Below are positions 1 to 64,000 of a DNA stretch of 64,000 nucleotides, in pieces. The DNA comes from Aporhodopirellula rubra. GTDB taxonomy: Bacteria; Planctomycetota; Planctomycetia; Pirellulales; Pirellulaceae. The translations under genes and the position numbers were made by a program. The notes below the pieces were generated by a model. It saw nothing but the letters and a program-made list of their open reading frames with translations, did no database searches and was not told where the DNA came from. Every line of letters starts with the position of its first letter. Positions within the stretch are counted from its first letter, which is position 1. The stretch lies in NCBI RefSeq assembly GCF_014192335.1, contig NZ_JACHXU010000014.1, forward strand, positions 179,946 to 243,945. The letters are read 5' to 3'.

Positions 1-144
1 TTCGCACGCATACTTAGCATCAAGGTAAGTCGGCGGAAACACTTTGTCGCCTTCTCCTCCCGCTGGCTGCAAAGTGAAGCGGCACCGCAGTGCAGCGGAC
101 GAGGTGATGATTTCGGTAATTTTAGACGCAGTTAGTTTCGTCAT
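1..144 (-). CDS. csb1: Csb1/Cas7-like protein of a type I-G (I-U) CRISPR-Cas system, N-terminal fragment
   Basis: Only the first 48 codons are in the window; the gene continues past the left edge. Reading from the ATG at 144 the product has a helical start followed by LRCRFTLQPAGG, EGDKVFPPTY and a YACE segment. I recognise this as the N-terminal pattern of Csb1/Cas7, the backbone protein of the type I-G (formerly I-U) CRISPR effector complex: in that family a 'LQPaGG.GdKvFPPTY...YA.E.R' block precedes a conserved region that would lie outside this window. Family assignment rests on recall of this short motif, with no search. The gene lies 156 bases downstream of a WYL-domain regulator on the same strand, a neighbour type common at CRISPR loci. 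No repeats are visible inside the window. Confidence 0.7.
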   Translation of the reverse strand, partial: MTKLTASKITEIITSSAALRCRFTLQPAGGEGDKVFPPTYLDAKYACE

Positions 145-300
145 GTTTGATATGCTCTCGAAGGGCGCAGAATTGAAAAAGAAGTCGGAATAGTCAGTGG
201 AAATGACGACACCAGGCTTCAACGTAATGTGGCTTGCAAATTTTTTTGTTCAGGGTGGAAGCGGGTTGCATCGCATTTGATCTGGCGAAGATTTAGATAC

Positions 301-1287
301 TCACTTCGTCGCCTCGGCGGATTCGTATTGGGCGAGGGATTGCTTGAGTTCTTCGATGATTTCTTGTTGGAGCTCTTCGGGCTCGAGGACTTCGGCGGCC
401 GGGCCGAAGGATTGGATCCAACTTTTGATTTCCAGTGTGCTGGTCAGTCGGAAGGTGGCTACCGCCGTGCCGTCTGTGGCGGTGACGACTTGTTGGCTCG
501 GGTGCATCAGCTTTTCGGCCGCATATCGGGCGGCTGAGCCGGTGAATCGCACGCGGACCGTGACGGGGGTTTGGCCGCTGACTACCCCGAAGGCGCCTTT
601 CATGTGTGTCTTGATGTCGAAGCCGGCCGGACGCACGAAGGGAACAGGCGTGACTTCCGCGTCGCTGATCCGTTCGACTTTCCATGTTCGGATTTCGTGA
701 TGCTCGCACGAATGGCCTACGACGTAGAGCGTGCCCTGGTGCTCGGCCACCGCGTAAGGGTGGATGTCGTACGTGACCGGTTCTGTGGATCGGGCACTGT
801 GGTAGCTGATGAAGGTGGCTTTGCGGGACTCCATCCCGATCATCAACGCGTCCACAATCTCACCGTGCTGCGTGTAGTCGCCGCCGACTGAACGTTGGTG
901 CACTTTGGGGAGCATCGTGGCTAGGTAGTCGGCGGCGACGGTTCCCAAAGAAGCCTCGATTTTCTCGAACGCGGCGTCTGCTGCCTGGCCGAGGGAGGTG
1001 CCCTCAAACGCGGTCGCGGTGCCGCGACATAGCATGATCGCAAACGCTTCGTCGTAACAAAAGTTCACGCGTTGTAGAGCATCTACCGCAATTGAGTACG
1101 TCTTGCGTCCGTGCGCGTGGACTTGATCGGTGATCGGAATGCCGAGACGGCGCGCCGCCTCGATGTCCCGCCTGACCGTCTTGACGCTAGACGACGTCTC
1201 GGCCGCGATTGCAGCAACGTCGCATTCGCCTCGGCCCAGGCCGATTATTCGTGATAGTGTGATGATTCTTTCGATCTGATTTGGCAT
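301..1287 (-). CDS. WYL-domain transcriptional regulator
   Basis: 328 aa. Residues about 5-60 form a DeoR/HTH_11-type winged helix-turn-helix (the SVKTVRRDIEAARRLGIPI segment is the recognition helix plus wing). Residues about 140-215 form a WYL ligand-sensing domain, here with LYVVGHS in place of the usual WYL-type core triad and followed by a KVERISDAEV strand typical of the family. A WCX-like C-terminal part follows (about 225-320). WYL proteins bind nucleic-acid-like ligands and often control defence loci. The gene reads towards the csb1-like gene at the left edge with a 156-base gap, so it may regulate that CRISPR-Cas operon; this link is inferred from position. The start is the first ATG of the frame; upstream there is 0.5 kb without genes. 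Confidence 0.88.
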   Translation of the reverse strand: MPNQIERIITLSRIIGLGRGECDVAAIAAETSSSVKTVRRDIEAARRLGIPITDQVHAHGRKTYSIAVDALQRVNFCYDEAFAIMLCRGTATAFEGTSLGQAADAAFEKIEASLGTVAADYLATMLPKVHQRSVGGDYTQHGEIVDALMIGMESRKATFISYHSARSTEPVTYDIHPYAVAEHQGTLYVVGHSCEHHEIRTWKVERISDAEVTPVPFVRPAGFDIKTHMKGAFGVVSGQTPVTVRVRFTGSAARYAAEKLMHPSQQVVTATDGTAVATFRLTSTLEIKSWIQSFGPAAEVLEPEELQQEIIEELKQSLAQYESAEATK

Positions 1288-1768
1288 CTTGCCTGCCCCT
1301 AGTTCTATCGCCCTTTAACCGTTGCCACCCAGTCGTTTAATCAACTGATGATTGCAAAGCGAGTCTAACAGCAGGTGATAACATCTTGTCAGTAGATGGG
1401 CACCCCCCGTCCAATCTGGAGGAAATTATTGGAAATAGTTTCGTGCCGAATCGGGGCGAGGGCAAACGGAAGCCGACCTCAGACCTAACGGGAGGAAATG
1501 TTCACCGAAGCTGAGTTGAAAAACGAAGCCGAAGAGGAGGCGGTGATGAACGGTTCGACCGCTCCCGCTTTTGTGCGTCCCTTTTGATGAGCAAAGTGAT
1601 GATCCAATAGCGCACGCCAGCGAAGTACGTGGAGCTCAAAGCAGAAAAAGGGGGCAAGCAAATTTTGAGTCTGTAGAACCTGGACGTTTCGGATCACTGA
1701 CGCCAGACACGCAGCGATGTTGGTCCGCGAACGCTGGCGAACTCGGCTGCATTGTCACGAGGATCTCG
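1288..1768. other. Gene-free stretch between WYL regulator and ftsY
   Basis: No convincing coding region. A 29-codon frame begins at 1499 just after a GGGAGGAAATG string, but the Shine-Dalgarno-like bases are too close to the ATG and the peptide ends at 1588 without recognisable features. The stretch should hold the promoter of the WYL gene (minus strand). Confidence 0.4.
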
Positions 1769-2794
1769 CTAGCCCTTCAGCAGCGCGTCGGCGAAGGAGT
1801 CAGGGTCGAAGGCCGCCATGTCCTGCATGCCTTCGCCGAGTCCCACGAACTTGACGGGTAATTGGAACTGCTCGCGGATCGGCAACACGACGCCGCCCTT
1901 GGCAGACCCGTCCAGTTTCGCCAACACGATTCCGGTGCATCCGGCTGCTGCGCTGAAACCTTTCGCTTGGCTGATCGCGTTTTGGCCGGCGGTCGCGTCG
2001 AGCACCAACAGCACTTCGTGTGGCGATCCCGGCAATCGTTTGTCGATGACCTTGCGAATCTTTTCCAACTCTTGCATCAGGTTGCTTTGCGTTTGCAACC
2101 GTCCGGCGGTATCAATGATCGCGTAGTCCGCACCGACTTCGATCGCCTTGTCCACGGTTTGGTAGGCAACACTCGCCGGGTCCGCGCCGCTTTTGCCGGT
2201 CACGATTTCACATCCGATCCGTCCCGCCCAAATCGTCAACTGTTCCACCGCCGCGGCACGAAACGTGTCGCCCGCGCCGAGCACGAGGCTGTGTCCGTTG
2301 GCATGCAGGTGGTGGGAGAGTTTCCCGATCGACGTTGTCTTGCCACTGCCGTTGACGCCCACGACGAGGATCACCGTGGGTGGCGAATCGGACTTTGTCA
2401 AACCGCCGTGATCTTGCCGCAGTTGCGATCGAATTTCCTCGGTGATCGTTTGGATCACTTCATCGAGATGCACGACGCGGCCGCGATATTGACGTCCGAC
2501 CTCTTCACGGATTTTGTTCGCCGGTCCCGTGCCCATGTCCGTGCGAATCAATCGTGCGAAGAGTTCACCGAGGAAATCCTCATCGACGAGTCGCCCTTCG
2601 CTTTTGAAGAGGTCACGGATGTCGGTTCCGAGCACACGGCGTGTTTTTTGCAGACCACCGGTGATTTTCGAGAAAATCCCGCCACCTGCGGCCTTGTCGG
2701 TTGCGGGCTCTGCTGCAGGTTCGCTCGTCGCGGGATCGAGGCCTTCGTTCTCAGGGCCGGATTCGTTCGTCTTTTTTGATCGCCAAAACGCCAT
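1769..2794 (-). CDS. ftsY: Signal recognition particle receptor FtsY
   Basis: 341 aa from the ATG at 2794 (MAFWRSKK); an in-frame start further upstream would add 29 residues unlike any FtsY. The order of parts is typical: a short acidic, low-complexity A region (1-35), the helical N domain (about 40-125), then the SRP GTPase G domain with G1 GVNGSGKTT (146-154), DTFRAAA (176-182), DTAGR (228-232), the G4 motif as AKLDGSAKGG (292-301) and the closing GLGE (318-321). It docks ribosome-SRP complexes at the inner membrane and hydrolyses GTP together with Ffh for co-translational insertion. It stands alone on the minus strand, divergent from the DUF6882-like gene at 3002. Very sure of identity. 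Confidence 0.97.
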   Translation of the reverse strand: MAFWRSKKTNESGPENEGLDPATSEPAAEPATDKAAGGGIFSKITGGLQKTRRVLGTDIRDLFKSEGRLVDEDFLGELFARLIRTDMGTGPANKIREEVGRQYRGRVVHLDEVIQTITEEIRSQLRQDHGGLTKSDSPPTVILVVGVNGSGKTTSIGKLSHHLHANGHSLVLGAGDTFRAAAVEQLTIWAGRIGCEIVTGKSGADPASVAYQTVDKAIEVGADYAIIDTAGRLQTQSNLMQELEKIRKVIDKRLPGSPHEVLLVLDATAGQNAISQAKGFSAAAGCTGIVLAKLDGSAKGGVVLPIREQFQLPVKFVGLGEGMQDMAAFDPDSFADALLKG

Positions 2795-3001
2795 CGTGAT
2801 TCGTTTCCGCAGGTGAATGTTGGTGATTGCGTGAGTCGGTATTTTGCACCGATTGTGTCCTGCGAAGGCCAAAACTACCACCGGGTATCGAGGCCGATTG
2901 TGGTGACGCGGGTTCGGGTCTGTTAGTTTGGATGAATCACCCGCGAGTCGTGCTGGGCGACTCTGCGCCGATCAGGCTTCCGACGTTTTGGCGAGGGCAC
3001 C

Positions 3002-3676
3002 ATGTCAGTGACGTTCGATTCACTCTTTTCCGATCACGTTCTCGCTTCGTTCGACAAGCAACTGCGACTGGCCGACGCTCACGGCGACGACGATTGGGGA
3101 TTTGACATGACCAGCGGCGTGATCACGTTCAACGGTTCGGTCGACTACCAGATCCAAATCCTCGGAACTGAAGACCACACGGCCGAAACATGGATGTGGG
3201 GGTGGGCCAATCACGCGAGCGGCATTCCGGAAAATTTGCTGGTCGCCAGCAACCAGCTTCTCGCGATCGGCGAAGAACACGGCGTCGATGAATTGACCAC
3301 GTCGGTGTTACCGATGGACGATCTCGAAGGCCATCGCGTGGGACTGATCGCCAGTGGCATCGCTGGGGCCGAAGCGTACTATCGATGCCCGTACGAGGGC
3401 GGGGCTCTGTTCGTGCTGATTACCGATTCGAGTCTGGAACTCTCGGTGGACGACGAACTCGTGCGAGCGACCCGTGTCATCCCGCAGGGGATCTCGACTT
3501 TCGAAATTTCGGATCATCGCCGCGCCATCGCCCCGTATTTGACTCATCTCGGATTCGAAATCAAAGACGTCGGCGTGAATCTGGAAGCGCAGACGGAAGG
3601 CCGCTCGGTGATGACAGCGAAATTCGATCGGATGAATCGGCTGACGAAACTCGAGTCGGCGATCGGGCCGCGTTAG
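3002..3676 (+). CDS. DUF6882-like hypothetical protein
   Basis: 224 aa, no signal peptide or membrane segment. The layout (a short start with FDKQLRLADAHGDDDWGFD, then W-rich MWGWANHASGIPENLL and LIASGIAGAEAYYRCPYEGG blocks) matches what I remember of DUF6882, a family of unknown function in planctomycetes and actinobacteria. The protein is probably cytoplasmic. It begins 207 bases from the divergent ftsY start, and a small membrane protein follows 34 bases downstream, suggesting co-transcription. No function can be assigned. Confidence 0.65.
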   Translation: MSVTFDSLFSDHVLASFDKQLRLADAHGDDDWGFDMTSGVITFNGSVDYQIQILGTEDHTAETWMWGWANHASGIPENLLVASNQLLAIGEEHGVDELTTSVLPMDDLEGHRVGLIASGIAGAEAYYRCPYEGGALFVLITDSSLELSVDDELVRATRVIPQGISTFEISDHRRAIAPYLTHLGFEIKDVGVNLEAQTEGRSVMTAKFDRMNRLTKLESAIGPR

Positions 3677-3710
3677 CAAACCAAGCCGGGTGAACGAAAG
3701 GAGACTGCAG

Positions 3711-4223
3711 ATGGCTGGAAATGCATCCACCGACGAAAGTAACTCACACGCGGAGCACGCGTCCCACGGCGAGATCGCAACCAGCGGCGAGATCGGGCTG
3801 ACTTACCAGGGCCGTCCGCGAACGCACGGATTTCGGCTTTCGCTCGTTGATGCGTTTGTCGTGTTGTTGGCGGCGGTGGTGACGTTGGCAACGATCGACG
3901 CAACGGGTGGATTTTCGTGGTTGTTGCTGTTCGTCGTGCTGCATTTTTTCTTGTTCTGCAACGTGTTCCGCGTTCGTCGGGCGCCCGAATTGGTGTGGGC
4001 GTTTACGTTTCTCGCGAATTGCGGAGTTTGGATCGCGACCGGTCATGTGGATCTGCTCGGGATCGTCGGTTCGCAGTGTTTGATCACGCTGGGGATTTTG
4101 ATCAACGAGATGCGTTCGCCGAATTATCACGGGATCTTTGCTCGCAGAATCAACTCGCGGTTGGACGATTATTTGGCCGGTCGGGCCGACGTCGTTGAGC
4201 GAAACTCGTTGTCGAAATCGTGA
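3711..4223 (+). CDS. Small membrane protein of unknown function
   Basis: 170 aa from the ATG at 3711, chosen because AAAGGAG lies 7 bases upstream; a GTG at 3690 is in frame but lacks such a site. After a polar, Ser/His/Glu-rich start (about 1-45) the protein has three hydrophobic stretches: LVDAFVVLLAAVVTLATI, FSWLLLFVVLHFFLFCNVFRV and a region from LVWAFTFLANCGVWI into LLGIVGSQCLITLGIL. A short cytosolic-looking tail follows. Three or four membrane spans are likely. I recognise no family. It follows the DUF6882-like gene closely and precedes another small gene with a membrane anchor. Confidence 0.7.
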   Translation: MAGNASTDESNSHAEHASHGEIATSGEIGLTYQGRPRTHGFRLSLVDAFVVLLAAVVTLATIDATGGFSWLLLFVVLHFFLFCNVFRVRRAPELVWAFTFLANCGVWIATGHVDLLGIVGSQCLITLGILINEMRSPNYHGIFARRINSRLDDYLAGRADVVERNSLSKS

Positions 4224-4388
4224 CGCTCGCCGGTCGTATTCGGCACAATCCTCACAGGCGTCTGTTTTTAGTGGGCAGAGTGCCGCGCGGGTGAAATTTT
4301 CTCGTCCTCGTAGGTGCAATTGAGCTACCTATTTCGATGCGAAACTACTTTTCTCCACCTTTTCTCTTCGCCCCGGGGAATGTACCAA

Positions 4389-4898
4389 ATGGTCGCTAAC
4401 GCTTCCGATTCCGAATTTTTCCGCTGTCCGATCACGGCTGAAAACAGCTCCGCATGGCTGCGAATTCGTCGCCGCCGAGTGAACGTTCAATTGCAGGAAG
4501 CGTCGATTGATGGGTTCACGATTTTGGTTCGAGCACTCGATTCCACCCAGCTCCGGATCGGTGAGCCCTGGTTGTTGTTGCATGACGGCGCGACGCTGGA
4601 GGTGCAGGCGCAGTGGTTCTTCCAGGCGGCCGATGGTCGCGTGCAGATCGGATTGCGACGGCTGCGGGATCTGACCCCTCCGCCGGTGATTGGTGGCTGG
4701 CTCCCGAACATTTTCGCGCGGCCGAAGATGCCGGATTATTCGTCGAGTTCGCTGGTTCTGACGTGCGGCATTTTGCTCATGTTGCTAAGTTTGGCGTTGC
4801 CCGGCGTGGGCGACAAACTGGGCACGTCGACCAGGATCAGTGCGGCGATCAACAGCGTGTTTGGGGGGATTCGCAGCGCGTTTGGAAATTGGTTGTAG
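4389..4898 (+). CDS. Hypothetical protein, possible PilZ-like domain with C-terminal membrane anchor
   Basis: About 169 aa from the ATG at 4389; in-frame ATGs at 4314 and 4380 are alternatives and no clear ribosome site decides. The N-terminal 110 residues look like a small beta-barrel (VNVQLQEASIDGFTILVR, WLLLHDGATLEVQAQWFF, VQIGLRRLRDL), loosely like a PilZ fold but without a recognisable RxxxR plus D/NxSxxG pair, so c-di-GMP binding is not supported. A hydrophobic segment (SSLVLTCGILLMLLSLALPGV) near the C terminus should anchor it. It stands 165 bases from the preceding gene. Function unknown. Confidence 0.6.
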   Translation: MVANASDSEFFRCPITAENSSAWLRIRRRRVNVQLQEASIDGFTILVRALDSTQLRIGEPWLLLHDGATLEVQAQWFFQAADGRVQIGLRRLRDLTPPPVIGGWLPNIFARPKMPDYSSSSLVLTCGILLMLLSLALPGVGDKLGTSTRISAAINSVFGGIRSAFGNWL

Positions 4899-5061
4899 GG
4901 AATAGGACGACGGCAATTCGCCGGGCGGGCCAGCAAATCACGGGACACGCGGTTTGTTGTCATTGACGCTCAGGGGCGTGGGACCGACAATCGGGCATTC
5001 GATTCGCGTTGGCCGAACCGTCTGACCAGCCCATCCCCTCAAAAAAGATCCAAAACCTTCG

Positions 5062-6327
5062 ATGAGTACGATCCAGTCGCAAGATCCCGTCCTGTGGGAA
5101 GCCATGCAAGCCGAAGCCGCCCGCCAGCAAGACGGGTTGGAAATGATCGCCAGCGAGAACTACACGAGTCCCGCGATCATGGAAGCAGCCGGCAGCGTGC
5201 TGACGAATAAGTACGCCGAAGGTTACCCGGGACGTCGCTACTATGGCGGCTGTGAACATGTCGACGTCGTCGAGCAATTGGCGATCGATCGGGCCAAAGA
5301 ACTGTTCGGCGCCGAGGCCGCTAATGTGCAACCTCACAGCGGATCGCAGGCCAACACGGCCGTCTACCTCGCCGCTCTGGAAGTCGGCGACACCGTCATG
5401 GGGCTCGACCTCGCCCAAGGTGGTCACCTGACCCACGGGATGAAACTGAACATCAGCGGTCGTCTGTACAACTTCATCAGCTACGGCGTCGACGAGAAAG
5501 AACACCGTCTCGACTTCGACCAAATCGCGAAATTGGCGCGTGAGAACAAACCGAAACTGATCGTTGCCGGAGCCAGTGCCTACCCCCGCGAAATCCCGCA
5601 CGCGAAGTTCAAAGAGATTGCCGACGAAGTGGGCGCGAAACTGCTCGTCGACATGGCCCACTACGCGGGTCTCGTCGCGGCGAAGATCCACAACAGCCCC
5701 GTCCCGTTCGCCGACTACGTCACGACCACGACCCACAAAACCCTTCGCGGCCCGCGAAGTGGTTTGATCATGTGCAAACAAGAGCACTTGAAATTGGTCA
5801 ACCGCAACGTGTTCCCGGGCACCCAAGGCGGACCGTTGATGCACGTCATCGCGGGCAAAGCGATTTGTTTCGCCGAGGCAATGACCGCGGACTATCAAGC
5901 CTACGGACGTTCGGTCGTCGAGAACGCCAAGACGCTCGCCGAAACACTGATGGCCAACGGCCTGCGATTGGTCAGCGGTGGTACCGACAATCACTTGATG
6001 TTGGTCGATGTCACGACCGTTGGGCTGGGCGGCAAACGTGCCGAAGCCGTGCTCGACGCGTGTGGCATCACCGTCAACATGAACATGATTCCGTTCGACA
6101 AACGCAAACCGATGGACCCATCCGGTGTCCGGATCGGAACGCCCGCTCTGACGACACGCGGAATGGGCGTCGATGAGATGAAACGGATCGGCAATTGGAT
6201 TCATCAGTCGTTGTCGAATCCTGACGATTCGGCGTTGCACGAATCCATCCGCGGCGAAATTCGCGACATGTGCTCGAGCTTCCCCGTACCCGCTGCTGCG
6301 TCCGGACAAGCCTGTGGTGTTGCCTGA
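5062..6327 (+). CDS. glyA: Serine hydroxymethyltransferase
   Basis: 421 aa, full length for the bacterial enzyme. It interconverts serine and glycine, charging tetrahydrofolate with a one-carbon unit, in the cytosol and PLP-dependent. Visible family blocks: LEMIASENYTS (26-36), NKYAEGYPGRRYYGGCE (49-65), the LVDMAHYAGL strand with the PLP-contacting Asp and His (195-204), and the PLP Schiff-base lysine in TTTTHKTLRGPRSG (K226). The TGA stop shares one base with the ATG of the following response regulator (TGATG at 6325-6329), so the two are translationally coupled. No glycine riboswitch-like structure was noticed in the 160 bases upstream. Confidence 0.97.
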   Translation: MSTIQSQDPVLWEAMQAEAARQQDGLEMIASENYTSPAIMEAAGSVLTNKYAEGYPGRRYYGGCEHVDVVEQLAIDRAKELFGAEAANVQPHSGSQANTAVYLAALEVGDTVMGLDLAQGGHLTHGMKLNISGRLYNFISYGVDEKEHRLDFDQIAKLARENKPKLIVAGASAYPREIPHAKFKEIADEVGAKLLVDMAHYAGLVAAKIHNSPVPFADYVTTTTHKTLRGPRSGLIMCKQEHLKLVNRNVFPGTQGGPLMHVIAGKAICFAEAMTADYQAYGRSVVENAKTLAETLMANGLRLVSGGTDNHLMLVDVTTVGLGGKRAEAVLDACGITVNMNMIPFDKRKPMDPSGVRIGTPALTTRGMGVDEMKRIGNWIHQSLSNPDDSALHESIRGEIRDMCSSFPVPAAASGQACGVA

Positions 6328-6755
6328 TGAGTAATCGCATTTTGATCGCCGACGACAACGTCGCAAACCGAGAACTTCTCGAAGCGTATCTCGCCACGGT
6401 GGACTGCGAAATGGAAACCGCGGTCGATGGCGCCGACACGCTCGAGAAAGTCGAATCGTTCAAGCCGGATTTGATCCTGCTCGATGTCATGATGCCGAAA
6501 CTCAGCGGGTTTGAGGTGTGCAAACAACTCAAGGAAAACGCCGCGACCAGCAACATCATGATTTTGATGGTGACGGCGCTTAGCGAATTGGGCGACATCG
6601 AACGTGGCGTTGCCGCAGGTACGGACGACTTCCTCAGCAAACCGGTTAACCGGATCGAATTGACCAAACGCGTCGAAAACATGCTCAAGCTCAAAGGCAC
6701 GACGGATGAGCTCGAGCGTTTGCGTCAATACATTCAAGAAATGGAAGAACGCTAA
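6327..6755 (+). CDS. Stand-alone response regulator receiver protein
   Basis: 142 aa consisting almost entirely of one CheY-like receiver domain. Acidic pocket D9/D10 (ILIADDN), phospho-acceptor D53 in LLDVMMP, the switch T83 in MVTALS and K105 in FLSKPV are all present, so it should be phosphorylatable. A short helical tail (DELERLRQYIQEMEER) is the only addition, without a DNA-binding or enzymatic output domain. The start ATG overlaps the glyA stop by one base, giving a tight operon. Its kinase is not in the window. It may signal through protein contact like CheY/DivK; the target is unknown. Confidence 0.92.
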   Translation: MSNRILIADDNVANRELLEAYLATVDCEMETAVDGADTLEKVESFKPDLILLDVMMPKLSGFEVCKQLKENAATSNIMILMVTALSELGDIERGVAAGTDDFLSKPVNRIELTKRVENMLKLKGTTDELERLRQYIQEMEER

Positions 6756-6777
6756 GTTGCTCGAATCGCTCTGCCTG

Positions 6778-7881
6778 ATGCCCCCACGAATCGGGCAAGT
6801 ACGTCGTGGAATTTCACCGGCACCGACGGAAACGTTGCTGCAACGCACCGAAGGCGTGCCGGTTCTCTTACCCGTCCCCTTGTTTTGGGACGCGCCACCC
6901 TGGCACACGTGGCAACCGATCATCGCCCAATCCATCTTCTTGGCGATGCAGTCGCGTGGTGTGCTCGTCTCGGCCCTCGAGAGCGAACTCGGACGAACGC
7001 TTGCGACCTCGGATGCGGCACCCACCGCCGCAGACGGTTCGTCGCCGGCCAGCGATCCACCGGACAGCGAATTGGGGATTCCTCGTTTGCTGCCGTATCG
7101 AAACGAGCGATATGGGTTATCGGATGTCGACTTTGATCACGCGATGGTCGTGGACATGCACCTCTCGCCACTCCGCGACGCGTCAGGGCGATTTGCCTAC
7201 TCGGCCGCTCGGCTAGGACGCTGGGAAGCCACCCCCGAGGACCAGCCACTTTCAGGTGGTGGATGGATTCCGGCGATGACCCTGCCACCGGATGTCAGCG
7301 AATTGAAAACGCTGAGTTCCAAAGTCGAACAACTTCGCGTTCTGGCACCCCATGCCGCCGTGGTAATCAGTGTCACGCCGGAGTGGATCGACGAACATCT
7401 CAACGATCTAATTGCCGCCGGGCCCGATGCGATCCTGATTCGATTGGGACAAATCAGAATGACGGGAATCGCGTTCGCGCAGTTCACCCAGCGTTTGTCG
7501 CACCGAGTCGAATCGATCAAGAAGATTCCGATTTGGTTGGTTCCACCGAAATCGCTCGCAAAGAAACCACTCGGGGTCTCGGACTCGATCAAGACAATCG
7601 CGTTGGGCGTGTCCGCGATCGCGATCGACAGTTGGCTCGATGGGGTGATCGAAGAGTTCAACGAGATTTCGCACCCGGCCTCGTATGTGTCCGATCCGAT
7701 GCAAACGGTGACGATCGAGGTCGAGGAGATTCTGCAGCGACGGTTCGATCCCGACCTCGAAAACTTCCTGGGGCTTTTCTCGACTCTCGTGCACGACCGG
7801 CCCAGTGATTTGTTGGGAACGTTCGATCCCGAAATCGCCGAGATCCTCAACCTGCCTTGCGTCGGCCGACTGTCAACCTAA
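6778..7881 (+). CDS. Uncharacterised protein, possible TIM-barrel-like C-terminal half
   Basis: About 367 aa from the ATG at 6778; a TTG at 6757, two bases after the response-regulator stop, is in frame and would add seven residues. The first 150 residues are proline-rich with PVLLPVPLFWDAPPWHTWQPII; the rest alternates strands and helices (AAVVISVTPEWI, PDAILIRLGQIRM, IPIWLVPPKSL, IALGVSAIAIDSW), resembling the last strands of an FMN-binding glutamate-synthase-like barrel, although no cofactor motif can be pointed to. No signal peptide. It is probably the third gene of the glyA-response regulator transcript. I do not recognise the family. Confidence 0.7.
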   Translation: MPPRIGQVRRGISPAPTETLLQRTEGVPVLLPVPLFWDAPPWHTWQPIIAQSIFLAMQSRGVLVSALESELGRTLATSDAAPTAADGSSPASDPPDSELGIPRLLPYRNERYGLSDVDFDHAMVVDMHLSPLRDASGRFAYSAARLGRWEATPEDQPLSGGGWIPAMTLPPDVSELKTLSSKVEQLRVLAPHAAVVISVTPEWIDEHLNDLIAAGPDAILIRLGQIRMTGIAFAQFTQRLSHRVESIKKIPIWLVPPKSLAKKPLGVSDSIKTIALGVSAIAIDSWLDGVIEEFNEISHPASYVSDPMQTVTIEVEEILQRRFDPDLENFLGLFSTLVHDRPSDLLGTFDPEIAEILNLPCVGRLST

Positions 7882-8025
7882 CCCCGATCGCATCAAGCAA
7901 TGATCACGGGGCCGCAGATTCCGAGGTCACTCCGTGGCTCAAAACAGAGTTCGTCCGACGCAGTGGTGTGCAACGTTCCTCCCAACGAGCAAGTTGAGTT
8001 CGGACGAGCGTTGCGTTCGGCGTTC

Positions 8026-9594
8026 TCACTTCGCTTTGAAAAGGACGTTGGGTCTCTTCTCGTGTGACGACGGATCACGGAAAACGTACGGTGTCCAAAT
8101 CGCGAGTGCTTTTTCCCATTCTTCTAACGTGCGTGTGGGATACCAACTCGGGTATCCGTGTTTCTTGAAATCGTATTTCGATTCGTTCAACGCAACCCAT
8201 TCGCCGACGGTGGTCGTTGGGCAATTTGCAGGAAACACTTCCGTGGCGCGAAAGTCATCCGTGACGCCTTGATCATCAATCACGTCCGTTCGCCAACGCT
8301 CGAGTTCTGCCATTAGCTTTGCTTTCACCGTGGCGTATTGTGGATCGTCGGCGACATTGTTGATCTCGTGTGGATCGTCTCGGAGATTAAACAGTTCGAC
8401 GTCCGCTTTTTTCGGAGCCATGAAGATCGCTTGCTCAGGCGTCAACATGCCTTTCATGTTCAACACGTTCATTTCTGCCATCATCGGATACGCACCCTCC
8501 TTGTAACTGCTGTATTGGCAGTAAGCCCGTTCCGGCATCAGGTTCAATATCAGCTTGAATTCCTTCGAACGGATGGACCGCATCGCATCGTGTGTGTTAC
8601 CCATCCGGTCTCTCGCCGCGAAGACATACTCGCGATCCTTCACACCTTCGCCGAAAAGACTTCTGCCGTGAAGCGGCACCGGCGGGGTGATGCCGGCGAC
8701 GTCCAAAATCGTTGCACAGATATCCAGCGAGGATACAAGATCCTCATTCACTTGGCCCGCCTCAACTTTTCCAGGCCAACGCATCACCATCGGAATGCGC
8801 AACCCTTCGTCGTAAAGAAATTGTTTTCCGCGAACATGACAACGTCCGTGGTCACCGATGAAGAACACGAGCGTGTTATCGGCCAGGCCCTCATTCTCGA
8901 GACGGGCTAGCAGTTCACCGATTTTGCGATCGACGACTTGCATCGATTCTAACCCGTTCGCCCAATCACGCCGCACGAACGGAGTGTCCGGATAGTACGG
9001 GGGCAGTTCGACATCTTCAATCGCGATCGGGCGGACGGGATCACGATGAAAGGAGCGGTGTGTTTCTCCGTAGGTGATTCGCGCAAAGAACGGTTGTCCG
9101 GCTTCACGTTCCGACCAATCCCCGCCCATGAACAAATCCGGTTTGGAATCGGGTAAGAAGTTGCAGTCCGTCTTCCAACTCAATAGTGCGGTGTAGTAGC
9201 CCGCCTCCGCAAACAAGTGTGGGATCGGTTTGATGCCGTGCGGCAACGGTTGTTTGTCGTACTCACGATGTTGCTGAGCGTTGATATAGTTCTGATGGAA
9301 GCCGGTCATCATCGCCGAGCGTGACGTCGAGCATACTGGCGACGTTGTGAATGCACGCTCGAAACGAACGCCTTCGGCCGCGAGGCGATCCACGTGCGGT
9401 GTCTCGATCCCTTTCGTCCCATAGCACGATAAATCGGGTGACCAGTCCTCGATCGTAATCAACAAAATATTGGGACGGGAATCGGCGGTATCCTCTGCCC
9501 CCATCGTGGTAAGGCATGGAAATAGAAACAGAGCGGCAAGGCAAGCCCGCAAAGCCACTGCGACGGAATCGCACTTCGTCATAGTCATCAGCAA
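8026..9594 (-). CDS. Secreted sulfatase, heparan N-sulfatase-like type
   Basis: 522 aa with a signal peptide (about 1-33). Type I sulfatase fold: the N-terminal metal strand is PNILLITIEDWSPDLSCYG (41-59), with Asp-Trp in place of the usual Asp-Asp as in sulfamidase-like members. The active-site motif is CSTSR (88-92), in which threonine replaces the proline of the canonical C-x-P-x-R; the cysteine to be converted to formylglycine is kept. Later motifs GDHGRCHVRGKQFLYDEGLRIPMVMRWPG are typical. It should hydrolyse sulfate esters or N-sulfates of a glycan outside the cytoplasm. It is solitary, 6 kb away from the large sulfatase cluster, and converges with the gene ending at 7881. Confidence 0.93.
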   Translation of the reverse strand: MLMTMTKCDSVAVALRACLAALFLFPCLTTMGAEDTADSRPNILLITIEDWSPDLSCYGTKGIETPHVDRLAAEGVRFERAFTTSPVCSTSRSAMMTGFHQNYINAQQHREYDKQPLPHGIKPIPHLFAEAGYYTALLSWKTDCNFLPDSKPDLFMGGDWSEREAGQPFFARITYGETHRSFHRDPVRPIAIEDVELPPYYPDTPFVRRDWANGLESMQVVDRKIGELLARLENEGLADNTLVFFIGDHGRCHVRGKQFLYDEGLRIPMVMRWPGKVEAGQVNEDLVSSLDICATILDVAGITPPVPLHGRSLFGEGVKDREYVFAARDRMGNTHDAMRSIRSKEFKLILNLMPERAYCQYSSYKEGAYPMMAEMNVLNMKGMLTPEQAIFMAPKKADVELFNLRDDPHEINNVADDPQYATVKAKLMAELERWRTDVIDDQGVTDDFRATEVFPANCPTTTVGEWVALNESKYDFKKHGYPSWYPTRTLEEWEKALAIWTPYVFRDPSSHEKRPNVLFKAK

Positions 9595-10663
9595 TCGAAA
9601 GGAAATGAGTCATCCGTGATCGCGGAACGGCGGATGCAGTCCGGAATTCGGTGTCAAACAGCGGCACGCCCGCGAAGTCTCGTGGACGAAAAGCGCTCCG
9701 CGTAATCGATGAACAGCAACGATCCGAGCACGCGGTTGCACTACCAAAGGATGTTGCCTGTGTTCTCAGACGATCTCTCGAGCGGAGCAATCGAATGTCC
9801 CGAACACATGTTCGACATTGTAGCTAATCACGCAGACACGATTAGCCATTCTTGCTGGCAACGCCGATCCGTTTTCGAAACTTCAGCGAGCGGTTCGTCG
9901 CTCGAAGTCTGTGGACTTGCGAGTCTGCGTGCCAAGAGGGTTTGCAGGCGAAGGAATCGTATCAACCATACGCCAACGCGTTCCTCTCACCAAAACGATA
10001 GGCTGTATCAATCCAATCGCACGCCGTTACAACTCCCCAAGTTCATCGGCACTTTCGACGTTGGTTCCGTTGCGAATTCGATTCACGCTACTCGGAGACG
10101 GTGGGCGGTTCGGAGATCGACCGTTCAGCGAACTTTCCGTGGAGGGGCGAGCTTTCCGTGGAGGGCAAACGTCAACTTAGCAAACTCGTTGAAAATCGTT
10201 TCCCATCCGCCCTTAGCAATGCGAGAGACGAACGCAGGTTGCTCGCGTCTGCTGCTCGGCAAATTGACCGATACGTGATCGATCTACACAACTACTATCA
10301 AAACGCATTTATCCTAAACCGTTGCCTGTTGCACATCGAGGCAACCACGAATGGCATCAGGGCTTTTCGGCAGGTTCGCTCAACTCGAAAAACGGAACTT
10401 GCGGTTGGAAAGCTGAACGCGAGAAGAAGGCGGACGTCGTGGCCGCCGGCCGAGTCATTCACAACCCACCAGACCGCATTGTGATTGTTGATTCAGTCAC
10501 AATACGCGTGTTCATGCGGGCATACCAAGTTTGACGCGAACGAGGGCGGATCCACGAAATGCATTGCTGCGTCGCGGGCTAGTCAAGCAACTGCCCGCGT
10601 TCCACATGGAGTGCCTAAACGCTGAACCGCGTAGTTCAGGCAGTCGCGGCAAGTCGGTCAGGA
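9595..10663. other. 1.1 kb gene-poor region
   Basis: Several short frames are open, but none has protein-like composition, a ribosome site or a recognised motif. A short tandem repeat of CTTTCCGTGGAGGG with an 18-base period lies near 10133-10164. The left end presumably holds the promoter of the sulfatase gene that starts at 9594. The region may be decayed sequence; I see no identifiable remnant. Confidence 0.4.
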
Positions 10664-10870
10664 TTACAGACCCGAGTCGACCTCTTCTTCCTTGACCTTT
10701 TCTCCTGCATCTTCTGCTTGTCGCGCCAAACCTTTGGCTTGCATCTCTTGCAGTTCTTCAAATGTCATCGTGCCTTGATCCGTCACGAGTCCACCCTGAG
10801 GGGAATCGCAAGCGGTGAAACCGACCAGACAACACAGAAGGCAGAGAAGAGGGAAGATTCGTTTTGTCAT
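10664..10870 (-). CDS. Small lipoprotein
   Basis: 68 aa. A lysine-containing start and a hydrophobic core lead to the lipobox GFTAC, with C20 as predicted lipidated residue, followed by a short acidic, helical mature part (FEELQEMQAKGLARQAEDAGEKVKEEE). It follows the DUF1559 gene by 125 bases on the same strand. In planctomycetes a small lipoprotein of this type is a frequent companion of DUF1559 genes. Function unknown; likely cell-envelope attached. Confidence 0.8.
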   Translation of the reverse strand: MTKRIFPLLCLLCCLVGFTACDSPQGGLVTDQGTMTFEELQEMQAKGLARQAEDAGEKVKEEEVDSGL

Positions 10871-10995
10871 TTGTCGTTAGTCCAAAGAGAGTGTTTTCAA
10901 TCGGGGAGATTTCCGCAGAGTCCTCCCTCACATCGGATCGATATGGGGGAGGCTTACGCGCGGGGTAGCTTGCTCGACGGAGTGCCGAGCGGTTT

Positions 10996-12288
10996 CTAGA
11001 ATTCCTCTTCGATGGTTTCCTTCGCGGCCCGGGTTCCGAGGGCTCCCCAGAGACCGTAAGGGCTCTTCGAGCCGGGGGCACTGATTCCGGTACCGAGCTG
11101 AGCAACTGGAGTCGCGTTCTGGTTGCCCGCTTCGATCGAGTCGGTAATGAACTTCACCGCACCGTCGCCCATCAGCACGTGGCATCCACCCTGGTGCCGA
11201 CTGCTCGCCGAAAACACGCCGGATCGGTTGTAGACATTGTTGGTTCCCTGTTCATTCGCAAACTGAAAACAAACGGCAGTATTTGGCGGCGACATCGTAT
11301 TGATCTGACTGAACACGGGGAAACCACTCGCCCATCGATAGCCGCGAAGATTGTCCAGAACAATTCCGCCCCAGATCACCGAGAGAGGAGTGGAGGCGCT
11401 GCTGCTCCAAAACTGTGGCCGTTCCGGGTCGACACCCGCGTTGCCTGAACACTGAGCAGGCGATCCTACCGGTGCTTGGGCATTACCACCCGACTCGGCG
11501 CGAAGCGTCACGGCACTGTTGTTGGCCAAGGGATCCGTTCGCGTGTCTCGGTCACCCAGGTCAGTGGCAATCTCGCCAGCCATGACGGTATTTGCCAAGC
11601 CGTCAAGGATGTCGCGAAACGCCGTCTTTTGACGAGGCACGTACACACCTCGCTGGCTAGCACGAACCATTTGGGCGCGAGCCGCGTTTCGGTTTAGGTT
11701 TTGATCGGCTGCACCAACACCGCCGCGGAACGGGCTGTCTCCGGTGCAGGCTGCGTAATTGGTTCGACCGTAGGCAGGAAGTCCCACACCTGGATCGCTC
11801 GGGCACCGCAGGGCGGGCACGGAAGTCAAGTAAGGAGGGTAGTTCGCTACGTTGGGCGATGGCCCGAATGCAACCCACGGTTGCCCCACCGATCCCCAAC
11901 CAGAGTTCCCGCCATCAGTACGACCAACCAACGGATTTGAGATCTGCTCCCACAACGCTTGCTGTTCGAAGAACGGCAAAAGTCCTACAAAGATGCTGTG
12001 CCTCTCTCCGTTGCCGTTGGTTCGGTTCGGGTGCGAGCCGGAATTGGTTCCGTGACCCGTTCCGGACATCTGAGTCGGCAATTGGTTGTAGGCTGAATGA
12101 TAATTGTGAACGGCCAGCCCAATTTGTTTGAAATTGTTGCTGCAGCTCATCCGTCGTGCTGCTTCACGGGCGGCTTGGACGGCGGGCAACAACAGGCCCA
12201 CCAGCACACCAATGATTGCAATCACGACTAACAATTCCACTAATGTGAACCCCTGTGCAGATCGTGAGGGGCGACTCAATTTGGGCAT
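10996..12288 (-). CDS. DUF1559 protein with prepilin-type N-terminus
   Basis: 430 aa from the ATG at 12288, chosen because GAGG lies 7 bases upstream in CCGAGGTACAGAG. Near the start is a type IV pilin-like methylation/cleavage motif [20 protein letters not shown], then [20 protein letters not shown] and the DUF1559 (SBP_bac_10-like) domain with [11 protein letters not shown], a LRCPSDP segment and the closing [19 protein letters not shown] block. These proteins are hugely expanded in planctomycetes and are thought to be pseudopilin-like or surface proteins; the role is not established. The next gene upstream on the same strand is the membrane Ser/Thr kinase, 207 bases away; an ECF sigma gene precedes that. 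Confidence 0.93.
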
Positions 12289-12495
12289 CTCTGTACCTCG
12301 GTTTCGAAGGAATGCGGTCAATAACGAGAGAGTTGGAAATTTCCCTCAATGACTTCTAACCGAGGTCTATGCGCTGAATCTGAACACTTCGCGGAAAGAA
12401 TGTTCGATTTTTTTGTATTCGCGTCGCCTTCACCTCACAAAACACACGGAAAACGAGGCATTCGAGACCCGGAAATTTTTCACAACCACGTTCAC

Positions 12496-14658
12496 CTAAT
12501 CAGATGCTGGCCCGAGGTGTGTGTCACGGTCCCCCCGGATTACCTCGATCGACTCTGGCAGGCTTGCGATCTGAGATTCCGGAATCGCGTCAGGATCCAG
12601 ATAGAGCCGCCGCAGTGTTCGGTTGTTGAGCAACGGAGAGAGGTCCTTGACCGGCGTTTGGCGAATATCGAGCTCCAGGAGTTGCAAACTGCGCAGCTCG
12701 GACAAGTCGCGAATACTCGTCTCCCGGAGATCCAGCACTTTCGGCTTGAGCACGTGTAGCAGGCAAAATCGATTCGGGTGACGTTTGGATGCAGCGGCGA
12801 AGGTGCGGTTGAGATGCTTTACGCCGATGCCCCGTAATCGCACCGTTGCGGAATCGGGATCATAAGACAGCTCTTCACCTTGCCAATTCGGGTTGTTGAG
12901 TTGCACCCATGCCCGTGTGATCGCGAGTTTGTCTTCGTGCGTGCGGTCATGGATTCCGTCGTAGAGCATCATTTTTTCAGCGAGAGGTGCACGCCAGCGA
13001 TCGATCGTCACCAAGTCTTGCATCAAGGAAATGAAGTGAGCGGTGTCTACGAACCCGTCCGCATTGCGATGCGGTAGATACCGTTCGGCGAGCATGACGA
13101 GTTCGGGCGTAATTTCCTTCCCGGCTGCGCTCAGATCCAGCGCGGCTTCAAAATCCTGAATCAGGAAAAGATTCCAGAACTTTTGATTCCACGCAAACGA
13201 ATTGGGCGGCGGATCAAAATCGAGGATCGAATCTAGCTGCACGAGTGCGAACTGCAGAGCAGATCGCATCTCGTCGTCGCGCTGCATGGCGGCGTCAATG
13301 ACAAATTCCGAATGTCTCGCCGCGGCAACGATTTGGGAGTAACGGCGTCGGTCGGATTCTCTCTTTTCTGCCAGGTACTTGGCCAAAGATGCTTCCGCTT
13401 GGCGTTGTGCTTCCTCTGCACGCTCCAACGCGGCAGCGGTTTTCTGTTGAGCATCCTCCGCGACTTGCTTCGCATCGATCGCTCTACTCTGTGCTTCCTG
13501 TGCGTGCGCGCGTGCGTCGACGGCGACGGCTTTGGCGGTCAATGCTCTTTCACGGCTTTCACTAAGCTGCCAAATGAAAAACGTGACACACATTGTTAAA
13601 ATAGCGAGCGATCCTAATGCGATTGAACATGCGTCGCGGTGCCTACGATAGAACAACGCTGCCTCGCGGCGCAAACTCGCTCGCTCGACCGAGGTGCTGT
13701 ATCCGAGTAGGAAACGCGAGATGTCTTGCCGCAGCAAGGCGACCTCTTGATAGCGATCGCTCGGATGCATCGCCATCGCCTTGGCAATCGTCGCCGCCAG
13801 CGGTGGATCAATTCCGGAATTCGCGGACTTTGATTGTGAGGGGGCTTTCAGTGTCAACAGTTCCTGCAACAGACAGCCAAGAGCATAGATATCCATCTGA
13901 GGCGTTTTGTGCTGCCGCGTGTCCTTTTGTTCGGGAGCCATGTAGATCGGCGTCCCACTGACCGATTGCAGGAGCGACCCATAGAGGTCAGGATCGAGAA
14001 GGACAGCGGACTCGCTTTCACCTTGCTCGCGAGCCATCACGACGCCCATGCCCCAATCACAAACCTTTACCTCGCCGTAATCGCCTACAAAAATGTTCTC
14101 GGGCTTGATATCCAGATGCAGAACGCGGCGTGAATGAGCGTAGGCGACCGCATCGCAAACTCGCAGGAATAGCTCCAAACGTTGATGCAGCGGAATTTCG
14201 TTCTTAGCCGGATCGTCTCGCAATGACCGGATCACATCGAGAAGCGACTGACCGTGCCTCAATTCCATCGTGAAAAACGGCCGACCTTGCTGGTCGATGT
14301 CCATGTCGAACAGGTCGATGATGTTCGGGTGGTTCAACCGCGCCGTCAGATGTGCTTCTCGCAAGAAAGCGTCGTACTGATCGCTAGAAAACTTCGGCAG
14401 GGGTTTGGCCATCGCAACGTGACGCACTGCTCTCGCGTCATAAACCCGATAGACCTCTTTCATCCCACCCCGGCCAATCAACTCGGGGTCCTGGTAACGT
14501 TGTTTGATTCGTGAAATCGAACAGTACAGAGGACAGATATCGTCGTCTGACTCCAGATTATCGTCGTACGCCTGTGAGGGATCACCCTGATCGAACAAGT
14601 CACTCAATATTGGCTTGATTCGCTGTAGATCTTCGTTTCGTCCGCGGCTGTTGTTCAT
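12496..14658 (-). CDS. Membrane Ser/Thr protein kinase with coiled coil and leucine-rich C-terminus
   Basis: 720 aa. Kinase domain at about 58-320: ATP lysine K85 (VAMAKPLPK), helix-C E101, catalytic loop HLDIKPEN (181-188), DWG (201-203) in place of DFG, APE (241-243). The residue before the catalytic Asp is Leu rather than Arg, a non-RD kinase. A single membrane span (about 345-363) is followed by an Ala/Glu-rich coiled coil (365-440) and, near the C terminus, leucine-rich-like strands (LRGIGVKHLNRTF, KVLDLRETSIRDLSELRSLQLLELDI). The region beyond the span would be extracytoplasmic. An ECF sigma gene lies 60 bases upstream on the same strand, a pairing known in planctomycetes where kinase and sigma factor act together; that coupling is inferred here. 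Confidence 0.93.
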   Translation of the reverse strand: MNNSRGRNEDLQRIKPILSDLFDQGDPSQAYDDNLESDDDICPLYCSISRIKQRYQDPELIGRGGMKEVYRVYDARAVRHVAMAKPLPKFSSDQYDAFLREAHLTARLNHPNIIDLFDMDIDQQGRPFFTMELRHGQSLLDVIRSLRDDPAKNEIPLHQRLELFLRVCDAVAYAHSRRVLHLDIKPENIFVGDYGEVKVCDWGMGVVMAREQGESESAVLLDPDLYGSLLQSVSGTPIYMAPEQKDTRQHKTPQMDIYALGCLLQELLTLKAPSQSKSANSGIDPPLAATIAKAMAMHPSDRYQEVALLRQDISRFLLGYSTSVERASLRREAALFYRRHRDACSIALGSLAILTMCVTFFIWQLSESRERALTAKAVAVDARAHAQEAQSRAIDAKQVAEDAQQKTAAALERAEEAQRQAEASLAKYLAEKRESDRRRYSQIVAAARHSEFVIDAAMQRDDEMRSALQFALVQLDSILDFDPPPNSFAWNQKFWNLFLIQDFEAALDLSAAGKEITPELVMLAERYLPHRNADGFVDTAHFISLMQDLVTIDRWRAPLAEKMMLYDGIHDRTHEDKLAITRAWVQLNNPNWQGEELSYDPDSATVRLRGIGVKHLNRTFAAASKRHPNRFCLLHVLKPKVLDLRETSIRDLSELRSLQLLELDIRQTPVKDLSPLLNNRTLRRLYLDPDAIPESQIASLPESIEVIRGDRDTHLGPASD

Positions 14659-14718
14659 CAGGTTGTTGATGTTGCTGAAATTTGGTGAATCAAAAGTGCT
14701 TCCTTCGCGGAACGAAAA

Positions 14719-15339
14719 TCAAGGCGTGCCATCGGGGAGTTCCAGTTCTCGTCGCAACTCGCACACGGCACGAACAAGGCGTTTCTTAACACGATGTTTC
14801 AACACGTACACGCTTTCCTCACTGATGTTCAATTGTTTGCTAATCTCGGCGACCGACTCTCCCTCGACGCTGCGAACAAAGACATCCACGGCGTTTCCCG
14901 AGAAAATCGATTTCAATCGTTCAAGAGCCAAATCAACAATATGCTCTTTCCACTCCGCTTCGATCCTTTCCTCGAGTTCAGACTGATCAATCATCGCTTG
15001 CTCGAATAAGAACGAATCCGAGCCGACGACGAGTCGATCACGCTGTTGTTGCCGGTGCCAATCCACCAACGTGCTGTGAATCAGATAAGACAGCCACGTG
15101 CGAAATCTGGCTTGGTGTGGTTTGCGTTGGTAGTTCACCAGATCTTTCCATAAACGCATCAGCACCAATTGGCAGACGTCATCGACATCCGATCGCGGAA
15201 CCCCCATCTGCGACAGAATCCGGCTGATGAACGGTTCGTAATAGCCGAGGAATTCCTCCCAAGCCGGGTGATCTTTCCCCGACTGGGCAAGCTCCAGCAA
15301 CGAAATCCGAGTAAGCAAGTTCTGTGATTGACTGTTCAT
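14719..15339 (-). CDS. ECF-type RNA polymerase sigma factor
   Basis: 206 aa. Sigma-70 region 2 covers about 25-100 (DVDDVCQLVLMRLWKDL, FRTWLSYLIHSTLVDWHRQQQRD) and region 4 about 140-200 (VRSVEGESVAEISKQLNISEESVYVLKHRVKKRL, the DNA-binding helix-turn-helix). No region 1.1 or 3, as expected for extracytoplasmic-function sigma factors. No anti-sigma gene is adjacent; instead a transmembrane Ser/Thr kinase follows 60 bases downstream, as in planctomycete ECF groups linked to kinases. It probably redirects RNA polymerase after the kinase senses an envelope signal. Targets are unknown; the sulfatase locus to the right is one possibility by position only. Confidence 0.93.
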   Translation of the reverse strand: MNSQSQNLLTRISLLELAQSGKDHPAWEEFLGYYEPFISRILSQMGVPRSDVDDVCQLVLMRLWKDLVNYQRKPHQARFRTWLSYLIHSTLVDWHRQQQRDRLVVGSDSFLFEQAMIDQSELEERIEAEWKEHIVDLALERLKSIFSGNAVDVFVRSVEGESVAEISKQLNISEESVYVLKHRVKKRLVRAVCELRRELELPDGTP

Positions 15340-15750
15340 CAGGAGTTAAGGCGAGTTTGCTGAAACGGCGATGGAGTTGGCGTTGGCGAGTTGATTCACG
15401 TCATTGAAATAGTTTTCCACGTTCCGCCACCGACGCAAGACGCGAAACATCGCTATCCGGTCAGTTTCGACAGACGCCCGTTTTGATCGCCAAATCCACG
15501 ACGCCTTCGTTCCTATGAGGCAAAATCGAGTGGGAATCGGCGCGGCCGCGTGCTGGGCTCTATCGGCGTGACTGTTATGCAATGTTGTTTATTTCCAACG
15601 GACGTCGAGTTCAAAAGGAACTCCAAATGAACGTTGTCTCCAGAAATACCGTAGCGTTTGTGTCGCAGGTTGCGTTGATTTGACGGATGCCTGATTATGC
15701 TAAAGTTCCTCGTTGAGGGAGTCCTATTTTCTGAGTTTGGGAAGAAAGCA
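15340..15750. other. Divergent upstream region between sigma factor and beta-propeller glycosidase
   Basis: About 410 bases with no supported gene. It should contain the promoters of the sigma-kinase pair (leftward) and of the glycosidase gene (rightward). No clear sigma-70 promoter, operator or hairpin was identified by eye. Confidence 0.4.
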
Positions 15751-16809
15751 ATGAAAATTCTGTGGTTGGCGCTATTGGGGTGCGTCCTTTCAATTCGCTG
15801 CCTGGCACAACCCTGCGATTTTCAATTCGAATACGTCGGCCGCGCTGTGCAAACCGCAGGCATGCATGTTTGGGGCTCTTCGCCCGTCATCGGGCCGGAC
15901 GGGAAAGTGCACCTCTACGTAGCCCGATGGTCGATGACAACGCGGAACGATTTCAACGGGTGGTATCGGGAATGCGAGATTGCTCACTACGTCGGCGAGC
16001 AACCGGAGGGGCCGTTTGAGTTCGTTCGCGTGGCCGTACCCGATCAAGATGGCAATTTTAATTCGCCGCACAATCCGTCGATCAAGAAAATCGATGGGAA
16101 ATACGTGCTCTGTTTCATCGTCAACGAAAACGACGATTTGAAAACACAGCGGATTGTCATGTATGTCGCCGACGATCTTTCCGATAACTGGACGCCAGCC
16201 GCGGGTGCCGAGTCCGACGGAACGATGGTGCGAAAATCTAACAAACGCACGGATTGGAATTACACAGCCCGATTGGGCGTCTCCAATCCCTCGTTGATCA
16301 AGCACAACGGAAAATATTTGTTGTACGTTAAATCCGTCGTCTTCCCATGGGCCAACTCAAAGAAACGCAAATACATGTACGGTGTCACGGTCTCAGACAC
16401 TCTCGAAGGTCCGTACGTGAATCACGCAAAATACGTTACCCCAGCAACGATGCCGCTCGAAGACGCCTACGCGTTCAGTTCGGGTGACTCGGTTTATATG
16501 CTCAGTCGAGACTTTGGTGCGTCCAAAGGCTCCAGTGGCGGCGGGCTGTTGTGGAAATCAAAGGATGGATTTCATTTCGACAAGAAAGACGTCGCGCGTG
16601 CCTACGAAGATCTCGCACATTACGTCGGTGAAGACTCCTTGCAAGATGGCACTGCCTATCGGGGGAAGCTCGACGGCCATCTCGAACGTGCTCAGGTGCT
16701 GGCGATCGACGGCCAACCGGCGTATCTGTACTTGGCAACCGGAGTCAACACGACTCCCGGACACGGCAGTTGCTCGCACGTCTTCCGGATGAAGAAGCGG
16801 GACGACTGA
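15751..16809 (+). CDS. Secreted GH43/GH117-like five-bladed beta-propeller glycosidase
   Basis: 352 aa from the ATG at 15751, which opens a good signal peptide (MKILWLALLGCVLSIRCLAQP); an upstream in-frame ATG at 15697 would put charged residues before it. The mature protein shows repeated propeller blades: HVWGSSPVIGPDGKVHLYVARW, FNSPHNPSIKKIDGKYVLCF, GVSNPSLIKHNGKYLLYVKS, LEDAYAFSSGDSVYMLSRD, ERAQVLAIDGQPAYLYLA. This is the GH43/62/117 clan architecture; exact family and substrate cannot be fixed. It is the only plus-strand enzyme of the polysaccharide locus and converges with the GHL15 gene ending at 17083, so it is transcribed separately. Confidence 0.82.
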   Translation: MKILWLALLGCVLSIRCLAQPCDFQFEYVGRAVQTAGMHVWGSSPVIGPDGKVHLYVARWSMTTRNDFNGWYRECEIAHYVGEQPEGPFEFVRVAVPDQDGNFNSPHNPSIKKIDGKYVLCFIVNENDDLKTQRIVMYVADDLSDNWTPAAGAESDGTMVRKSNKRTDWNYTARLGVSNPSLIKHNGKYLLYVKSVVFPWANSKKRKYMYGVTVSDTLEGPYVNHAKYVTPATMPLEDAYAFSSGDSVYMLSRDFGASKGSSGGGLLWKSKDGFHFDKKDVARAYEDLAHYVGEDSLQDGTAYRGKLDGHLERAQVLAIDGQPAYLYLATGVNTTPGHGSCSHVFRMKKRDD

Positions 16810-16955
16810 TCGAACGGGAAGTTGTTCGAAGGTGATGGGAGTCGCTTCCGAAAAACCAGCCGGTACGTCGGAGTGAGTGATCCGATTCGATTTCGATTCA
16901 TTCAACAATCGCCGACAATTTTCGCTTCGACGCTCACCGAACGAAACGGTAAAGC

Positions 16956-16999
16956 AGTAGGCCGGAGCGGCGTCGCTATGCTCCTTGATCCGACCTACT
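16956..16999. repeat. REP-like imperfect palindrome between convergent genes
   Basis: AGTAGGCCGGA at 16956-16966 pairs with TCCGACCTACT at 16989-16999 (one mismatch), with an inner GGAGC/GCTCC pair possible. It lies in the 273-base gap between the ends of the glycosidase gene and the GHL15 gene. It resembles short interspersed GTAGG...CCTAC palindromes of planctomycete genomes and could also serve as a bidirectional terminator. Confidence 0.55.
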
Positions 17000-17082
17000 T
17001 CTGCGAAGGGCCGTTGGCAACTTGGCGGCCTACCGGCATTCGGCCGATGCTTACAAAGTGAGATCCGCTGGAATGAAGGGTG

Positions 17083-18435
17083 TCAATTCCACTGGACCTT
17101 ACCTTCACTCTTTTCGACGTCGATCCACACCGATGCGTGCTCGAATTCGCGGGTATAGCGATAGCCCTCTTTCACGGCGGGACCCTTGGGAGGACCGAGT
17201 CGCTTGCTGTATTCGGGCAGAGACTTTAACCAGAGACCGCTCTGGCAGATTTCGCTTTTGCCTCGCGTGTCGACGCAGTAGCCGTCGTTCAAAAACAAGT
17301 AGCTGTATTTCTCCGCACATATTAAAAAGAGGGCGAGCTTGAAGTTGAGTTCGTCCTGTTGGATCTTTGAAACGTCGTCGATTCGGGCGTGTACTTCATC
17401 GACACCGTCCGACACGCTGCTTTCGCCCATGGCCATCGTCATCGCGATGATCTTTCCCTGCCGTGCAGCCTGCTGCGTTGCGTTGATTCCTCTGACGAGA
17501 TAGTCAGCCCTACTCAGGTTCGTCCCCGCGGGCGTGGTAAAGCACTCCAGATACGAACCGTCGAAATAGTTCGTGAACTCAAGTCCCCCGTCTTCAAACC
17601 GGGCTCGGATGATATTCGCGAGCATCAATTTTTCGGGGCCCAGTGCTGTGCGTGTTTCCGTCATCATCTCGTGGAAACCGTCGACGGTCTGTTGTTTCTT
17701 ATTCGGCGGCAATTGCCGCTCCAAGAATGAAGACAACACTTTGATGTTGCCGTCGAGAAACAAACCGTCGACGTAAGGGCTTTTGCAAACGTCCGTCGCG
17801 GCCGTTACCCACCAATCGCGAAGCTCGGCGTTGGAGGTGTCGTAAGCCCGACTTTTGCCCCGGATCAATTTGTCGTTTCCGCGTTTGTCTACCAAATACC
17901 AATTGGGAATGTCGGCAAGTTGCTTGTCGAAGCTGTACGTTCCGTAGTGGACGATGACGTTGCGATAGAACAACACTTTCGCCACCGGGTTGATTTGCTT
18001 GATCGCTTTGGCCGCTTCGATCGTTCCCTCGTCGGTGGAACCGTACGCTCGAGATCCTGTGGTCTTCTCCAAAGTGATCAGCGGGAAATCGGCGAGGTAG
18101 TTCAACTCCTGGTCGGTAAACGCATCCACTTTCCGAATGTGCATGTAAAGAGGAATCGTGTCCCAACTAAAAGCGGGCATTCGCGATGAGGTGTCACTCT
18201 GATTGACGTCATTGAGGGCGTCCACGGCCAATTTCTGTGATGCTTCGGAGAGCATTCTGATCGGAAACGTGAATTGTCGCCCATCCGACCTTTTGACGGT
18301 GAGTTCGTCGGCGTTCAGTTCGAGCACATCGACTTGAATGGTTCGGCCGAGTTTGTCCACCAAGTCGACCGCGGCAACAGACTGCACCAGGCTGAACACG
18401 AGAACCCATGCCGTGAAAATTGCTTTGAAGGTCAT
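17083..18435 (-). CDS. Secreted GHL15-type putative glycoside hydrolase with SHD1 domain
   Basis: 450 aa from the ATG at 18435 (AGAGGA is 8-13 bases upstream); signal peptide about 1-22. Residues about 24-66 (DKLGRTIQVDVLELNADELTVKRSDGRQFTFP, written here over two strands) form an SHD1-like domain frequent in planctomycete secreted proteins. The rest is a TIM-barrel-like putative glycosyl hydrolase of the GHL15 kind: FSWDTIPLYMHIRKV, VAKVLFYRNV, DVCKSPYVDGLFLDGN with a likely catalytic Asp, EKLMLANIIRAR. The C-terminal REFEHASVWIDV block is shared with the end of the fusion protein at 29882-33220, so the two are paralogues. It lies 11 bases after the sulfatase gene stop, in one operon. Substrate unknown. 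Confidence 0.82.
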   Translation of the reverse strand: MTFKAIFTAWVLVFSLVQSVAAVDLVDKLGRTIQVDVLELNADELTVKRSDGRQFTFPIRMLSEASQKLAVDALNDVNQSDTSSRMPAFSWDTIPLYMHIRKVDAFTDQELNYLADFPLITLEKTTGSRAYGSTDEGTIEAAKAIKQINPVAKVLFYRNVIVHYGTYSFDKQLADIPNWYLVDKRGNDKLIRGKSRAYDTSNAELRDWWVTAATDVCKSPYVDGLFLDGNIKVLSSFLERQLPPNKKQQTVDGFHEMMTETRTALGPEKLMLANIIRARFEDGGLEFTNYFDGSYLECFTTPAGTNLSRADYLVRGINATQQAARQGKIIAMTMAMGESSVSDGVDEVHARIDDVSKIQQDELNFKLALFLICAEKYSYLFLNDGYCVDTRGKSEICQSGLWLKSLPEYSKRLGPPKGPAVKEGYRYTREFEHASVWIDVEKSEGKVQWN

Positions 18436-18446
18436 CACACTATCCT

Positions 18447-20060
18447 CTACTTGGCTAGCTCGGTGACGAGTTCCTGGCAACGGTTACGATATCTCGCAAG
18501 CACTGCTTCGTACTCTGGATTGGACGCGAGGTTGGTCTGCTCCTTGGGATCGTCCTTGATATGGAAAAGCTCCTCGAACACGGGCTGTTCTCCGTTGATC
18601 GATGCGTCGGGGAGGTATTCCAGCCGATCGTTTTCTTTCGAAAAGTATCGGATGTACTTCCACTCGCTGCTTCGAACAGCTTCCATTCGAGGGTAGCCCT
18701 GGTCGGTAAAAAGATTCTCGCAAAAGACCTCCTTCCGCCATGAGATCGCATTGCCTTGCATCAGTGGAACCATGCTCTTGCCCTGGTAGGTGTCCGGCAC
18801 GCTTAGACCGCACATTTGCAAGATGGTCGCCGGCAAATCTTGACCGACCACCAATTCATCCACCGTTGTGCCACGCTGCCGTTCGGTGAGAAACGGAGAA
18901 TAGAAGATCATCGGAATGCGGACGCACTCGTCGTACAGAAACGTTTTTCCGCCGAGCCCGTGCTCACCGAGCAATAAACCGTGATCGGAGGCAAAGACGA
19001 TGATGGTGTTGTCTGCAATCCCCATGTCGTCCAATTGTTTTCGTAGTTTGCCGAGCATCATGTCGATTGCGGTGACGGCGCGTGCCATCTTGGTCTTCTT
19101 ACTTAACAACGCGGATGGATTGGTCGTGCGATAATAGCCCATCAACTCGTCCTGGCGAAAAACCGTCTGCGGCAGCGGCACGTTGATGTTCGGATAACCT
19201 TCAGGGAAAACGAAATCGTCTTTCCGGTCGCTGTACAACGTGCGGTACATCTCAGGGTCGGTGTCCTTTGCTCCCATGCCACCGATGCTGGAGGCGTGAG
19301 GTAAATTGACGTTCAGTGAGAGTGCGAACGGTTTGGTCTGATCCCGGCGGTGCAGGAAATCTGTCACGGACTGGTGAGCGGTATCGAAAAAGTAGTCTTT
19401 GTCTTTCCCTGGTCGCATGAATGCTTCGGTCGCCTCGAAAATGCCTTCGATCTGAGAACTCTGCTTGAGGTTTTGGAACTCTTTGTGATTCATCAAATCA
19501 AAACCAAGGTGGCCTCCCTTCATGTAGCAGAAGTCGATGTTCTCTTTCATGTAGCGATTGCGTTCCTTCGCCGGACCAATCGTCGCGTGATGCTTTCCGA
19601 TGTAACCGGTGAAATAGCCTGCGGACTTCAACTGCATGATCCAACTGCGGTCGAACACGTCGTGCGGAATATGGTTCTTGGAAACGTGATAGAACCCCTG
19701 CCGGTTTTTACGCTCCCATTGGCCGGTGAAGAAGTTGCTACGACTCGGCCCACAGATTGGGCTGGTGATGAAGGCGTTGCGGAAGAAAACACCTTCCGCC
19801 GCCAACTGATCAATATTCGGCGTCTTCGTCACCGGATGCCCGGTCATGCTAAGCGAATCGAATCGTTGGTCATCGGTTTTAATGAAGATGACGTTGGGCT
19901 GGATCGATTGGCTGGGGGTGGTCGACGCGACCAACGTGTCAGCTTCTTCAATCGGTGCTTTTCCTGAAAGCCCGGACGATCGATTCGGCCGTTCGGCCGC
20001 GAAGCACTGGGCCGAGATCACAACGAACAAGAGCAGCCATCGACTATAAAACGAATTCAT
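18447..20060 (-). CDS. Secreted sulfatase
   Basis: 537 aa, signal peptide about 1-21. Metal strand NVIFIKTDDQRFDSL (56-70), active-site motif CGPSR (103-107) with the cysteine destined to become formylglycine, YIGKHHATIGP with lysine and histidine, and ASDHGLLLGEHGLGGKTFLYDE later on: a complete type I (S1) sulfatase. It should remove sulfate esters from a polysaccharide in the periplasm-like space or outside. The stop is 11 bases before the GHL15 start; upstream lies the inverted REP-like pair that separates it from the GH29-sulfatase fusion gene. Confidence 0.96.
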   Translation of the reverse strand: MNSFYSRWLLLFVVISAQCFAAERPNRSSGLSGKAPIEEADTLVASTTPSQSIQPNVIFIKTDDQRFDSLSMTGHPVTKTPNIDQLAAEGVFFRNAFITSPICGPSRSNFFTGQWERKNRQGFYHVSKNHIPHDVFDRSWIMQLKSAGYFTGYIGKHHATIGPAKERNRYMKENIDFCYMKGGHLGFDLMNHKEFQNLKQSSQIEGIFEATEAFMRPGKDKDYFFDTAHQSVTDFLHRRDQTKPFALSLNVNLPHASSIGGMGAKDTDPEMYRTLYSDRKDDFVFPEGYPNINVPLPQTVFRQDELMGYYRTTNPSALLSKKTKMARAVTAIDMMLGKLRKQLDDMGIADNTIIVFASDHGLLLGEHGLGGKTFLYDECVRIPMIFYSPFLTERQRGTTVDELVVGQDLPATILQMCGLSVPDTYQGKSMVPLMQGNAISWRKEVFCENLFTDQGYPRMEAVRSSEWKYIRYFSKENDRLEYLPDASINGEQPVFEELFHIKDDPKEQTNLASNPEYEAVLARYRNRCQELVTELAK

Positions 20061-20096
20061 GTTTCTTTGGTCTCCGTCGGCATTTGATCGTTCACC

Positions 20097-20179
20097 CGTA
20101 GTGCAGGCTGCCAGCCTGCAAGCTAACTAAAAAATGCGTCATTTGTGTCGGACGCTGCAGGCTGGCAGCCTGCACTACG
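20097..20179. repeat. Inverted pair of REP-like palindromes (BIME-like)
   Basis: Two 24-base arms, 20097-20120 and 20156-20179, are exact reverse complements separated by 35 bases. Each arm contains its own palindrome, TGCAGGCTGCCAGCCTGCA, with 9-base half-sites around one central base, preceded by CGTAG. This nested arrangement is the hallmark of REP/BIME elements mobilised by REP-associated tyrosine transposases (RAYT). It lies between the end of the fusion gene (20210) and the start of the sulfatase gene (20060). No transposase gene is present in the window. Confidence 0.85.
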
Positions 20180-20209
20180 TCGGTGTTGAAATTTACGAAG
20201 TCGGCAGCG

Positions 20210-23200
20210 CTAGTTGGCGGGTTGTTTGCGTTTTTGTTCTTTCGCTTCATTGCTGCTGATGTCTTGCGATTTCGAAACGTTCGTTTTTTCCAAGCCATCA
20301 TTCGGCTGATCAGAGAAACGATAGGGATCAAAGTGTTTGCGCATCTCGTCGAGTAAGAGCTGCTTCATTTCGTCGAGTTTGTCAGCATACGTCGGATCAT
20401 TCGCGAGATTGGTCTGATTCGGGTTAGGCGTATGCCCGGCTAACGCGATCACCTCCGGATCGTGGTGCTCGGCCAACAGTTCATCTGGGTTCTCGGCCAA
20501 GTTGAATAGTTGCGTTTCACTCACGCCGTCTTCGGTGGATTCGTATCGAATGAGTTTCCAATCGCCATTCTTAACGCAGCGCATGCCAGGTTTGGCACCA
20601 CCGCAATACGCGCCATAGAGCACGTCGCGAACCGCGTTTTGCTTTCCTTCGAGAACCGGTTTGAAGCTAATGCCTTCGCTGGTTTTCGGTGCTTCGATCC
20701 CGGCGAGGTCGCACAGGGTCGCGAGCGCGTCGAGATGATAGATGTTCCCGGCAACACGAGATCCAGGTTTGATGCCCGGCCCTTTCACGATGTAGGGGAC
20801 ACGGAAGGTGTGTTCGTAGAGGTTCTGTTTGCCTTGCAGGCCGTGCCTGCCGATCGCCATTCCGTGGTCCGACGTGTAGATGATGTAGGTGTTCTTCAGT
20901 TCGCCCATCTGTTTGAGCTTTTCCAAAACGGCACCGATCTGGATGTCAATATTCTCGCTACACGCAAACTCGCGACCCAGCTCATTGCGAATCGTGCGTT
21001 CATCGCGATTGGCCCACACCCCGCTAACGTTCACCTCGTCGCGTACGTTCATGTCAGAATTGTTGAAGGGATGCTTCGGAAGATAGTTAATTGGCAGCTT
21101 CGGCTGTTTCGGATTGGCAGGCGGCAGGGTCTTTCGGTCCCGATGATTCACCGCGCCATATTTGCCTAACAACTCCGGCTTGCCATCCCGCGTGTCGTGG
21201 GGATGCGAAAAGCCGAAATAGATCAAGAAGGGATCTTGGTCGTCGGCTTCTTCGCGTTGATCGAGATAGGTGAGGACCTGCTTCGCGTGCCATGCGCTAC
21301 CTGACTCGTCCGTGCCGCCTCGTTTGGTGGAATCATGAACCACCGTGAACTTTGCGTTCGCGGCCGCGTAACTATTCCCCTTCTTGCAGGTTCGCATCGT
21401 GTCATAACCTGCCGCGTTGAAGACCGCTGCTAAGGTATGGTCCGCAAGATCTCGTGGCACATGATTCGGATCCGACTCCAGCGGATTGCGGCCTTGTTTT
21501 GGTTTATCCGGCACATGCCAAACCGTACGGCCGGACATGATCATATGTCGCGATGGGGTGCACACGCCGCCACACCACGCACCCATCTGATGGGCTCCAT
21601 CAAACACCAAACCCTCGGCGGCCAGACGGTCGATCACTGGCGTATTGAGCGTCGATTCTGGATTGTAAATTTTGAGGTCAAAGGGTGCTTGGTCATCAGC
21701 GACGATGAACAAAAAATTTGGTTTGTTGGATGCCGCGGCGTTTCTCGATTTGACAACCTCGACGGCGAGTTCCTGGAACGCCGTGTTTTCTCCACCCTGA
21801 GTTTCGGTAACCGGGGACACGGCCCAGACGATCCAGCGAAATTGACCGAGCGACTGACCCGGCGATGCTCGCAAAGATGCTGCCGTGAACGCCTTCTTCG
21901 TTTTACCTTTCGTATCAATCGTGCCCAGCGGCGTGAAATCGGAGAGATCCCAACCCGGATCAGTCGCCACGTCACTGCCGTACAGAACGAGTTTCTGAGC
22001 ACCGCGGATTCCTTTCCAATTGTGGGACCAACTGGTGATGGCCGAAACGGACTGCACCGAGCCCAGATCCATTTTGTACGCTCCGCCACGAACGCCATTT
22101 CCGAACACCGGCCCGATTCCTGTGGCAACGTTTCCGTCTGTCAGTGATTTCAGCGGATCATTGCGAGTTGCCTGATTCGCGGTGACCTTCGCGACGGATG
22201 CCCGGGTGGGCGGCAGCTCTTGAAAGCCATCTGCACTCGATGCGGTTTCAATTACCACGGTTGATCCCGGCAGCACGAAAGGTTTCATCGCGGGATGCGC
22301 AGGGCCCATCGGAACGACACGGCTCGTCGTATCATGCCCTTCCAAGTTGACTTTCTGTGTGCCTTTCAAAGCCTTGGAGGCGTCCTTCTGAATCGCGTTG
22401 CGAACGTGCTGTTCGCGATCCGTAACGATTTCAAACGTCCATGCATGTTTGCTCTGGCCGAGCATTTTCGGTGGCGTGATTTGCACGCCTTGCGGAGTCA
22501 TTTCCCACGCTGGCTTCGAGTCGGAACCGAGCAGCCGAACCGACGTTACCTGACTCGCGTTCCATCCCGCCGTGCCGGTGATCGTAAAGGGCTCGAGTGG
22601 CTGCGTCATCTTGATCACATACAGATTCTTGCCCTTGGTCGTAAAGACAAGGTGCTCGTCCGTCTGGTCGCTCAGTTTCCAATATCGAGATCCGTAAATC
22701 GCATCGCCGTTGATCCGCAGCCAATCGCCCATCGCGTGCAATCGTTCCAACTGCTCGGGAACAATCGTGCCGTCAGCCTTGGGGCCAATGTTGATCAGGA
22801 AATTTCCATTACGGCTGATGACTTCCACCATCTCGTGGATTACTCCCTCGACGGTCTTGTAGCTGTCGCCTTCGAGGTAGCCGAATGATGTTCCGAACGT
22901 CGTGCAGCTTTGCCATTTCGGTCCGATGACCTTGAGCTTCAGGTTGTCCTTTTCCAAACATCCGACACCATCGGGCCAATTGCGGTTTGCACCTTTGTTG
23001 TTGACATAGACATCCTGTCCACGCGAGGCACCGTCATTCATGAAATCCGTAATCATGCCACGCAGCGAATCGTCCAGGTACTGGATCTCTGGCTGCATCT
23101 GGCCTTCCCGCACACGATTGCCATCGCGGGTGTAGATCGGAAAGTCGTCCATCCAAAGAAAATCAGGTTGGTACTTTGTTTGAATCTCTTTCCAGCGAGC

Positions 23201-23947
23201 GACGTAGTCATCAACAAACGCTTTGTCATAGCTGAAGGGACCGTATAGCGAGGCGGCTTCGGGAACTCGATTGATCTCTTCGACGATATCCGGTCGCGGC
23301 TCACTGTGAACGACGTACTTTTCTTTCGCGAAGAAGCCGGTGTGGCGTTCACGGTGAAACGACGGCGCGTACTTGAGTCCTTGCTTCCGAACTGCCTCGC
23401 CTAGGTCGCCAACCAAATCCCGCTTCGGCCCCATGTCGACCGCGTTCCAGGGCGTCAGTTCAGAATCCCAGTTGGCCCAGCCGTCGTGATGCTCGGCCGT
23501 CAACACGATATATTTTGCACCGATGTCCGCGAACAGTTTCGCCCACGCGTCAGGATCCCAATTCTCGGCCTTGAATTCGGGGATGATGTCTTTGTAGCCG
23601 AACTCAGGTGGATGCGCTCCCCAACGCTGGTCCATGTACGGATAATAGTGCTGTGCATCGTCGTAGAGCAATTTCGGCACATGTTCTGAGTAACCGCGGC
23701 CGCCCTTTTTGTATCCGATCGTACTGTACGGTCCCCAGTGAATGAAAATCCCGATCTTGCCGTCATCAAACCAAGCCGGCACTGGCATTTTCTGCAACGA
23801 TTCCCAACTGCCATCGTAGGGCGGAGTCGCGGGGGCTTGGCCAGTGGCAGTGTTGCCGGCATGCATCAAGGACGCGACGATTGTCAGCACAACCATCAGT
23901 CGTGCAGTCTTGATCGCTATGAAACGTGACATTAGATCGGAGGTCAT
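20210..23947 (-). CDS. GH29 alpha-L-fucosidase fused to a sulfatase
   Basis: 1245 aa from the ATG at 23947; a further in-frame ATG at 24043 would put a long polar leader before the signal sequence (about 1-36). Residues about 45-420 are a GH29 fucosidase: GIFIHWGPYS (66-75), LTAEHHDGWANW (149-160) and the nucleophile region FLWMDDFP with D267. After a beta-rich part (430-570), about 590-735 looks like a discoidin/F5-8C-type carbohydrate-binding domain (SLTDGNVATGIGP, GGAYKMDLGSV). Residues about 742-1190 are a full type I sulfatase: NFLFIVADDQ, CTPSR (796-800), YTSDHGMAIGRHGLQGKQNLYEH. One reading frame carries both enzymes without a stop, so desulfation and fucose release are physically linked. 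Tail is Lys/Gln-rich. Confidence 0.95.
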   Translation of the reverse strand: MTSDLMSRFIAIKTARLMVVLTIVASLMHAGNTATGQAPATPPYDGSWESLQKMPVPAWFDDGKIGIFIHWGPYSTIGYKKGGRGYSEHVPKLLYDDAQHYYPYMDQRWGAHPPEFGYKDIIPEFKAENWDPDAWAKLFADIGAKYIVLTAEHHDGWANWDSELTPWNAVDMGPKRDLVGDLGEAVRKQGLKYAPSFHRERHTGFFAKEKYVVHSEPRPDIVEEINRVPEAASLYGPFSYDKAFVDDYVARWKEIQTKYQPDFLWMDDFPIYTRDGNRVREGQMQPEIQYLDDSLRGMITDFMNDGASRGQDVYVNNKGANRNWPDGVGCLEKDNLKLKVIGPKWQSCTTFGTSFGYLEGDSYKTVEGVIHEMVEVISRNGNFLINIGPKADGTIVPEQLERLHAMGDWLRINGDAIYGSRYWKLSDQTDEHLVFTTKGKNLYVIKMTQPLEPFTITGTAGWNASQVTSVRLLGSDSKPAWEMTPQGVQITPPKMLGQSKHAWTFEIVTDREQHVRNAIQKDASKALKGTQKVNLEGHDTTSRVVPMGPAHPAMKPFVLPGSTVVIETASSADGFQELPPTRASVAKVTANQATRNDPLKSLTDGNVATGIGPVFGNGVRGGAYKMDLGSVQSVSAITSWSHNWKGIRGAQKLVLYGSDVATDPGWDLSDFTPLGTIDTKGKTKKAFTAASLRASPGQSLGQFRWIVWAVSPVTETQGGENTAFQELAVEVVKSRNAAASNKPNFLFIVADDQAPFDLKIYNPESTLNTPVIDRLAAEGLVFDGAHQMGAWCGGVCTPSRHMIMSGRTVWHVPDKPKQGRNPLESDPNHVPRDLADHTLAAVFNAAGYDTMRTCKKGNSYAAANAKFTVVHDSTKRGGTDESGSAWHAKQVLTYLDQREEADDQDPFLIYFGFSHPHDTRDGKPELLGKYGAVNHRDRKTLPPANPKQPKLPINYLPKHPFNNSDMNVRDEVNVSGVWANRDERTIRNELGREFACSENIDIQIGAVLEKLKQMGELKNTYIIYTSDHGMAIGRHGLQGKQNLYEHTFRVPYIVKGPGIKPGSRVAGNIYHLDALATLCDLAGIEAPKTSEGISFKPVLEGKQNAVRDVLYGAYCGGAKPGMRCVKNGDWKLIRYESTEDGVSETQLFNLAENPDELLAEHHDPEVIALAGHTPNPNQTNLANDPTYADKLDEMKQLLLDEMRKHFDPYRFSDQPNDGLEKTNVSKSQDISSNEAKEQKRKQPAN

Positions 23948-24057
23948 TGTTTTCTTTTTCGCGTTGGGATGGCAGTGGTGTAGAAGCAGTAGTGGGCTGC
24001 GGTCGTTTTTGGAATGTTCTGTTGCCCCGAAAGATGAGAGCAACAGTTGTCATGCGA

Positions 24058-25914
24058 CTACCGAGCGATCTGAATGTCGCTGAACGTTTGGTAGTCGTTT
24101 TCGTCGATCAACAGAAAGCAATAGGCGTCGATATCGTCTGGGATTTGGGCGCTGACCAAATGGCCCGAGGCGGCGATCGTAGCGGGGGTTTTCATGCCGA
24201 GACGCACATCAAATGATCCCTCACCGCGTCTTGCTTTCTTACCGTCGCCCCCCGGCGGTTGGCGATAAATCACGTAGGCGGTTTTGATGGCTGGGCTGTC
24301 GTTTCTCAGTCTCACGCTCGCCCGACGGCTTTCCTCTTTGAACGCCAGCTTTTGGATGTCGGCGGATGGCTTTGTTTTGCCCTTGAACGCTGGGTTGAGG
24401 TATGGGCCCTCGACCTGGTTTTCAACGAGATGCTGTTCGAGGTTTTCTGAAAGTCGCTTGAGGACGGGAGCGTATTCGGGCTCTGCTGCGAGATCGTTCA
24501 TCTCTTCGAGGTCGTATCGTTCGCCATCCTGATAGAGTCGATACAAACTGTAGTCACGAGTTTCGTAGTTTTTATAGAGCTTGAAATCCCCCTCACGGAT
24601 CGCGGCTTTCATCGCGTCGATGCCGTGCGGAAAGTGCCAAAAAAGGTTCTCTCGTTGCGTGCCGTTCGAATCAACAATCTGCTGGGCACCGTCCAGCAGG
24701 ACGGGAGTGATGTCCAAACCACTCAACTCTTTTTTCGCGGCCGAATCGATCTGAGAGCGAGTGAGGTTCAGGATTGTCGGGAAAAAATCAAGTTGGTTTA
24801 CCAAACCAACAAACTGTGTTTCCTGCGGAATTCCTGGCCCCGTGATCACCATTGGGACCCGGATCCCGCCTTCTTCGTCATGAGCTTTCCCGTACTTCAA
24901 TGGATAGTTGTCGGAGATGATTTCATTGGCATGCTTTTCGGCACCACCGTTGTCCGAAGTGAACATCACGTAGGTCGTTTGGATAAGCTTCTTGCCAGGG
25001 CTCCGCGGATCATCCGTCTCGTTGAGATAATCGACGATTCGCCCGAGGCTCCAATCCACCGTGGTCACCATGGACGCAAAGTACGGATTCTGCTGACCTT
25101 TCAAGGTCACATCTCCCGGTTCGGGAGGAAAGGGTTGTCCCAGTTTGTCGCAGTAATGCTCGAGCAACTCACCGTTGCGCGTCATGACGGGCCAGTGCAC
25201 CATCCAGTGAGCGAGGTAAAGGAAGAAGGGCTTGTCATCGCTCTGTTGCATGAACCGCACCGCGGACTCGGTGACGTCATCATAGGGGTACGAAATACCG
25301 TCCGGTTTCTTATCGCTGACGGGCGGGAATTTTGCTTCGCTTAGCGGATATTTGGGATCATCGATTGTTGCAAACCCCTTGGTTCGATCCTCTAACTTAC
25401 GATGCACCCCGCGTTCCTCGTGGCTGAACTCGAACCCAAAAAGAGACGAGCTCAATCCCAAATGCCATTTTCCCACGTGGCCGGTCGCATACCCATTGTC
25501 CTTCAGCGCCGTTGCCAACGTGAGCGCATCCATCGGGAGGTGCGCGCCGAGATAGGGTTCAACGAACTCCTCCGTCGGTCTGCCTTTCGGGATATTGGCA
25601 AACGTGACATGAGTGTACCTGAGCTTCCCGGGATGCTGGCCCGTCATGATGCCGGCTCGCGAGGGAGCACACGTCGGCGCGGCGGAATACGCTTGGGTAA
25701 AATTCATACCCTGCTTCGCCAGCTTGACGACATTCGGCGTTTCATAAGGACACGGATCGTCCAAGTCGTTGAGCTGGACGTCCTGCCATCCGAGATCGTC
25801 GACATAGAAGATCAGGATGTTGGGTCGTTCGTCTGCTTCAGCAGACGACAGAGAAAACGCTGCCGCCGAAGCGAATATCAGCAAGGCAAACAATGCGGTC
25901 GTACGTCGTTTCAT
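24058..25914 (-). CDS. Secreted sulfatase with C-terminal beta domain
   Basis: 618 aa, signal peptide about 1-27. Type I sulfatase: NILIFYVDDLGWQDVQ (32-47), CAPSR at 82-86, GHVGKWHLGL, and FTSDNGGAEKHANEIISDNYPLKYGKAHDEEGGIRVPMVI type motifs of arylsulfatase-A-like members. After about residue 490 there is an extra domain with VRLRNDSPAIKTAYVIYR and DIDAYCFLLIDENDYQTFSD. The same tail occurs in the proteins at 36827 and 39175. The protein at 39175-41088 is a close paralogue along the whole length. The next gene on the strand, the GH29-sulfatase fusion, starts 110 bases downstream. Confidence 0.96.
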   Translation of the reverse strand: MKRRTTALFALLIFASAAAFSLSSAEADERPNILIFYVDDLGWQDVQLNDLDDPCPYETPNVVKLAKQGMNFTQAYSAAPTCAPSRAGIMTGQHPGKLRYTHVTFANIPKGRPTEEFVEPYLGAHLPMDALTLATALKDNGYATGHVGKWHLGLSSSLFGFEFSHEERGVHRKLEDRTKGFATIDDPKYPLSEAKFPPVSDKKPDGISYPYDDVTESAVRFMQQSDDKPFFLYLAHWMVHWPVMTRNGELLEHYCDKLGQPFPPEPGDVTLKGQQNPYFASMVTTVDWSLGRIVDYLNETDDPRSPGKKLIQTTYVMFTSDNGGAEKHANEIISDNYPLKYGKAHDEEGGIRVPMVITGPGIPQETQFVGLVNQLDFFPTILNLTRSQIDSAAKKELSGLDITPVLLDGAQQIVDSNGTQRENLFWHFPHGIDAMKAAIREGDFKLYKNYETRDYSLYRLYQDGERYDLEEMNDLAAEPEYAPVLKRLSENLEQHLVENQVEGPYLNPAFKGKTKPSADIQKLAFKEESRRASVRLRNDSPAIKTAYVIYRQPPGGDGKKARRGEGSFDVRLGMKTPATIAASGHLVSAQIPDDIDAYCFLLIDENDYQTFSDIQIAR

Positions 25915-26091
25915 GTCTAATTCACAAAGGTTAAGTATTGATTCGATTTTTGACGTCCACTTCGAGCGTCAATGGTGTCGTGGACGAGTAAGCAAGTCTC
26001 AGGATCTTGGATCAATCAAAAGGGCTCGTAGCCTCGCCCGCTCGTTTCGCACCGAGTGGCGAAAAAGGGGGCAGACGATTAAGGCAGGCGT

Positions 26092-28236
26092 TTAAGGCAG
26101 AACGGCATCAATCGCAGCTGCAACGGCCTTGCCCTGCAGTTCCTGGCCAGCACGGTTGAAATGAACGTTTTTGGGGTGTTGGAGTTTATCGAGCTGTCCT
26201 TCACACAGTGCATAAAGGTCGTTCACTTCGATGCCGTTGGCACTCATGATTTTGACCGCGATGTCGTTGTACACCTTGGCGTTCGCCGGAAGCCGAGCCG
26301 GCTTCACGCCATCCGGATAGGGTGTTGTCGTGGCAAAGATCAGTTTCGCTCCCGTGGCTTTGAGCTTGCCGACCAGTGCGGTGAGATTCTCTTTGTAGGT
26401 TTCCGGGGAGGCCTGCTGCGGATCGTCAAACGAGTTTGAATTTCGACCGGTCTCTGCACGTACATGCTTCAAGTCATGCAGTCCCCAGTTGAAGTGAATC
26501 ACATCCCATTTCTGCCCGGCCAGCCAGTCATCGATCTTCTGAAGACCTAATGTCGTTCCCTGGCAATTTTCTGCTTTTTCTCCATTTCCAATGTGCGGGC
26601 GGAAAACGTTGGCCCGGTTCTTGAGATGATCGCGTACTTTCAACGTATAGGCGATGGAGATGGAATCGCCGAGTATCAAAACATTGGGCAGCTCGGGGTT
26701 CGGCTCGATTGCCCAAACACCTGTTGTTTTTTGCTCAACGTCAGAGCCCTCTTCGGCCTGATAGGCCGCCGCGTTCCGCCCAACGTTCGATTTCTCCGTC
26801 CCGCGTTTTTCTTTCAAGTTGGGATCGTCCAACTCTTCACTCAATGCGGTGAGCGCGGCACGCAGCTCGTTGAGTTTCGGAGCCAGTTCCGGATTACCGG
26901 CCAGGTCGTTCATCTCCTGCGGGTCGTCCGTAAGATGATAAAGACGATCGACCCCGATGGTCGGATACTGAACCAGTTTCCAGCCGTCCTTGGTGATCAT
27001 GCGCTGACGATTCATGTACGCCCCGTAGATCTCCGAATAGCTCTCTGCTTTTTCTCCACGCAGCAACGGAAGAATGCTTTGGAAATCCACACCGTCGGTC
27101 TCCGCTCCTGCCAGTTCGAGCGAGGTGGGCATCACGTCTTGCAAATAGATAGGCGAGCTGATGGTGGAACCAGCTTTGACGTCCGGCCCGATGACGAGAA
27201 ACGGAACCCGCACGCTGTGATCGTACATGTTTTGTTTGCCACTGAATCCGTGGTGCCCCACGGCCAGTCCGTGATCGGCCGTGAAGACAATGTAGGTGTT
27301 GTCGGCCTGGCCGGTATTCTCCAAGGTTTGGAAGATTTTGCCGATCTGATCATCCATGTGCGTGATGAGCGCGAAATACTCTTGCCGGTTCACCTTCACC
27401 GAGTATTCGGTGCGTGGATAAGGCATCAGCTTTTCATCACGTAGCCTCTTGCCACAGGCTGCTTCGGCATACGGATATTCCGGCAGCATGTTTTTTGGTA
27501 CCTCGATACGGTAGAGCGGATAGCGATCGATGTATTCCTTGGGAGCTTGTCGCGGGTCGTGGGGCGCGTTGAAGGCCAGGTACATGAAGAATGGCTTGTC
27601 GTCTTCGGCTGCCTGCTCAAGAAACCCAATGCTGTCGTCGGCGAGCACTTCGCTCCAGTGTTTCCCACCGCTCCAGTACCCACCGTGTTTGGTATCCCAC
27701 GGCTTCCATCCGTTTTCGTAGTCCGCCTCGTCCTTCGGGCGGTTGTATCCGGCCGGTGTTTGCAGCGGCATGCCTGCTCGCACATGCTCAGCCTCATCAA
27801 ATATGGCCGGCGCGCTAGTGGGAACGTGCCACTTGCCCGATAAGTAGGTGCGATAACCGGCCCCACTCATCCGCTGTGACCACATCTGGTTGTCGGAGAC
27901 CAACTGATTGAGATCTGCCTGCTGCGCCGCCCACACAAATCGGCCGGTATTGAGCATGCGGCGGCTGGCAACGCAAACCGCTCCGCCCCACGCGCCCATG
28001 TTGTAAGCATGTGTAAACGTCGCGCCACGGAGGGCGAGTTTGTCCAGGTTGGGCGTGTCGATATCGAGCATGCCGTGTGCGCCGATCGTTTCGTAGCTCA
28101 TGTCATCGGCAAAGATGAAAAGTACGTTCGGCTTTGCCGTATTGACGTTCGGTTCGTCTGCCGCGGCGAACGACATGGATGCCACTGCTAAAACTAGCGT
28201 GCAAAGTGTTATCAGCTTCATGTTGGATTCTTTCAT
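26092..28236 (-). CDS. Sulfatase fused to an SGNH-type esterase
   Basis: 714 aa from the ATG at 28236, whose first base lies one base after the preceding stop (TAACATG, coupled translation); ATG at 28221 is an alternative giving a shorter signal peptide. Residues about 36-475 are a type I sulfatase: NVLFIFADDMSYETIG, the motif CVASR (88-92) with alanine in place of proline, SGKWHVPT, FTADHGLAVGHHGFSGKQNMYDH. Residues about 515-714 are an SGNH/GDSL hydrolase: VLILGDSIS with nucleophile S525, HFNWGLHDLK with N583, and HPKNVHFN with H692. The Asp expected three residues before that His is Lys. Such domains are often carbohydrate acetyl-esterases; a combined desulfation/deacylation role is inferred. 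Confidence 0.93.
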   Translation of the reverse strand: MKESNMKLITLCTLVLAVASMSFAAADEPNVNTAKPNVLFIFADDMSYETIGAHGMLDIDTPNLDKLALRGATFTHAYNMGAWGGAVCVASRRMLNTGRFVWAAQQADLNQLVSDNQMWSQRMSGAGYRTYLSGKWHVPTSAPAIFDEAEHVRAGMPLQTPAGYNRPKDEADYENGWKPWDTKHGGYWSGGKHWSEVLADDSIGFLEQAAEDDKPFFMYLAFNAPHDPRQAPKEYIDRYPLYRIEVPKNMLPEYPYAEAACGKRLRDEKLMPYPRTEYSVKVNRQEYFALITHMDDQIGKIFQTLENTGQADNTYIVFTADHGLAVGHHGFSGKQNMYDHSVRVPFLVIGPDVKAGSTISSPIYLQDVMPTSLELAGAETDGVDFQSILPLLRGEKAESYSEIYGAYMNRQRMITKDGWKLVQYPTIGVDRLYHLTDDPQEMNDLAGNPELAPKLNELRAALTALSEELDDPNLKEKRGTEKSNVGRNAAAYQAEEGSDVEQKTTGVWAIEPNPELPNVLILGDSISIAYTLKVRDHLKNRANVFRPHIGNGEKAENCQGTTLGLQKIDDWLAGQKWDVIHFNWGLHDLKHVRAETGRNSNSFDDPQQASPETYKENLTALVGKLKATGAKLIFATTTPYPDGVKPARLPANAKVYNDIAVKIMSANGIEVNDLYALCEGQLDKLQHPKNVHFNRAGQELQGKAVAAAIDAVLP

Positions 28237-28237
28237 G

Positions 28238-29656
28238 TTAATAGTCCCCGCCCTGATCACTGCGGACGCAGGAATCACGCCATGCAGCTAACTGCTTTGA
28301 CATTTCTGCCACTTGTTCAGGGTGGGCGGATGCAAGATTATTTTCCTCGGAGGGATCGCTCAGAAGGTTGTAAAGCTCCCACGTTTTTCCGGCGTTCTTG
28401 CTGTAGAGCTTGTACTGTTGGGTCGTCCATGCAAGCTGTCCTTGTGACTCAAACCCGATGGACTGAGCTCGCTCCGTCTGCGTTCCGGCCAGTACCGGAA
28501 GCAACGAAATTCCGTCGAGTGGACGCTGGCCCGTGTATTCGACTTTCAGTTCGTCAAGAATCGTTGGCAGATAATCGCTGGTCACCGCGGGGAACTCGGT
28601 TTGGGTTCCCGCCTTCACGCGGGCGGGCCATTCCAAAATGCCCGACACGCGAACGCCGCCTTCATACAGCGAACGTTTTCCGCCGCGGAAGTGCCCTACA
28701 CTCCCCGGCGCCCTGCCTGGAGCCAACGCCCCGTTATCGGAGCCGAACCACAGCATCGTGTTCTCGGCAACCCCCGCTTGCTGCAGCGTCTCACGCAATC
28801 GCCCCACCTGCTCATCCATGGCGGTGACGCATCCGTAGTAATTTCGCTTGTAGGTATCGTACCGCGAATACATTGCGGCATATTCCGGTCCAGCCACCAC
28901 TGGCAGATGCGGAGCATGAAACCAAATCACCGTAAAGAATGGCTTGCCGTCTTTCGTCGCTTTCTCAATGAACGGCACCGCCCGATCCATGATCACGCGT
29001 GAGTCATCGCCATCGAGATTATCGCGGACAACTTCACCCTTCTCGTTCCAGTAGTGCGTTCCGTACGCAACCGCCGTCGATTTGTCCTCAATAAAATCCC
29101 AGCCGTTGTGGTTGTCCTTCAGCGGCTTCAGCATTGGATCCCACGTCGGCACCTTTGATTCGGTGGAAAAGCAAACCTCAAAGCCGTTCTTCCACGGCGG
29201 GGAGAATTCCTTGGTGTTGTCCGGCTTGCCCCGGTTGGCATCTTTCATCTCAGTCGTCAACGTGCCGAGGTGCCATTTACCGAAATGCCCGGTGGCATAG
29301 CCATGCTTCTGGAGCAGTTCGGCCAACGTCAGCTCTTCGCTTTTTAGATGTCCTTTGTTGGCAAAGTAGATGCCGTAGCGAAACGGATGACGTCCCGTCA
29401 GGCACGAACCGCGTGTCGGACTGCAAACGGGCGATGAAGAATAGAAGCGATTGAACTGCAATCCCGCCGCCGCCATGGCATCGAGCTGCGGCGTTTTAAT
29501 CGGCGACTTAGGGTTGAAGCAATGAACATCACCCCAGCCGAGATCGTCCGCCATCATCAAAACAATGTTGGGCCGCGCCGGCTCAGCTTGCACCGTCCCG
29601 GTCAACAGCGAGACAGCGATCAGAAGTAAGCAACCAATTCTAATTTGATGTCTCAT
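28238..29656 (-). CDS. Secreted sulfatase
   Basis: 472 aa from the ATG at 29656, which opens a signal peptide (MRHQIRIGCLLLIAVSLLTG); a longer in-frame start at 29737 would add 27 polar residues. Type I sulfatase: NIVLMMADDLGWGDVHCFNP (30-49), CSPTR at 78-82, TGHFGKWHLGTL, FGSDNGALAP and a compact C terminus, close in layout to arylsulfatase A/N-acetylgalactosamine-6-sulfatase-like enzymes. Its TAA stop is one base from the next start, so it is translationally coupled to the sulfatase-SGNH gene. A gap of 225 bases separates it from the GH141-like fusion upstream. Confidence 0.95.
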   Translation of the reverse strand: MRHQIRIGCLLLIAVSLLTGTVQAEPARPNIVLMMADDLGWGDVHCFNPKSPIKTPQLDAMAAAGLQFNRFYSSSPVCSPTRGSCLTGRHPFRYGIYFANKGHLKSEELTLAELLQKHGYATGHFGKWHLGTLTTEMKDANRGKPDNTKEFSPPWKNGFEVCFSTESKVPTWDPMLKPLKDNHNGWDFIEDKSTAVAYGTHYWNEKGEVVRDNLDGDDSRVIMDRAVPFIEKATKDGKPFFTVIWFHAPHLPVVAGPEYAAMYSRYDTYKRNYYGCVTAMDEQVGRLRETLQQAGVAENTMLWFGSDNGALAPGRAPGSVGHFRGGKRSLYEGGVRVSGILEWPARVKAGTQTEFPAVTSDYLPTILDELKVEYTGQRPLDGISLLPVLAGTQTERAQSIGFESQGQLAWTTQQYKLYSKNAGKTWELYNLLSDPSEENNLASAHPEQVAEMSKQLAAWRDSCVRSDQGGDY

Positions 29657-29881
29657 TAGACCACTGTAGGAATGCACCGGAGGCAGATCAGAATGCAGTG
29701 CCGGGGGGAGGTTTTTCGTTTTCAATTCCAGAATCATTTCGATATCGTCGATCGTGTCGCGGTACGGCTTGGAACTCTTGAGTCGAAACGGTGTGGGGCG
29801 TTCTGATTCGTTGTCATCAACGCACCAGCGAAGCGGTGTTCAATGATCATGTCATCATCCTTTCACGCACCGATCTACTCA

Positions 29882-32800
29882 TCATCGCCAGCTAATCTTG
29901 GCCTGCTTGGTTTCGGTATTCACCCAAACGCTCGCGTGCTCAAACTCGCGGGTAAACGTCCATCCGTTCGGCGTGGTGCGGCAGTAAGGCCCCTTGGGTG
30001 CACCCAGCGGTTTTTGGAGCTCGGGAAAGTCGTATAGGGAACCGGATGAAAGCGTCCAGCCCCATCCGTATTGGAAATAGGAATAGGGCTGTGCTCCGAT
30101 TAGGTAGCAGGCGAGATAGTATTCAAGCCGCTCTTTGGCAAATGAATACGAGGAGCGATCCGAGGATCGGGACTTGCGTCTGTTCCGAGATTCCGGGTCG
30201 TATTCAACGCCAATGCGAAAGATCGACATCTTCCCGGCACGGGCGAATCGCAGCATGTCATCCCAATCCTGAAGCAGTGATTCTTTGGTCAACAGCTTGT
30301 CCCCATAATGCTCAAACATGCTCGCATCAATTACGGGGACAACATGTTTTGCCAGCGATTGATTCGCGTTGTTGCCCAAGAGAATTTTCCCGGGCCCCAT
30401 TTTTTCTTTCAGCAGGGCCATCATTTCGCCCATGGCCTTTTCAACCTCATCACTCCTGTCTTTACGGAGCCAAGAAAAACCATGCATTTGATCGATGAAG
30501 GCCCCGTCGCATCCAGACTCCGCGACACCTTTCGCAACCGTGGTGGCCCACCACTCGCGAAAGTCAGCGTTCAGAACGTCAAAAAAGAAGGTGTTGTTAC
30601 GATGCGCGAGTTCGCCCGTTTTAGAATCCACGATCAAGAACTTCTTCAATTCAGGATTCGTGTCGATTTTGCTCGGCCTAAACGCTTTGTTGTACGAAGT
30701 AAACGGCCAGGCATAGGCTGAGTTGAAATAGAACAAAACCTTCATATCGGGTTTGATCTGTTTAAACGCCTTCGCCTCGTGCTTGGCCCCTAACTCGGCA
30801 GCGCCGAGTTCTTCATAGCCATGCGATTTTTCGATACAGATGAAGTCTGTTCGTGCCGCAATGAACTCCACTTCCGCGGGCGTCAATGTTCGCTGTATGT
30901 CGCCGAACATCGAATACATCGGCACCGTGTCCCAGCGGAAATTGGGATAGTAGTCTTGAGGCACAAAGACACTTCCATCGCTAATGCGGAATGGATTGCG
31001 TTTTAGCCGCCCCATTATTGATACATCCAACGCTTCGATGCCCAAGGCCAATGCCGGGCTGCCGGGAAGGAAACTGAAATCGCCATTCTCAGAATCCGCA
31101 AACATCGGATCCGCGAAAAGACTGGCCCTTTCCTTGCCTACCGCACGCATTTTTGACAAATGCTCATCCACCCAATGCGCGTCCTTCGGATGAAAATAGA
31201 GATTCGAGTCCATCTCTGTTTCCTCGACACGGGGATCACCGTCTTCCGTTCTCGCAAGCGGTGTTTCGCCATACGCTTTTCCTCCGTCCGGATGAGACAC
31301 GAGAATATTGTGCCGCACCTTTGATCCATTGACTCGGACCCATTCAAAGCTGATGTAGCCCTTCTTTGGCGGGGTGAGAGGATTCACGATGAAATTGTTC
31401 GTGATGTCGTTCACGCCTTTCGAAGCAATCCCGGCGGCAAATCCAAAATTGTTATCGAGGACGTTTCCATGAATGAGCGTTTCATGCTGGTCATCATCAC
31501 AGCGAATGGCCGCCGGCAGTGAATGATCCAAGTTATCGTGGATGTAATTGTACCGAACGATATTGCCCGTTCCGGCACCGGACACATAGACCGCATTTCC
31601 ATCGGAAAGCAATTGCACGCAATGCGAGATTTCGTTGTATTCCAACAGGTTGTGCCGAGCATGATTGTACTTTTCCCGGACCTTCCAATTTTCATAGGTC
31701 TCTCGAACACCCGCTTTGACGGCTTCGGGAATTTCATTTTGTCGAATCGTTTTTCCGCCTTCTCCGTTTAAAGAGCGATCCGGTTCAACCCGGTTTGTAA
31801 TCAGGACCGCGGTATAGCCGCTATGATGCAGCTCATTGTGGGCAATCTGATTGCGACCGCTTTGCCACGCCCAAATACCCGGAGAATGCCACGTGATCTC
31901 GCTGAAGTGGTGAATGTGATTATCGAGAATGGTGTTGTGGTGATGCACATCCTTGGTCCCCGGGCCATAACCCGCCAGCAAAATGCCTGCTTCGCCCAAA
32001 TGTGCAAACTCACAATCGGCGATGCGGTTACGTTGAGCGTGAAGGTCTAGTCGAACTCCCGTGCCGCCCGAATCAACAAAGCGGCAATCGTTTACCACAC
32101 AGGCTTCGGCTCCCCGGAAACGTAGCAACGCTGTTGGTCGATCAAATAGATCCCAGTCATGCTGCATTCCCCAACCCAAACGGGTTTCATCGTTCGTCCA
32201 CGCGTAGCGGTCGCCGTGGGTAAACGTCAGTCCTTCGAATGCAATGCCTCGCACCGGCGTGTCGGCGGGCCCGTCATAATCGATCTCGCCTTCCACGCGA
32301 ATGAGCTCGCTCGTGCTCGGTGCCAAGATCCCTTGCGGCGATCCATTAGAAGCCGGATCGGAAGGCCACAAATAGACTTTGCGAGTCTTGGTATTGACGA
32401 CCCATTCACCGGGTTCATCCAGCCCCTCCAACGTATTTTCAACCCAGACGTTTTTGCCGGAAGGATTATGCACCCAGCCGGGAATCGGGCCCATGGCGTA
32501 CGTCGAAGAAACGCTGGTTTTCGCTACGCCCGATTTTTCATCCACCGACGCCAGCGGAAGCATGTTGATTACCCAGGCACGCGATGGCCGGATATTGATC
32601 TCCACGTCCGTTAGGTTATCCCAGTTCTTCAACGCATCGTTCGGAAAGTGCAACGTTCGAAGATCGCCCTTTCCTGTGACCAAGAAACCACTGTCACGGG
32701 CGCGTTTGAGGCGTCCGTTGCCGTCATAGAGCGTGTAGAACCGCTCCATCCCTTCGGGCATATCGGCCACCCAGACCTTGCCCCTGGATTTTCCAGGCAG

Positions 32801-33220
32801 TGCATCCGGTGCGGACTCGAGTCGCTTCCAACCGGTCACCGGCAGTCCCGAGCTGACGACGGGATGCTCGCCCGGAAAGGCCGCAATCGTCAAATAGGCG
32901 GGGCTCGAGATCTCACCGGATCCATATGATTCAAATGGTTCGACATCGGACGTTGGCGCACGCCCGTCTTCCAATCCGAGCACCAACGTTTGGGTGACTT
33001 GATGACGTCCCCCGCGAAGATAAATCGTCGAAGGCTCCTGGTTTCCGGATTCCCGCAATGCTCTCAAAGCCTCAACGGCTGCTGACAGCGATTCCATGGG
33101 TTTTGAAATTGTGCCAGGATTCGTATCGTTCCCCGCCGGACTCACATAGAGAACCGCCGCCTGCACGGAAACGATCGCGGAAAGAAAACTCGTCGTTAGA
33201 ATCAGTAGCCGTGTCTTCAT
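29882..33220 (-). CDS. GH141-like parallel beta-helix glycosidase fused to a GHL15 domain
   Basis: 1112 aa, signal peptide about 1-21. The N-terminal 730 residues start with VLYVSPAGNDTNPGT and run into a right-handed parallel beta-helix (RNRIADCEFAHLGEAGI, RNQIAHNELHHSGYTAVLI, NIVRYNYIHDNLDHSL), the layout of GH141, a family that includes an alpha-L-fucosidase of BT1002 type and xylanases. From about residue 755 a GHL15 putative glycosidase domain follows: FRWDTVPMYSMFGDIQRTL, MKVLFYFNSAYAW, GCDGAFIDQMHGFSW, ending in REFEHASVWVNTETKQ. This second half is paralogous to the protein at 17083-18435. The ATG overlaps the stop of the GH29 gene by four bases (ATGA). Likely acts on a complex fucosylated glycan; substrate unproven. 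Confidence 0.88.
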   Translation of the reverse strand: MKTRLLILTTSFLSAIVSVQAAVLYVSPAGNDTNPGTISKPMESLSAAVEALRALRESGNQEPSTIYLRGGRHQVTQTLVLGLEDGRAPTSDVEPFESYGSGEISSPAYLTIAAFPGEHPVVSSGLPVTGWKRLESAPDALPGKSRGKVWVADMPEGMERFYTLYDGNGRLKRARDSGFLVTGKGDLRTLHFPNDALKNWDNLTDVEINIRPSRAWVINMLPLASVDEKSGVAKTSVSSTYAMGPIPGWVHNPSGKNVWVENTLEGLDEPGEWVVNTKTRKVYLWPSDPASNGSPQGILAPSTSELIRVEGEIDYDGPADTPVRGIAFEGLTFTHGDRYAWTNDETRLGWGMQHDWDLFDRPTALLRFRGAEACVVNDCRFVDSGGTGVRLDLHAQRNRIADCEFAHLGEAGILLAGYGPGTKDVHHHNTILDNHIHHFSEITWHSPGIWAWQSGRNQIAHNELHHSGYTAVLITNRVEPDRSLNGEGGKTIRQNEIPEAVKAGVRETYENWKVREKYNHARHNLLEYNEISHCVQLLSDGNAVYVSGAGTGNIVRYNYIHDNLDHSLPAAIRCDDDQHETLIHGNVLDNNFGFAAGIASKGVNDITNNFIVNPLTPPKKGYISFEWVRVNGSKVRHNILVSHPDGGKAYGETPLARTEDGDPRVEETEMDSNLYFHPKDAHWVDEHLSKMRAVGKERASLFADPMFADSENGDFSFLPGSPALALGIEALDVSIMGRLKRNPFRISDGSVFVPQDYYPNFRWDTVPMYSMFGDIQRTLTPAEVEFIAARTDFICIEKSHGYEELGAAELGAKHEAKAFKQIKPDMKVLFYFNSAYAWPFTSYNKAFRPSKIDTNPELKKFLIVDSKTGELAHRNNTFFFDVLNADFREWWATTVAKGVAESGCDGAFIDQMHGFSWLRKDRSDEVEKAMGEMMALLKEKMGPGKILLGNNANQSLAKHVVPVIDASMFEHYGDKLLTKESLLQDWDDMLRFARAGKMSIFRIGVEYDPESRNRRKSRSSDRSSYSFAKERLEYYLACYLIGAQPYSYFQYGWGWTLSSGSLYDFPELQKPLGAPKGPYCRTTPNGWTFTREFEHASVWVNTETKQAKISWR

Positions 33221-35058
33221 TGGTTCACCACGCTTTTTGCAGACTCTTTTACAGGAATTAGCTCGACGCCTTTCAACCGAAAGTTGTTAAACCATGAGAT
33301 CGTATCCTTGGGATATGCGGTTATTTGAATGACGCCCGTCTGGTCGATTTTCAATTGCCCGAGCGACTTCTTTGTGAGTTTGCCCACATTCCCCTTTGGA
33401 TGCACAACGATCCCGTCTGTCGGCGACTTCAATTCGTAGCTGAGCGTATCATCGCCGTTGTCTTCACTGATGACTTCAAAAACGCCAGGCGTTTTCACGT
33501 TTACCGTCCAGACCAAGCCCTGGTTGGTTTTCCCGCCCCAGTTTCGGGTCGTTTGTTCGTCGTAGTCATAGCTGATTCGGCGGACGGCGTACTCGCAGTG
33601 AGCAACAGGCAAGTGAATGGATCCATCATCGCCCTGTTGGATGGTTTCATCCACGACCTGCGCAATTTGATCGTCGAGTTCCAGCACGATGACAGTCACG
33701 TGCGGCTGTTTGAGTTCATCCGGCAAGGTAACGTTCAAGTGCGAACCTTCCTGCGCAAACGACAGTGCACTGTGTGATGGATCAGCGAGGGCGTAGGCCT
33801 TCTTCACCGTCGATAACAGGCCCTCGAGTTCGACTTGATTACTCTCGAGGTCCTTCAGTTGAAGATATACCTTGCCCGGCTTACTCGTGATGGCATACGG
33901 TGGGAATTTCAGTGGACTTGGATCGGCGCCGTAGATCGCTTCACCGTTGACTTTTAGCCAATCGCCGATGGCCGTGATGCTGTTGATTTGTGATTCCGGA
34001 AGCGTGCCATCCGGTCGCGGTGCGACATTCAGTAGATAAACACCGCCGTGACTGACGATACGGCACAGGCTGTAAATAAAATCGGCGTATTCCTCTGAGC
34101 GATCGTTTTCGGCTCCATACGAAGTGTATCCCCATCCGTTTTGGGTTACCGATTCATGCGTTTGCCACGGCACTTTCAGATCCGGGAGCCACGTGGCTTT
34201 GCTGACGCTCGGGCATTTACCATTGTCCATGGAAACATCAAAGTGCCCGTATCCTTTGCCGAGCCGTGAGTTCACCAATGCGCCCGGTTGATTCTCTTTG
34301 ACAACGTCCATCATTTGCTGGCATTTTGCATCGTCCATCTGCACCGGCGTATCAAACCAGACCATGAAGATATTGCCATAATTGCGAGTCAGTTCGTTCA
34401 CCTGCATCACCGCCTTCTCTTCAAAATAGGCATCGAACTTATCTTGCGGTTTCAGGTTTCCTGCAAAGTCCCAGTGATTTCCGAACCCGCCCTCTTCATG
34501 CCAGTCCTGACTCTGTGAATAATAGAAACCAAGATTCATCTGTCGTTTGGCACACTCCTCGGACAACTCCTTCAGCACATCTCGCCCGAAGCCGGCAAAG
34601 TCAACCAAGTTGTAGGGGTGCTTCGATTCGTACATGGCAAAGCCGTCATGGTGCTTTGCGGTAATCACGATAAAACGCATGCCAGCGTTCTCTGCAATGG
34701 TTACATAATCAGCTGCATTGAATTTCGTCGGCTTGAATTTTCCAGACGCCTCCCGTTCATAATCCTTTACCGGGATGAAGGCTCGCTTCATTATCCATTC
34801 AGCAGAAACCTCTTTGCCGTCCCAGACACCTTCGAGTTGGGCATAGGGGCCCCAATGAACAAACATGCCAAATTTGTCTTCGTACAACTTCTTCATGTTC
34901 TCCCGAATCTCGGGCGTGTAGATCGAAACGCCGGCCGATCCAAACTCCTCGCTGTCCGAGATCTTCACGACTGAATCAACGGTGCTCTGTGCATCTAAAC
35001 CCGACGCACATAAGAAAAGCGATGTGATTGCAAAAATCGCTGAGTGTGTACGCGTCAT
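33217..35058 (-). CDS. Secreted GH29 alpha-L-fucosidase
   Basis: 613 aa, signal peptide about 1-23. GH29 catalytic barrel at about 50-380: FGMFVHWGPYAQLEGVW (63-79), VITAKHHDGFAMY (131-143), NLGFYYSQSQDW (175-186) and the nucleophile D236 in FMVWFDTP. The remaining residues form beta-sandwich domains (NLVDFAG loop earlier; NWGGKTNQGLVWTVNVKTPG and KTIQ-type strands at the end) as in other bacterial fucosidases. It should release alpha-L-fucose from an oligosaccharide outside the cytoplasm. The TGA stop overlaps the ATG of the GH141-like fusion gene by four bases, so both are translated from one message. Confidence 0.95.
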   Translation of the reverse strand: MTRTHSAIFAITSLFLCASGLDAQSTVDSVVKISDSEEFGSAGVSIYTPEIRENMKKLYEDKFGMFVHWGPYAQLEGVWDGKEVSAEWIMKRAFIPVKDYEREASGKFKPTKFNAADYVTIAENAGMRFIVITAKHHDGFAMYESKHPYNLVDFAGFGRDVLKELSEECAKRQMNLGFYYSQSQDWHEEGGFGNHWDFAGNLKPQDKFDAYFEEKAVMQVNELTRNYGNIFMVWFDTPVQMDDAKCQQMMDVVKENQPGALVNSRLGKGYGHFDVSMDNGKCPSVSKATWLPDLKVPWQTHESVTQNGWGYTSYGAENDRSEEYADFIYSLCRIVSHGGVYLLNVAPRPDGTLPESQINSITAIGDWLKVNGEAIYGADPSPLKFPPYAITSKPGKVYLQLKDLESNQVELEGLLSTVKKAYALADPSHSALSFAQEGSHLNVTLPDELKQPHVTVIVLELDDQIAQVVDETIQQGDDGSIHLPVAHCEYAVRRISYDYDEQTTRNWGGKTNQGLVWTVNVKTPGVFEVISEDNGDDTLSYELKSPTDGIVVHPKGNVGKLTKKSLGQLKIDQTGVIQITAYPKDTISWFNNFRLKGVELIPVKESAKSVVNQ

Positions 35059-35189
35059 TGTCGAATAGCTCCGCGGTTTCTCATTTCGGGGATGCCGTGT
35101 TCTTTAGGTTGTTTGTGATCGCGAATCTCCCCCGACTGATCATTCGGGCCGACTCTTCGCGAGTTTTCATTCTTCATGCACTTGATGGT

Positions 35190-36662
35190 CTATTCGCGAA
35201 AAACGATTTTCACCATATCCGGCAGTTCGGTTCGCAGTGCCTCCGGCAGAACAATCCGAAGAGATCCGTCCCGATATTCAAAATCAATCGACTCTCCCGT
35301 TCGCAGCGACGTGACCGATGCGGGGCGTTGGACGTCTCGGATGAAGACAACGCCTTGATCGTTGGGCAGTGAATAAAAGATGTTTCCGCGTTTCGTTGTG
35401 AAATTCTGCGTCTTGTCCAGCGTGGGGAGTGGCGCATCGAGGTCGACATCCACAACCGCCTCGCGGGAATGCTTCATCCAGCCTGCCATTTCATCGCAAA
35501 CCTCGTAGTACCAGTCCATCATTTCGCCGTTACCGCGCGGCGGGATATTCACCAGCAGGTTGCCGCCCAACGACCGACAGCGGACTAATTCCGTCAGCAG
35601 CTTATTGGTGTCCCAATGGTTGGTCTCGCACTGCACCCCATAGTGCCAGTTCGGGGTAAAGCTGTTTTCCGATTTAATGCAAAGCTCCCACCACCATCCC
35701 GCTTCGTTGGTCACCTTCACGTTTTCGCTTTCTCCATGATGCATGCCTTCCGGCGTAGCGATCAGGCCCCGAGCCACAAAAATATTCGGCTGCAGTTTGG
35801 CGAGCTCTTGCGGCGTCATGATGCTGTTGCCGTCCCACCACATCATGTCGATCGGGCCATAATTGGTCATCAGTTCCCTTACCTGACCTTCCGACTGTTC
35901 CTTTTCAGCCGGACCGCTGCTGGCCATCAGAGGCGTCAGCTTGGCAGACGTGTCGACCTTTTCATGTTGGTAGTTCATCCGGAAGTTCTTGCTCGGCGGA
36001 TGCATGAACTCTCGGTTCTTGTAATCGAAATGCCAATTGGGACCGGAATAGTACAACCCGACGCGCAGTCCGTGTTTGCGTGATGCGCCGACGTAGTCTT
36101 TGATCAGGTCGCGGCCGTTCATATGGTCGCCGGTATCCCAGGTTCCATGCTCACTCGGCCAAAGGCAGTAGCCGTCGTGGTGGCGCGAAGTCAGCACCGC
36201 ATAGCCGAAGCCCGCTTCGGCCGCCGCGGCCATCCACTTGTCAGGATCATATTTCTCGGGATTCCAGGTCTCCGCCACGGCAAACATTTCCTCGGGAAGC
36301 ATCATCTTGCGTTTTGCGTTGGCCTTTGCCTGCGACCAAACCATCGCCCACGCGTCCCCGTTATTGGGCGCGACACTGGGAGGCCCCCAGTGCAGGAACA
36401 GTCCCAGTCCCGACTTGCGAAACCAATCCCATTCAGGATGCGAGGCCGCATCGATCTCTTTCCCGATCAGCTTACGGTGCAAATTCGTTCTGGCCCACGC
36501 CTGCACCTCTTTAGGCGTCTTGCCGGCCCAGGGACGCTCACTGGTCGATTGATGCCGCGTCTGTTCCAACGCAAACGGATCTTCCGCCAGTGACTTCTCC
36601 TGCGCATGGGCAGTGCACGCAACCGCCAGCAAGCCGATCAACGCCAAAGTGATCTGTTTCAT
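35190..36662 (-). CDS. Secreted GH29-type alpha-L-fucosidase, second type
   Basis: 490 aa from the ATG at 36662 (GAAAG 4-8 bases upstream), which opens a signal peptide MKQITLALIGLLAVACTAHA; the frame is open further upstream to 36791 but that part has no signal-like character. GH29 motifs: LGLFLHWGPPSV (86-97), LTSRHHDGYCLWPS (157-170), RVGLYYSGPNWHF (200-212), nucleophile D277 in MMWWDGNS. It is shorter than and clearly divergent from the GH29 protein at 33217. The cysteine at about 16 might act as a lipobox (LAVAC), which would anchor the enzyme. It lies 131 bases upstream of that gene on the same strand. Confidence 0.92.
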   Translation of the reverse strand: MKQITLALIGLLAVACTAHAQEKSLAEDPFALEQTRHQSTSERPWAGKTPKEVQAWARTNLHRKLIGKEIDAASHPEWDWFRKSGLGLFLHWGPPSVAPNNGDAWAMVWSQAKANAKRKMMLPEEMFAVAETWNPEKYDPDKWMAAAAEAGFGYAVLTSRHHDGYCLWPSEHGTWDTGDHMNGRDLIKDYVGASRKHGLRVGLYYSGPNWHFDYKNREFMHPPSKNFRMNYQHEKVDTSAKLTPLMASSGPAEKEQSEGQVRELMTNYGPIDMMWWDGNSIMTPQELAKLQPNIFVARGLIATPEGMHHGESENVKVTNEAGWWWELCIKSENSFTPNWHYGVQCETNHWDTNKLLTELVRCRSLGGNLLVNIPPRGNGEMMDWYYEVCDEMAGWMKHSREAVVDVDLDAPLPTLDKTQNFTTKRGNIFYSLPNDQGVVFIRDVQRPASVTSLRTGESIDFEYRDGSLRIVLPEALRTELPDMVKIVFRE

Positions 36663-36826
36663 TAACTTTCGAGAGTCCTCTTTGATCTCTTCGAAGGCGA
36701 CCGATAGCGAAATCATTGCTGGTGAGGGAGCGGGAATCGGCAAAGAAAGACCGATTGTTTTCAGTGGATTCATTTTCGTGTTATCGGCCACATTCTAAGA
36801 ACTGAAGCTGGTTGGATTTGACGACC

Positions 36827-38728
36827 TTACGGTGACACACTCAACGCATCTGCTGAGTACGGGTGATTCTTCATGTAGTCCAGTTGGCTCTCTATCACTG
36901 GGTAGCTCACCAAGAAATTGTTTTCATCGATAATGTTGAAAATGTAATGCGTGGTTCCCGTTGGAAGGGACGCGACGACCGTTCCTTCGAGAACCTTCGC
37001 CGGCGCGGAAAACCATTCCTCATTTCGATCGCCACCTAACGTGGTATACATCAACTGGGCCCGAACAACCCGTGCTCCGTTTTCTTTGAACTCTGCTTGG
37101 ACCACGTCGCCGACTCGTGTGTTTGATGTGACCGTCGGAACGTTCTCTTTGTTGGGTAAGTCGCCCATGAAAGACGGGTTGAAATAGGCGTAGCTGGCAT
37201 CCATTTCTGCCAGCATTTCGGTCAACTGGGCGTTGAGTTGTTGAGCCTTTTCCGGCATGGAGGATGCCAGGTTTTGAGATTCTTCAATATCGGCGCGCTG
37301 TGAAGTTCCATCACGAGTCTCGTAAAGCTGGTAGAGTTCCAACTCGCTATCGATTTTTGGATTGTTGATGGTGTCATAGTTTCTCACCAATTTGAAATCG
37401 CCGACCCTGAGTGTGCTGTACATTGCGACTCCGTGGGGAAAGTGCCACATCATCGCTTCGCGGACGCGTCCATCCTGGTGCTTGACGAGCGTGGGGTCTT
37501 GAGGAGACCGAGTGAGCAACGGCAACAAATCACAACCGTCGAAGTGATGGTTTTCTGGGGCCTCTGTTCCTGTCATCGACAAAATCGTCGGAAAGAAGTC
37601 CAAGCCGCTGGCCATCACATTGGTTTGCTTGTTGGCAGGAATCTTCGGCCCCGTGATGATCAACGGCACCCGAGTTCCCCCCTCTTCCAAACGGATCTTA
37701 CCTCCATCGAGCGGATAGTTATCCGTGATCACATCTCCTTTCAGTTGCTCCATGGCTCCATTGTCCGAGGAGAAGATGATATAGGTGTTCTCGCGAAGTT
37801 TGTGACCAGGCCAACGCGGGTCATCGGTCGCATCGAGGTAGTTCAGCAAGTCGCCGACGTATTTGTCAAACTCCTCCACCATCGCGCAGTAATAAGGGTT
37901 CTGCTGCCTAGGCAATGCGATCGGCCCCGGTCCTTTTGGGAAAGGCTGGCCAAGTTTCTCGCAGTACTTTCGCAGCAACGCTTTACTGCGGGTCTGGATC
38001 GGGGCGTGCACCAAACGCGCCGCACAAAAGAGAAAGAAAGGCTGCTCTCGATGTTCTTCCATGAAGACCACCGAATCATCGAAGATGCCGTTTTTGGGAT
38101 ATCCATTCGCGTCGATTTGCCAAGGATCATCGGCAGCGTCGGATGAAAATCCTTTCACGCGGTTGGGGATCATGTCTCGCGCCACCCCCGTGCTTTCACG
38201 CGACCAACCGAAGCCTACGTCTTTGGGAAGCGGTTTCGATTTCGGCGTGATGTTCACATGCCATTTTCCGCTGTGACCAGTCGCGTATCCGTTTTCCCGC
38301 AGGACTTCGGCGATCGTTTTTTCATCCATCGACAGGCGTGCGGTTTGCCAAGGCGGCATGACTCGCGAGCCCGTCAGATGACGAGGAGCAGGAGGCGTAC
38401 CACCACGGACATTGGTTTTCTGAGCGCGGGCTGGATGCGTTCCGCTCAAGATGGCGCAACGTGACGGGGCACAAACCGGAGCCGGAGAATATCCTTGCCA
38501 GAACATGACGCCTTCCTTCGCGAGGCCATCAAGATGGGGCGTCTCGTAAGGGGAAGGTTCGTCGATGTCATAACACTTCAAGTCTTGCCAGCCGAGATCA
38601 TCCGCCAGTACGAGCAAAACATTTGGCTGCTCAGGTCTGCCATTGCCGGCACAGGCAACACTCGCAGTAATCGCAACAACCGCGAACCAAACGCCACGAA
38701 TGATCGTTGTGTCGTTATCTCGTTTCAT
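36827..38728 (-). CDS. Secreted sulfatase with C-terminal beta domain
   Basis: 633 aa, signal peptide about 1-27. Type I sulfatase: NVLLVLADDLGWQDLKCYDIDEP-like metal strand (36-58), CAPSR at 86-90, TGHSGKWHVNITP, and FSSDNGAMEQLKGDVITDNYPLDGGKIRLEEGG motifs of the subfamily found also at 24058 and 39175. The last 130 residues (AEFKENGARVVRAQLMYTTLGG, GTTHYIFNIIDENNFLVSYP) form the same kind of extra domain as in those two. Identity among the three is visible but moderate. Next gene on the strand is the second GH29 enzyme, 164 bases downstream. Confidence 0.95.
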   Translation of the reverse strand: MKRDNDTTIIRGVWFAVVAITASVACAGNGRPEQPNVLLVLADDLGWQDLKCYDIDEPSPYETPHLDGLAKEGVMFWQGYSPAPVCAPSRCAILSGTHPARAQKTNVRGGTPPAPRHLTGSRVMPPWQTARLSMDEKTIAEVLRENGYATGHSGKWHVNITPKSKPLPKDVGFGWSRESTGVARDMIPNRVKGFSSDAADDPWQIDANGYPKNGIFDDSVVFMEEHREQPFFLFCAARLVHAPIQTRSKALLRKYCEKLGQPFPKGPGPIALPRQQNPYYCAMVEEFDKYVGDLLNYLDATDDPRWPGHKLRENTYIIFSSDNGAMEQLKGDVITDNYPLDGGKIRLEEGGTRVPLIITGPKIPANKQTNVMASGLDFFPTILSMTGTEAPENHHFDGCDLLPLLTRSPQDPTLVKHQDGRVREAMMWHFPHGVAMYSTLRVGDFKLVRNYDTINNPKIDSELELYQLYETRDGTSQRADIEESQNLASSMPEKAQQLNAQLTEMLAEMDASYAYFNPSFMGDLPNKENVPTVTSNTRVGDVVQAEFKENGARVVRAQLMYTTLGGDRNEEWFSAPAKVLEGTVVASLPTGTTHYIFNIIDENNFLVSYPVIESQLDYMKNHPYSADALSVSP

Positions 38729-39174
38729 GGTGGCGTTTTGTCCAATCGGTTAACGGTTGCTTTTCCGAAGACCTTCGCTGCAGCGTTCTGATCGAGCGCC
38801 GGCAGGCTGCGTCAAAGTGCCTCGGTTGCTCCGCCTCACCGGTGGCGCGAAGTTCCGAGAATTCGCCATTATCGGCTCACCGCGGCACGTCCGACGTTTT
38901 GCAAAGACGACCTATTGGCAGCGATGACTGCCTTAGACGCTGTCTACAGGCTCCAGGGTAAACGAAGCGTGGTTCAATGGAACGGACGCTTGCGTCAGGT
39001 CACTGATGATTTGCGACATGCCGCGGACTTTTTTGGGCAAACACCGTGCAGGTATTTGCGGAGAGTCTCCGACCTGGGAGCGTTCGGCCACATTCGGTGC
39101 GGGCTGTCGTCGCGACTCACGATGAGCAGGATGATTTCGTGAGCGGAGAACAGATCTGGCGAGAAACGAGGCTG
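38729..39174. other. Gene-free gap inside the sulfatase cluster
   Basis: 446 bases with no supported gene; short frames lack protein character. It separates two sulfatase genes of the same strand and could hold a promoter for the downstream nine-gene stretch. No palindrome or repeat was noticed. Confidence 0.4.
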
Positions 39175-41088
39175 CTATTTTGCGAGCAGTGGTTCGCTGC
39201 TGTGCAAGAAATGATTGGTGTCCACGAGTAGGAATCGGTAGGCAGAGATTCCTTCGGGGATCACAGCACTGATCGAGTGTCCATCCGAATCGATCGTCGC
39301 TGGTAACCTCATCCCGATCAGTTCAGCGACGTGGTTGGTTTGGACGGGCGGGCTCGCTTGTCCCCTTCTCTGCATTTTTCGCTCGAGCCGTTTCTTTTGT
39401 TTCTGCTCTTCCTTCGAAAGTGGTGCTTCGGCGGACGCACCCGCGTAGATCACGAACGCTTGCTCCACGGCCGGTCCGGATTCTTGCACGGCAAGCGTCG
39501 CCCGCCGGTTGGAAGCACTAAACGAGGAGCGTGTGATTTGAGCCGACGGTTTTGTCTTCCCCTGAAACGCCGGGTTCAGATAAGGGGGCTCGGCATCGTT
39601 GGCCGACAACTCCGCGTCGAGCGTCGCAGCCATTCGCTGAACGACTGATGCGAACTCGGGATTCTTGGCGAGATCGTTCTGCTCTTCCAAATCCAATCGC
39701 TGACCATCCCGATACAGACGGTACAGCTCATAGTCGGCCGTGTCGTAGCGTTGGTACATTTTGAAGTCGCCTTCGCGAATCGCGGACTTCATGGAAAGCG
39801 GCCCGTTGTGGGGGAAATGCCAGAAGAGATGTGTTCGTTCTTTGCCGGCGTGATCGCGGATCGCTTGACTCTTTCCAATCAAAACCGATGAGATGTCCAG
39901 ACCGCTCAACGCGTCAAAGTTTTCGGGCGAGATCGAAGACTGAGTCAGCGCCAGGATGGTCGGAAAGTAGTCGAGTTGATTGACGAGTCCTTGGAATCGG
40001 CTGTCGCTTGCGATACCGGGACCCGTCACCACCATGGGGACACGAATGCCGCCCTCTTCGGGATGCTTCTTGCCGTATTTCAGCGGTGCGTTGTCCGAGA
40101 TGATTTCTTTGCCGCGAATCTCCGCGCCACCATTGTCCGATGTGAAAAAAATGTAGGTGGTGTCGATCAGTTTCTTGCCAGGGCTGCGGGGATCATCGGT
40201 CTGTTGGAGAAACTCGACGAGTCGACCAAGACTCCAGTCGACCGTTGTCGTCATCGCCGCGAAATAGGGATTCTGCTGACCCTCGCGAGTCATGTCCCCG
40301 GGCTCTGGAGGAAATGGAAAACCGAACTTGTCACAGTAGTGTTCGAGCAGTTCGCCGTTGCGCGTCAGGACGGGCCAGTGAACCATCCAGTGGCATAGGT
40401 TTAGGAAGAACGGTTCTTGCTTGCTGTCGTCTATAAATTCGATCGCGGACTGTGTCACTTCGTCGAAGGGATAGGAAATCCCATCGGGGTTCTTGTTGCT
40501 CCGTGGTGGGTATTTTTGTTTGCTGAGGGGATACGTCCGGTCATCAGCCGTGGCGAAGTCTTTCGTGCGGTCGTTCATTCCACGGTGAATGCCTCGAGTT
40601 TGGTTTACAAAGTCGAACCCATAGCTCGCCGCCGTCAGTCCCACGTGCCACTTGCCAACGTGACCGGTGCGATAGCCGTTTTGCTTCATCGCATCGGCTA
40701 ACGTCATCAGATCGAGATCCAAATGCGATTGCAAATAGGGAGCGATCAGTCGTTCTGTCGCACGCGCGGTTGGGACTTTGCCAAGATCAACGTGCGTGAG
40801 TTTGATCTTCGCGGGATGCTGGCCCGTGATAATGCCGGCTCGCGAAGGAGAACAGGTCGGCGCAGGTGAATACGCTTGGGTGAACATCATTCCCGATTTT
40901 GCCAGCTTGATGAGGTTCGGCGTTTCATAGGGACAGGGGGCGTCAACGTCCTCGATCTGGACGTCCTGCCAACCAAGATCGTCGACATAGAAGATGATCA
41001 CGTTTGGCGGCGGGGCTGAACTCGCCGGGCGGATCGAAAAGAGTAACAGCAGAGGGCACAGCAGGATCGCGATGGGCACGTACTTCAT
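39175..41088 (-). CDS. Secreted sulfatase with C-terminal beta domain
   Basis: 637 aa, signal peptide about 1-24. Type I sulfatase: NVIIFYVDDLGWQDVQIEDVD-like metal strand (29-48), CSPSR at 79-83, TGHVGKWHVGLT, FTSDNGGAEIRGKEIISDN. It is the full-length paralogue of the protein at 24058-25914, sharing PYETPN, AGI(M/I)TGQHP and the C-terminal extra domain (RRATLAVQESGPAVEQAFVIY, GISAYRFLLVDTNHF). An inserted Lys/Arg-rich helix (KEEQKQKKRLERKMQRR) in that domain is absent from the paralogue. First gene of the minus-strand cluster; the accessory island begins right behind its start. Confidence 0.95.
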   Translation of the reverse strand: MKYVPIAILLCPLLLLFSIRPASSAPPPNVIIFYVDDLGWQDVQIEDVDAPCPYETPNLIKLAKSGMMFTQAYSPAPTCSPSRAGIITGQHPAKIKLTHVDLGKVPTARATERLIAPYLQSHLDLDLMTLADAMKQNGYRTGHVGKWHVGLTAASYGFDFVNQTRGIHRGMNDRTKDFATADDRTYPLSKQKYPPRSNKNPDGISYPFDEVTQSAIEFIDDSKQEPFFLNLCHWMVHWPVLTRNGELLEHYCDKFGFPFPPEPGDMTREGQQNPYFAAMTTTVDWSLGRLVEFLQQTDDPRSPGKKLIDTTYIFFTSDNGGAEIRGKEIISDNAPLKYGKKHPEEGGIRVPMVVTGPGIASDSRFQGLVNQLDYFPTILALTQSSISPENFDALSGLDISSVLIGKSQAIRDHAGKERTHLFWHFPHNGPLSMKSAIREGDFKMYQRYDTADYELYRLYRDGQRLDLEEQNDLAKNPEFASVVQRMAATLDAELSANDAEPPYLNPAFQGKTKPSAQITRSSFSASNRRATLAVQESGPAVEQAFVIYAGASAEAPLSKEEQKQKKRLERKMQRRGQASPPVQTNHVAELIGMRLPATIDSDGHSISAVIPEGISAYRFLLVDTNHFLHSSEPLLAK

Positions 41089-41127
41089 AACGGTTTCGAC
41101 ACATTACAAACGAGTTTCGGGCACTGC

Positions 41128-41202
41128 GCCTGAGGTAGGCACGGCGTCTGAGGTAGAGGTGGTTCAGGGGGAGGGGGGCGTGAGGCGGAGGTGGCTCAGG
41201 CG
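41128..41202. repeat. G-rich degenerate tandem repeat
   Basis: Two or three imperfect copies of a GCGTCTGAGGTAGAGGTGG-like unit with GGGGGAGGGGGG between them, just upstream of the sulfatase start at 41088. The plus strand is purine-rich with several G runs. No coding meaning is seen. It could affect promoter activity of the cluster or simply be slippage-prone sequence. Confidence 0.5.
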
Positions 41203-41287
41203 GTCGTCTCACCATAATAGGCGGGCGGCTTCTCTCTCGCATTGTACATCGATTGCCGGGGAGGTTGTCGCATTGGAACTGCCCACT

Positions 41288-41345
41288 GGAGCGTATGAAA
41301 CGCTCCATACTTGGATTTGTGCTTCATGGCGAAGCCTGCTTCGCC
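41288..41345. repeat. Two adjacent hairpins, second REP-like
   Basis: GGAGCGT/ACGCTCC (41288-41294 and 41300-41306, five-base loop) followed by the palindrome GGCGAAGC-CT-GCTTCGCC (41328-41345). The second resembles interspersed GGCGAAGC palindromes of planctomycetes. They lie between the sulfatase promoter and the decayed toxin gene and may end leftward transcription, though no T-run follows. Confidence 0.45.
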
Positions 41346-41497
41346 GTCAATTGACAATCCAGCAGGGAGAAAGGAAACCGCCCCAAGTTAGCAAAGACTT
41401 GCTCTGGGCATCGCGGACCACGTTCATTGCCAGCGGGAGATGTCAGCACCAAGAGCACGATGCGACAGTAGAAAAAACGCCACTGGAAGGCAGCGAT

Positions 41498-41572
41498 TTA
41501 CTCGCCAGGGTTGTCAATCGAGTTCAAGACATCATCGTGTGTCTGTGGCAGGACAATGACCTCGAAATTCAT
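41498..41572 (-). pseudogene. RelE/ParE-like toxin gene remnant
   Basis: An ATG at 41572 opens MNFEVIVLPQTHDDVLNSID and stops at 41498 after 24 codons. The pattern 'xxxVIVLPxAxxDV' is the usual first strand and helix of RelE/ParE toxins. The ATG overlaps the TGA of the antitoxin-like frame by four bases (ATGA), the typical toxin-antitoxin layout. The expected remaining 70-80 residues are not recognisable, so the toxin is truncated or decayed. Confidence 0.5.
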
Positions 41573-41775
41573 TGGCCGTACTTGGCAACCAATGCACCGT
41601 CGATCTTTTGGAACGCCTCATCGATCGGCATTCCCTCACCCGCTTCCATTTGGCGGACACCGTTCTGAATTGCCTGCAAATCTTCGCTTTGCCGAAGTGC
41701 TTCCATCGCCATACGATGAGTCTCCCCATCAACAACGAAATAGACGTGTTGACCCGTTGGGTCTGGTGCATTCCA
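41569..41775 (-). pseudogene. Phd-like antitoxin gene remnant (C-terminal part)
   Basis: A 68-codon open stretch ending at 41569 encodes QHVYFVVDGETHRMAMEALR followed by QSEDLQAIQNGV, MEAGEGMPIDEAFQKI and a final AKYGQ. This acidic helical region resembles the C-terminal half of planctomycete prevent-host-death-type antitoxins. A TAG directly precedes the open stretch and the first ATG lies 21 codons in, so the DNA-binding N-terminus is missing. Overlap with the toxin-like frame supports a former TA pair. A 23-base tandem repeat at 41764-41808 marks the break. Confidence 0.5.
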
Positions 41776-41808
41776 GCACTACTTTTTGGTGCACTCCAGC
41801 ACTACTTT
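41764..41808. repeat. 23-base tandem duplication
   Basis: TGGTGCATTCCAGCACTACT at 41764 recurs at 41787 with one substitution (C at 41794 for T at 41771), period 23 bases. It lies at the broken upstream end of the antitoxin-like frame. A 23-base period is not a multiple of three. Confidence 0.8.
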
Positions 41809-42002
41809 CTGGGAAGTCCGGTGCTCACGATCTAAGGTCGGATCCGGGGAGCACTGCATCATTTCAATCGTCGAAGACAGAGTATGTAGAAGAAAGGAGA
41901 TTTTTACGGCGTCGGCCGCCGGAGAGAGTTTGGTGATCGCATCGACTTGGTCAACCAGTATGCAATCTTCTTTATTTGTCCGTGAGTTCTCTGCAGTTCG
42001 CA

Positions 42003-42407
42003 CTAATTTAATCCCAAAGACCTTCCTACAACGTCGGACGCTATTCGTGCCCACACGCTGAATGCAGCTGCTTTCAACGAGGAATCCGAAATAACGTTTT
42101 TAACTTGCTTCCAGACAGAATAATTTACCACACTGTCAATGAAATCATGCCCTGCCCATGTGAGCTCAAGTTCGTAGTAGTCGTAACGGTTGCCAGCCGT
42201 ACCAGTCTCTATACCACTCACCAGCCCCGCCTGGACCATCAAAACGATGTGTTTGTATACGAGCATTCGATGGTCCGGAAGATCGTACTCATCACCACAC
42301 ACTGACTCTCCGCAAATCTGATTGGCGACGTGTGCACTTGATGGACCAGAATTAATGGTGCGAAGCACCAGCATAATGCTTCGTATCATATCCATGTCAC
42401 GTACCAT
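42003..42407 (-). CDS. DUF2513 family protein
   Basis: 134 aa, starting MVRDMDMIRSIMLVLR. DUF2513 proteins, common on phages and mobile DNA, begin with a KRDMDLIRxIL motif, have a HIxLLxxAGL helix (here YKHIVLMVQAGLVSG) and end with a TWxGHEFLD...WxxxK block (here TWAGHDFIDSVVNYSVWKQVK). All three are visible. It is a small, probably DNA-binding winged-helix-like protein of unknown function. The codon and base use is more A/T-rich than that of the sulfatase genes, suggesting acquired DNA. Confidence 0.78.
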   Translation of the reverse strand: MVRDMDMIRSIMLVLRTINSGPSSAHVANQICGESVCGDEYDLPDHRMLVYKHIVLMVQAGLVSGIETGTAGNRYDYYELELTWAGHDFIDSVVNYSVWKQVKNVISDSSLKAAAFSVWARIASDVVGRSLGLN

Positions 42408-42632
42408 TTTCTACTCGTTTTGAGTTCGGCAATATGATTAAAGGTCCGTCAGCATGCTGCAGGACACAGCGATAGCACGTAAGTCGGGAACCGTTCCGGT
42501 CGTTGAAACCAGGGCTGGATGATCACGCATTTATTTTTACACATCACTTCCGTCGACTGCGTCAGAAGGCACATGTTAAGACTTTGGGAATTATGGCCAA
42601 TTTCCACCTATATATGCAGCCCAATGCATACT

Positions 42633-43868
42633 TTAGAGCTCGTCCTCGTAAGGAACGAACTTTTTCGACTTTTCCGCAATCTCTTTCGCTAGCGATCTAA
42701 TTCGTCTGGACTGCGACGGTTTCAGGTCACCCAAACGGATGAGCGGCAATCGTCCGTCAAACGAGGGCGACTTCGGGTTAACTGTGCCGATTGGCTTGAT
42801 GGTGAAGTCAAACTTGTCTCTGACTTGCTCAGCTTGAAAAAGGCAAACGTCACCATCATGGGCTGATGACTGCATCCAGTGATGGCAGCATATACAGACT
42901 CGTCCCTTTTCACGCGGTGACATTCTTGCACCACAGATGACTCCAATGAAATTGTTGATGTCTACCGAAAGAACACGATCGTCTGGGGCAAGGGAAAAAA
43001 AACTTGGGAAGAAGGCTCGTACTTCATTTTCGTATCGCCAATCGGTGGATTTGACGAGTCCCACTAGACTTCCTTCTTTTTCACTTGCTTCGCTCATAAG
43101 CAATTCGGGACCGTCATAGTGCTCCTCTCGCTCACTGAAGCGAAACTGAGGTACAAGCTCACGGAGCGCGTTTGCCGTTGGCGGCTTGGCACGATACTGA
43201 ACGGCCTTGAGCGGAATTGCAAGTTCATCGTATATGCCGATCTCATAAACATGACCGCTAAACAAATCGTCAGTCCTCTTCTTGAACCCATGCAGATTCT
43301 TCACGCATGATTTGAGAGGAACTCTTCCGTCTTTCGTCGAGTACACGAGAACAAACCCTTTTTCAGCTGCCGCGTAGTGTCCCCACATCGTTGGGTTGGT
43401 TGCTTCCAAGGAAAATGATGAGAGATACCTGCTTTCACTAAGAAACTTTGGCAATTCGTTCCGAACGAAATTCGCGACGGCGTTTGCAAAGAATTCGAAA
43501 GTCGATTCCTCCATCACACTGCAGAGCGGATCGCGAGAAGTTTCTATGAACATCTGCTCAAGCTCTTCCAGTCCCACATTTCGGTTCTTGGCCTTTCGTT
43601 TTAGACCACTTCCTATCTCTTCTGCTGTTTCGAGGATTTCGCCAACAAGCTCTGGCTTGCCACCCGATAGTCTTTCGTTCCCCAAAATAGTTTTGTCCAG
43701 AATCCAGGAAGCAAGCCGCTGCCAATGCTCCAGATTTCCGTGCAAAATCCAGCGGGGACGACATTCGTTAGCATCATTTAGTTCCGAGGGAGACGCAAAA
43801 AAGATCTCGCCCCGGCGCAGCATTCCAAATTCTAGATTTCCGGCTTTCTGAAATTTGTAAAACAGCAT
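42633..43868 (-). CDS. DUF2971 domain protein
   Basis: 411 aa, no signal peptide. The start MLFYKFQKAGNLEFGMLRRG then EIFFASPSELNDANECRP, the middle LSSFSLEATNPTMWGHYAAAEKGFVLVY and the later KSTDWRYENEVRAFFP are the defining blocks of DUF2971. This family is widespread on accessory elements and often found near restriction or other defence genes; its biochemical role is not established. It stands 225 bases upstream of the DUF2513 gene on the same strand. A/T content is visibly above that of the flanking housekeeping genes. Confidence 0.88.
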   Translation of the reverse strand: MLFYKFQKAGNLEFGMLRRGEIFFASPSELNDANECRPRWILHGNLEHWQRLASWILDKTILGNERLSGGKPELVGEILETAEEIGSGLKRKAKNRNVGLEELEQMFIETSRDPLCSVMEESTFEFFANAVANFVRNELPKFLSESRYLSSFSLEATNPTMWGHYAAAEKGFVLVYSTKDGRVPLKSCVKNLHGFKKRTDDLFSGHVYEIGIYDELAIPLKAVQYRAKPPTANALRELVPQFRFSEREEHYDGPELLMSEASEKEGSLVGLVKSTDWRYENEVRAFFPSFFSLAPDDRVLSVDINNFIGVICGARMSPREKGRVCICCHHWMQSSAHDGDVCLFQAEQVRDKFDFTIKPIGTVNPKSPSFDGRLPLIRLGDLKPSQSRRIRSLAKEIAEKSKKFVPYEDEL

Positions 43869-44014
43869 TGGTCATTCTTCGCGATAGGTGATTCAAGTCG
43901 GCTAAATGGTATACACAACGGAACCAACCGTGTTCGTCATGGGCATCAATCGAGGAAATACTCGATGATTTGACGTCCTCTATACACCTCCGTTACGTCA
44001 AATGAGCCGTTGCA

Positions 44015-44323
44015 ATGACCGACGCAAGTTCTGGCACTTCCAGACTGAAGGAAATTGTACAAACCGAGATCAGTTTCGAGACTACCGACTTGACGTTGGT
44101 GTCGCAAATCGTCGCGAGAATCAGTCGCTTCGGCAGTTCGCTCCGGCGGCCGACAACGGAACGTCTCCCGGTCGATGAAACCGGAGCATTCGAAAAGGTA
44201 AGGAAGAAATTTCGCCGTCAGCCGCCGAAGCACTTCGAGGCCGACCTCGCATCTATCGCAACCACGTCACAACGACCACTTTACCTTTTTCTTCGTGGTG
44301 AATCGGCAACTGTAAAGTTTTGA
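44015..44323 (+). CDS. Small hypothetical protein
   Basis: 102 aa, the only plus-strand candidate in the island. Composition is protein-like (ETTDLTLVSQIVARISRFGS, then a basic FEKVRKKFRRQPPKHFEAD stretch) but there is no clear ribosome site, and an overlapping minus-strand frame of 95 codons exists. I recognise no family. It could be a genuine small gene, a fragment of a larger one or a chance frame. Confidence 0.35.
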   Translation: MTDASSGTSRLKEIVQTEISFETTDLTLVSQIVARISRFGSSLRRPTTERLPVDETGAFEKVRKKFRRQPPKHFEADLASIATTSQRPLYLFLRGESATVKF

Positions 44324-44350
44324 AAAAACGGCTAATAAAGAAGGTAGAGC

Positions 44351-44674
44351 TCATTCGAAAGAAGACTCTGAAGAGCCGAATTCCATCAAAGTCGCTTTCA
44401 GCTTTTGCATGTCGGCCTCTAATTCGATTTCGACGTTTTCTTTGTCATCGACTATGGCGACCTGACTTCTAGTCGCAAGAAATCCCAACTTTCGCGAGAT
44501 TCTTGTTAATGAAACAACGATGGCAGATTCGTCTGCAAGGCCACTTGCAACAGCCCATCGGCTTATAGCGTTCACGGACAACCCGCAAAGCTCCTCTTTC
44601 CAACAGTCTTGCGAGTTAACAACCAACAGAGCCTCACGCATCAATTCGATTCGACGATAGAAATCAACTTTCAT
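44351..44674 (-). CDS. Small helical protein, third gene of the nucleotidyltransferase operon
   Basis: 107 aa. Predominantly helical (FYRRIELMREALLVV, NAISRWAVASGLADES, VSLTRISRKLGFLAT) with an acidic C-terminal helix (ENVEIELEADMQKLKATLMEF). It begins 11 bases inside the end of the nucleotidyltransferase gene, so its translation depends on that gene. Size, position and overlap would suit an antitoxin or partner subunit; no family is recognised. Confidence 0.72.
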   Translation of the reverse strand: MKVDFYRRIELMREALLVVNSQDCWKEELCGLSVNAISRWAVASGLADESAIVVSLTRISRKLGFLATRSQVAIVDDKENVEIELEADMQKLKATLMEFGSSESSFE

Positions 44675-45296
44675 ACTTGGTGATTTCCGTAAGGAGGTTG
44701 GTCATCCATTCCAAAATTATTTCATACTCGGAAATTACGATCGAGACTTGGGTGGGGTTGATTGTGTTGCCAAAGCCGCGTGTGCAAAGCATCCTCGCTC
44801 GTTCGAGAACGTCGAATGCATTCGGTTCGATAGTGAGCGAATAGACGCCAAGCTGTCGAGGTGATCGACGCGAAAACACGCCCGCCGACAGTCGGCCAAG
44901 TGAAAAACAGGTAGCGAAGTTGCGAATCGCAAGAAACGCATTCGACAACTCGAAAACGGGGCTTGGTGTCCCTGCTCTGAGTTGTACGAACGAATGTTCA
45001 AGCAGTTTCAAAAACCGCGTGCAATCATTCACAGCGCAGCTATATTGCGCAGGTCGTCCGAGATACGTAAGGGGGTTTGACCCATCTCCCGAATACAACA
45101 TGGTCGATTCGGCAAATAGGTGCCACGCGAACGGATTACCACGGCCCCAGATTTCGCGAATCCGCTTCAGCGAATAGACCGAAAATCTATTGGGGTCGAT
45201 TTCCGGCGAGTCTTTTTCGCAAATCGCAAGCAAATCAATATCAGACGCGGCGTCGATTTCACCGCGGCAGATAGAACCGAACGCATAAATGTGCAT
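44664..45296 (-). CDS. Minimal nucleotidyltransferase with helical C-terminal domain
   Basis: 210 aa. The N-terminus carries the polymerase-beta-like nucleotidyltransferase signature: FGSICRGEIDAASDIDLL with G7-S8, then the metal-binding D19-x-D21. A helical second half (about 85-205) contains NAFLAIRNFATCFSLG, reminiscent of the RNxxxH helix of HEPN or substrate-binding partners but with cysteine for histidine. Such enzymes transfer AMP or another nucleotide to RNA, protein or small molecules; MntA-type members act as antitoxins or toxins. The start lies two bases after the stop of the pentapeptide gene, and the next gene overlaps by 11 bases. Only five residues precede the GS motif, shorter than usual. 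Confidence 0.82.
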   Translation of the reverse strand: MHIYAFGSICRGEIDAASDIDLLAICEKDSPEIDPNRFSVYSLKRIREIWGRGNPFAWHLFAESTMLYSGDGSNPLTYLGRPAQYSCAVNDCTRFLKLLEHSFVQLRAGTPSPVFELSNAFLAIRNFATCFSLGRLSAGVFSRRSPRQLGVYSLTIEPNAFDVLERARMLCTRGFGNTINPTQVSIVISEYEIILEWMTNLLTEITKYES

Positions 45297-45298
45297 CG

Positions 45299-46138
45299 TT
45301 ACCGCCTACTAAATTGACGGACGATAAGTGTCATGAATGAACCGAAGACCACCAGCCTTACGACGTAAATCATGGCAAGAAGACTCGCCGAATAGCTTGC
45401 TGGTCGATCAATGCCAAAGAAAACGGAGGGGCTTTGAACTAAAATCGCCTCCAAATAAGTATTCGGACTACTTAGACTCCCACTTTTGAACAAATGAAGC
45501 ATGGCGATCGCAACAAGTGCAATCACCATCACAACAATCGGACGCGACACTTTGAGCCCGTTTCCAAAAACGAGGTCTGTGAACCAAAAGCCAACCCATT
45601 GAAAAAACGCATTGGCACGGGCAAACCATTTGAAATTGGTACGGTAGTACGACTCATTCGACTTCCAGGCTTTCCGTAGGTGTTCCTCGGTCGCTGCGAG
45701 TTCCGTAGCAAAGGCTTTATCTGCAGCACCTTTATCGCCGATTGACTCGTAGTTTTTGCGGAGACTTCGCGCAAAGTGGCGTTTCACATTGACCCACCCA
45801 GGACAATTGTTCTTCAGGATATCGCTTGTGATATCAGTTTTATCGAATGTTGCGTACTCGAACTTGCAGCCGTCAAACGAACTGCCGTGAAAGTTGGTGT
45901 TGACGAATCGGCAACCAGTAAACTTGCACTTTTTGAAGAAACAGTCGCGAAAGTAGCAAGCGTCAAACACCGAAAAACTAAAATCGACATTGCATAGCTC
46001 CTTCTGTTTCGCAGAAACGCGTGTGAAAACACTATGCATAAAATCATCACCATCAGTATCTCGACTGAATTGGTGATCCGCATAGTGCTTTCGTTCAAAC
46101 GGTTGTAGCGGCTGGTTTTCTGACGCGATCATACGCAT
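45299..46138 (-). CDS. Pentapeptide-repeat membrane protein
   Basis: 279 aa. Residues about 52-102 form roughly ten pentapeptide repeats with central phenylalanine (VFDAC, YFRDC, FFKKC, KFTGC, RFVNT, NFHGS, SFDGC, KFEYA, TFDKT), a short right-handed quadrilateral helix. A helical linker (115-165) follows, then membrane segments: an amphipathic FFQWVGFWFTDLVFG stretch, VVMVIALVAIAMLHLF (202-217) and LLAMIYVVRLVVFGSFMTLIV (253-273), with a pore-loop-like YLEAILVQSPSVFFGID between them. This pentapeptide plus two-span layout resembles small ion-channel-like proteins. It is the first gene of a three-gene operon with a nucleotidyltransferase 2 bases behind it. Confidence 0.85.
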   Translation of the reverse strand: MRMIASENQPLQPFERKHYADHQFSRDTDGDDFMHSVFTRVSAKQKELCNVDFSFSVFDACYFRDCFFKKCKFTGCRFVNTNFHGSSFDGCKFEYATFDKTDITSDILKNNCPGWVNVKRHFARSLRKNYESIGDKGAADKAFATELAATEEHLRKAWKSNESYYRTNFKWFARANAFFQWVGFWFTDLVFGNGLKVSRPIVVMVIALVAIAMLHLFKSGSLSSPNTYLEAILVQSPSVFFGIDRPASYSASLLAMIYVVRLVVFGSFMTLIVRQFSRR

Positions 46139-47413
46139 TTGGGTGTGTTTGGGATGGCTACTGAAAAGAGGCCCAACATTGGAGGAAAGAGGGCGACAAA
46201 TTCCATGTAATCACAGCTTTCCCAGTTGAACAGGGCACTTGTTTTGTATTTTACGTTTGCCATCGCCTCAGAATTCTAAGTTATTGAAACGGTTGCGTAA
46301 CCATGGTAGCCGAAGGAGAATAACGTCTCCATGCTGCCGAAACGTCGGTTTACGTTCGAAATACGTGACCGGGAACATGGGTACAGCCGAACCGCAGGCC
46401 ATGGAGGCCAGAATTGCTGCCGGTGACGAAAAGGGAAATTGGATCGGTTTACGAAGCCGACGGCCATTTTTTCTTTCCCCTTGTTGCTGAATCCCCTTTT
46501 CTCGGCTGGGCACCGGTGTGGCAATTTTGCTTGTCTTGTCGCTTAAAAGGCGGGGGCCTTGTTCGTTGTTTCGATGCGCAGGCCCCGAGCAAAAACAACT
46601 CGGTCCAGTCACTGCTGTTTTGGTGAGCGGCGTGGCTGGGAATGTGCCGAGTGGTTTTGGATACTTGATCGATGAATCGAAAGATTCTAGCGTCTGGAGG
46701 GGCGTCTCGGACTACGCTCTTACGTTCGTTCGCCTTGTTTCCCTATTCCATCAAACAAGGCAGATGAGCGAGTCGCACTCTCTCTGTTCGCGCTGACCGA
46801 TCCGGGCACGGCGCCGCGTGCGAACTCGCCGATATGGGGTTTCGCGTTTTCCCGTGCGATTCCTTGGCTGTTACGCGATGTTCCTTTCCTGGCTAATGCG
46901 ATTCTCCGGGGAAGCATCCGCGAATCGCTCGTTACCTGGATCTTGCGACACGCGAACTGAAAAGGATTAACGTCTTGAGGAAGCGGTGGCCGGACGCTGG
47001 AATTGGGAGCTGTCCCGACAACCAACTCGGTTTGGATGTCGATGGATGAAGTGGACACGCGTAATTTCACGTGCGTCTCAGAAAGCAGCGAGCCACTCCA
47101 CTATCACGTCTGCTTCAGGTTGCCTCCAGGAACGCGGCTATTGAACAAGCTTCAACGCGGACGATCAGGTCCTGAACCGGGCGTGAACAGCGAGGTTCGA
47201 TGAGACCAAGGACTAGTGCCGGTGGCATCTGCACCGGGGCGCATCGAATTGCCGCATCGTTGGCAAGAATAGAAATCAGCCAACGAGCACCGGGGCGGGC
47301 AACAGACTTCGGGTCGGTTGCGTCGCGAGGTGACCGCTCATCCGTCTTGTTGGCCGTTCACGGAAGAGACGAACATCTTTGCAGTAGGTCGTATCGACCG
47401 ACATCTAAAGTGC
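46139..47413. other. 1.3 kb stretch without recognisable genes
   Basis: Open frames of 60-115 codons exist on both strands but overlap one another and show no known motif or ribosome site. The stretch fills the space between the accessory operon and the tRNA-Leu terminator. It may contain decayed remnants of mobile DNA inserted near the tRNA; no transposase, integrase or attachment repeat could be identified. Confidence 0.4.
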
Positions 47414-47450
47414 AAAAAAAAGCCTGGAACGGATGTTGTCCGTTCCAGGC
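47414..47450 (-). terminator. Rho-independent terminator behind tRNA-Leu
   Basis: GCCTGGAACGGA (47422-47433) pairs perfectly over 12 bases with TCCGTTCCAGGC (47439-47450) around a five-base loop; on the minus strand the stem is followed by eight T residues (A-run at 47414-47421). It lies 26 bases past the tRNA-Leu 3' end and should end its transcript. Confidence 0.9.
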
Positions 47451-47476
47451 CTGTCGTAGCCATTTCTGACCACTGA

Positions 47477-47560
47477 TACCGAAGGAGGGACTCGAACCCT
47501 CACTGGATTGCTCCAACTGGATTTTGAATCCAGCGCGTCTGCCAATTCCGCCACTTCGGC
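47477..47560 (-). tRNA. tRNA-Leu (anticodon CAA)
   Basis: 84 bases read on the minus strand from GCCGAAGTGGCGGAATTGGC. Acceptor arms GCCGAAG and CTTCGGT pair (G-U at the end). The anticodon stem-loop CTGGA-TTCAAAA-TCCAG gives CAA. A long variable arm of class II type (TTGGAGCAATCC region) and the T-loop GGTTCGAGTCC are present. The 3' CCA is not encoded (TCA follows the discriminator A). A strong terminator lies just behind. Confidence 0.97.
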
Positions 47561-47814
47561 TTGTGAGGGGGGATTATTGTGGACCGGCCGATTTCTTGCA
47601 AGTGCGGTAACGGGGCTCGCTCGGGCAAAACAAATTTTGCATCTGCATAATCGTTAGGGCAGCTAAAAACACTTGTATTCGGCCCGGATTTGTAGATTTC
47701 GCGGTTCCGATGGTGCTGCCGAGATGCCCATGTCGAGACTGACGGGGTGGACCGAGAATGCGGCAATTCTTCGCGCGGGCAATCGGGTGCGAGAGCGGGC
47801 GTTCGGCACGAAGC

Positions 47815-49635
47815 CTAGAACTGCACGGGGAATTCGTAGGCGAGTGCGGCGGTGTAGTCGGCTCGGGCGGCGAAGTATTCGAGTTTGGCCACGACGAGGT
47901 CGCTCGCCGCTTCGATGGCAATTTGTTCTCGGAGAAATACCGCGAGCAGGTCGCTTTCGCCGAGATCGAATTTTCGCCGTTCGACGGCCGCGAGTTGCTC
48001 GGAGATTTCGACCGCGTCGGTGATTTGCTCGACACGTCGATAGGCGGCATCGAGAGCGGCAACGGCCGTTTGGACTTCCGTCGAAATCTTCTCCAACGCG
48101 AACTGGCGTTTGGCGGCGATCTGATTGAGTTTCGCTCGAGCCGACCGCATCTTCCCCAGCCCTTTTCGGCGTTGGACGGGCATTTCGAATTCGAATCCGA
48201 TCTCGAGTTCGAGTTCCGATTTATCTCGTTTGGAACTGGTGGGTTCGCCGACGTCTTGCGAAACGTTGGAGAACGCGTCGAGTACCGGAAGGGTTTGATT
48301 GCAGGCTTCGGCAAGGTCGACTTGCACACGCCGTGCCTCGGTATCGAGGGCCGTCAGTTCGGGACGCAATCTCGCTGCGTACTGGATGTCGGCGTCGAGC
48401 TGCGTGACGTCGTACGGAGCGACCTCGGGAAAGCCGGGGAGTTCGTCTTCGCCGGGAACCCGTGGCGTGGACAGTCCGTCGCGAAGGAACAGCGACAGCT
48501 TCACGGCCGTTTGCGTTTGCTTGCGTTTGAGGTCGATGAGTTTGCCTTGACGCTGCATGATCGCACGTTGGTTGTCGGCGAGCACGGGATCACCCAGGTC
48601 GCCTTCTTCGACGCGTCGGGCGACTTGGCGGTTGCGTCGTTCGGCGAGTTCGAGTGCGGCCTCACCGATCTGCACCTGACGGCCCGCGGCAACCCAAACC
48701 CAGTACGCGATTGACGCGTCGCGAATCGTATCGATCACGGCACTTCGGATCTGCGGTTCGGCCATTTGACGGTCGTAGGTGGCCCGCCAAAGATCGGCAC
48801 GTCGCGCGTCGATATTCCTGTCACGCAGCAGCGGAAGTTGGAAGCCGGCTTTGAACTCGCCGCCCTCGTTGGTTTGTCGTTCCTGATACCAAGGCTCGAA
48901 GACGCCTCGGCCGATACGGTAGCCGCTGTAGATTTCGCCACCCCGGTACAACGGCTGGTACACACCGGCGCCGTTCTGATAATTTTCGTAAAAGCCCAGC
49001 GGTTGGCTTTCGGAACGTGCTTTGAGTTTGGTGTCGAATTCTCCCCAGGCGGCGAGTTGGTCGCCGGACGTGCGATTGCGTTCTAGGTAGGCGATCTGCA
49101 GCAACGGGAAGTAGCTCTGCACGGAAGCGACGACGTCCTGCAGCGGCAATCCACCGTCGTTGTTTGTCACGCCGGCGAGCGAGGGGGCTCCGGCGAGTGA
49201 CGGGGCGAGAAGCTCGTCGAAGCTGGCGTCCGCATTCGCGGTTTCTGAATCCGTTCGCGCGGAGGTATCATTGGGCGCTGACGCATCGTTGTCGGTGCCC
49301 CGGTTGTCATCTTTGCTGGGCTCGATGGCACTATCGGGTTCGATGGCACTATCGGGTTCGAGCAAAACGTCGGACTCGATCAAATTGTCCGATTCGATTG
49401 CGGGGATCAGCTCGGCGCCGTCGGTGATCACTTCACCCGTGAGGTTTTGCCGGGCGGACGCGAGTTGAACGACCGGTGTGGTCGCGGCGACGGTCGTGGC
49501 AGTGGACGTTTGTAACGCGGTGGTGGTGACGTCCGGCACGGCGGTGTTCGCGGTGGTCGATCTCGGGCCATCGTTGGTAGCGCAGCCGATCGTGAGCAAT
49601 CCTCCGGCCGCGATCATGCATGCACGCCTGATCAT
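47815..49635 (-). CDS. TolC-family outer-membrane lipoprotein
   Basis: 606 aa from the ATG at 49635, which opens a lipoprotein signal with lipobox LTIGC; an in-frame ATG 93 bases upstream gives no signal peptide. After the lipid anchor comes a long Thr/Ala/Glu-rich linker including repeated DSAIEP units (about 95-130). The rest has two outer-membrane-efflux repeats of long helices (AQIRSAVIDTIRDASIAYWVWVA-like; LGKMRSARAKLNQIAAKRQFALEKISTEVQTAVAALDAAYRRV-like). It should form the exit duct for the ABC/HlyD pair transcribed divergently at 50085. The linker is unusually long for the family. Confidence 0.9.
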   Translation of the reverse strand: MIRRACMIAAGGLLTIGCATNDGPRSTTANTAVPDVTTTALQTSTATTVAATTPVVQLASARQNLTGEVITDGAELIPAIESDNLIESDVLLEPDSAIEPDSAIEPSKDDNRGTDNDASAPNDTSARTDSETANADASFDELLAPSLAGAPSLAGVTNNDGGLPLQDVVASVQSYFPLLQIAYLERNRTSGDQLAAWGEFDTKLKARSESQPLGFYENYQNGAGVYQPLYRGGEIYSGYRIGRGVFEPWYQERQTNEGGEFKAGFQLPLLRDRNIDARRADLWRATYDRQMAEPQIRSAVIDTIRDASIAYWVWVAAGRQVQIGEAALELAERRNRQVARRVEEGDLGDPVLADNQRAIMQRQGKLIDLKRKQTQTAVKLSLFLRDGLSTPRVPGEDELPGFPEVAPYDVTQLDADIQYAARLRPELTALDTEARRVQVDLAEACNQTLPVLDAFSNVSQDVGEPTSSKRDKSELELEIGFEFEMPVQRRKGLGKMRSARAKLNQIAAKRQFALEKISTEVQTAVAALDAAYRRVEQITDAVEISEQLAAVERRKFDLGESDLLAVFLREQIAIEAASDLVVAKLEYFAARADYTAALAYEFPVQF

Positions 49636-50030
49636 CAGGGGGGCCTCGGTGGATGGCGGAAACAGGAAACGCAGTTGGAATGGGAACGACACGTCTGAGA
49701 GTCCGTTGGAACGTGGCACGGCCGACACGCCGAGCGACGGGTAGCTGAGACGGGGCTGTGGTGCCGGTACGGCGGCCGATTGGCCACTGAAATGAAACGC
49801 GTTTTCGCTTCATTCGGCACGACAGCGTTGACCGGCGTGACGGTGACCACCGGTGCAACCGGCATCTTAGGTTTCGACCGACTCGGCAGCGAAATTGCTG
49901 TCTTTTACGTGGAAGGGGACGTCCGCGCGCCGTATCGGTCCGGTCGCCCCCGTCATAGCGATTGTGCGGATTTGGGGGTGTAGGGTATTTTGGTCGAGCC
50001 GGTCGATAATCCTGAATTTCGTTGCTTAAT
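49636..50030. other. Divergent upstream region of the secretion genes
   Basis: About 400 bases between the TolC gene and the promoter of the ABC gene. No gene supported. Presumably contains the leftward promoter. No hairpin or repeat stands out. Confidence 0.4.
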
Positions 50031-50059
50031 TTGACTTGTCGTGTCGATAGAAATAGCTA
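50031..50059 (+). promoter_or_regulatory. Candidate sigma-70-type promoter of the ABC-HlyD operon
   Basis: TTGACT at 50031-50036 and TAGCTA at 50054-50059 are separated by 17 bases, a good -35 and a fair -10. Transcription would begin near 50066, leaving about 19 bases before the ATG at 50085. Predicted by eye only. Confidence 0.4.
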
Positions 50060-50084
50060 AAGTGCGTTAAAGCATTCACGACAA

Positions 50085-52364
50085 ATGTTTCGTGTATTGA
50101 GTTCTCAGGCGATCCATTCCATGGCCGATTCCTTCCATTCCTCTTCGATTCCCGTCGCACCGGCCGCCCGCCGAAGGCTCGCGGGTGAGGGAGCCGCTAC
50201 GCTCGATCGGTTGGTTCGCGATCGTGTGAAGATGGAACGCACGACAATTTTGCGTACGTTTCACCTGACCCTGGAGAGCCACGAGGGGAGTCTGCCGGGC
50301 GATTGGTGGCAGATATTTACTGACGCGGCGACTGCTCTTCAGTTGCGTCCGGCGGTTTTGGATTGTTCGATCGATCAGGTCGTGCGGTTGATCGGTGACG
50401 GGGCCGACGTTGTCACGTTTTATCACGGCGAACATGAAGCTGTTACGCCGGAGAGTGACGGGATTGACCATGCGGCCGGCGGCGAATTCCCGCGATGGTT
50501 GTTGCTGCACCAAGACGAGAAGTCTCGCACGCATTATTGGGCATCGGATCGCCGCGACGAATCAACCATCTCTGAGCGAGAACTTCGTCGTCGCTTAGAA
50601 CCGTTGGCCGAAGATCAACGCATTCGATGTATCGCATTTGATTGGCGGGAAACGTCCGTCACGGGAGGACACAGTTCCTCCACCGGACCGATGAAGCCGT
50701 TGACTCGTTTGGTCCACTTGTTACGTCCCGAGTGGTCGGACATCTGGCTGGTGATCGTTTTCGCTTTCGTCGTTGGCTTGTTCACCCTGGCGACGCCCAT
50801 CGCGGTGGAAGCGCTCGTCAATACGGTCGCGTTCGGACGGTTTGTTCAGCCCATCGTGGTGTTGGCGTTGATCCTCATGTTTTTCCTCGGGTTCTCTGCC
50901 GCGATTCGAGCGTTGCAGACGTACATCGTCGAGGTCATCCAAGAACGATTGTTTGCACGCGTGGCCGGGGATCTCGCACACCGATTGCCGCGTGTTTCCG
51001 TGGAGGGAACTGATGGCAAATACTTGCCCGAATTGACAAACCGATTCTTCGACGTCGTGACGGTCCAAAAGACGTCCGCGACTTTGTTATTGGATGGGAT
51101 CGGTTTGCTCATGAGCGCCGCAATCGGAATGGTCGTGTTGGCGTTCTATCATCCATTCCTGCTAGGCTTTGACGCGTTGTTGGTCGTGGCAATTGCGTTT
51201 TTGATCATCGTGCTGGGACGTGGTGCGGTGAAGACGGCCGTGCAGGAATCCAAAAGCAAATACTACATGGCGGCTTGGTTGGAAGACGTATCGCGGTGCC
51301 AGACCACGTTTCAATCGGCGGCGGGAAAGCGATTGTCGGCGAGTCGATCGGATCGATTGATTCACGATTACCTCGTCAATCGCAAGCGACATTTCCATGT
51401 GCTGTTGCGGCAAATCCTTTTCGCGTTGAGTCTGCAGGCGATCGCCAGCACCGTGCTGCTGGGGCTGGGCGGTTATCTCGTCATCATTCGCGAGCTGACG
51501 CTGGGACAATTGGTGGCCGCGGAGTTGATTGTCGCGATCATCGTCGGCGCGTTCGCGAAGATGGGCAAGCACTTCGAAAGCTTCTACGATCTGCTCGCGT
51601 CGGTGGACAAACTCGGTGCCCTGTTCGACTTGCCCTTGGCTCGCCAGGGAACCGTGCTGCACTCGATCGACGACGAGCCCGTGACGATTGAACTGAGTCA
51701 TGTGACGTATCGCCGAGGTGGCGGTTCGCCCGTGTTCACACCGGTGACATCGATGACACCGCCGGGAGGAGCGACCGCGGTGTTTGGCGGTTCGGGGACC
51801 GGTAAGTCGACGTTGTTGGATTTGATTTACGGTGTCCGTCGTCCGTCATCGGGAAAGGTCCTCGTCGACGCGACGCAGCCGAGTGATTTCCGCTCGGATG
51901 ACTTTTGGAATCATGTGGAATTGGTGCGAGACGGCGAAGTGTTCGCGTCGACGGTCGAAGAAAACATCCACGTTCAGCGAACGGACGTGTCGGGCCAAGA
52001 TGTCGAGGATGCACTCGAAGCGGTGGGGATCGCGGACATCGTTAACGCGTTGCCCGAAGGCATGCAAACTCACCTGACCAGCAGCGGGGCACCGTTGGCA
52101 TCCAATCAGGTACGACTGTTGCTGATTGCCAGAGCGATTGCCAGCCGGCCGTATCTGATGTTGGTCGACGGGGTACTCGATTCGTTGAGTGACACGGAGG
52201 CGGAGTTGATTCTGGACTCCTTGTTAAGGCCAGACCGTCCTTGGACACTGGTGGTTGCGACGGGGAGGCGTTGGATCGCCGAGCGTTGCGATCAAACGAT
52301 TGATTTGCGTCCTGATGCCGTATCGGTGCAAACGCCATTTGAAAAGCCGGAGAGGCAAGTTTGA
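50085..52364 (+). CDS. ABC exporter (permease plus degenerate ATPase) of a type I secretion-like system
   Basis: 759 aa; ATG at 50121 is an alternative start. An N-terminal domain without protease motif (1-200) precedes about six membrane spans (220-500) and an ATPase domain (530-740). Walker A GGSGTGKST (568-576) is intact. The Q-loop Gln is Arg615 (VELVRDGEVF), the LSGGQ signature reads PLASNQ (670-675), the Walker B strand YLMLVDG keeps D695 but has Gly696 for the catalytic Glu, and the H-loop His is missing (VVATGRR). It probably binds ATP but may hydrolyse poorly or be regulatory. Its TGA overlaps the HlyD ATG by one base; with the divergent TolC gene it forms a complete tripartite set. 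Confidence 0.93.
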   Translation: MFRVLSSQAIHSMADSFHSSSIPVAPAARRRLAGEGAATLDRLVRDRVKMERTTILRTFHLTLESHEGSLPGDWWQIFTDAATALQLRPAVLDCSIDQVVRLIGDGADVVTFYHGEHEAVTPESDGIDHAAGGEFPRWLLLHQDEKSRTHYWASDRRDESTISERELRRRLEPLAEDQRIRCIAFDWRETSVTGGHSSSTGPMKPLTRLVHLLRPEWSDIWLVIVFAFVVGLFTLATPIAVEALVNTVAFGRFVQPIVVLALILMFFLGFSAAIRALQTYIVEVIQERLFARVAGDLAHRLPRVSVEGTDGKYLPELTNRFFDVVTVQKTSATLLLDGIGLLMSAAIGMVVLAFYHPFLLGFDALLVVAIAFLIIVLGRGAVKTAVQESKSKYYMAAWLEDVSRCQTTFQSAAGKRLSASRSDRLIHDYLVNRKRHFHVLLRQILFALSLQAIASTVLLGLGGYLVIIRELTLGQLVAAELIVAIIVGAFAKMGKHFESFYDLLASVDKLGALFDLPLARQGTVLHSIDDEPVTIELSHVTYRRGGGSPVFTPVTSMTPPGGATAVFGGSGTGKSTLLDLIYGVRRPSSGKVLVDATQPSDFRSDDFWNHVELVRDGEVFASTVEENIHVQRTDVSGQDVEDALEAVGIADIVNALPEGMQTHLTSSGAPLASNQVRLLLIARAIASRPYLMLVDGVLDSLSDTEAELILDSLLRPDRPWTLVVATGRRWIAERCDQTIDLRPDAVSVQTPFEKPERQV

Positions 52365-53902
52365 TGAAAACATCTACCGACCCGCAGCCAGCACCAATCA
52401 ATCCGCCGAAGGTTTTGGATCGCAGAACCAAGGCAGCACCGCCGAAATCGGACAAACAGAAATTGTTGCGACCGCGGCGCCGTTCGATGATTCTGCCCGA
52501 AGCGTATGACGAACGGGCGATGCCTGCGCTGAAGCTGACACGTTCGTCCAAAAAGGCTCGCCTGATCGGTCGGACTTTGGTCGTTCTGATCGTCTTGGGC
52601 TTCCTGGTCGTCGCGATTGCGCCGTGGCAGCAATCGGTCAAGGGCAGTGGTACGGTGATCGCATACACGCCCGCCGATCGAACTCAGACGATTCAGTCAC
52701 CAACGAAAGGACGCATCATCGCGTTCGGCGAGGGCATCTTCGAGAATGCTCACGTCAATAAGGGCCAAGTGATTGTCGAGATTCGCGACCTCGACGAGTC
52801 CTACATGAGTCGACTGGAGTCGCAGCGGGATGCGGGCCGCGCTCAGGTTCAATCACTCGAGAACGTGGTGGCTGCGGCGAAACGAAACGCGATCAACGCG
52901 GAGGCGATGGTCGAAACGCTACGGTCCCAGGTCAAATCGTATGAAAGCGTCAAAGAGCAAGTCATCGCATCTGCGGATGCGGCGATCGAAGCCTCCACGG
53001 CGAAGGTGGTCTCGCAGGAACAGAAACTCGCCGAAGTGAAAGCGACGTTGACGCAAGCACGTTCGGACTACGAGCGTCAACGGACTCTGTTTGAAGAACG
53101 GATCGCGTCGCAGTTAAAGTTCCAACAGGCGGAGCAAAAATTCCGCGAGGCCGAAGCAAAAGTCGCGCAAGCGGAAGCGAACCTCGACGCGGCGAAAGCG
53201 GCGCTGAACGAGAAACAACGTGACCGAGCTGCCAAAGAACAAAAGGCGCAAGCGGATGTTGAATATGCTCGGTCGACGCTGAACAAAGCCGAAGGCGACG
53301 TGTCAAAGGTCGAAAGCGAGATCGCGAAAGCGACTTCGGATTTGAATAAGGCTCGCAAGGATCTGCTCGATACCGACACCAAGATCGCTCGCCAAGCCAA
53401 TCAAACGATTCGTGCTCCGGTGGACGGTTATCTGACTCAGATTGTTCCCAATCCGGGCAGTGCCGTACTGAAGGAAGGTGATCCGATCTGCGTCATCGTT
53501 CCCGACACGACCGATCGTGCGGTCCAAATTTGGCTCGACGGCAACGATGCGCCCTTGGTCAGCACGGGACGTCACGTTCGACTGCAGTTCGAAGGATGGC
53601 CTGCGGTTCAGTTCGCGGGTTGGCCGAGTGTTGCGGTCGGTACGTTTGGCGGCGAAGTCATTTCGGTTGACGCCACCGACAACGGGAAGGGCAAGTTTCG
53701 CGTGCTGGTCAAACCGGAAGAAAACAGCGATTGGCCCGAAGATCGGTATCTGCGGCAAGGCGTGCGTACGAACGGATGGGTCTTGATCAACGAAGTTCCG
53801 TTGTGGTTCGAAATTTGGCGAAACATGAACGGGTTCCCGCCGATGGTGGAGAACGAAGCGAAAGACACAAACAAGTCGAAACCGCCAAAGGTGAAACTGT
53901 AA
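52364..53902 (+). CDS. HlyD-family membrane-fusion adaptor
   Basis: 512 aa from the ATG at 52364, which shares a base with the ABC stop (TGATG) and has GAGAGG 9 bases upstream. A polar, proline-rich cytosolic start (1-65), one membrane span (about 68-88, LVVLIVLGFLVVAIAPW), a biotinyl-lipoyl-like strand (GRIIAFGEGIFENAHVNKGQVI), a very long Ala/Glu/Lys coiled coil (about 145-345) and the second half-motif (IRAPVDGYLTQIVPNPGSAVLKEGDPI). It links the inner-membrane exporter to the TolC duct. The coiled coil is long, in keeping with a wide periplasm. Confidence 0.93.
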   Translation: MKTSTDPQPAPINPPKVLDRRTKAAPPKSDKQKLLRPRRRSMILPEAYDERAMPALKLTRSSKKARLIGRTLVVLIVLGFLVVAIAPWQQSVKGSGTVIAYTPADRTQTIQSPTKGRIIAFGEGIFENAHVNKGQVIVEIRDLDESYMSRLESQRDAGRAQVQSLENVVAAAKRNAINAEAMVETLRSQVKSYESVKEQVIASADAAIEASTAKVVSQEQKLAEVKATLTQARSDYERQRTLFEERIASQLKFQQAEQKFREAEAKVAQAEANLDAAKAALNEKQRDRAAKEQKAQADVEYARSTLNKAEGDVSKVESEIAKATSDLNKARKDLLDTDTKIARQANQTIRAPVDGYLTQIVPNPGSAVLKEGDPICVIVPDTTDRAVQIWLDGNDAPLVSTGRHVRLQFEGWPAVQFAGWPSVAVGTFGGEVISVDATDNGKGKFRVLVKPEENSDWPEDRYLRQGVRTNGWVLINEVPLWFEIWRNMNGFPPMVENEAKDTNKSKPPKVKL

Positions 53903-54025
53903 CGCACGTTGGTCTGAGATGCCTTTCGCCGCACAGCGAGGTGCGTGATTGTCAGCGGCAGGAGGCGAGTTCTCCTTCTGCCGGTTCTCCCACAGCGGGA
54001 CATCCGGCACACGCCGTTTGAGCCG

Positions 54026-54697
54026 TTACTCGGAAAGTAGGCCCGCGGCATCCTCGACGACGGGGCAGCCTGTCCATCGACGCACGAGTGGTGCGTTGGT
54101 ACGGAGCGATTCATCGTGGGGCTCTGAGACGTCGGCCGCGAAGGCGTTGAGGAGGATCCTGTCGAGCGACAGTCCCGCGGCGTTGGCCGCGTGGACGCAG
54201 GCGATGCAGTCGTGAATGACTCCCAATCGGTTGGCCGCGACGAGCACGGTTTTCATCTCGGTCAGTTGCTCACGCAGCTGCAGTGCGAAATCGACGTTCA
54301 GCATCGAATCCGACAGCGGGCTGAACAAGCCGCCGGCGCCCTCGATAATCAACACGTCCGGGGCAAGTTCGATCCACGGTTGAAGGTCGGAGAAGAATGC
54401 GACCTCATCGATCGTTTCACCCTGTTCCTTGGCGGCTTCGGGAGGCGCGATCGCGGCTTTGAATTTTTGCGGGCACACGGTGTGCAGGGTGAGAGGGCGG
54501 CCCGCGGATTCCCAAAGGAGTTCAGCGTCGCGGGCGATCAATTCACCACCGGATCCGAGCTCACATCCGCTCGCCGCAGGCTTGTAGACGCCGACACGTT
54601 TGCCCGCGGCAAGACTCGTTTCGGCAAACCGTGACGCGCAGTATGTTTTACCGACGTCGGTGCCGGTTCCAGTAAAAAAATAGACATCCATCGCCAT
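54026..54697 (-). CDS. bioD: ATP-dependent dethiobiotin synthetase
   Basis: 223 aa from the ATG at 54697; ATG at 54691 (MDVYFFTGTGTDVGKT) is an alternative that fits the family equally well. BioD closes the ureido ring of dethiobiotin from 7,8-diaminopelargonate, CO2 and ATP. Visible motifs: P-loop TGTGTDVGKT with the usual threonine and lysine, VYKPAASG with a substrate lysine, and the LIIEGAGGLFSPLS loop. No other biotin genes are adjacent. Its start codon overlaps that of the divergent aguB-like gene in the single palindrome CATG. Confidence 0.95.
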   Translation of the reverse strand: MAMDVYFFTGTGTDVGKTYCASRFAETSLAAGKRVGVYKPAASGCELGSGGELIARDAELLWESAGRPLTLHTVCPQKFKAAIAPPEAAKEQGETIDEVAFFSDLQPWIELAPDVLIIEGAGGLFSPLSDSMLNVDFALQLREQLTEMKTVLVAANRLGVIHDCIACVHAANAAGLSLDRILLNAFAADVSEPHDESLRTNAPLVRRWTGCPVVEDAAGLLSE

Positions 54698-55604
54698 GAA
54701 ATTTCCTACAGTCCAGTTATCGCTGATTCAAATGCGAGACGCGGGTTCGAAGTCCGCCTCTCTTGCCGCCGCAACCTCATGGATTGAAAAGGCCGCTGCG
54801 GAGGGCGCCCAAGTCATTTGTTTGCAAGAACTCTTTGCAACCTGTTACCCGTGTCAGGCGGAGGATCATACGATGTTTGATCTCGCCGAATCGATTCCGG
54901 GGCCGACGACCGACTCGCTCGCGGAACTCGCCGCTCGCTTGCAGGTGGTAATCGTGTGTCCGATGTTCGAAAAACGAGCCGCGGGCGTCTATCACAACAC
55001 GGTGGTTGTGCTCGATGCCGACGGTTCGACCGCGGGTGTGTATCGCAAGATGCACATTCCAGATGATCCGTTGTACTATGAAAAATTTTATTTCACACCC
55101 GGCGATGCCGCTCAACCCGGTGTGTCAGTGGCTCCCGACAAACCGAACGGGTTTAACATCATCAAAACCCGGTACGCGAAATTGGGCGTCGGGATCTGTT
55201 GGGACCAATGGTACCCCGAGGCGGCGCGACTGTTCGCTCTCGCCGGTGCCGACATCCTTTTGTACCCGACCGCGATCGGATGGATCGACGAGGAGAAGGA
55301 TGAATTCGGTGCCGGGCAACTCGACGCATGGATGACCAGCATGCGGGCTCACGCGATTGCCAACGGCATCTTTGTGGGGGCGCCCAATCGTGTCGGGATT
55401 GAGGGGCGGGTTGAATTTTGGGGAAACTCGTTTATCGCGTCCCCGCGAGGCGAACTGCTCAGTCGCGGTGACGATCACACGGACGGAATCATCTCAGCGG
55501 AATGTTCATTGGAAGAAATGGACGTCGTGCGAACGCATTGGCCTTTCTTGCGTGATCGCCGCGTCGACGCCTACGGTGACCTGACGCGTCGGTTTATAGA
55601 CTGA
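54696..55604 (+). CDS. aguB: Carbon-nitrogen hydrolase, N-carbamoylputrescine amidase-like
   Basis: 302 aa. Nitrilase-superfamily fold with catalytic triad E45 (CLQELFATCY), K118 (YRKMHIPDDP) and C168 (GVGICWDQWYPEAAR). The LFATCYPCQ stretch and the closing DVVRTHWPFLRDRRVDAYGDLTRR are close to N-carbamoylputrescine amidase, which yields putrescine, CO2 and ammonia in the agmatine route to polyamines. No agmatine deiminase gene is in the window, so the substrate is inferred from motif similarity. An in-frame TAG at 54681 shows the ATG at 54696 is the first possible start, so the gene truly begins inside the bioD start codon. Confidence 0.9.
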   Translation: MKFPTVQLSLIQMRDAGSKSASLAAATSWIEKAAAEGAQVICLQELFATCYPCQAEDHTMFDLAESIPGPTTDSLAELAARLQVVIVCPMFEKRAAGVYHNTVVVLDADGSTAGVYRKMHIPDDPLYYEKFYFTPGDAAQPGVSVAPDKPNGFNIIKTRYAKLGVGICWDQWYPEAARLFALAGADILLYPTAIGWIDEEKDEFGAGQLDAWMTSMRAHAIANGIFVGAPNRVGIEGRVEFWGNSFIASPRGELLSRGDDHTDGIISAECSLEEMDVVRTHWPFLRDRRVDAYGDLTRRFID

Positions 55605-55660
55605 TCCCGTTTGTTATTGACTGAACTCGTGTGTTATTGACTGAACTCGTTTGCTCGCGT
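55601..55660. repeat. Three degenerate 20-base tandem units
   Basis: CTGATCCCGTTTGTTATTGA (55601), CTGAACTCGTGTGTTATTGA (55621) and a diverged third copy CTGAACTCGTTTGCTCGCGT (55641) follow head to tail. The first contains the aguB stop; the array ends just before the stop of the convergent phosphatase gene. Confidence 0.75.
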
Positions 55661-55662
55661 TT

Positions 55663-57222
55663 TCAGACGACTTCGAGGGTCACGTTAACCCCGAGTTCAT
55701 TTCCGAGTTGGCGGATCCGTTCGCTGGGACGTTCACCACGAAGGTCCGAGATGGCCTGCGGTATCGAGATCACGACTCCGCCACTGTCATCTTTGCGGAT
55801 CTGCAGTTGCGAGATCACGCCAGGCATGGTCGCGGAGAAGAGATACAGCACGCGGAACATGGCCGCCAACACGCGTGCTTTTTTCTGAACGATCGGTGAG
55901 GCGAGCGTTGCGATGGTGGGTGGAGTGACTTTGGCGCCGAGACCGGTGTAGCGGTAGTAGTTCGCCATTGCTAAGTAGGCGCGTCCTTCGTGTGATATCC
56001 CGACGAAACCGGCGTTTGCGATGATGCCCATGTACTGTTGGGCCCGGAAATCCGGATGGGCACGCCACGCGATATCCGCGAGATAACACGATGCCTCGCG
56101 ATGACGACGATCGTTATCGGATTCATCGATCCCCAGCGTCGCGAACGCCTTCTCAGTCCACGTTGCGAGTTCTTGGCAGTGTTCGGGGTTTCGTGCACGC
56201 AGTGTCGAGAGATCGCGACAGGCCACCAGCAGCGAATCGTGGGCTTGTTCCTCGGCCGACAACATCGAGTACAGCACGCCTTCGCGAAGACCGAGCGACG
56301 ACATCACCACCCGATCCGCTTTCAACGCCCGCAGAGTTTCTCGCATGACGACGGCACCGACGGGCAATAGATCGCGCCGGTTTCGCGAGACGGCATCGAT
56401 CCCGCTCATCTTAGACACGTCGTTGGTCGCAATGAACTTGCAAAAGTCCATCATTTCGTCGGCCGACAACTCATAGTCGTGAACAAGCGACAGTGGATAG
56501 TTTTTGTTCGCGATGTGCAGTTTGGCGAGCGAACGCCAGGTGCCGCCGATCGCATAAAAGTTCCGCTCGATGCCGGGCCAGTTTAATGTCACCTCCTTGA
56601 GGTTTGCTCGGGCAATCTTCTTTGCCTCCGCGAGCGAACCGCCCGACAATTCCGTCAAACGTAAACCGCCCAACGGCAACGTCACGCCTTCACCGAGTTC
56701 TCGATCAACGGTAATCAGTTCGAGAGAACCGCCGCCGATGTCGCCCGCGATTCCCGTGGGGCGATGGAATCCACTCTGGATCCCCATCGCGGAATAGCGA
56801 GCCTCCATCGCGCCGGTCAGCACTTCGACACGGCAACCGGTGATCCGCGTTACATTCTCAATGAACTCTTTGCCATTTTCCGCGTCACGTACCGCCGCGG
56901 TGGCGATCACGTGAGTTTTCGAGACGTTCAGTTGTTCGCCCAAGGCACGGAAGCGACGCAGTGCCAAGAAAGTTCGATCGACACCGCTCTCATTGAGCCG
57001 ATTGCTGTGGACCATTCCGCGTCCCAGTCCACAGAGGACCTTTTCGTTGAACAGGACCGACGGTGCCTGCGCCAGTCCTTCGTAGATCACCTGGCGAACG
57101 GAGTTAGATCCGATGTCAATGACAGCGATCGGCACGAGGGTTTGAAGCCGACCTTGACCGAGTTCGATTTGCGGCGTGGGAGTTTCGATCGTTGTCTCAC
57201 TGAAACTAAAGAGAAGCGACAC
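55663..57222 (-). CDS. Ppx/GppA-family phosphatase (exopolyphosphatase-like)
   Basis: 519 aa. Actin-like ATPase fold: phosphate-1 loop AVIDIGSNSVRQVIYE (33-48), the second motif IAGDIGGGSLELITVD and the adenosine-like segment YAIGGTWRSLAKLH. A C-terminal HD-like helical region (about 310-500, with YLADIAWRAHPDFRAQQYMGI) follows, as in long Ppx proteins. Such enzymes hydrolyse polyphosphate or pppGpp; which of the two cannot be told here. It converges with aguB across the 20-base repeats. A second ATG is not obvious, and the N-terminus before residue 30 is longer than usual, so the true start could lie slightly downstream. Confidence 0.93.
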   Translation of the reverse strand: MSLLFSFSETTIETPTPQIELGQGRLQTLVPIAVIDIGSNSVRQVIYEGLAQAPSVLFNEKVLCGLGRGMVHSNRLNESGVDRTFLALRRFRALGEQLNVSKTHVIATAAVRDAENGKEFIENVTRITGCRVEVLTGAMEARYSAMGIQSGFHRPTGIAGDIGGGSLELITVDRELGEGVTLPLGGLRLTELSGGSLAEAKKIARANLKEVTLNWPGIERNFYAIGGTWRSLAKLHIANKNYPLSLVHDYELSADEMMDFCKFIATNDVSKMSGIDAVSRNRRDLLPVGAVVMRETLRALKADRVVMSSLGLREGVLYSMLSAEEQAHDSLLVACRDLSTLRARNPEHCQELATWTEKAFATLGIDESDNDRRHREASCYLADIAWRAHPDFRAQQYMGIIANAGFVGISHEGRAYLAMANYYRYTGLGAKVTPPTIATLASPIVQKKARVLAAMFRVLYLFSATMPGVISQLQIRKDDSGGVVISIPQAISDLRGERPSERIRQLGNELGVNVTLEVV

Positions 57223-57407
57223 GTCGGTCGCGCAATTTCGCCGACCTTAGGTGGACTTCAGAGCCTAGTGAATCGACGAAGACATGACAACGGTTCGAGT
57301 TTGCGAGGGGCGACGGCCATGGACGCTCTCGCGCACGCCTCAAGAAACGCGTGCTCGTTCTCGTCGATGAACCCGCGAAATCCAGAACGCTCGATCCAGA
57401 ACGCGTG

Positions 57408-58694
57408 CTAAAACGCGTTTCGGATCTCGTCGAGTACAACACCCAGCAAACGAACCGCGATCGGGTTGAGTGTGGCTTCGTCGCCTTGGATGTGCCATGT
57501 CCGTTGGACATGCTTCATCATCTCGCCGGGTTTGAGAGCAGCGGCAGGTGAGGATGACTCGAGTTCATAGAATGGTCCGAGCGGCGGTTCTCCCGGTGCG
57601 GGTGATCCGTCGTTGTACGAGTTCAGCACATCGCCCGCGTAGGGTTCGTCTTGGTGTTCCCACATCGAGTTAACGAATCCGTTGGGAGCGTCTTGGACGT
57701 TGTAGGTCAGGATCGTCAAGACTCGACCAGCGGCGTCGTAGCTACCCGCGATTCCTTTCGAGCGGGCGGGGCTGATCCCGATTTTGCCACGACGAGTCCC
57801 GTCACCTTTGAAGAACAGTACATCGTCCTCAACCTGAATGTATTCCGGGGGAACCTTTCCGAAGTAAGTGTCGTTGACCTTCGGTCCGAGTTCCGCTTCG
57901 TCACCCGCTTTGAAAGGAATCACGACCGTCGTCTCGGGTGACGGGTTATACATTCCGAGCATCCAGATGGACAGTAAGCCCGTTTCGGGTGACCAAGCCT
58001 TGTCGCCGCGGTTGGTAATCCGGTTGTCGGTTTCGTAACCGACGAATTGAAGGCCGGTGGGCAAATCAGAACCGATCAAATCACGAGCTTCATCGCGTCC
58101 GAGCATGGCGACCCGCCGACGGATGCCGACGTGAAATTCAGTTCCGCTGAAGTTGACGAATTCTGCGTCGTGTTCAAACGTCGCGGAACTCTCTGACTGT
58201 TCGACCAACCGATAGGCATCGGTGTCGATCGCCGAAGGAGTCGTCCAGTCTTCAAATTCAAACTGACTGCCCGGTTGGAAGAAAATCGCGAATTGGCCAC
58301 CCTCGGGGCCGAGCCAGAAACGTTCTTCGCCACCGAAGATGTAGATGTGTTCTTCGAGTCGGCCCGCGCGTTCTTCGTCTGACATCAAACCACGCTCGAT
58401 GACCGGACGATTAATCCAACCGAAACTCGGCCCGCGAGTCCCGTCGTAGCTGCTCGTCATCACTCGGCCTTGGTAGGCCGGAGCGACCGCGATCGCGGCA
58501 CTACCTTCTCGAAGCAGCACGATGTCAGTGTGTTCTTTCAAGAATGACACGTCATCAACGAAGGGCACCGTTGATGTGTTCGAATCTTGGGCGTCAGTCG
58601 TTGCGATCGTATTCATGATTAACAGGAGCGGTATCGCCCACCTTAGGAGACAGGAATTCAAACTGTGTCTAGATCGCAGAATAGATTTCGTCAT
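57408..58694 (-). CDS. Secreted DUF6786-like protein
   Basis: 428 aa with a signal peptide (about 1-36, RWAIPLLLIMNTIATTDAQ). The mature part begins FVDDVSFLKEHTDIVLLREGSAAIAVAPAYQGRVMTSSYDGTRG-like strands and contains SFGWINRPVI, EERFWLGPEGGQFAIFF and a C-terminal MMKHVQRTWHIQGDEA block. This matches my memory of DUF6786, a beta-rich family (galactose-mutarotase-like in appearance) with no known role, frequent in planctomycetes. It stands alone, 185 bases beyond the phosphatase gene start. Confidence 0.7.
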   Translation of the reverse strand: MTKSILRSRHSLNSCLLRWAIPLLLIMNTIATTDAQDSNTSTVPFVDDVSFLKEHTDIVLLREGSAAIAVAPAYQGRVMTSSYDGTRGPSFGWINRPVIERGLMSDEERAGRLEEHIYIFGGEERFWLGPEGGQFAIFFQPGSQFEFEDWTTPSAIDTDAYRLVEQSESSATFEHDAEFVNFSGTEFHVGIRRRVAMLGRDEARDLIGSDLPTGLQFVGYETDNRITNRGDKAWSPETGLLSIWMLGMYNPSPETTVVIPFKAGDEAELGPKVNDTYFGKVPPEYIQVEDDVLFFKGDGTRRGKIGISPARSKGIAGSYDAAGRVLTILTYNVQDAPNGFVNSMWEHQDEPYAGDVLNSYNDGSPAPGEPPLGPFYELESSSPAAALKPGEMMKHVQRTWHIQGDEATLNPIAVRLLGVVLDEIRNAF

Positions 58695-58997
58695 CGCCTA
58701 ATGTCTTTGGTTGCGTGAGATTGATGCAAAATGGTGTTGGCTCAACTGCGTTAAACGCATTTTTTGACAACACGGATTGCGATCGGAGATGGGGGCTCAT
58801 GTGGATCTAGATGATACTAAGTTTGATAGCCGATCGCACTCAAACAATACATTTATGCGGCATCCTATTGTGGATTTGCGGCAGGCGATGCTTCGGCCGT
58901 TGAGCGGTCGCTCACGTTGCTCGCGAAATGGTGACCAAGTGTCGCAGGGGACATTTGGGGATCGCGTGAAATGTGGCTTTGGGGCGAGCAACGTTGC
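58695..58997. other. Intergenic region between DUF6786 and Hsp70 genes
   Basis: 303 bases without a supported gene. The AAACGCATTTTTTGACAAC stretch near 58752 is A/T-rich and could belong to the promoter of the gene starting at 58694. Nothing else recognised. Confidence 0.35.
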
Positions 58998-61961
58998 CTA
59001 TCGCAATTCGATTCCCAACGGCAGCGATTCACCAAAGATCGCCGCCTGCTCTTCGTGATCGAACTGGCCGCCTTCTTCGACCAAACGCAGGAAGTGTGAA
59101 GGTGCGTCGAGGGTTTGAAGTTCTCGCAACACTCGCGACCGATCCGCGTCATCGATATCACGAAACCGATCGTGGCAACGCCGAGAAATCTGCGTTAGGG
59201 CGAGCGACGCTGCCGCGTGGATCTGTGATGCGTGTCCCGATTCGCTCTCGTCGTCCGAACGAACACGCAACGCGGGACTGTCGACGAGTCGCTTTAAAAT
59301 GTTGGAGACATCTCGCGTACCGATCACCAGATTGAGAGGGCCGTACGAAGGGATGCGGGTCGCCATGCGGCCGATCGCCCACAGGAGAGCGGGGTACAAC
59401 GGCCTCGCTTTCTTTCGCTCGAGCTGCGTTAGGGCGGCTCGCGCAAGATCGAGTTTATCTTGGATGGGTAATCGCTCGAGCGATCCTGCTAACCGCCACG
59501 CCTCGAAAGCCTCTGCCGATTCCGATCGCAGTCCGCCGTACGTCAACGAACGTTTCAAGACACTGGCCAACTGAGCCTGCTGGCCCTCGGTCAAACCTCC
59601 CGCGATCCGTCGCCAAAGAACCATCGTTTCGGCTCGCGTTTGTGGATCGTCGTGAGCGATTTTGCCGAACAACGTTCGCCACGTTTGAGCCGTTCGCCAA
59701 TCATCCACGGCGACACCGTAACCAGGTCGCAGCGAATAACCGAGCAAGTTCAGCCAACGCGATTCATGCGCGGGTGAGCGTCGCCGGTGAGGTTCGACCC
59801 GAATCAAACATTCCCAAATCCCACGCAGCAAAACCGGTGGCCAATCGTCGCGGCGCAGCTCGAGCGTCGACTGCAAACGTTTGACGAGTTTGGCCGGTTT
59901 CTCGTTGGCGTGAACAAAAACCGATTCGATCTCTCGTTCGCACGATTCGAGCGTTTCCTCATCAACAATTCCTGACGCCTCACCGCCACCTTCGTGAGCC
60001 TCTCGATCGGTTTCGAGTGTCGCGCGAATATCAAAGTCGAGCTTCCATCGCCCTCGCGATCCTCGGCCCGTCGTCGGCGGCTCGGAGTTGACCGCGGATG
60101 GCTTTCCGGAAGGATCATTCGGTGCCGCGACGCAGTAAACCCCGATGGTCCCGATTTCAGTCAGTTGCGTTTCAATAACAATTTGTAACGTGGTCTCCTT
60201 CTTGCGTTTCCGATCCTGCAGCGCCGTGTGGATAGGTGGTAACGCGGTCATCTCCGCGGGATCGATGTCGACCACTTCGCCAGGTGGGTCGGCCAGCCGG
60301 GTACTACTAACCCAAAGCGGAAAACTGACGGGGACACCGATTCGAAGTTCCATCGGCAACGAGTCGATTCGATACGTTTGTCCGGGTTGAGCATCCGCCG
60401 GAATCATGCAGACCGCTCTCGCCGGTGATTGCGAGATCTGCATGAAGTAAGTTCGAGCGAGGTTCGCGGCAATCCTGACGCCTTCGCCACGACGAACCAA
60501 CGCGTAGTAAGCCGCCCCTTGCGAGACCGCGAGATCGAGCCTCGGTGATTGCAACGTTTCGGGCTTCCATTGCGGATCGTCGTCGCCAAACCACCGCGTC
60601 AAACAGGCGATCAAACGATCTTGAATCGCGGTCGAGCGAAGCACTCCGCCATTGAAAAGAACGAGATCAACGCGTCGTGAGTCAACTGTCTCGTCATCGA
60701 GTCCTGTCTCGCGGTGAGTGCGCAGGAACTCGGCAAGATGTTTCGTGATCGCGGGGTCCGCCGCGTAGGGCAAACCGAGTTCCTGGAAACCGCTTTGTCC
60801 GCCGATCACCGTCGCATCCAAAGCAACGTCCGGGAAAAAACCATCGAGCAACACCTGATCGACTTGCTCCGCCGTCACCGTCAGCGATACCGAACCGCCA
60901 ATCAACGACGATCCTTCCCCCGACAAATGAATGGTTGTCTCCGACGGTCGGCCGGGAGATAGCATTAACTCTTTGACGCCACGAGCCCCCGCGACGAGTT
61001 GTTGCCACCGCCGGGCGGGCAGCGGTGCGTCCAGTTGAGCTTCTGCGGATTTCGCAATCGCTAGGTCGAGGTTATCACCGCCCAAAATCAAGTGCTTGCC
61101 GACAGCGATTCGGTGAAACTGCAATGCGGCACCGTCGACTTCCACATCAGCCCCGTCGTGGCCGCTGGCTGTTTTCGCGGTCGCAGGGCGCACTCGGATT
61201 AGCGTCAAGTCAGTCGTGCCGCCACCGATATCACACACGAGGATCAATTGTCCCACACGCACCCGTTCGGTCCAATCGTCAGCATGGCGGTCCAGCCACG
61301 CGTAGAATGCGGCCTGCGGTTCTTCGATCAATTGAATGCGTGGCAACCCGGCGTGTGCGGCCGCGGCGACCGTCAACTCGCGAGCGACTTCGTCAAACGA
61401 CGCGGGCAAGGTGATGACCACGTCCTGATCCGCCATCGGCCAATCCGGATGAGCGTCATCCCAAGCCAAACGTAGATGAGCGAGATAGGCCGCCGAAGCC
61501 GCCATCGGTGACTTCTTGACCACGTCGGCATCGCCATGCCACGGCAAGAGGTCCGTTGACCGGTCGACTCCCTCGTGTGAGAGCCAGCTTTTCGCGGACG
61601 CGATCAATCGCCCCGGATGAGCCGACCCCGCCACTCTCGCATATTCGCCGACACGTTCACCCGGCGGCTCAACGAGATAACGCGCGAGCTTCCGGTTCGC
61701 TTTCGCCGTCATCGCCGCCGACATTTCAGGCTCGGTGAGCGTGTAGTGAAACGAAGGCAGCGTCGTGCGAGACTCCAGCGTGTCGAGATCGACCCACTGC
61801 GGGACGGCGAACACTTCCACGCGGCGGGTTTCCGCGTGAGTGTCGACAAAGGACAACACGCAATTCGTGGTGCCCAAATCGATCCCGATGCAGTATCGCG
61901 GGGCGACCATTTCGTCGGAATCGGGAGAGGCGTCGATTGGGGAGTCGGTGGGATCAGGCAT
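58998..61961 (-). CDS. Hsp70-family protein with long C-terminal extension
   Basis: 987 aa, cytosolic. Residues about 22-420 form the Hsp70 ATPase: phosphate-1 GIDLGTTNCVLSFVD, LPASFDEVARELTVAAA, phosphate-2 LVCDIGGGTTDLTLIRV, then LFNGGVLRST in the adenosine region. A substrate-domain-like beta part (about 500-630) is followed by a long helical C-terminus (700-980) resembling DUF3731, found in YegD-like chaperones of bacteria. It lacks a DnaK-type lid and EEVD-like tail and is much longer than DnaK (about 640 aa). Usual partner genes (a second Hsp70 and DUF2760) are not next to it. A row of hairpins lies upstream. Confidence 0.92.
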   Translation of the reverse strand: MPDPTDSPIDASPDSDEMVAPRYCIGIDLGTTNCVLSFVDTHAETRRVEVFAVPQWVDLDTLESRTTLPSFHYTLTEPEMSAAMTAKANRKLARYLVEPPGERVGEYARVAGSAHPGRLIASAKSWLSHEGVDRSTDLLPWHGDADVVKKSPMAASAAYLAHLRLAWDDAHPDWPMADQDVVITLPASFDEVARELTVAAAAHAGLPRIQLIEEPQAAFYAWLDRHADDWTERVRVGQLILVCDIGGGTTDLTLIRVRPATAKTASGHDGADVEVDGAALQFHRIAVGKHLILGGDNLDLAIAKSAEAQLDAPLPARRWQQLVAGARGVKELMLSPGRPSETTIHLSGEGSSLIGGSVSLTVTAEQVDQVLLDGFFPDVALDATVIGGQSGFQELGLPYAADPAITKHLAEFLRTHRETGLDDETVDSRRVDLVLFNGGVLRSTAIQDRLIACLTRWFGDDDPQWKPETLQSPRLDLAVSQGAAYYALVRRGEGVRIAANLARTYFMQISQSPARAVCMIPADAQPGQTYRIDSLPMELRIGVPVSFPLWVSSTRLADPPGEVVDIDPAEMTALPPIHTALQDRKRKKETTLQIVIETQLTEIGTIGVYCVAAPNDPSGKPSAVNSEPPTTGRGSRGRWKLDFDIRATLETDREAHEGGGEASGIVDEETLESCEREIESVFVHANEKPAKLVKRLQSTLELRRDDWPPVLLRGIWECLIRVEPHRRRSPAHESRWLNLLGYSLRPGYGVAVDDWRTAQTWRTLFGKIAHDDPQTRAETMVLWRRIAGGLTEGQQAQLASVLKRSLTYGGLRSESAEAFEAWRLAGSLERLPIQDKLDLARAALTQLERKKARPLYPALLWAIGRMATRIPSYGPLNLVIGTRDVSNILKRLVDSPALRVRSDDESESGHASQIHAAASLALTQISRRCHDRFRDIDDADRSRVLRELQTLDAPSHFLRLVEEGGQFDHEEQAAIFGESLPLGIELR

Positions 61962-62151
61962 GCGAAATCAAAGCAGGAAAAACGGTGTGAACCAGCATTT
62001 TAGACCCTTCAGTCCGTGGCCCCCAGAGGGCCGAAACAACGTCTCAGTACGACACAAACACGTGAAAATTCACCGGGAGTTCAGCCCTTCGCGACATTCG
62101 TTAAAACACGGGGAACGGCCTGATGACGGTGACGGTACTACGGCTGCGAGT

Positions 62152-62245
62152 CTGACACTTCATTCTGGAAGTGTCAGGTGGGAGCCGCAGCGGAATTCGC
62201 CAAATCATTTGGCCAATGACGAGACCCATCGTCTCGGTTGCCGAG
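62152..62245. promoter_or_regulatory. Cluster of consecutive short palindromes upstream of the Hsp70 gene
   Basis: In under 100 bases: CTGACACTTC/GAAGTGTCAG (62152-62177, six-base loop), GCCAAATCATTTGGC (62199-62213), GAGAC/GTCTC (62221-62235) and CTCGG/CCGAG (62233-62245). They lie between the outer-membrane protein stop (62279) and the Hsp70 start (61961), both on the minus strand. They may be terminator, RNA processing or operator structures; no T-run follows the first stem. Confidence 0.5.
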
Positions 62246-62278
62246 TCCCACTGCCAGATATTCGACCGCGTCATGATG

Positions 62279-63316
62279 TCAGAACGATTTTGACCAACTC
62301 ACGGCCATGGTCCAGTCGGTTTCGAGCTGGATCCCGTCGAGGTCTTGGTGCAACGTCGGAACGAACTCAACATTGAGCAGGTGTCCGTTGACCAACGCAG
62401 CGGTTCCGAGCCCGAGATTCAACCAATACCCGCCACGGAAACTTTCGACGTTCGTGCTGATGCCCATGTCAGGCGTCATCGGATCAGCTCCACCGTAGTT
62501 GTTTCGCCACAGGTTTTCGACTCGGATGCTGGCCGAAAAATTATCCGTAATCAGATGGCTGTACCACTGGTTGAGCCGGAACTCATCGCTCACGCTGTAG
62601 TTGCGATAATTGCGGCCGATTGGAAGGTCGGTCTGCAATTGGGTGCCAAACGAGCCAAAATCCCAGTAGTGTTTCCACGTCAGTCCGGGGCGCGCGTTAA
62701 ACGTGCCCGAACCGAGTCGCATCGGGTAAGGCAACGGCGTTGTAGTACCGGTCGGGATCGTTGATGTCCGAAAAATATCCCCCGTCGGGATCGAACCGGC
62801 CAAATTCAAAATCCAGTCGTCGTTGTGATCGGTATACAACCGCATCAACGCACCGATTGTGGTGTCACCGAATCCGCTGTTGTGCGTAGTGAAGGACGTC
62901 CCTTCCATCGGCCCCGCCCCCGGACCACGAAGATGGTCCATCGTAATACTGGGTAACATGATCATGGTGTAGCACGTGATGTCGTCAGTCATGCCTCGCA
63001 TGATGTGGAGCATGTGCATTTCATGCGTCATCTGTGTCGGCGTTGCCATGCGGTTGGTGATCGGGTTGCTCGTCGCGCCGTACGCGATCGCATCCGCGTC
63101 AGAGACGGTTCGAGATCCGATTCGATTGTCTTCCATGTACATATTCATGTACTTGTACTCGACCATCCATTCGCCCGGTTTGTGGATATGATCACCCATC
63201 AAGCCGGCGGGAGCGTGCTTGTCCGCTCTCGATCGGAGATTACCGTCCGCGTAAACCAACGGGCACGAGAGTGCCGCCAACACGACACCTGTTACCAATC
63301 CATGTAATTTCAACAT
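62279..63316 (-). CDS. Met/His-rich outer-membrane beta-barrel protein (metal-associated 'transporter' type)
   Basis: 345 aa from the ATG at 63316, with GGAG 8 bases upstream; an in-frame TTG at 63322 is possible. Signal peptide about 1-23. The mature protein has DHIHKPGEWMVEYKYMNMYMED, then a Met-rich block (QMTHEMHMLHIMRGMTDD), NSGFGDTTIGALMRLYTD and LPYPMRLGSGTFNARPGLTWKHYW, alternating strands of a beta-barrel. Proteins with this layout are annotated as outer-membrane transporters near copper-handling genes; Met and His richness fits a copper link, but no copper gene is in the window. The Hsp70 gene is 317 bases downstream. Confidence 0.75.
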   Translation of the reverse strand: MLKLHGLVTGVVLAALSCPLVYADGNLRSRADKHAPAGLMGDHIHKPGEWMVEYKYMNMYMEDNRIGSRTVSDADAIAYGATSNPITNRMATPTQMTHEMHMLHIMRGMTDDITCYTMIMLPSITMDHLRGPGAGPMEGTSFTTHNSGFGDTTIGALMRLYTDHNDDWILNLAGSIPTGDIFRTSTIPTGTTTPLPYPMRLGSGTFNARPGLTWKHYWDFGSFGTQLQTDLPIGRNYRNYSVSDEFRLNQWYSHLITDNFSASIRVENLWRNNYGGADPMTPDMGISTNVESFRGGYWLNLGLGTAALVNGHLLNVEFVPTLHQDLDGIQLETDWTMAVSWSKSF

Positions 63317-64000
63317 TTCCAACTCCGTAAACTTTTCCGTCTCGCGGTGTCCGACTCCTCACGCAAACGGTATCGGTACGAGACGCGAACATCAGAGGTG
63401 AAAAACGCTCCGTTCCGCGATGGACGAATTCTCCAGGCCGCAAAACCGTTAGATCTCCCGCAGTGAACAGAATCGGGGCTAATCGTTCAAAACGAACGCC
63501 GCTACTTCCGGTTTTATTTCCCCGACGGCAAAATTGTTGGGCTTCTTAACCGTGATTTGTTAACGGCTCGCCCTTCGAGGCAGCACTCCGGTTTCATTCG
63601 TCTGAAATATTCGGCACAAGGCGTCTCGGATCGTCGATTGCACCTCGAGTTGGCAGCGTTTCACGATCGAGGTGACGATATCTCGTCAATGGCAGAATCG
63701 CTCGAGAAACGCCTGCGTCGCTTGAACACTGACGTCTCCTGTTTCAATCGAAACTCGATCGATTGGCTTCGACGATAGTGAGCCTGAAATTTTGCGAACT
63801 GAGTCGCTCGACCATACAGATCGGGAGCGCTTCAAACGGCTACGCAACAAGCACGATGGCGTGATCGCTTCGGCGGTTCGTCAAGCCGGGATGCTACGTC
63901 AGGGGGTAACCGTTCACGGGGCGGTGCAACAAATTTGAGGATCTCTCTGGACACGAGGATCGGTTTTCTGCCCCAATACTTGCATGAGCAAGATACCGCC
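63317..64000. other. Right-edge stretch without recognisable gene
   Basis: 684 bases. Contains the upstream region of the outer-membrane protein gene. A 73-codon plus-strand frame (63557-63778) has no known motif or ribosome site. Nothing else could be supported. Confidence 0.35.

Follow-up and report, generated by a model that had tools for sequence, protein, structure and literature searches.

A GH29–CBM32-like–sulfatase fusion polypeptide in Aporhodopirellula rubra: a probable two-step exo-enzyme for sulfated fucose-containing glycans

One gene of Aporhodopirellula rubra joins a GH29 glycoside hydrolase, a CBM32-like module and an FGly sulfatase in a single polypeptide, and both enzyme halves have their catalytic residues. 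With moderate confidence, this polypeptide is read as a likely secreted two-step exo-enzyme that acts on sulfated fucose-containing glycans. The sulfatase half would first strip the sulfate ester from a non-reducing-end alpha-L-fucose, or from a close L-galacto sugar. The desulfated residue would then fit the GH29 pocket and be cut off, and the predicted beta-sandwich between the halves would grip the sugar chain or set the distance between the active sites. The same molecule is therefore proposed as likely to desulfate a seaweed-type sugar and then remove it. The data are best explained if desulfation and defucosylation are physically coupled; we infer the position of the sulfate, the substrate and any benefit of coupling.

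The fusion gene and its domains

The fusion gene is found on the minus strand at positions 20210–23947 of the window, i.e. the whole 64,000-nucleotide stretch of DNA analysed. The source assembly of the window is a draft of 75 contigs. An earlier note had described one frame of 1,245 codons with a complete GH29 domain containing D267, a binding-module-like region and a complete sulfatase with CTPSR, and all of these are confirmed by the sequence and Pfam matches or, for the module, by the predicted fold. The features below, and the neighbouring genes, are all on the minus strand.

Residues 1–35 (23843–23947) have a hydrophobic stretch and, as judged by eye, are a likely signal peptide region. 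In the orthologue comparison this region displays 29% identity, a free divergence beside the conserved GH29. The GH29 catalytic domain (residues 36–415; 22703–23842) shows a full-length PF01120 match that scores 303 bits, where the curated cut-off is 25.2, and covers profile positions 6–345 of 345. The nucleophile D267 is invariant in 118 of 118 GH29 rows and aligns with a position occupied by D in 7ljj and by N in 7lnp. Candidates for the acid/base are E332, found in 117 of the 118 rows, and D334, found in all 118; the alignment to 7snk and 7ljj is ambiguous by two positions at this point. A fucosidase C-terminal beta-domain (residues 427–507; 22427–22669) follows as a weak Pfam match, below its cut-off. 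As a member of the GH29 family this half is probably exo-acting, and it likely releases alpha-L-fucose. The best solved relative, 7snk, is named alpha-L-fucosidase. The next-best two, 7ljj and 7lnp, are named exo-alpha-L-galactosidase, which counts against a fucose-only reading; the 7snk alignment is nearly identical to theirs, which suggests that 7snk is their enzyme or one very similar to it.

Linker M1 (residues 508–582; 22202–22426) has low confidence in parts of the structure models. Module M2 (residues 583–735; 21743–22201) is predicted by fold comparison of its model to be a discoidin/CBM32-type beta-sandwich. Residues 508–742 display no Pfam match at E 0.001, and the module is hence termed CBM32-like and not CBM32. 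When M2 was compared with solved structures by sequence, only two antibody light chains appeared (E 0.27 and 0.98); these are meaningless, and the fold comparison was decisive.

The sulfatase domain (residues 743–1166; 20450–21721) has the PF00884 signature CTPSR at 796–800 and metal ligands D751, D752, D1027 and H1028, in 39 of 39 near sulfatases, i.e. the close relatives of this domain. C796, R800, D1027, H1028 and K1040 are likewise kept in 39 of 39 rows, a set chosen by the CKxG motif. The usual HisA of the sulfate subsite is absent and is replaced by Gly857. Among 83 aligned domains, 40 have Gly and 43 have His at this position, and Gly is found in all 39 members of the identity cluster of near sulfatases, which is the evidence used for this residue. 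Gly857 is a variant within S1 and does not exclude the domain from S1. Loss of HisA is described as typical of S1_25, but HisA is also missing in an N-sulfamidase (PMC6315715), and a filing of this sulfatase as S1_25 from Gly857 and its match to 6hr5 was consequently rejected. The nearest solved sulfatase by both sequence and fold is 6hr5 (S1_25), at ∼25% identity, which does not prove the subfamily; solved S1_15 entries score 48–53 bits versus 104.7 for 6hr5. The full-length structure model has a pTM of 0.49, and the domain arrangement drawn from it was dropped. In the structure comparison of this model the list was filled by the sulfatase half alone, and the GH29 half is therefore judged by sequence alone.

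Distribution and origins of the fusion

The earlier note considered the fusion unusual. This holds within the genome, where only one of 23 GH29 matches, the present fusion, lies in a frame of more than 750 aa. It does not hold across bacteria: both domains are present, in either order, in 46 of 276 relatives among the matches listed (no population estimate, since the three protein searches gave the best 120 of 369, 425 and 336 matches and two of them scored only candidates sharing most words), and the pairing itself was in print in 2019 (van Vliet et al., 2019; PMC6388578). Stand-alone GH29-module proteins of ∼710 aa make up 39 of the best 120 relatives typed.

Alternatively, frequent rearrangement in genomes rich in sulfatases might have produced the fusion as a by-product, in which case both halves would be useful and would share equal dosage and one signal peptide, with no catalytic coupling. 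Planctomycete sulfatases are reported to undergo much rearrangement and gene fusion, and for two strains the estimates are 34 and 21 multi-domain sulfatase genes (Kim et al., 2016; PMC4807772); the present genome has 156 sulfatase matches. Near sulfatases are also fused to other sulfatases (seven of 16 hand-picked GH29-less relatives aligned are in tandem with them) and to domains such as PF06439, PF03629 and PF13472. In addition, both domain orders exist, and thus no fixed geometry is required. Chance joining, however, should strike all GH29s, and the fusion is concentrated in one clade. Among the best 120 of 425 long GH29 proteins, from a search with the GH29 region alone as query, a sulfatase is present in 31 of 37 at 60% identity or above to this GH29, in 8 of 11 at 40–60% and in 1 of 72 below 40%. 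Across 26 Pirellulaceae genomes, a sulfatase is fused to 9 of the 28 copies of this clade but to 3 (perhaps 4) of the 238 remaining GH29 matches (at least 100 bits). These counts were tallied by hand from match tables, in which a single gene may account for more than one match, and they leave out two fragments in this genome (C42 and C6). The Fisher p for 9/28 versus 3/238 is 7.7e-8, with rows that are not independent. The by-product explanation is accordingly considered rather unlikely, and coupled action of the two halves is preferred.

The sulfatase check of the other GH29s covered frames of at least 776 aa. All three frames longer than 900 aa are sulfatase-fused, and seven of eight frames of 776–889 aa have no sulfatase. 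The eighth (G188:C983, 843 aa) has GH29 and sulfatase matches side by side in different frames in the stretch examined, and because of this conflict a fourth fusion is given as perhaps present. Of 18 unfused clade copies (one cut by a contig end), one has a near sulfatase in the stretch examined and seven have no sulfatase there. Thus the GH29 can evidently work without this partner adjacent.

The clade displays seven combinations of sulfatase type and position. A single origin of all 37 fused rows is rejected (AU p 1.7e-5). The GH29-module-near-sulfatase order (six rows) is not rejected as one clade (p 0.31), nor is the reversed order with a near sulfatase (eight rows; p 0.53), where the tree constrained to this grouping scored slightly above the free one and the free search was thus imperfect. 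Near-sulfatase fusions of both orders as one clade are marginally rejected (p 0.047). These p values are indicative, since the trees were built quickly and contain many weakly supported branchings, and since the groups were defined with the first tree already in view. For the first tree, 11 near-duplicates were dropped from 129 rows, leaving 118; for the second, 12 long-branched or redundant rows and one row cut by a contig end were dropped, leaving 105.

Tentatively, this one GH29 clade may have served, in two bacterial phyla, as a socket for at least five sulfatase families joined at either end, with each fusion recording the sulfate ester removed last before fucose release. If so, the pattern of fucan sulfation could be read from the fusions in a genome. 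Fucosidases can attack fucoidan only once many sulfate esters are gone, which makes it hard to degrade, and only a minority of sulfatase subfamilies have a known specificity. A clade joined to several sulfatase families provides pairs predicted to share one substrate, and could give sulfatase families a function. Relative to the open-licence literature, the pattern is the addition made by this analysis.

Gene cluster, substrate and reading frame

The fusion is situated in a cluster of co-directional fucosidase and sulfatase genes. Neighbouring sulfatases are at 24058–25914 and 18447–20060. Two others group with sulfatases fused to GH29 in other genomes. The first (26092–28278), itself fused to a GDSL domain, has a sulfatase domain 53–56% identical to sulfatases C-terminally fused to the same GH29 clade elsewhere; the second (28238–29737) is 49–51% identical to sulfatases N-terminally fused to a related GH29 (41–45% identity). 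The cluster also has a beta-helix/GH141-like protein fused to GHL15 (29882–33220), two stand-alone GH29 genes (33217–35058 and 35190–36791) and two more sulfatases (36827–38728 and 39175–41088).

The substrate might instead be a porphyran-like, L-galactose-type sulfated glycan and not fucoidan, with exo-desulfation of L-galactose-6-sulfate at the non-reducing end and the GH29 acting as an exo-alpha-L-galactosidase. The names of 7ljj and 7lnp, and the nearly identical alignment of 7snk, are in keeping with this, as are the high rank of the exo-L-galactose-6-sulfatase 7lha among solved relatives of the sulfatase half and the one porphyranase-type match in the genome. That single match, however, stands against 23 GH29 and 11 GH95 matches, the cluster has two more GH29 genes and the GH141-like gene, and 6hr5 acts on rhamnose, a 6-deoxy sugar (PMC8511951). 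An L-galactose substrate thus appears improbable, and a fucose-containing glycan is favoured.

An error of assembly or sequencing that merged two genes into this long frame can be dismissed, as the same architecture is found in three other genomes in stop-free proteins of 1,233, 1,221 and 1,221 aa (75–86% identity), which excludes the hidden stop that the earlier note had named as a refutation, and as comparison with the nearest orthologue reveals purifying selection on both halves (dN/dS = 0.07 in each) and, with low dN/dS, across linker and module.

Relation to known systems

BuS1_11 of Bacteroides uniformis (7lha) and the enzyme of 7ljj and 7lnp, which is presumably BuGH29, rank high among the solved relatives of the sulfatase half and the GH29 half, respectively. 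BuS1_11 and this exo-alpha-L-galactosidase serve one porphyran system. They differ from the present fusion in that they are separate proteins and act on L-galactose instead of L-fucose.

Pontiella desulfatans PDESU_04251 (P0027) has the same GH29 and module, with 71% identity over 58% of the query, but is without the sulfatase half. GH29/sulfatase fusions have been reported as PDESU_05015 of P. desulfatans F1 and RRSWK_03833 of Rhodopirellula rubra SWK7 (van Vliet et al., 2019; PMC6388578). According to their description, on which the comparison is based, these genes, like the present one, each encode an alpha-L-fucosidase domain together with a sulfatase; they come from the same wider bacterial group, and fucoidan is their suggested substrate. 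PDESU_05015 is assigned there to S1_15, whereas the sulfatase described here scores better against 6hr5 (S1_25) than against solved S1_15 entries.

In Wenyingzhuangia fucanilytica, the exo-sulfatases SWF1 (S1_17) and SWF4 (S1_25) and stand-alone GH29 and GH95 enzymes are described as carrying out stepwise exo-desulfation and defucosylation (PMC6315715; PMC12786026). SWF4 shares with the present sulfatase a Gly in place of HisA (PMC6315715). The Wenyingzhuangia sulfatases and fucosidases are separate proteins, whereas here the two predicted activities are fused.

P36 of Formosa agariphila is a GH78–S1_25 ulvan enzyme whose S1_25 half, reported as 6HR5 (PMC9096561), removes the sulfate from rhamnose-3-sulfate at the non-reducing end and is joined to a GH78 rhamnosidase (PMC8511951). 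The present fusion has the exo-glycoside hydrolase and sulfatase in one polypeptide that characterize this bimodular type, but has GH29 in place of GH78. The two sulfatases are ∼25% identical, a CBM32-like module separates the halves here, and the biochemistry of P36 is known, whereas the present enzyme is known from its sequence. The P36 sulfatase unmasks the residue that the glycoside hydrolase then removes, and by analogy the sulfatase half described here would have the same role.

The fused protein and its conservation

The earlier note read window 20210-23947 (-) as one polypeptide of 1,245 aa joining a GH29 fucosidase, a middle module and a sulfatase. The search it proposed for the same architecture elsewhere found it without an internal stop in three further genomes: Novipirellula caenicola (86%), a congener of the window's source (75%) and Stieleria tagensis (76%). 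The fusion is real and conserved. R. maiorica probably has it as well, because its halves are found on two contigs (L031, L030), each at an end. Against N. caenicola, dN/dS is 0.073 for the GH29, 0.18 for the linker, 0.12 for the module and 0.069 for the sulfatase; the signal region, at 1.1, is free.

Such a fusion had also been called unusual, which does not hold across relatives. In a pool of 276 distinct proteins, among the matches listed by three protein searches, GH29 and sulfatase matches occur together in 46, with the sulfatase N-terminal in 35 and C-terminal in 11. The accessible text of a 2019 paper gives one sentence each to GH29/sulfatase fusions of Pontiella desulfatans and Rhodopirellula rubra (PMC6388578), and multi-domain planctomycete sulfatases were reported in 2016 (PMC4807772). 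In the open-licence literature, neither a biochemical study of a GH29/sulfatase fusion nor an account of its recurrence was found. The worth of the finding lies in a recurrent, clade-specific pairing and in its direct testability.

Recurrence and clade specificity of the pairing

Sulfatase halves were clustered at a 45% identity cut over 83 aligned domains. Among the matches listed, GH29s at least 60% identical to that of the fusion (the clade) pair with sulfatases in seven ways, counting both the type and its position: cluster A, the fusion's own type, at either end; clusters B and C N-terminally; cluster D C-terminally; and the singletons P0030 (C-terminal) and P0084 (N-terminal). Cluster E sulfatases are joined to GH29s of 41-45% identity, outside this clade. 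P0005, P0007, P0008 and P0009 have both near halves in reversed order (GH29 71-80%, sulfatase 76-82%). In P0025, from Crateriforma conspicua, the formylglycine position is Ser and not Cys, the residue in its close relatives L079 and L081. P0085, whose GH29 is 75% identical, is an entry in a set of eukaryote proteins (eukprot), through contamination or transfer.

Fusion to a sulfatase, scored as a label on a GH29-domain tree (118 rows, 117 of them labelled), requires 23 changes there, and 19 on a 105-row tree without long branches; these counts are blind to gain versus loss. Grouping all 37 fused rows into one clade is rejected by the AU test (p = 1.7e-5), and one clade for near-sulfatase fusions of both orders is marginal (p = 0.047). 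A single origin is not rejected for the present-order near-sulfatase fusion alone (p = 0.31), nor for the reversed order alone (p = 0.53). The tree, together with the differing sulfatase types and orders, supports several origins overall.

A search with the GH29 region alone listed 120 long GH29 proteins. Among these, a sulfatase accompanies the GH29 in 31 of 37 at 60% GH29 identity or more, in 8 of 11 at 40-60%, and in 1 of 72 below 40%. The clade was found in 26 of the 241 Pirellulaceae genomes searched, the window's own included. Nine of its 28 copies there lie in sulfatase-fused frames. The other GH29 matches in these genomes that reach 100 bits number 238, and 3 of them (perhaps one more) are fused to a sulfatase; the Fisher value of 7.7e-8, for 9 of 28 versus 3 of 238, overstates this contrast, since the rows share kinship. 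The GH29s at L100 2600-6088 (-), L101 1431-4694 (+) and L102 2309-5284 (-), 25-37% identical over parts to that of the fusion, also follow an N-terminal sulfatase, and the pairing is therefore not wholly limited to the fusion's clade.

In one further clade copy (L072 7103-12055 (-)), the GH29 is joined to a β-helix/GH141-like part within a frame of 1,650 aa, putatively two fucan-active GH domains in one chain. In the window's own genome, partial clade-GH29 pieces at two contig ends (L096, G000:C42:97-888; L097, G000:C6:403224-404021) seem to be another copy split by assembly.

The gene cluster and mobile parts

The fusion belongs to eleven co-directional genes (window 17083-41088 (-)), with six separate sulfatases, two more GH29s, a stand-alone GHL15 gene (17083-18480) and a 1,112-aa protein at 29882-33220 (-). 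The last, itself a domain fusion, joins a β-helix/GH141-like part (GH141_M, 31.1 bits) to a C-terminal GHL15. The separate sulfatase at 26092-28278 (-) is 53-56% identical to cluster D partners of GH29, and that at 28238-29737 (-) 49-51% to cluster E partners; the remaining four reach at most 33% to any compared domain. The former ends in a GDSL-type esterase domain, a possible coupling of desulfation and deacylation. Just outside the cluster, kinase-like and ECF-sigma-like proteins, read by eye at 12496-15339 (-), could be its regulators.

Genes fused in one genome and adjoining in another usually serve one pathway. Neorhodopirellula pilleata (L038) encodes the near sulfatase (78%) separately from the GH29 (79%), with the two genes on one strand and 1.3 kb between them. 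Counting against the one-pathway reading, however, the near sulfatase occurs in the retrieved stretch of only one of the 18 clade copies not seen fused (that of R. maiorica being cut by a contig end); some sulfatase is present in 11 stretches and none in 7.

The CBM32-like module M2 of the fusion, at 59-68% identity, is also carried by β-helix+PDZ proteins and by sulfatases (L099 6249-9191 (-); L034 5550-8516 (+) and 8561-10762 (+); L038 2-2749 (+)), which makes it a module that moves among proteins of such clusters; it has no Pfam family. The near sulfatase is found in tandem fusion with other sulfatases in P0091, P0093, P0094, P0101, P0107 and P0108. In the window's own genome its paralogue adjoins a cluster C sulfatase (L098 6036-7682 and 7706-9292 (+)), a pair fused in the first four of these proteins.

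Proposed action and relation to known enzymes

By sequence and by fold, the closest solved relative of the sulfatase half is 6hr5, the sulfatase half of the Formosa agariphila ulvan enzyme P36. Excerpts of the published work describe 6hr5 as desulfating non-reducing-end rhamnose-3-sulfate, and P36 as also bearing a GH78 rhamnosidase (PMC8511951). Exo-sulfatases that act on fucoidan and the GH29/GH95 fucosidases that help degrade it are described, in the text available, as acting by turns (PMC6315715, PMC12786026). By analogy with P36 and this stepwise breakdown, the sulfatase half would likely unmask a terminal fucose, which the GH29 half would then likely take off. The main rival on specificity is an L-galactose substrate, since named exo-α-L-galactosidase and exo-L-galactose-6-sulfatase enzymes rank high for the GH29 and sulfatase halves, respectively.

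For the unmasking of fucose, the sulfate-subsite His of S1 sulfatases (HisA) offers a weak hint and no more: its replacement by Gly (Gly857 in the fusion), seen in 39 of 39 members of the identity cluster of the fusion's sulfatase, may point to 3-O-sulfate as target. The same replacement is found in 6hr5, in P0030, and in SWF4, described in the portion available as an exo-3-O-sulfatase of fucose (PMC6315715).
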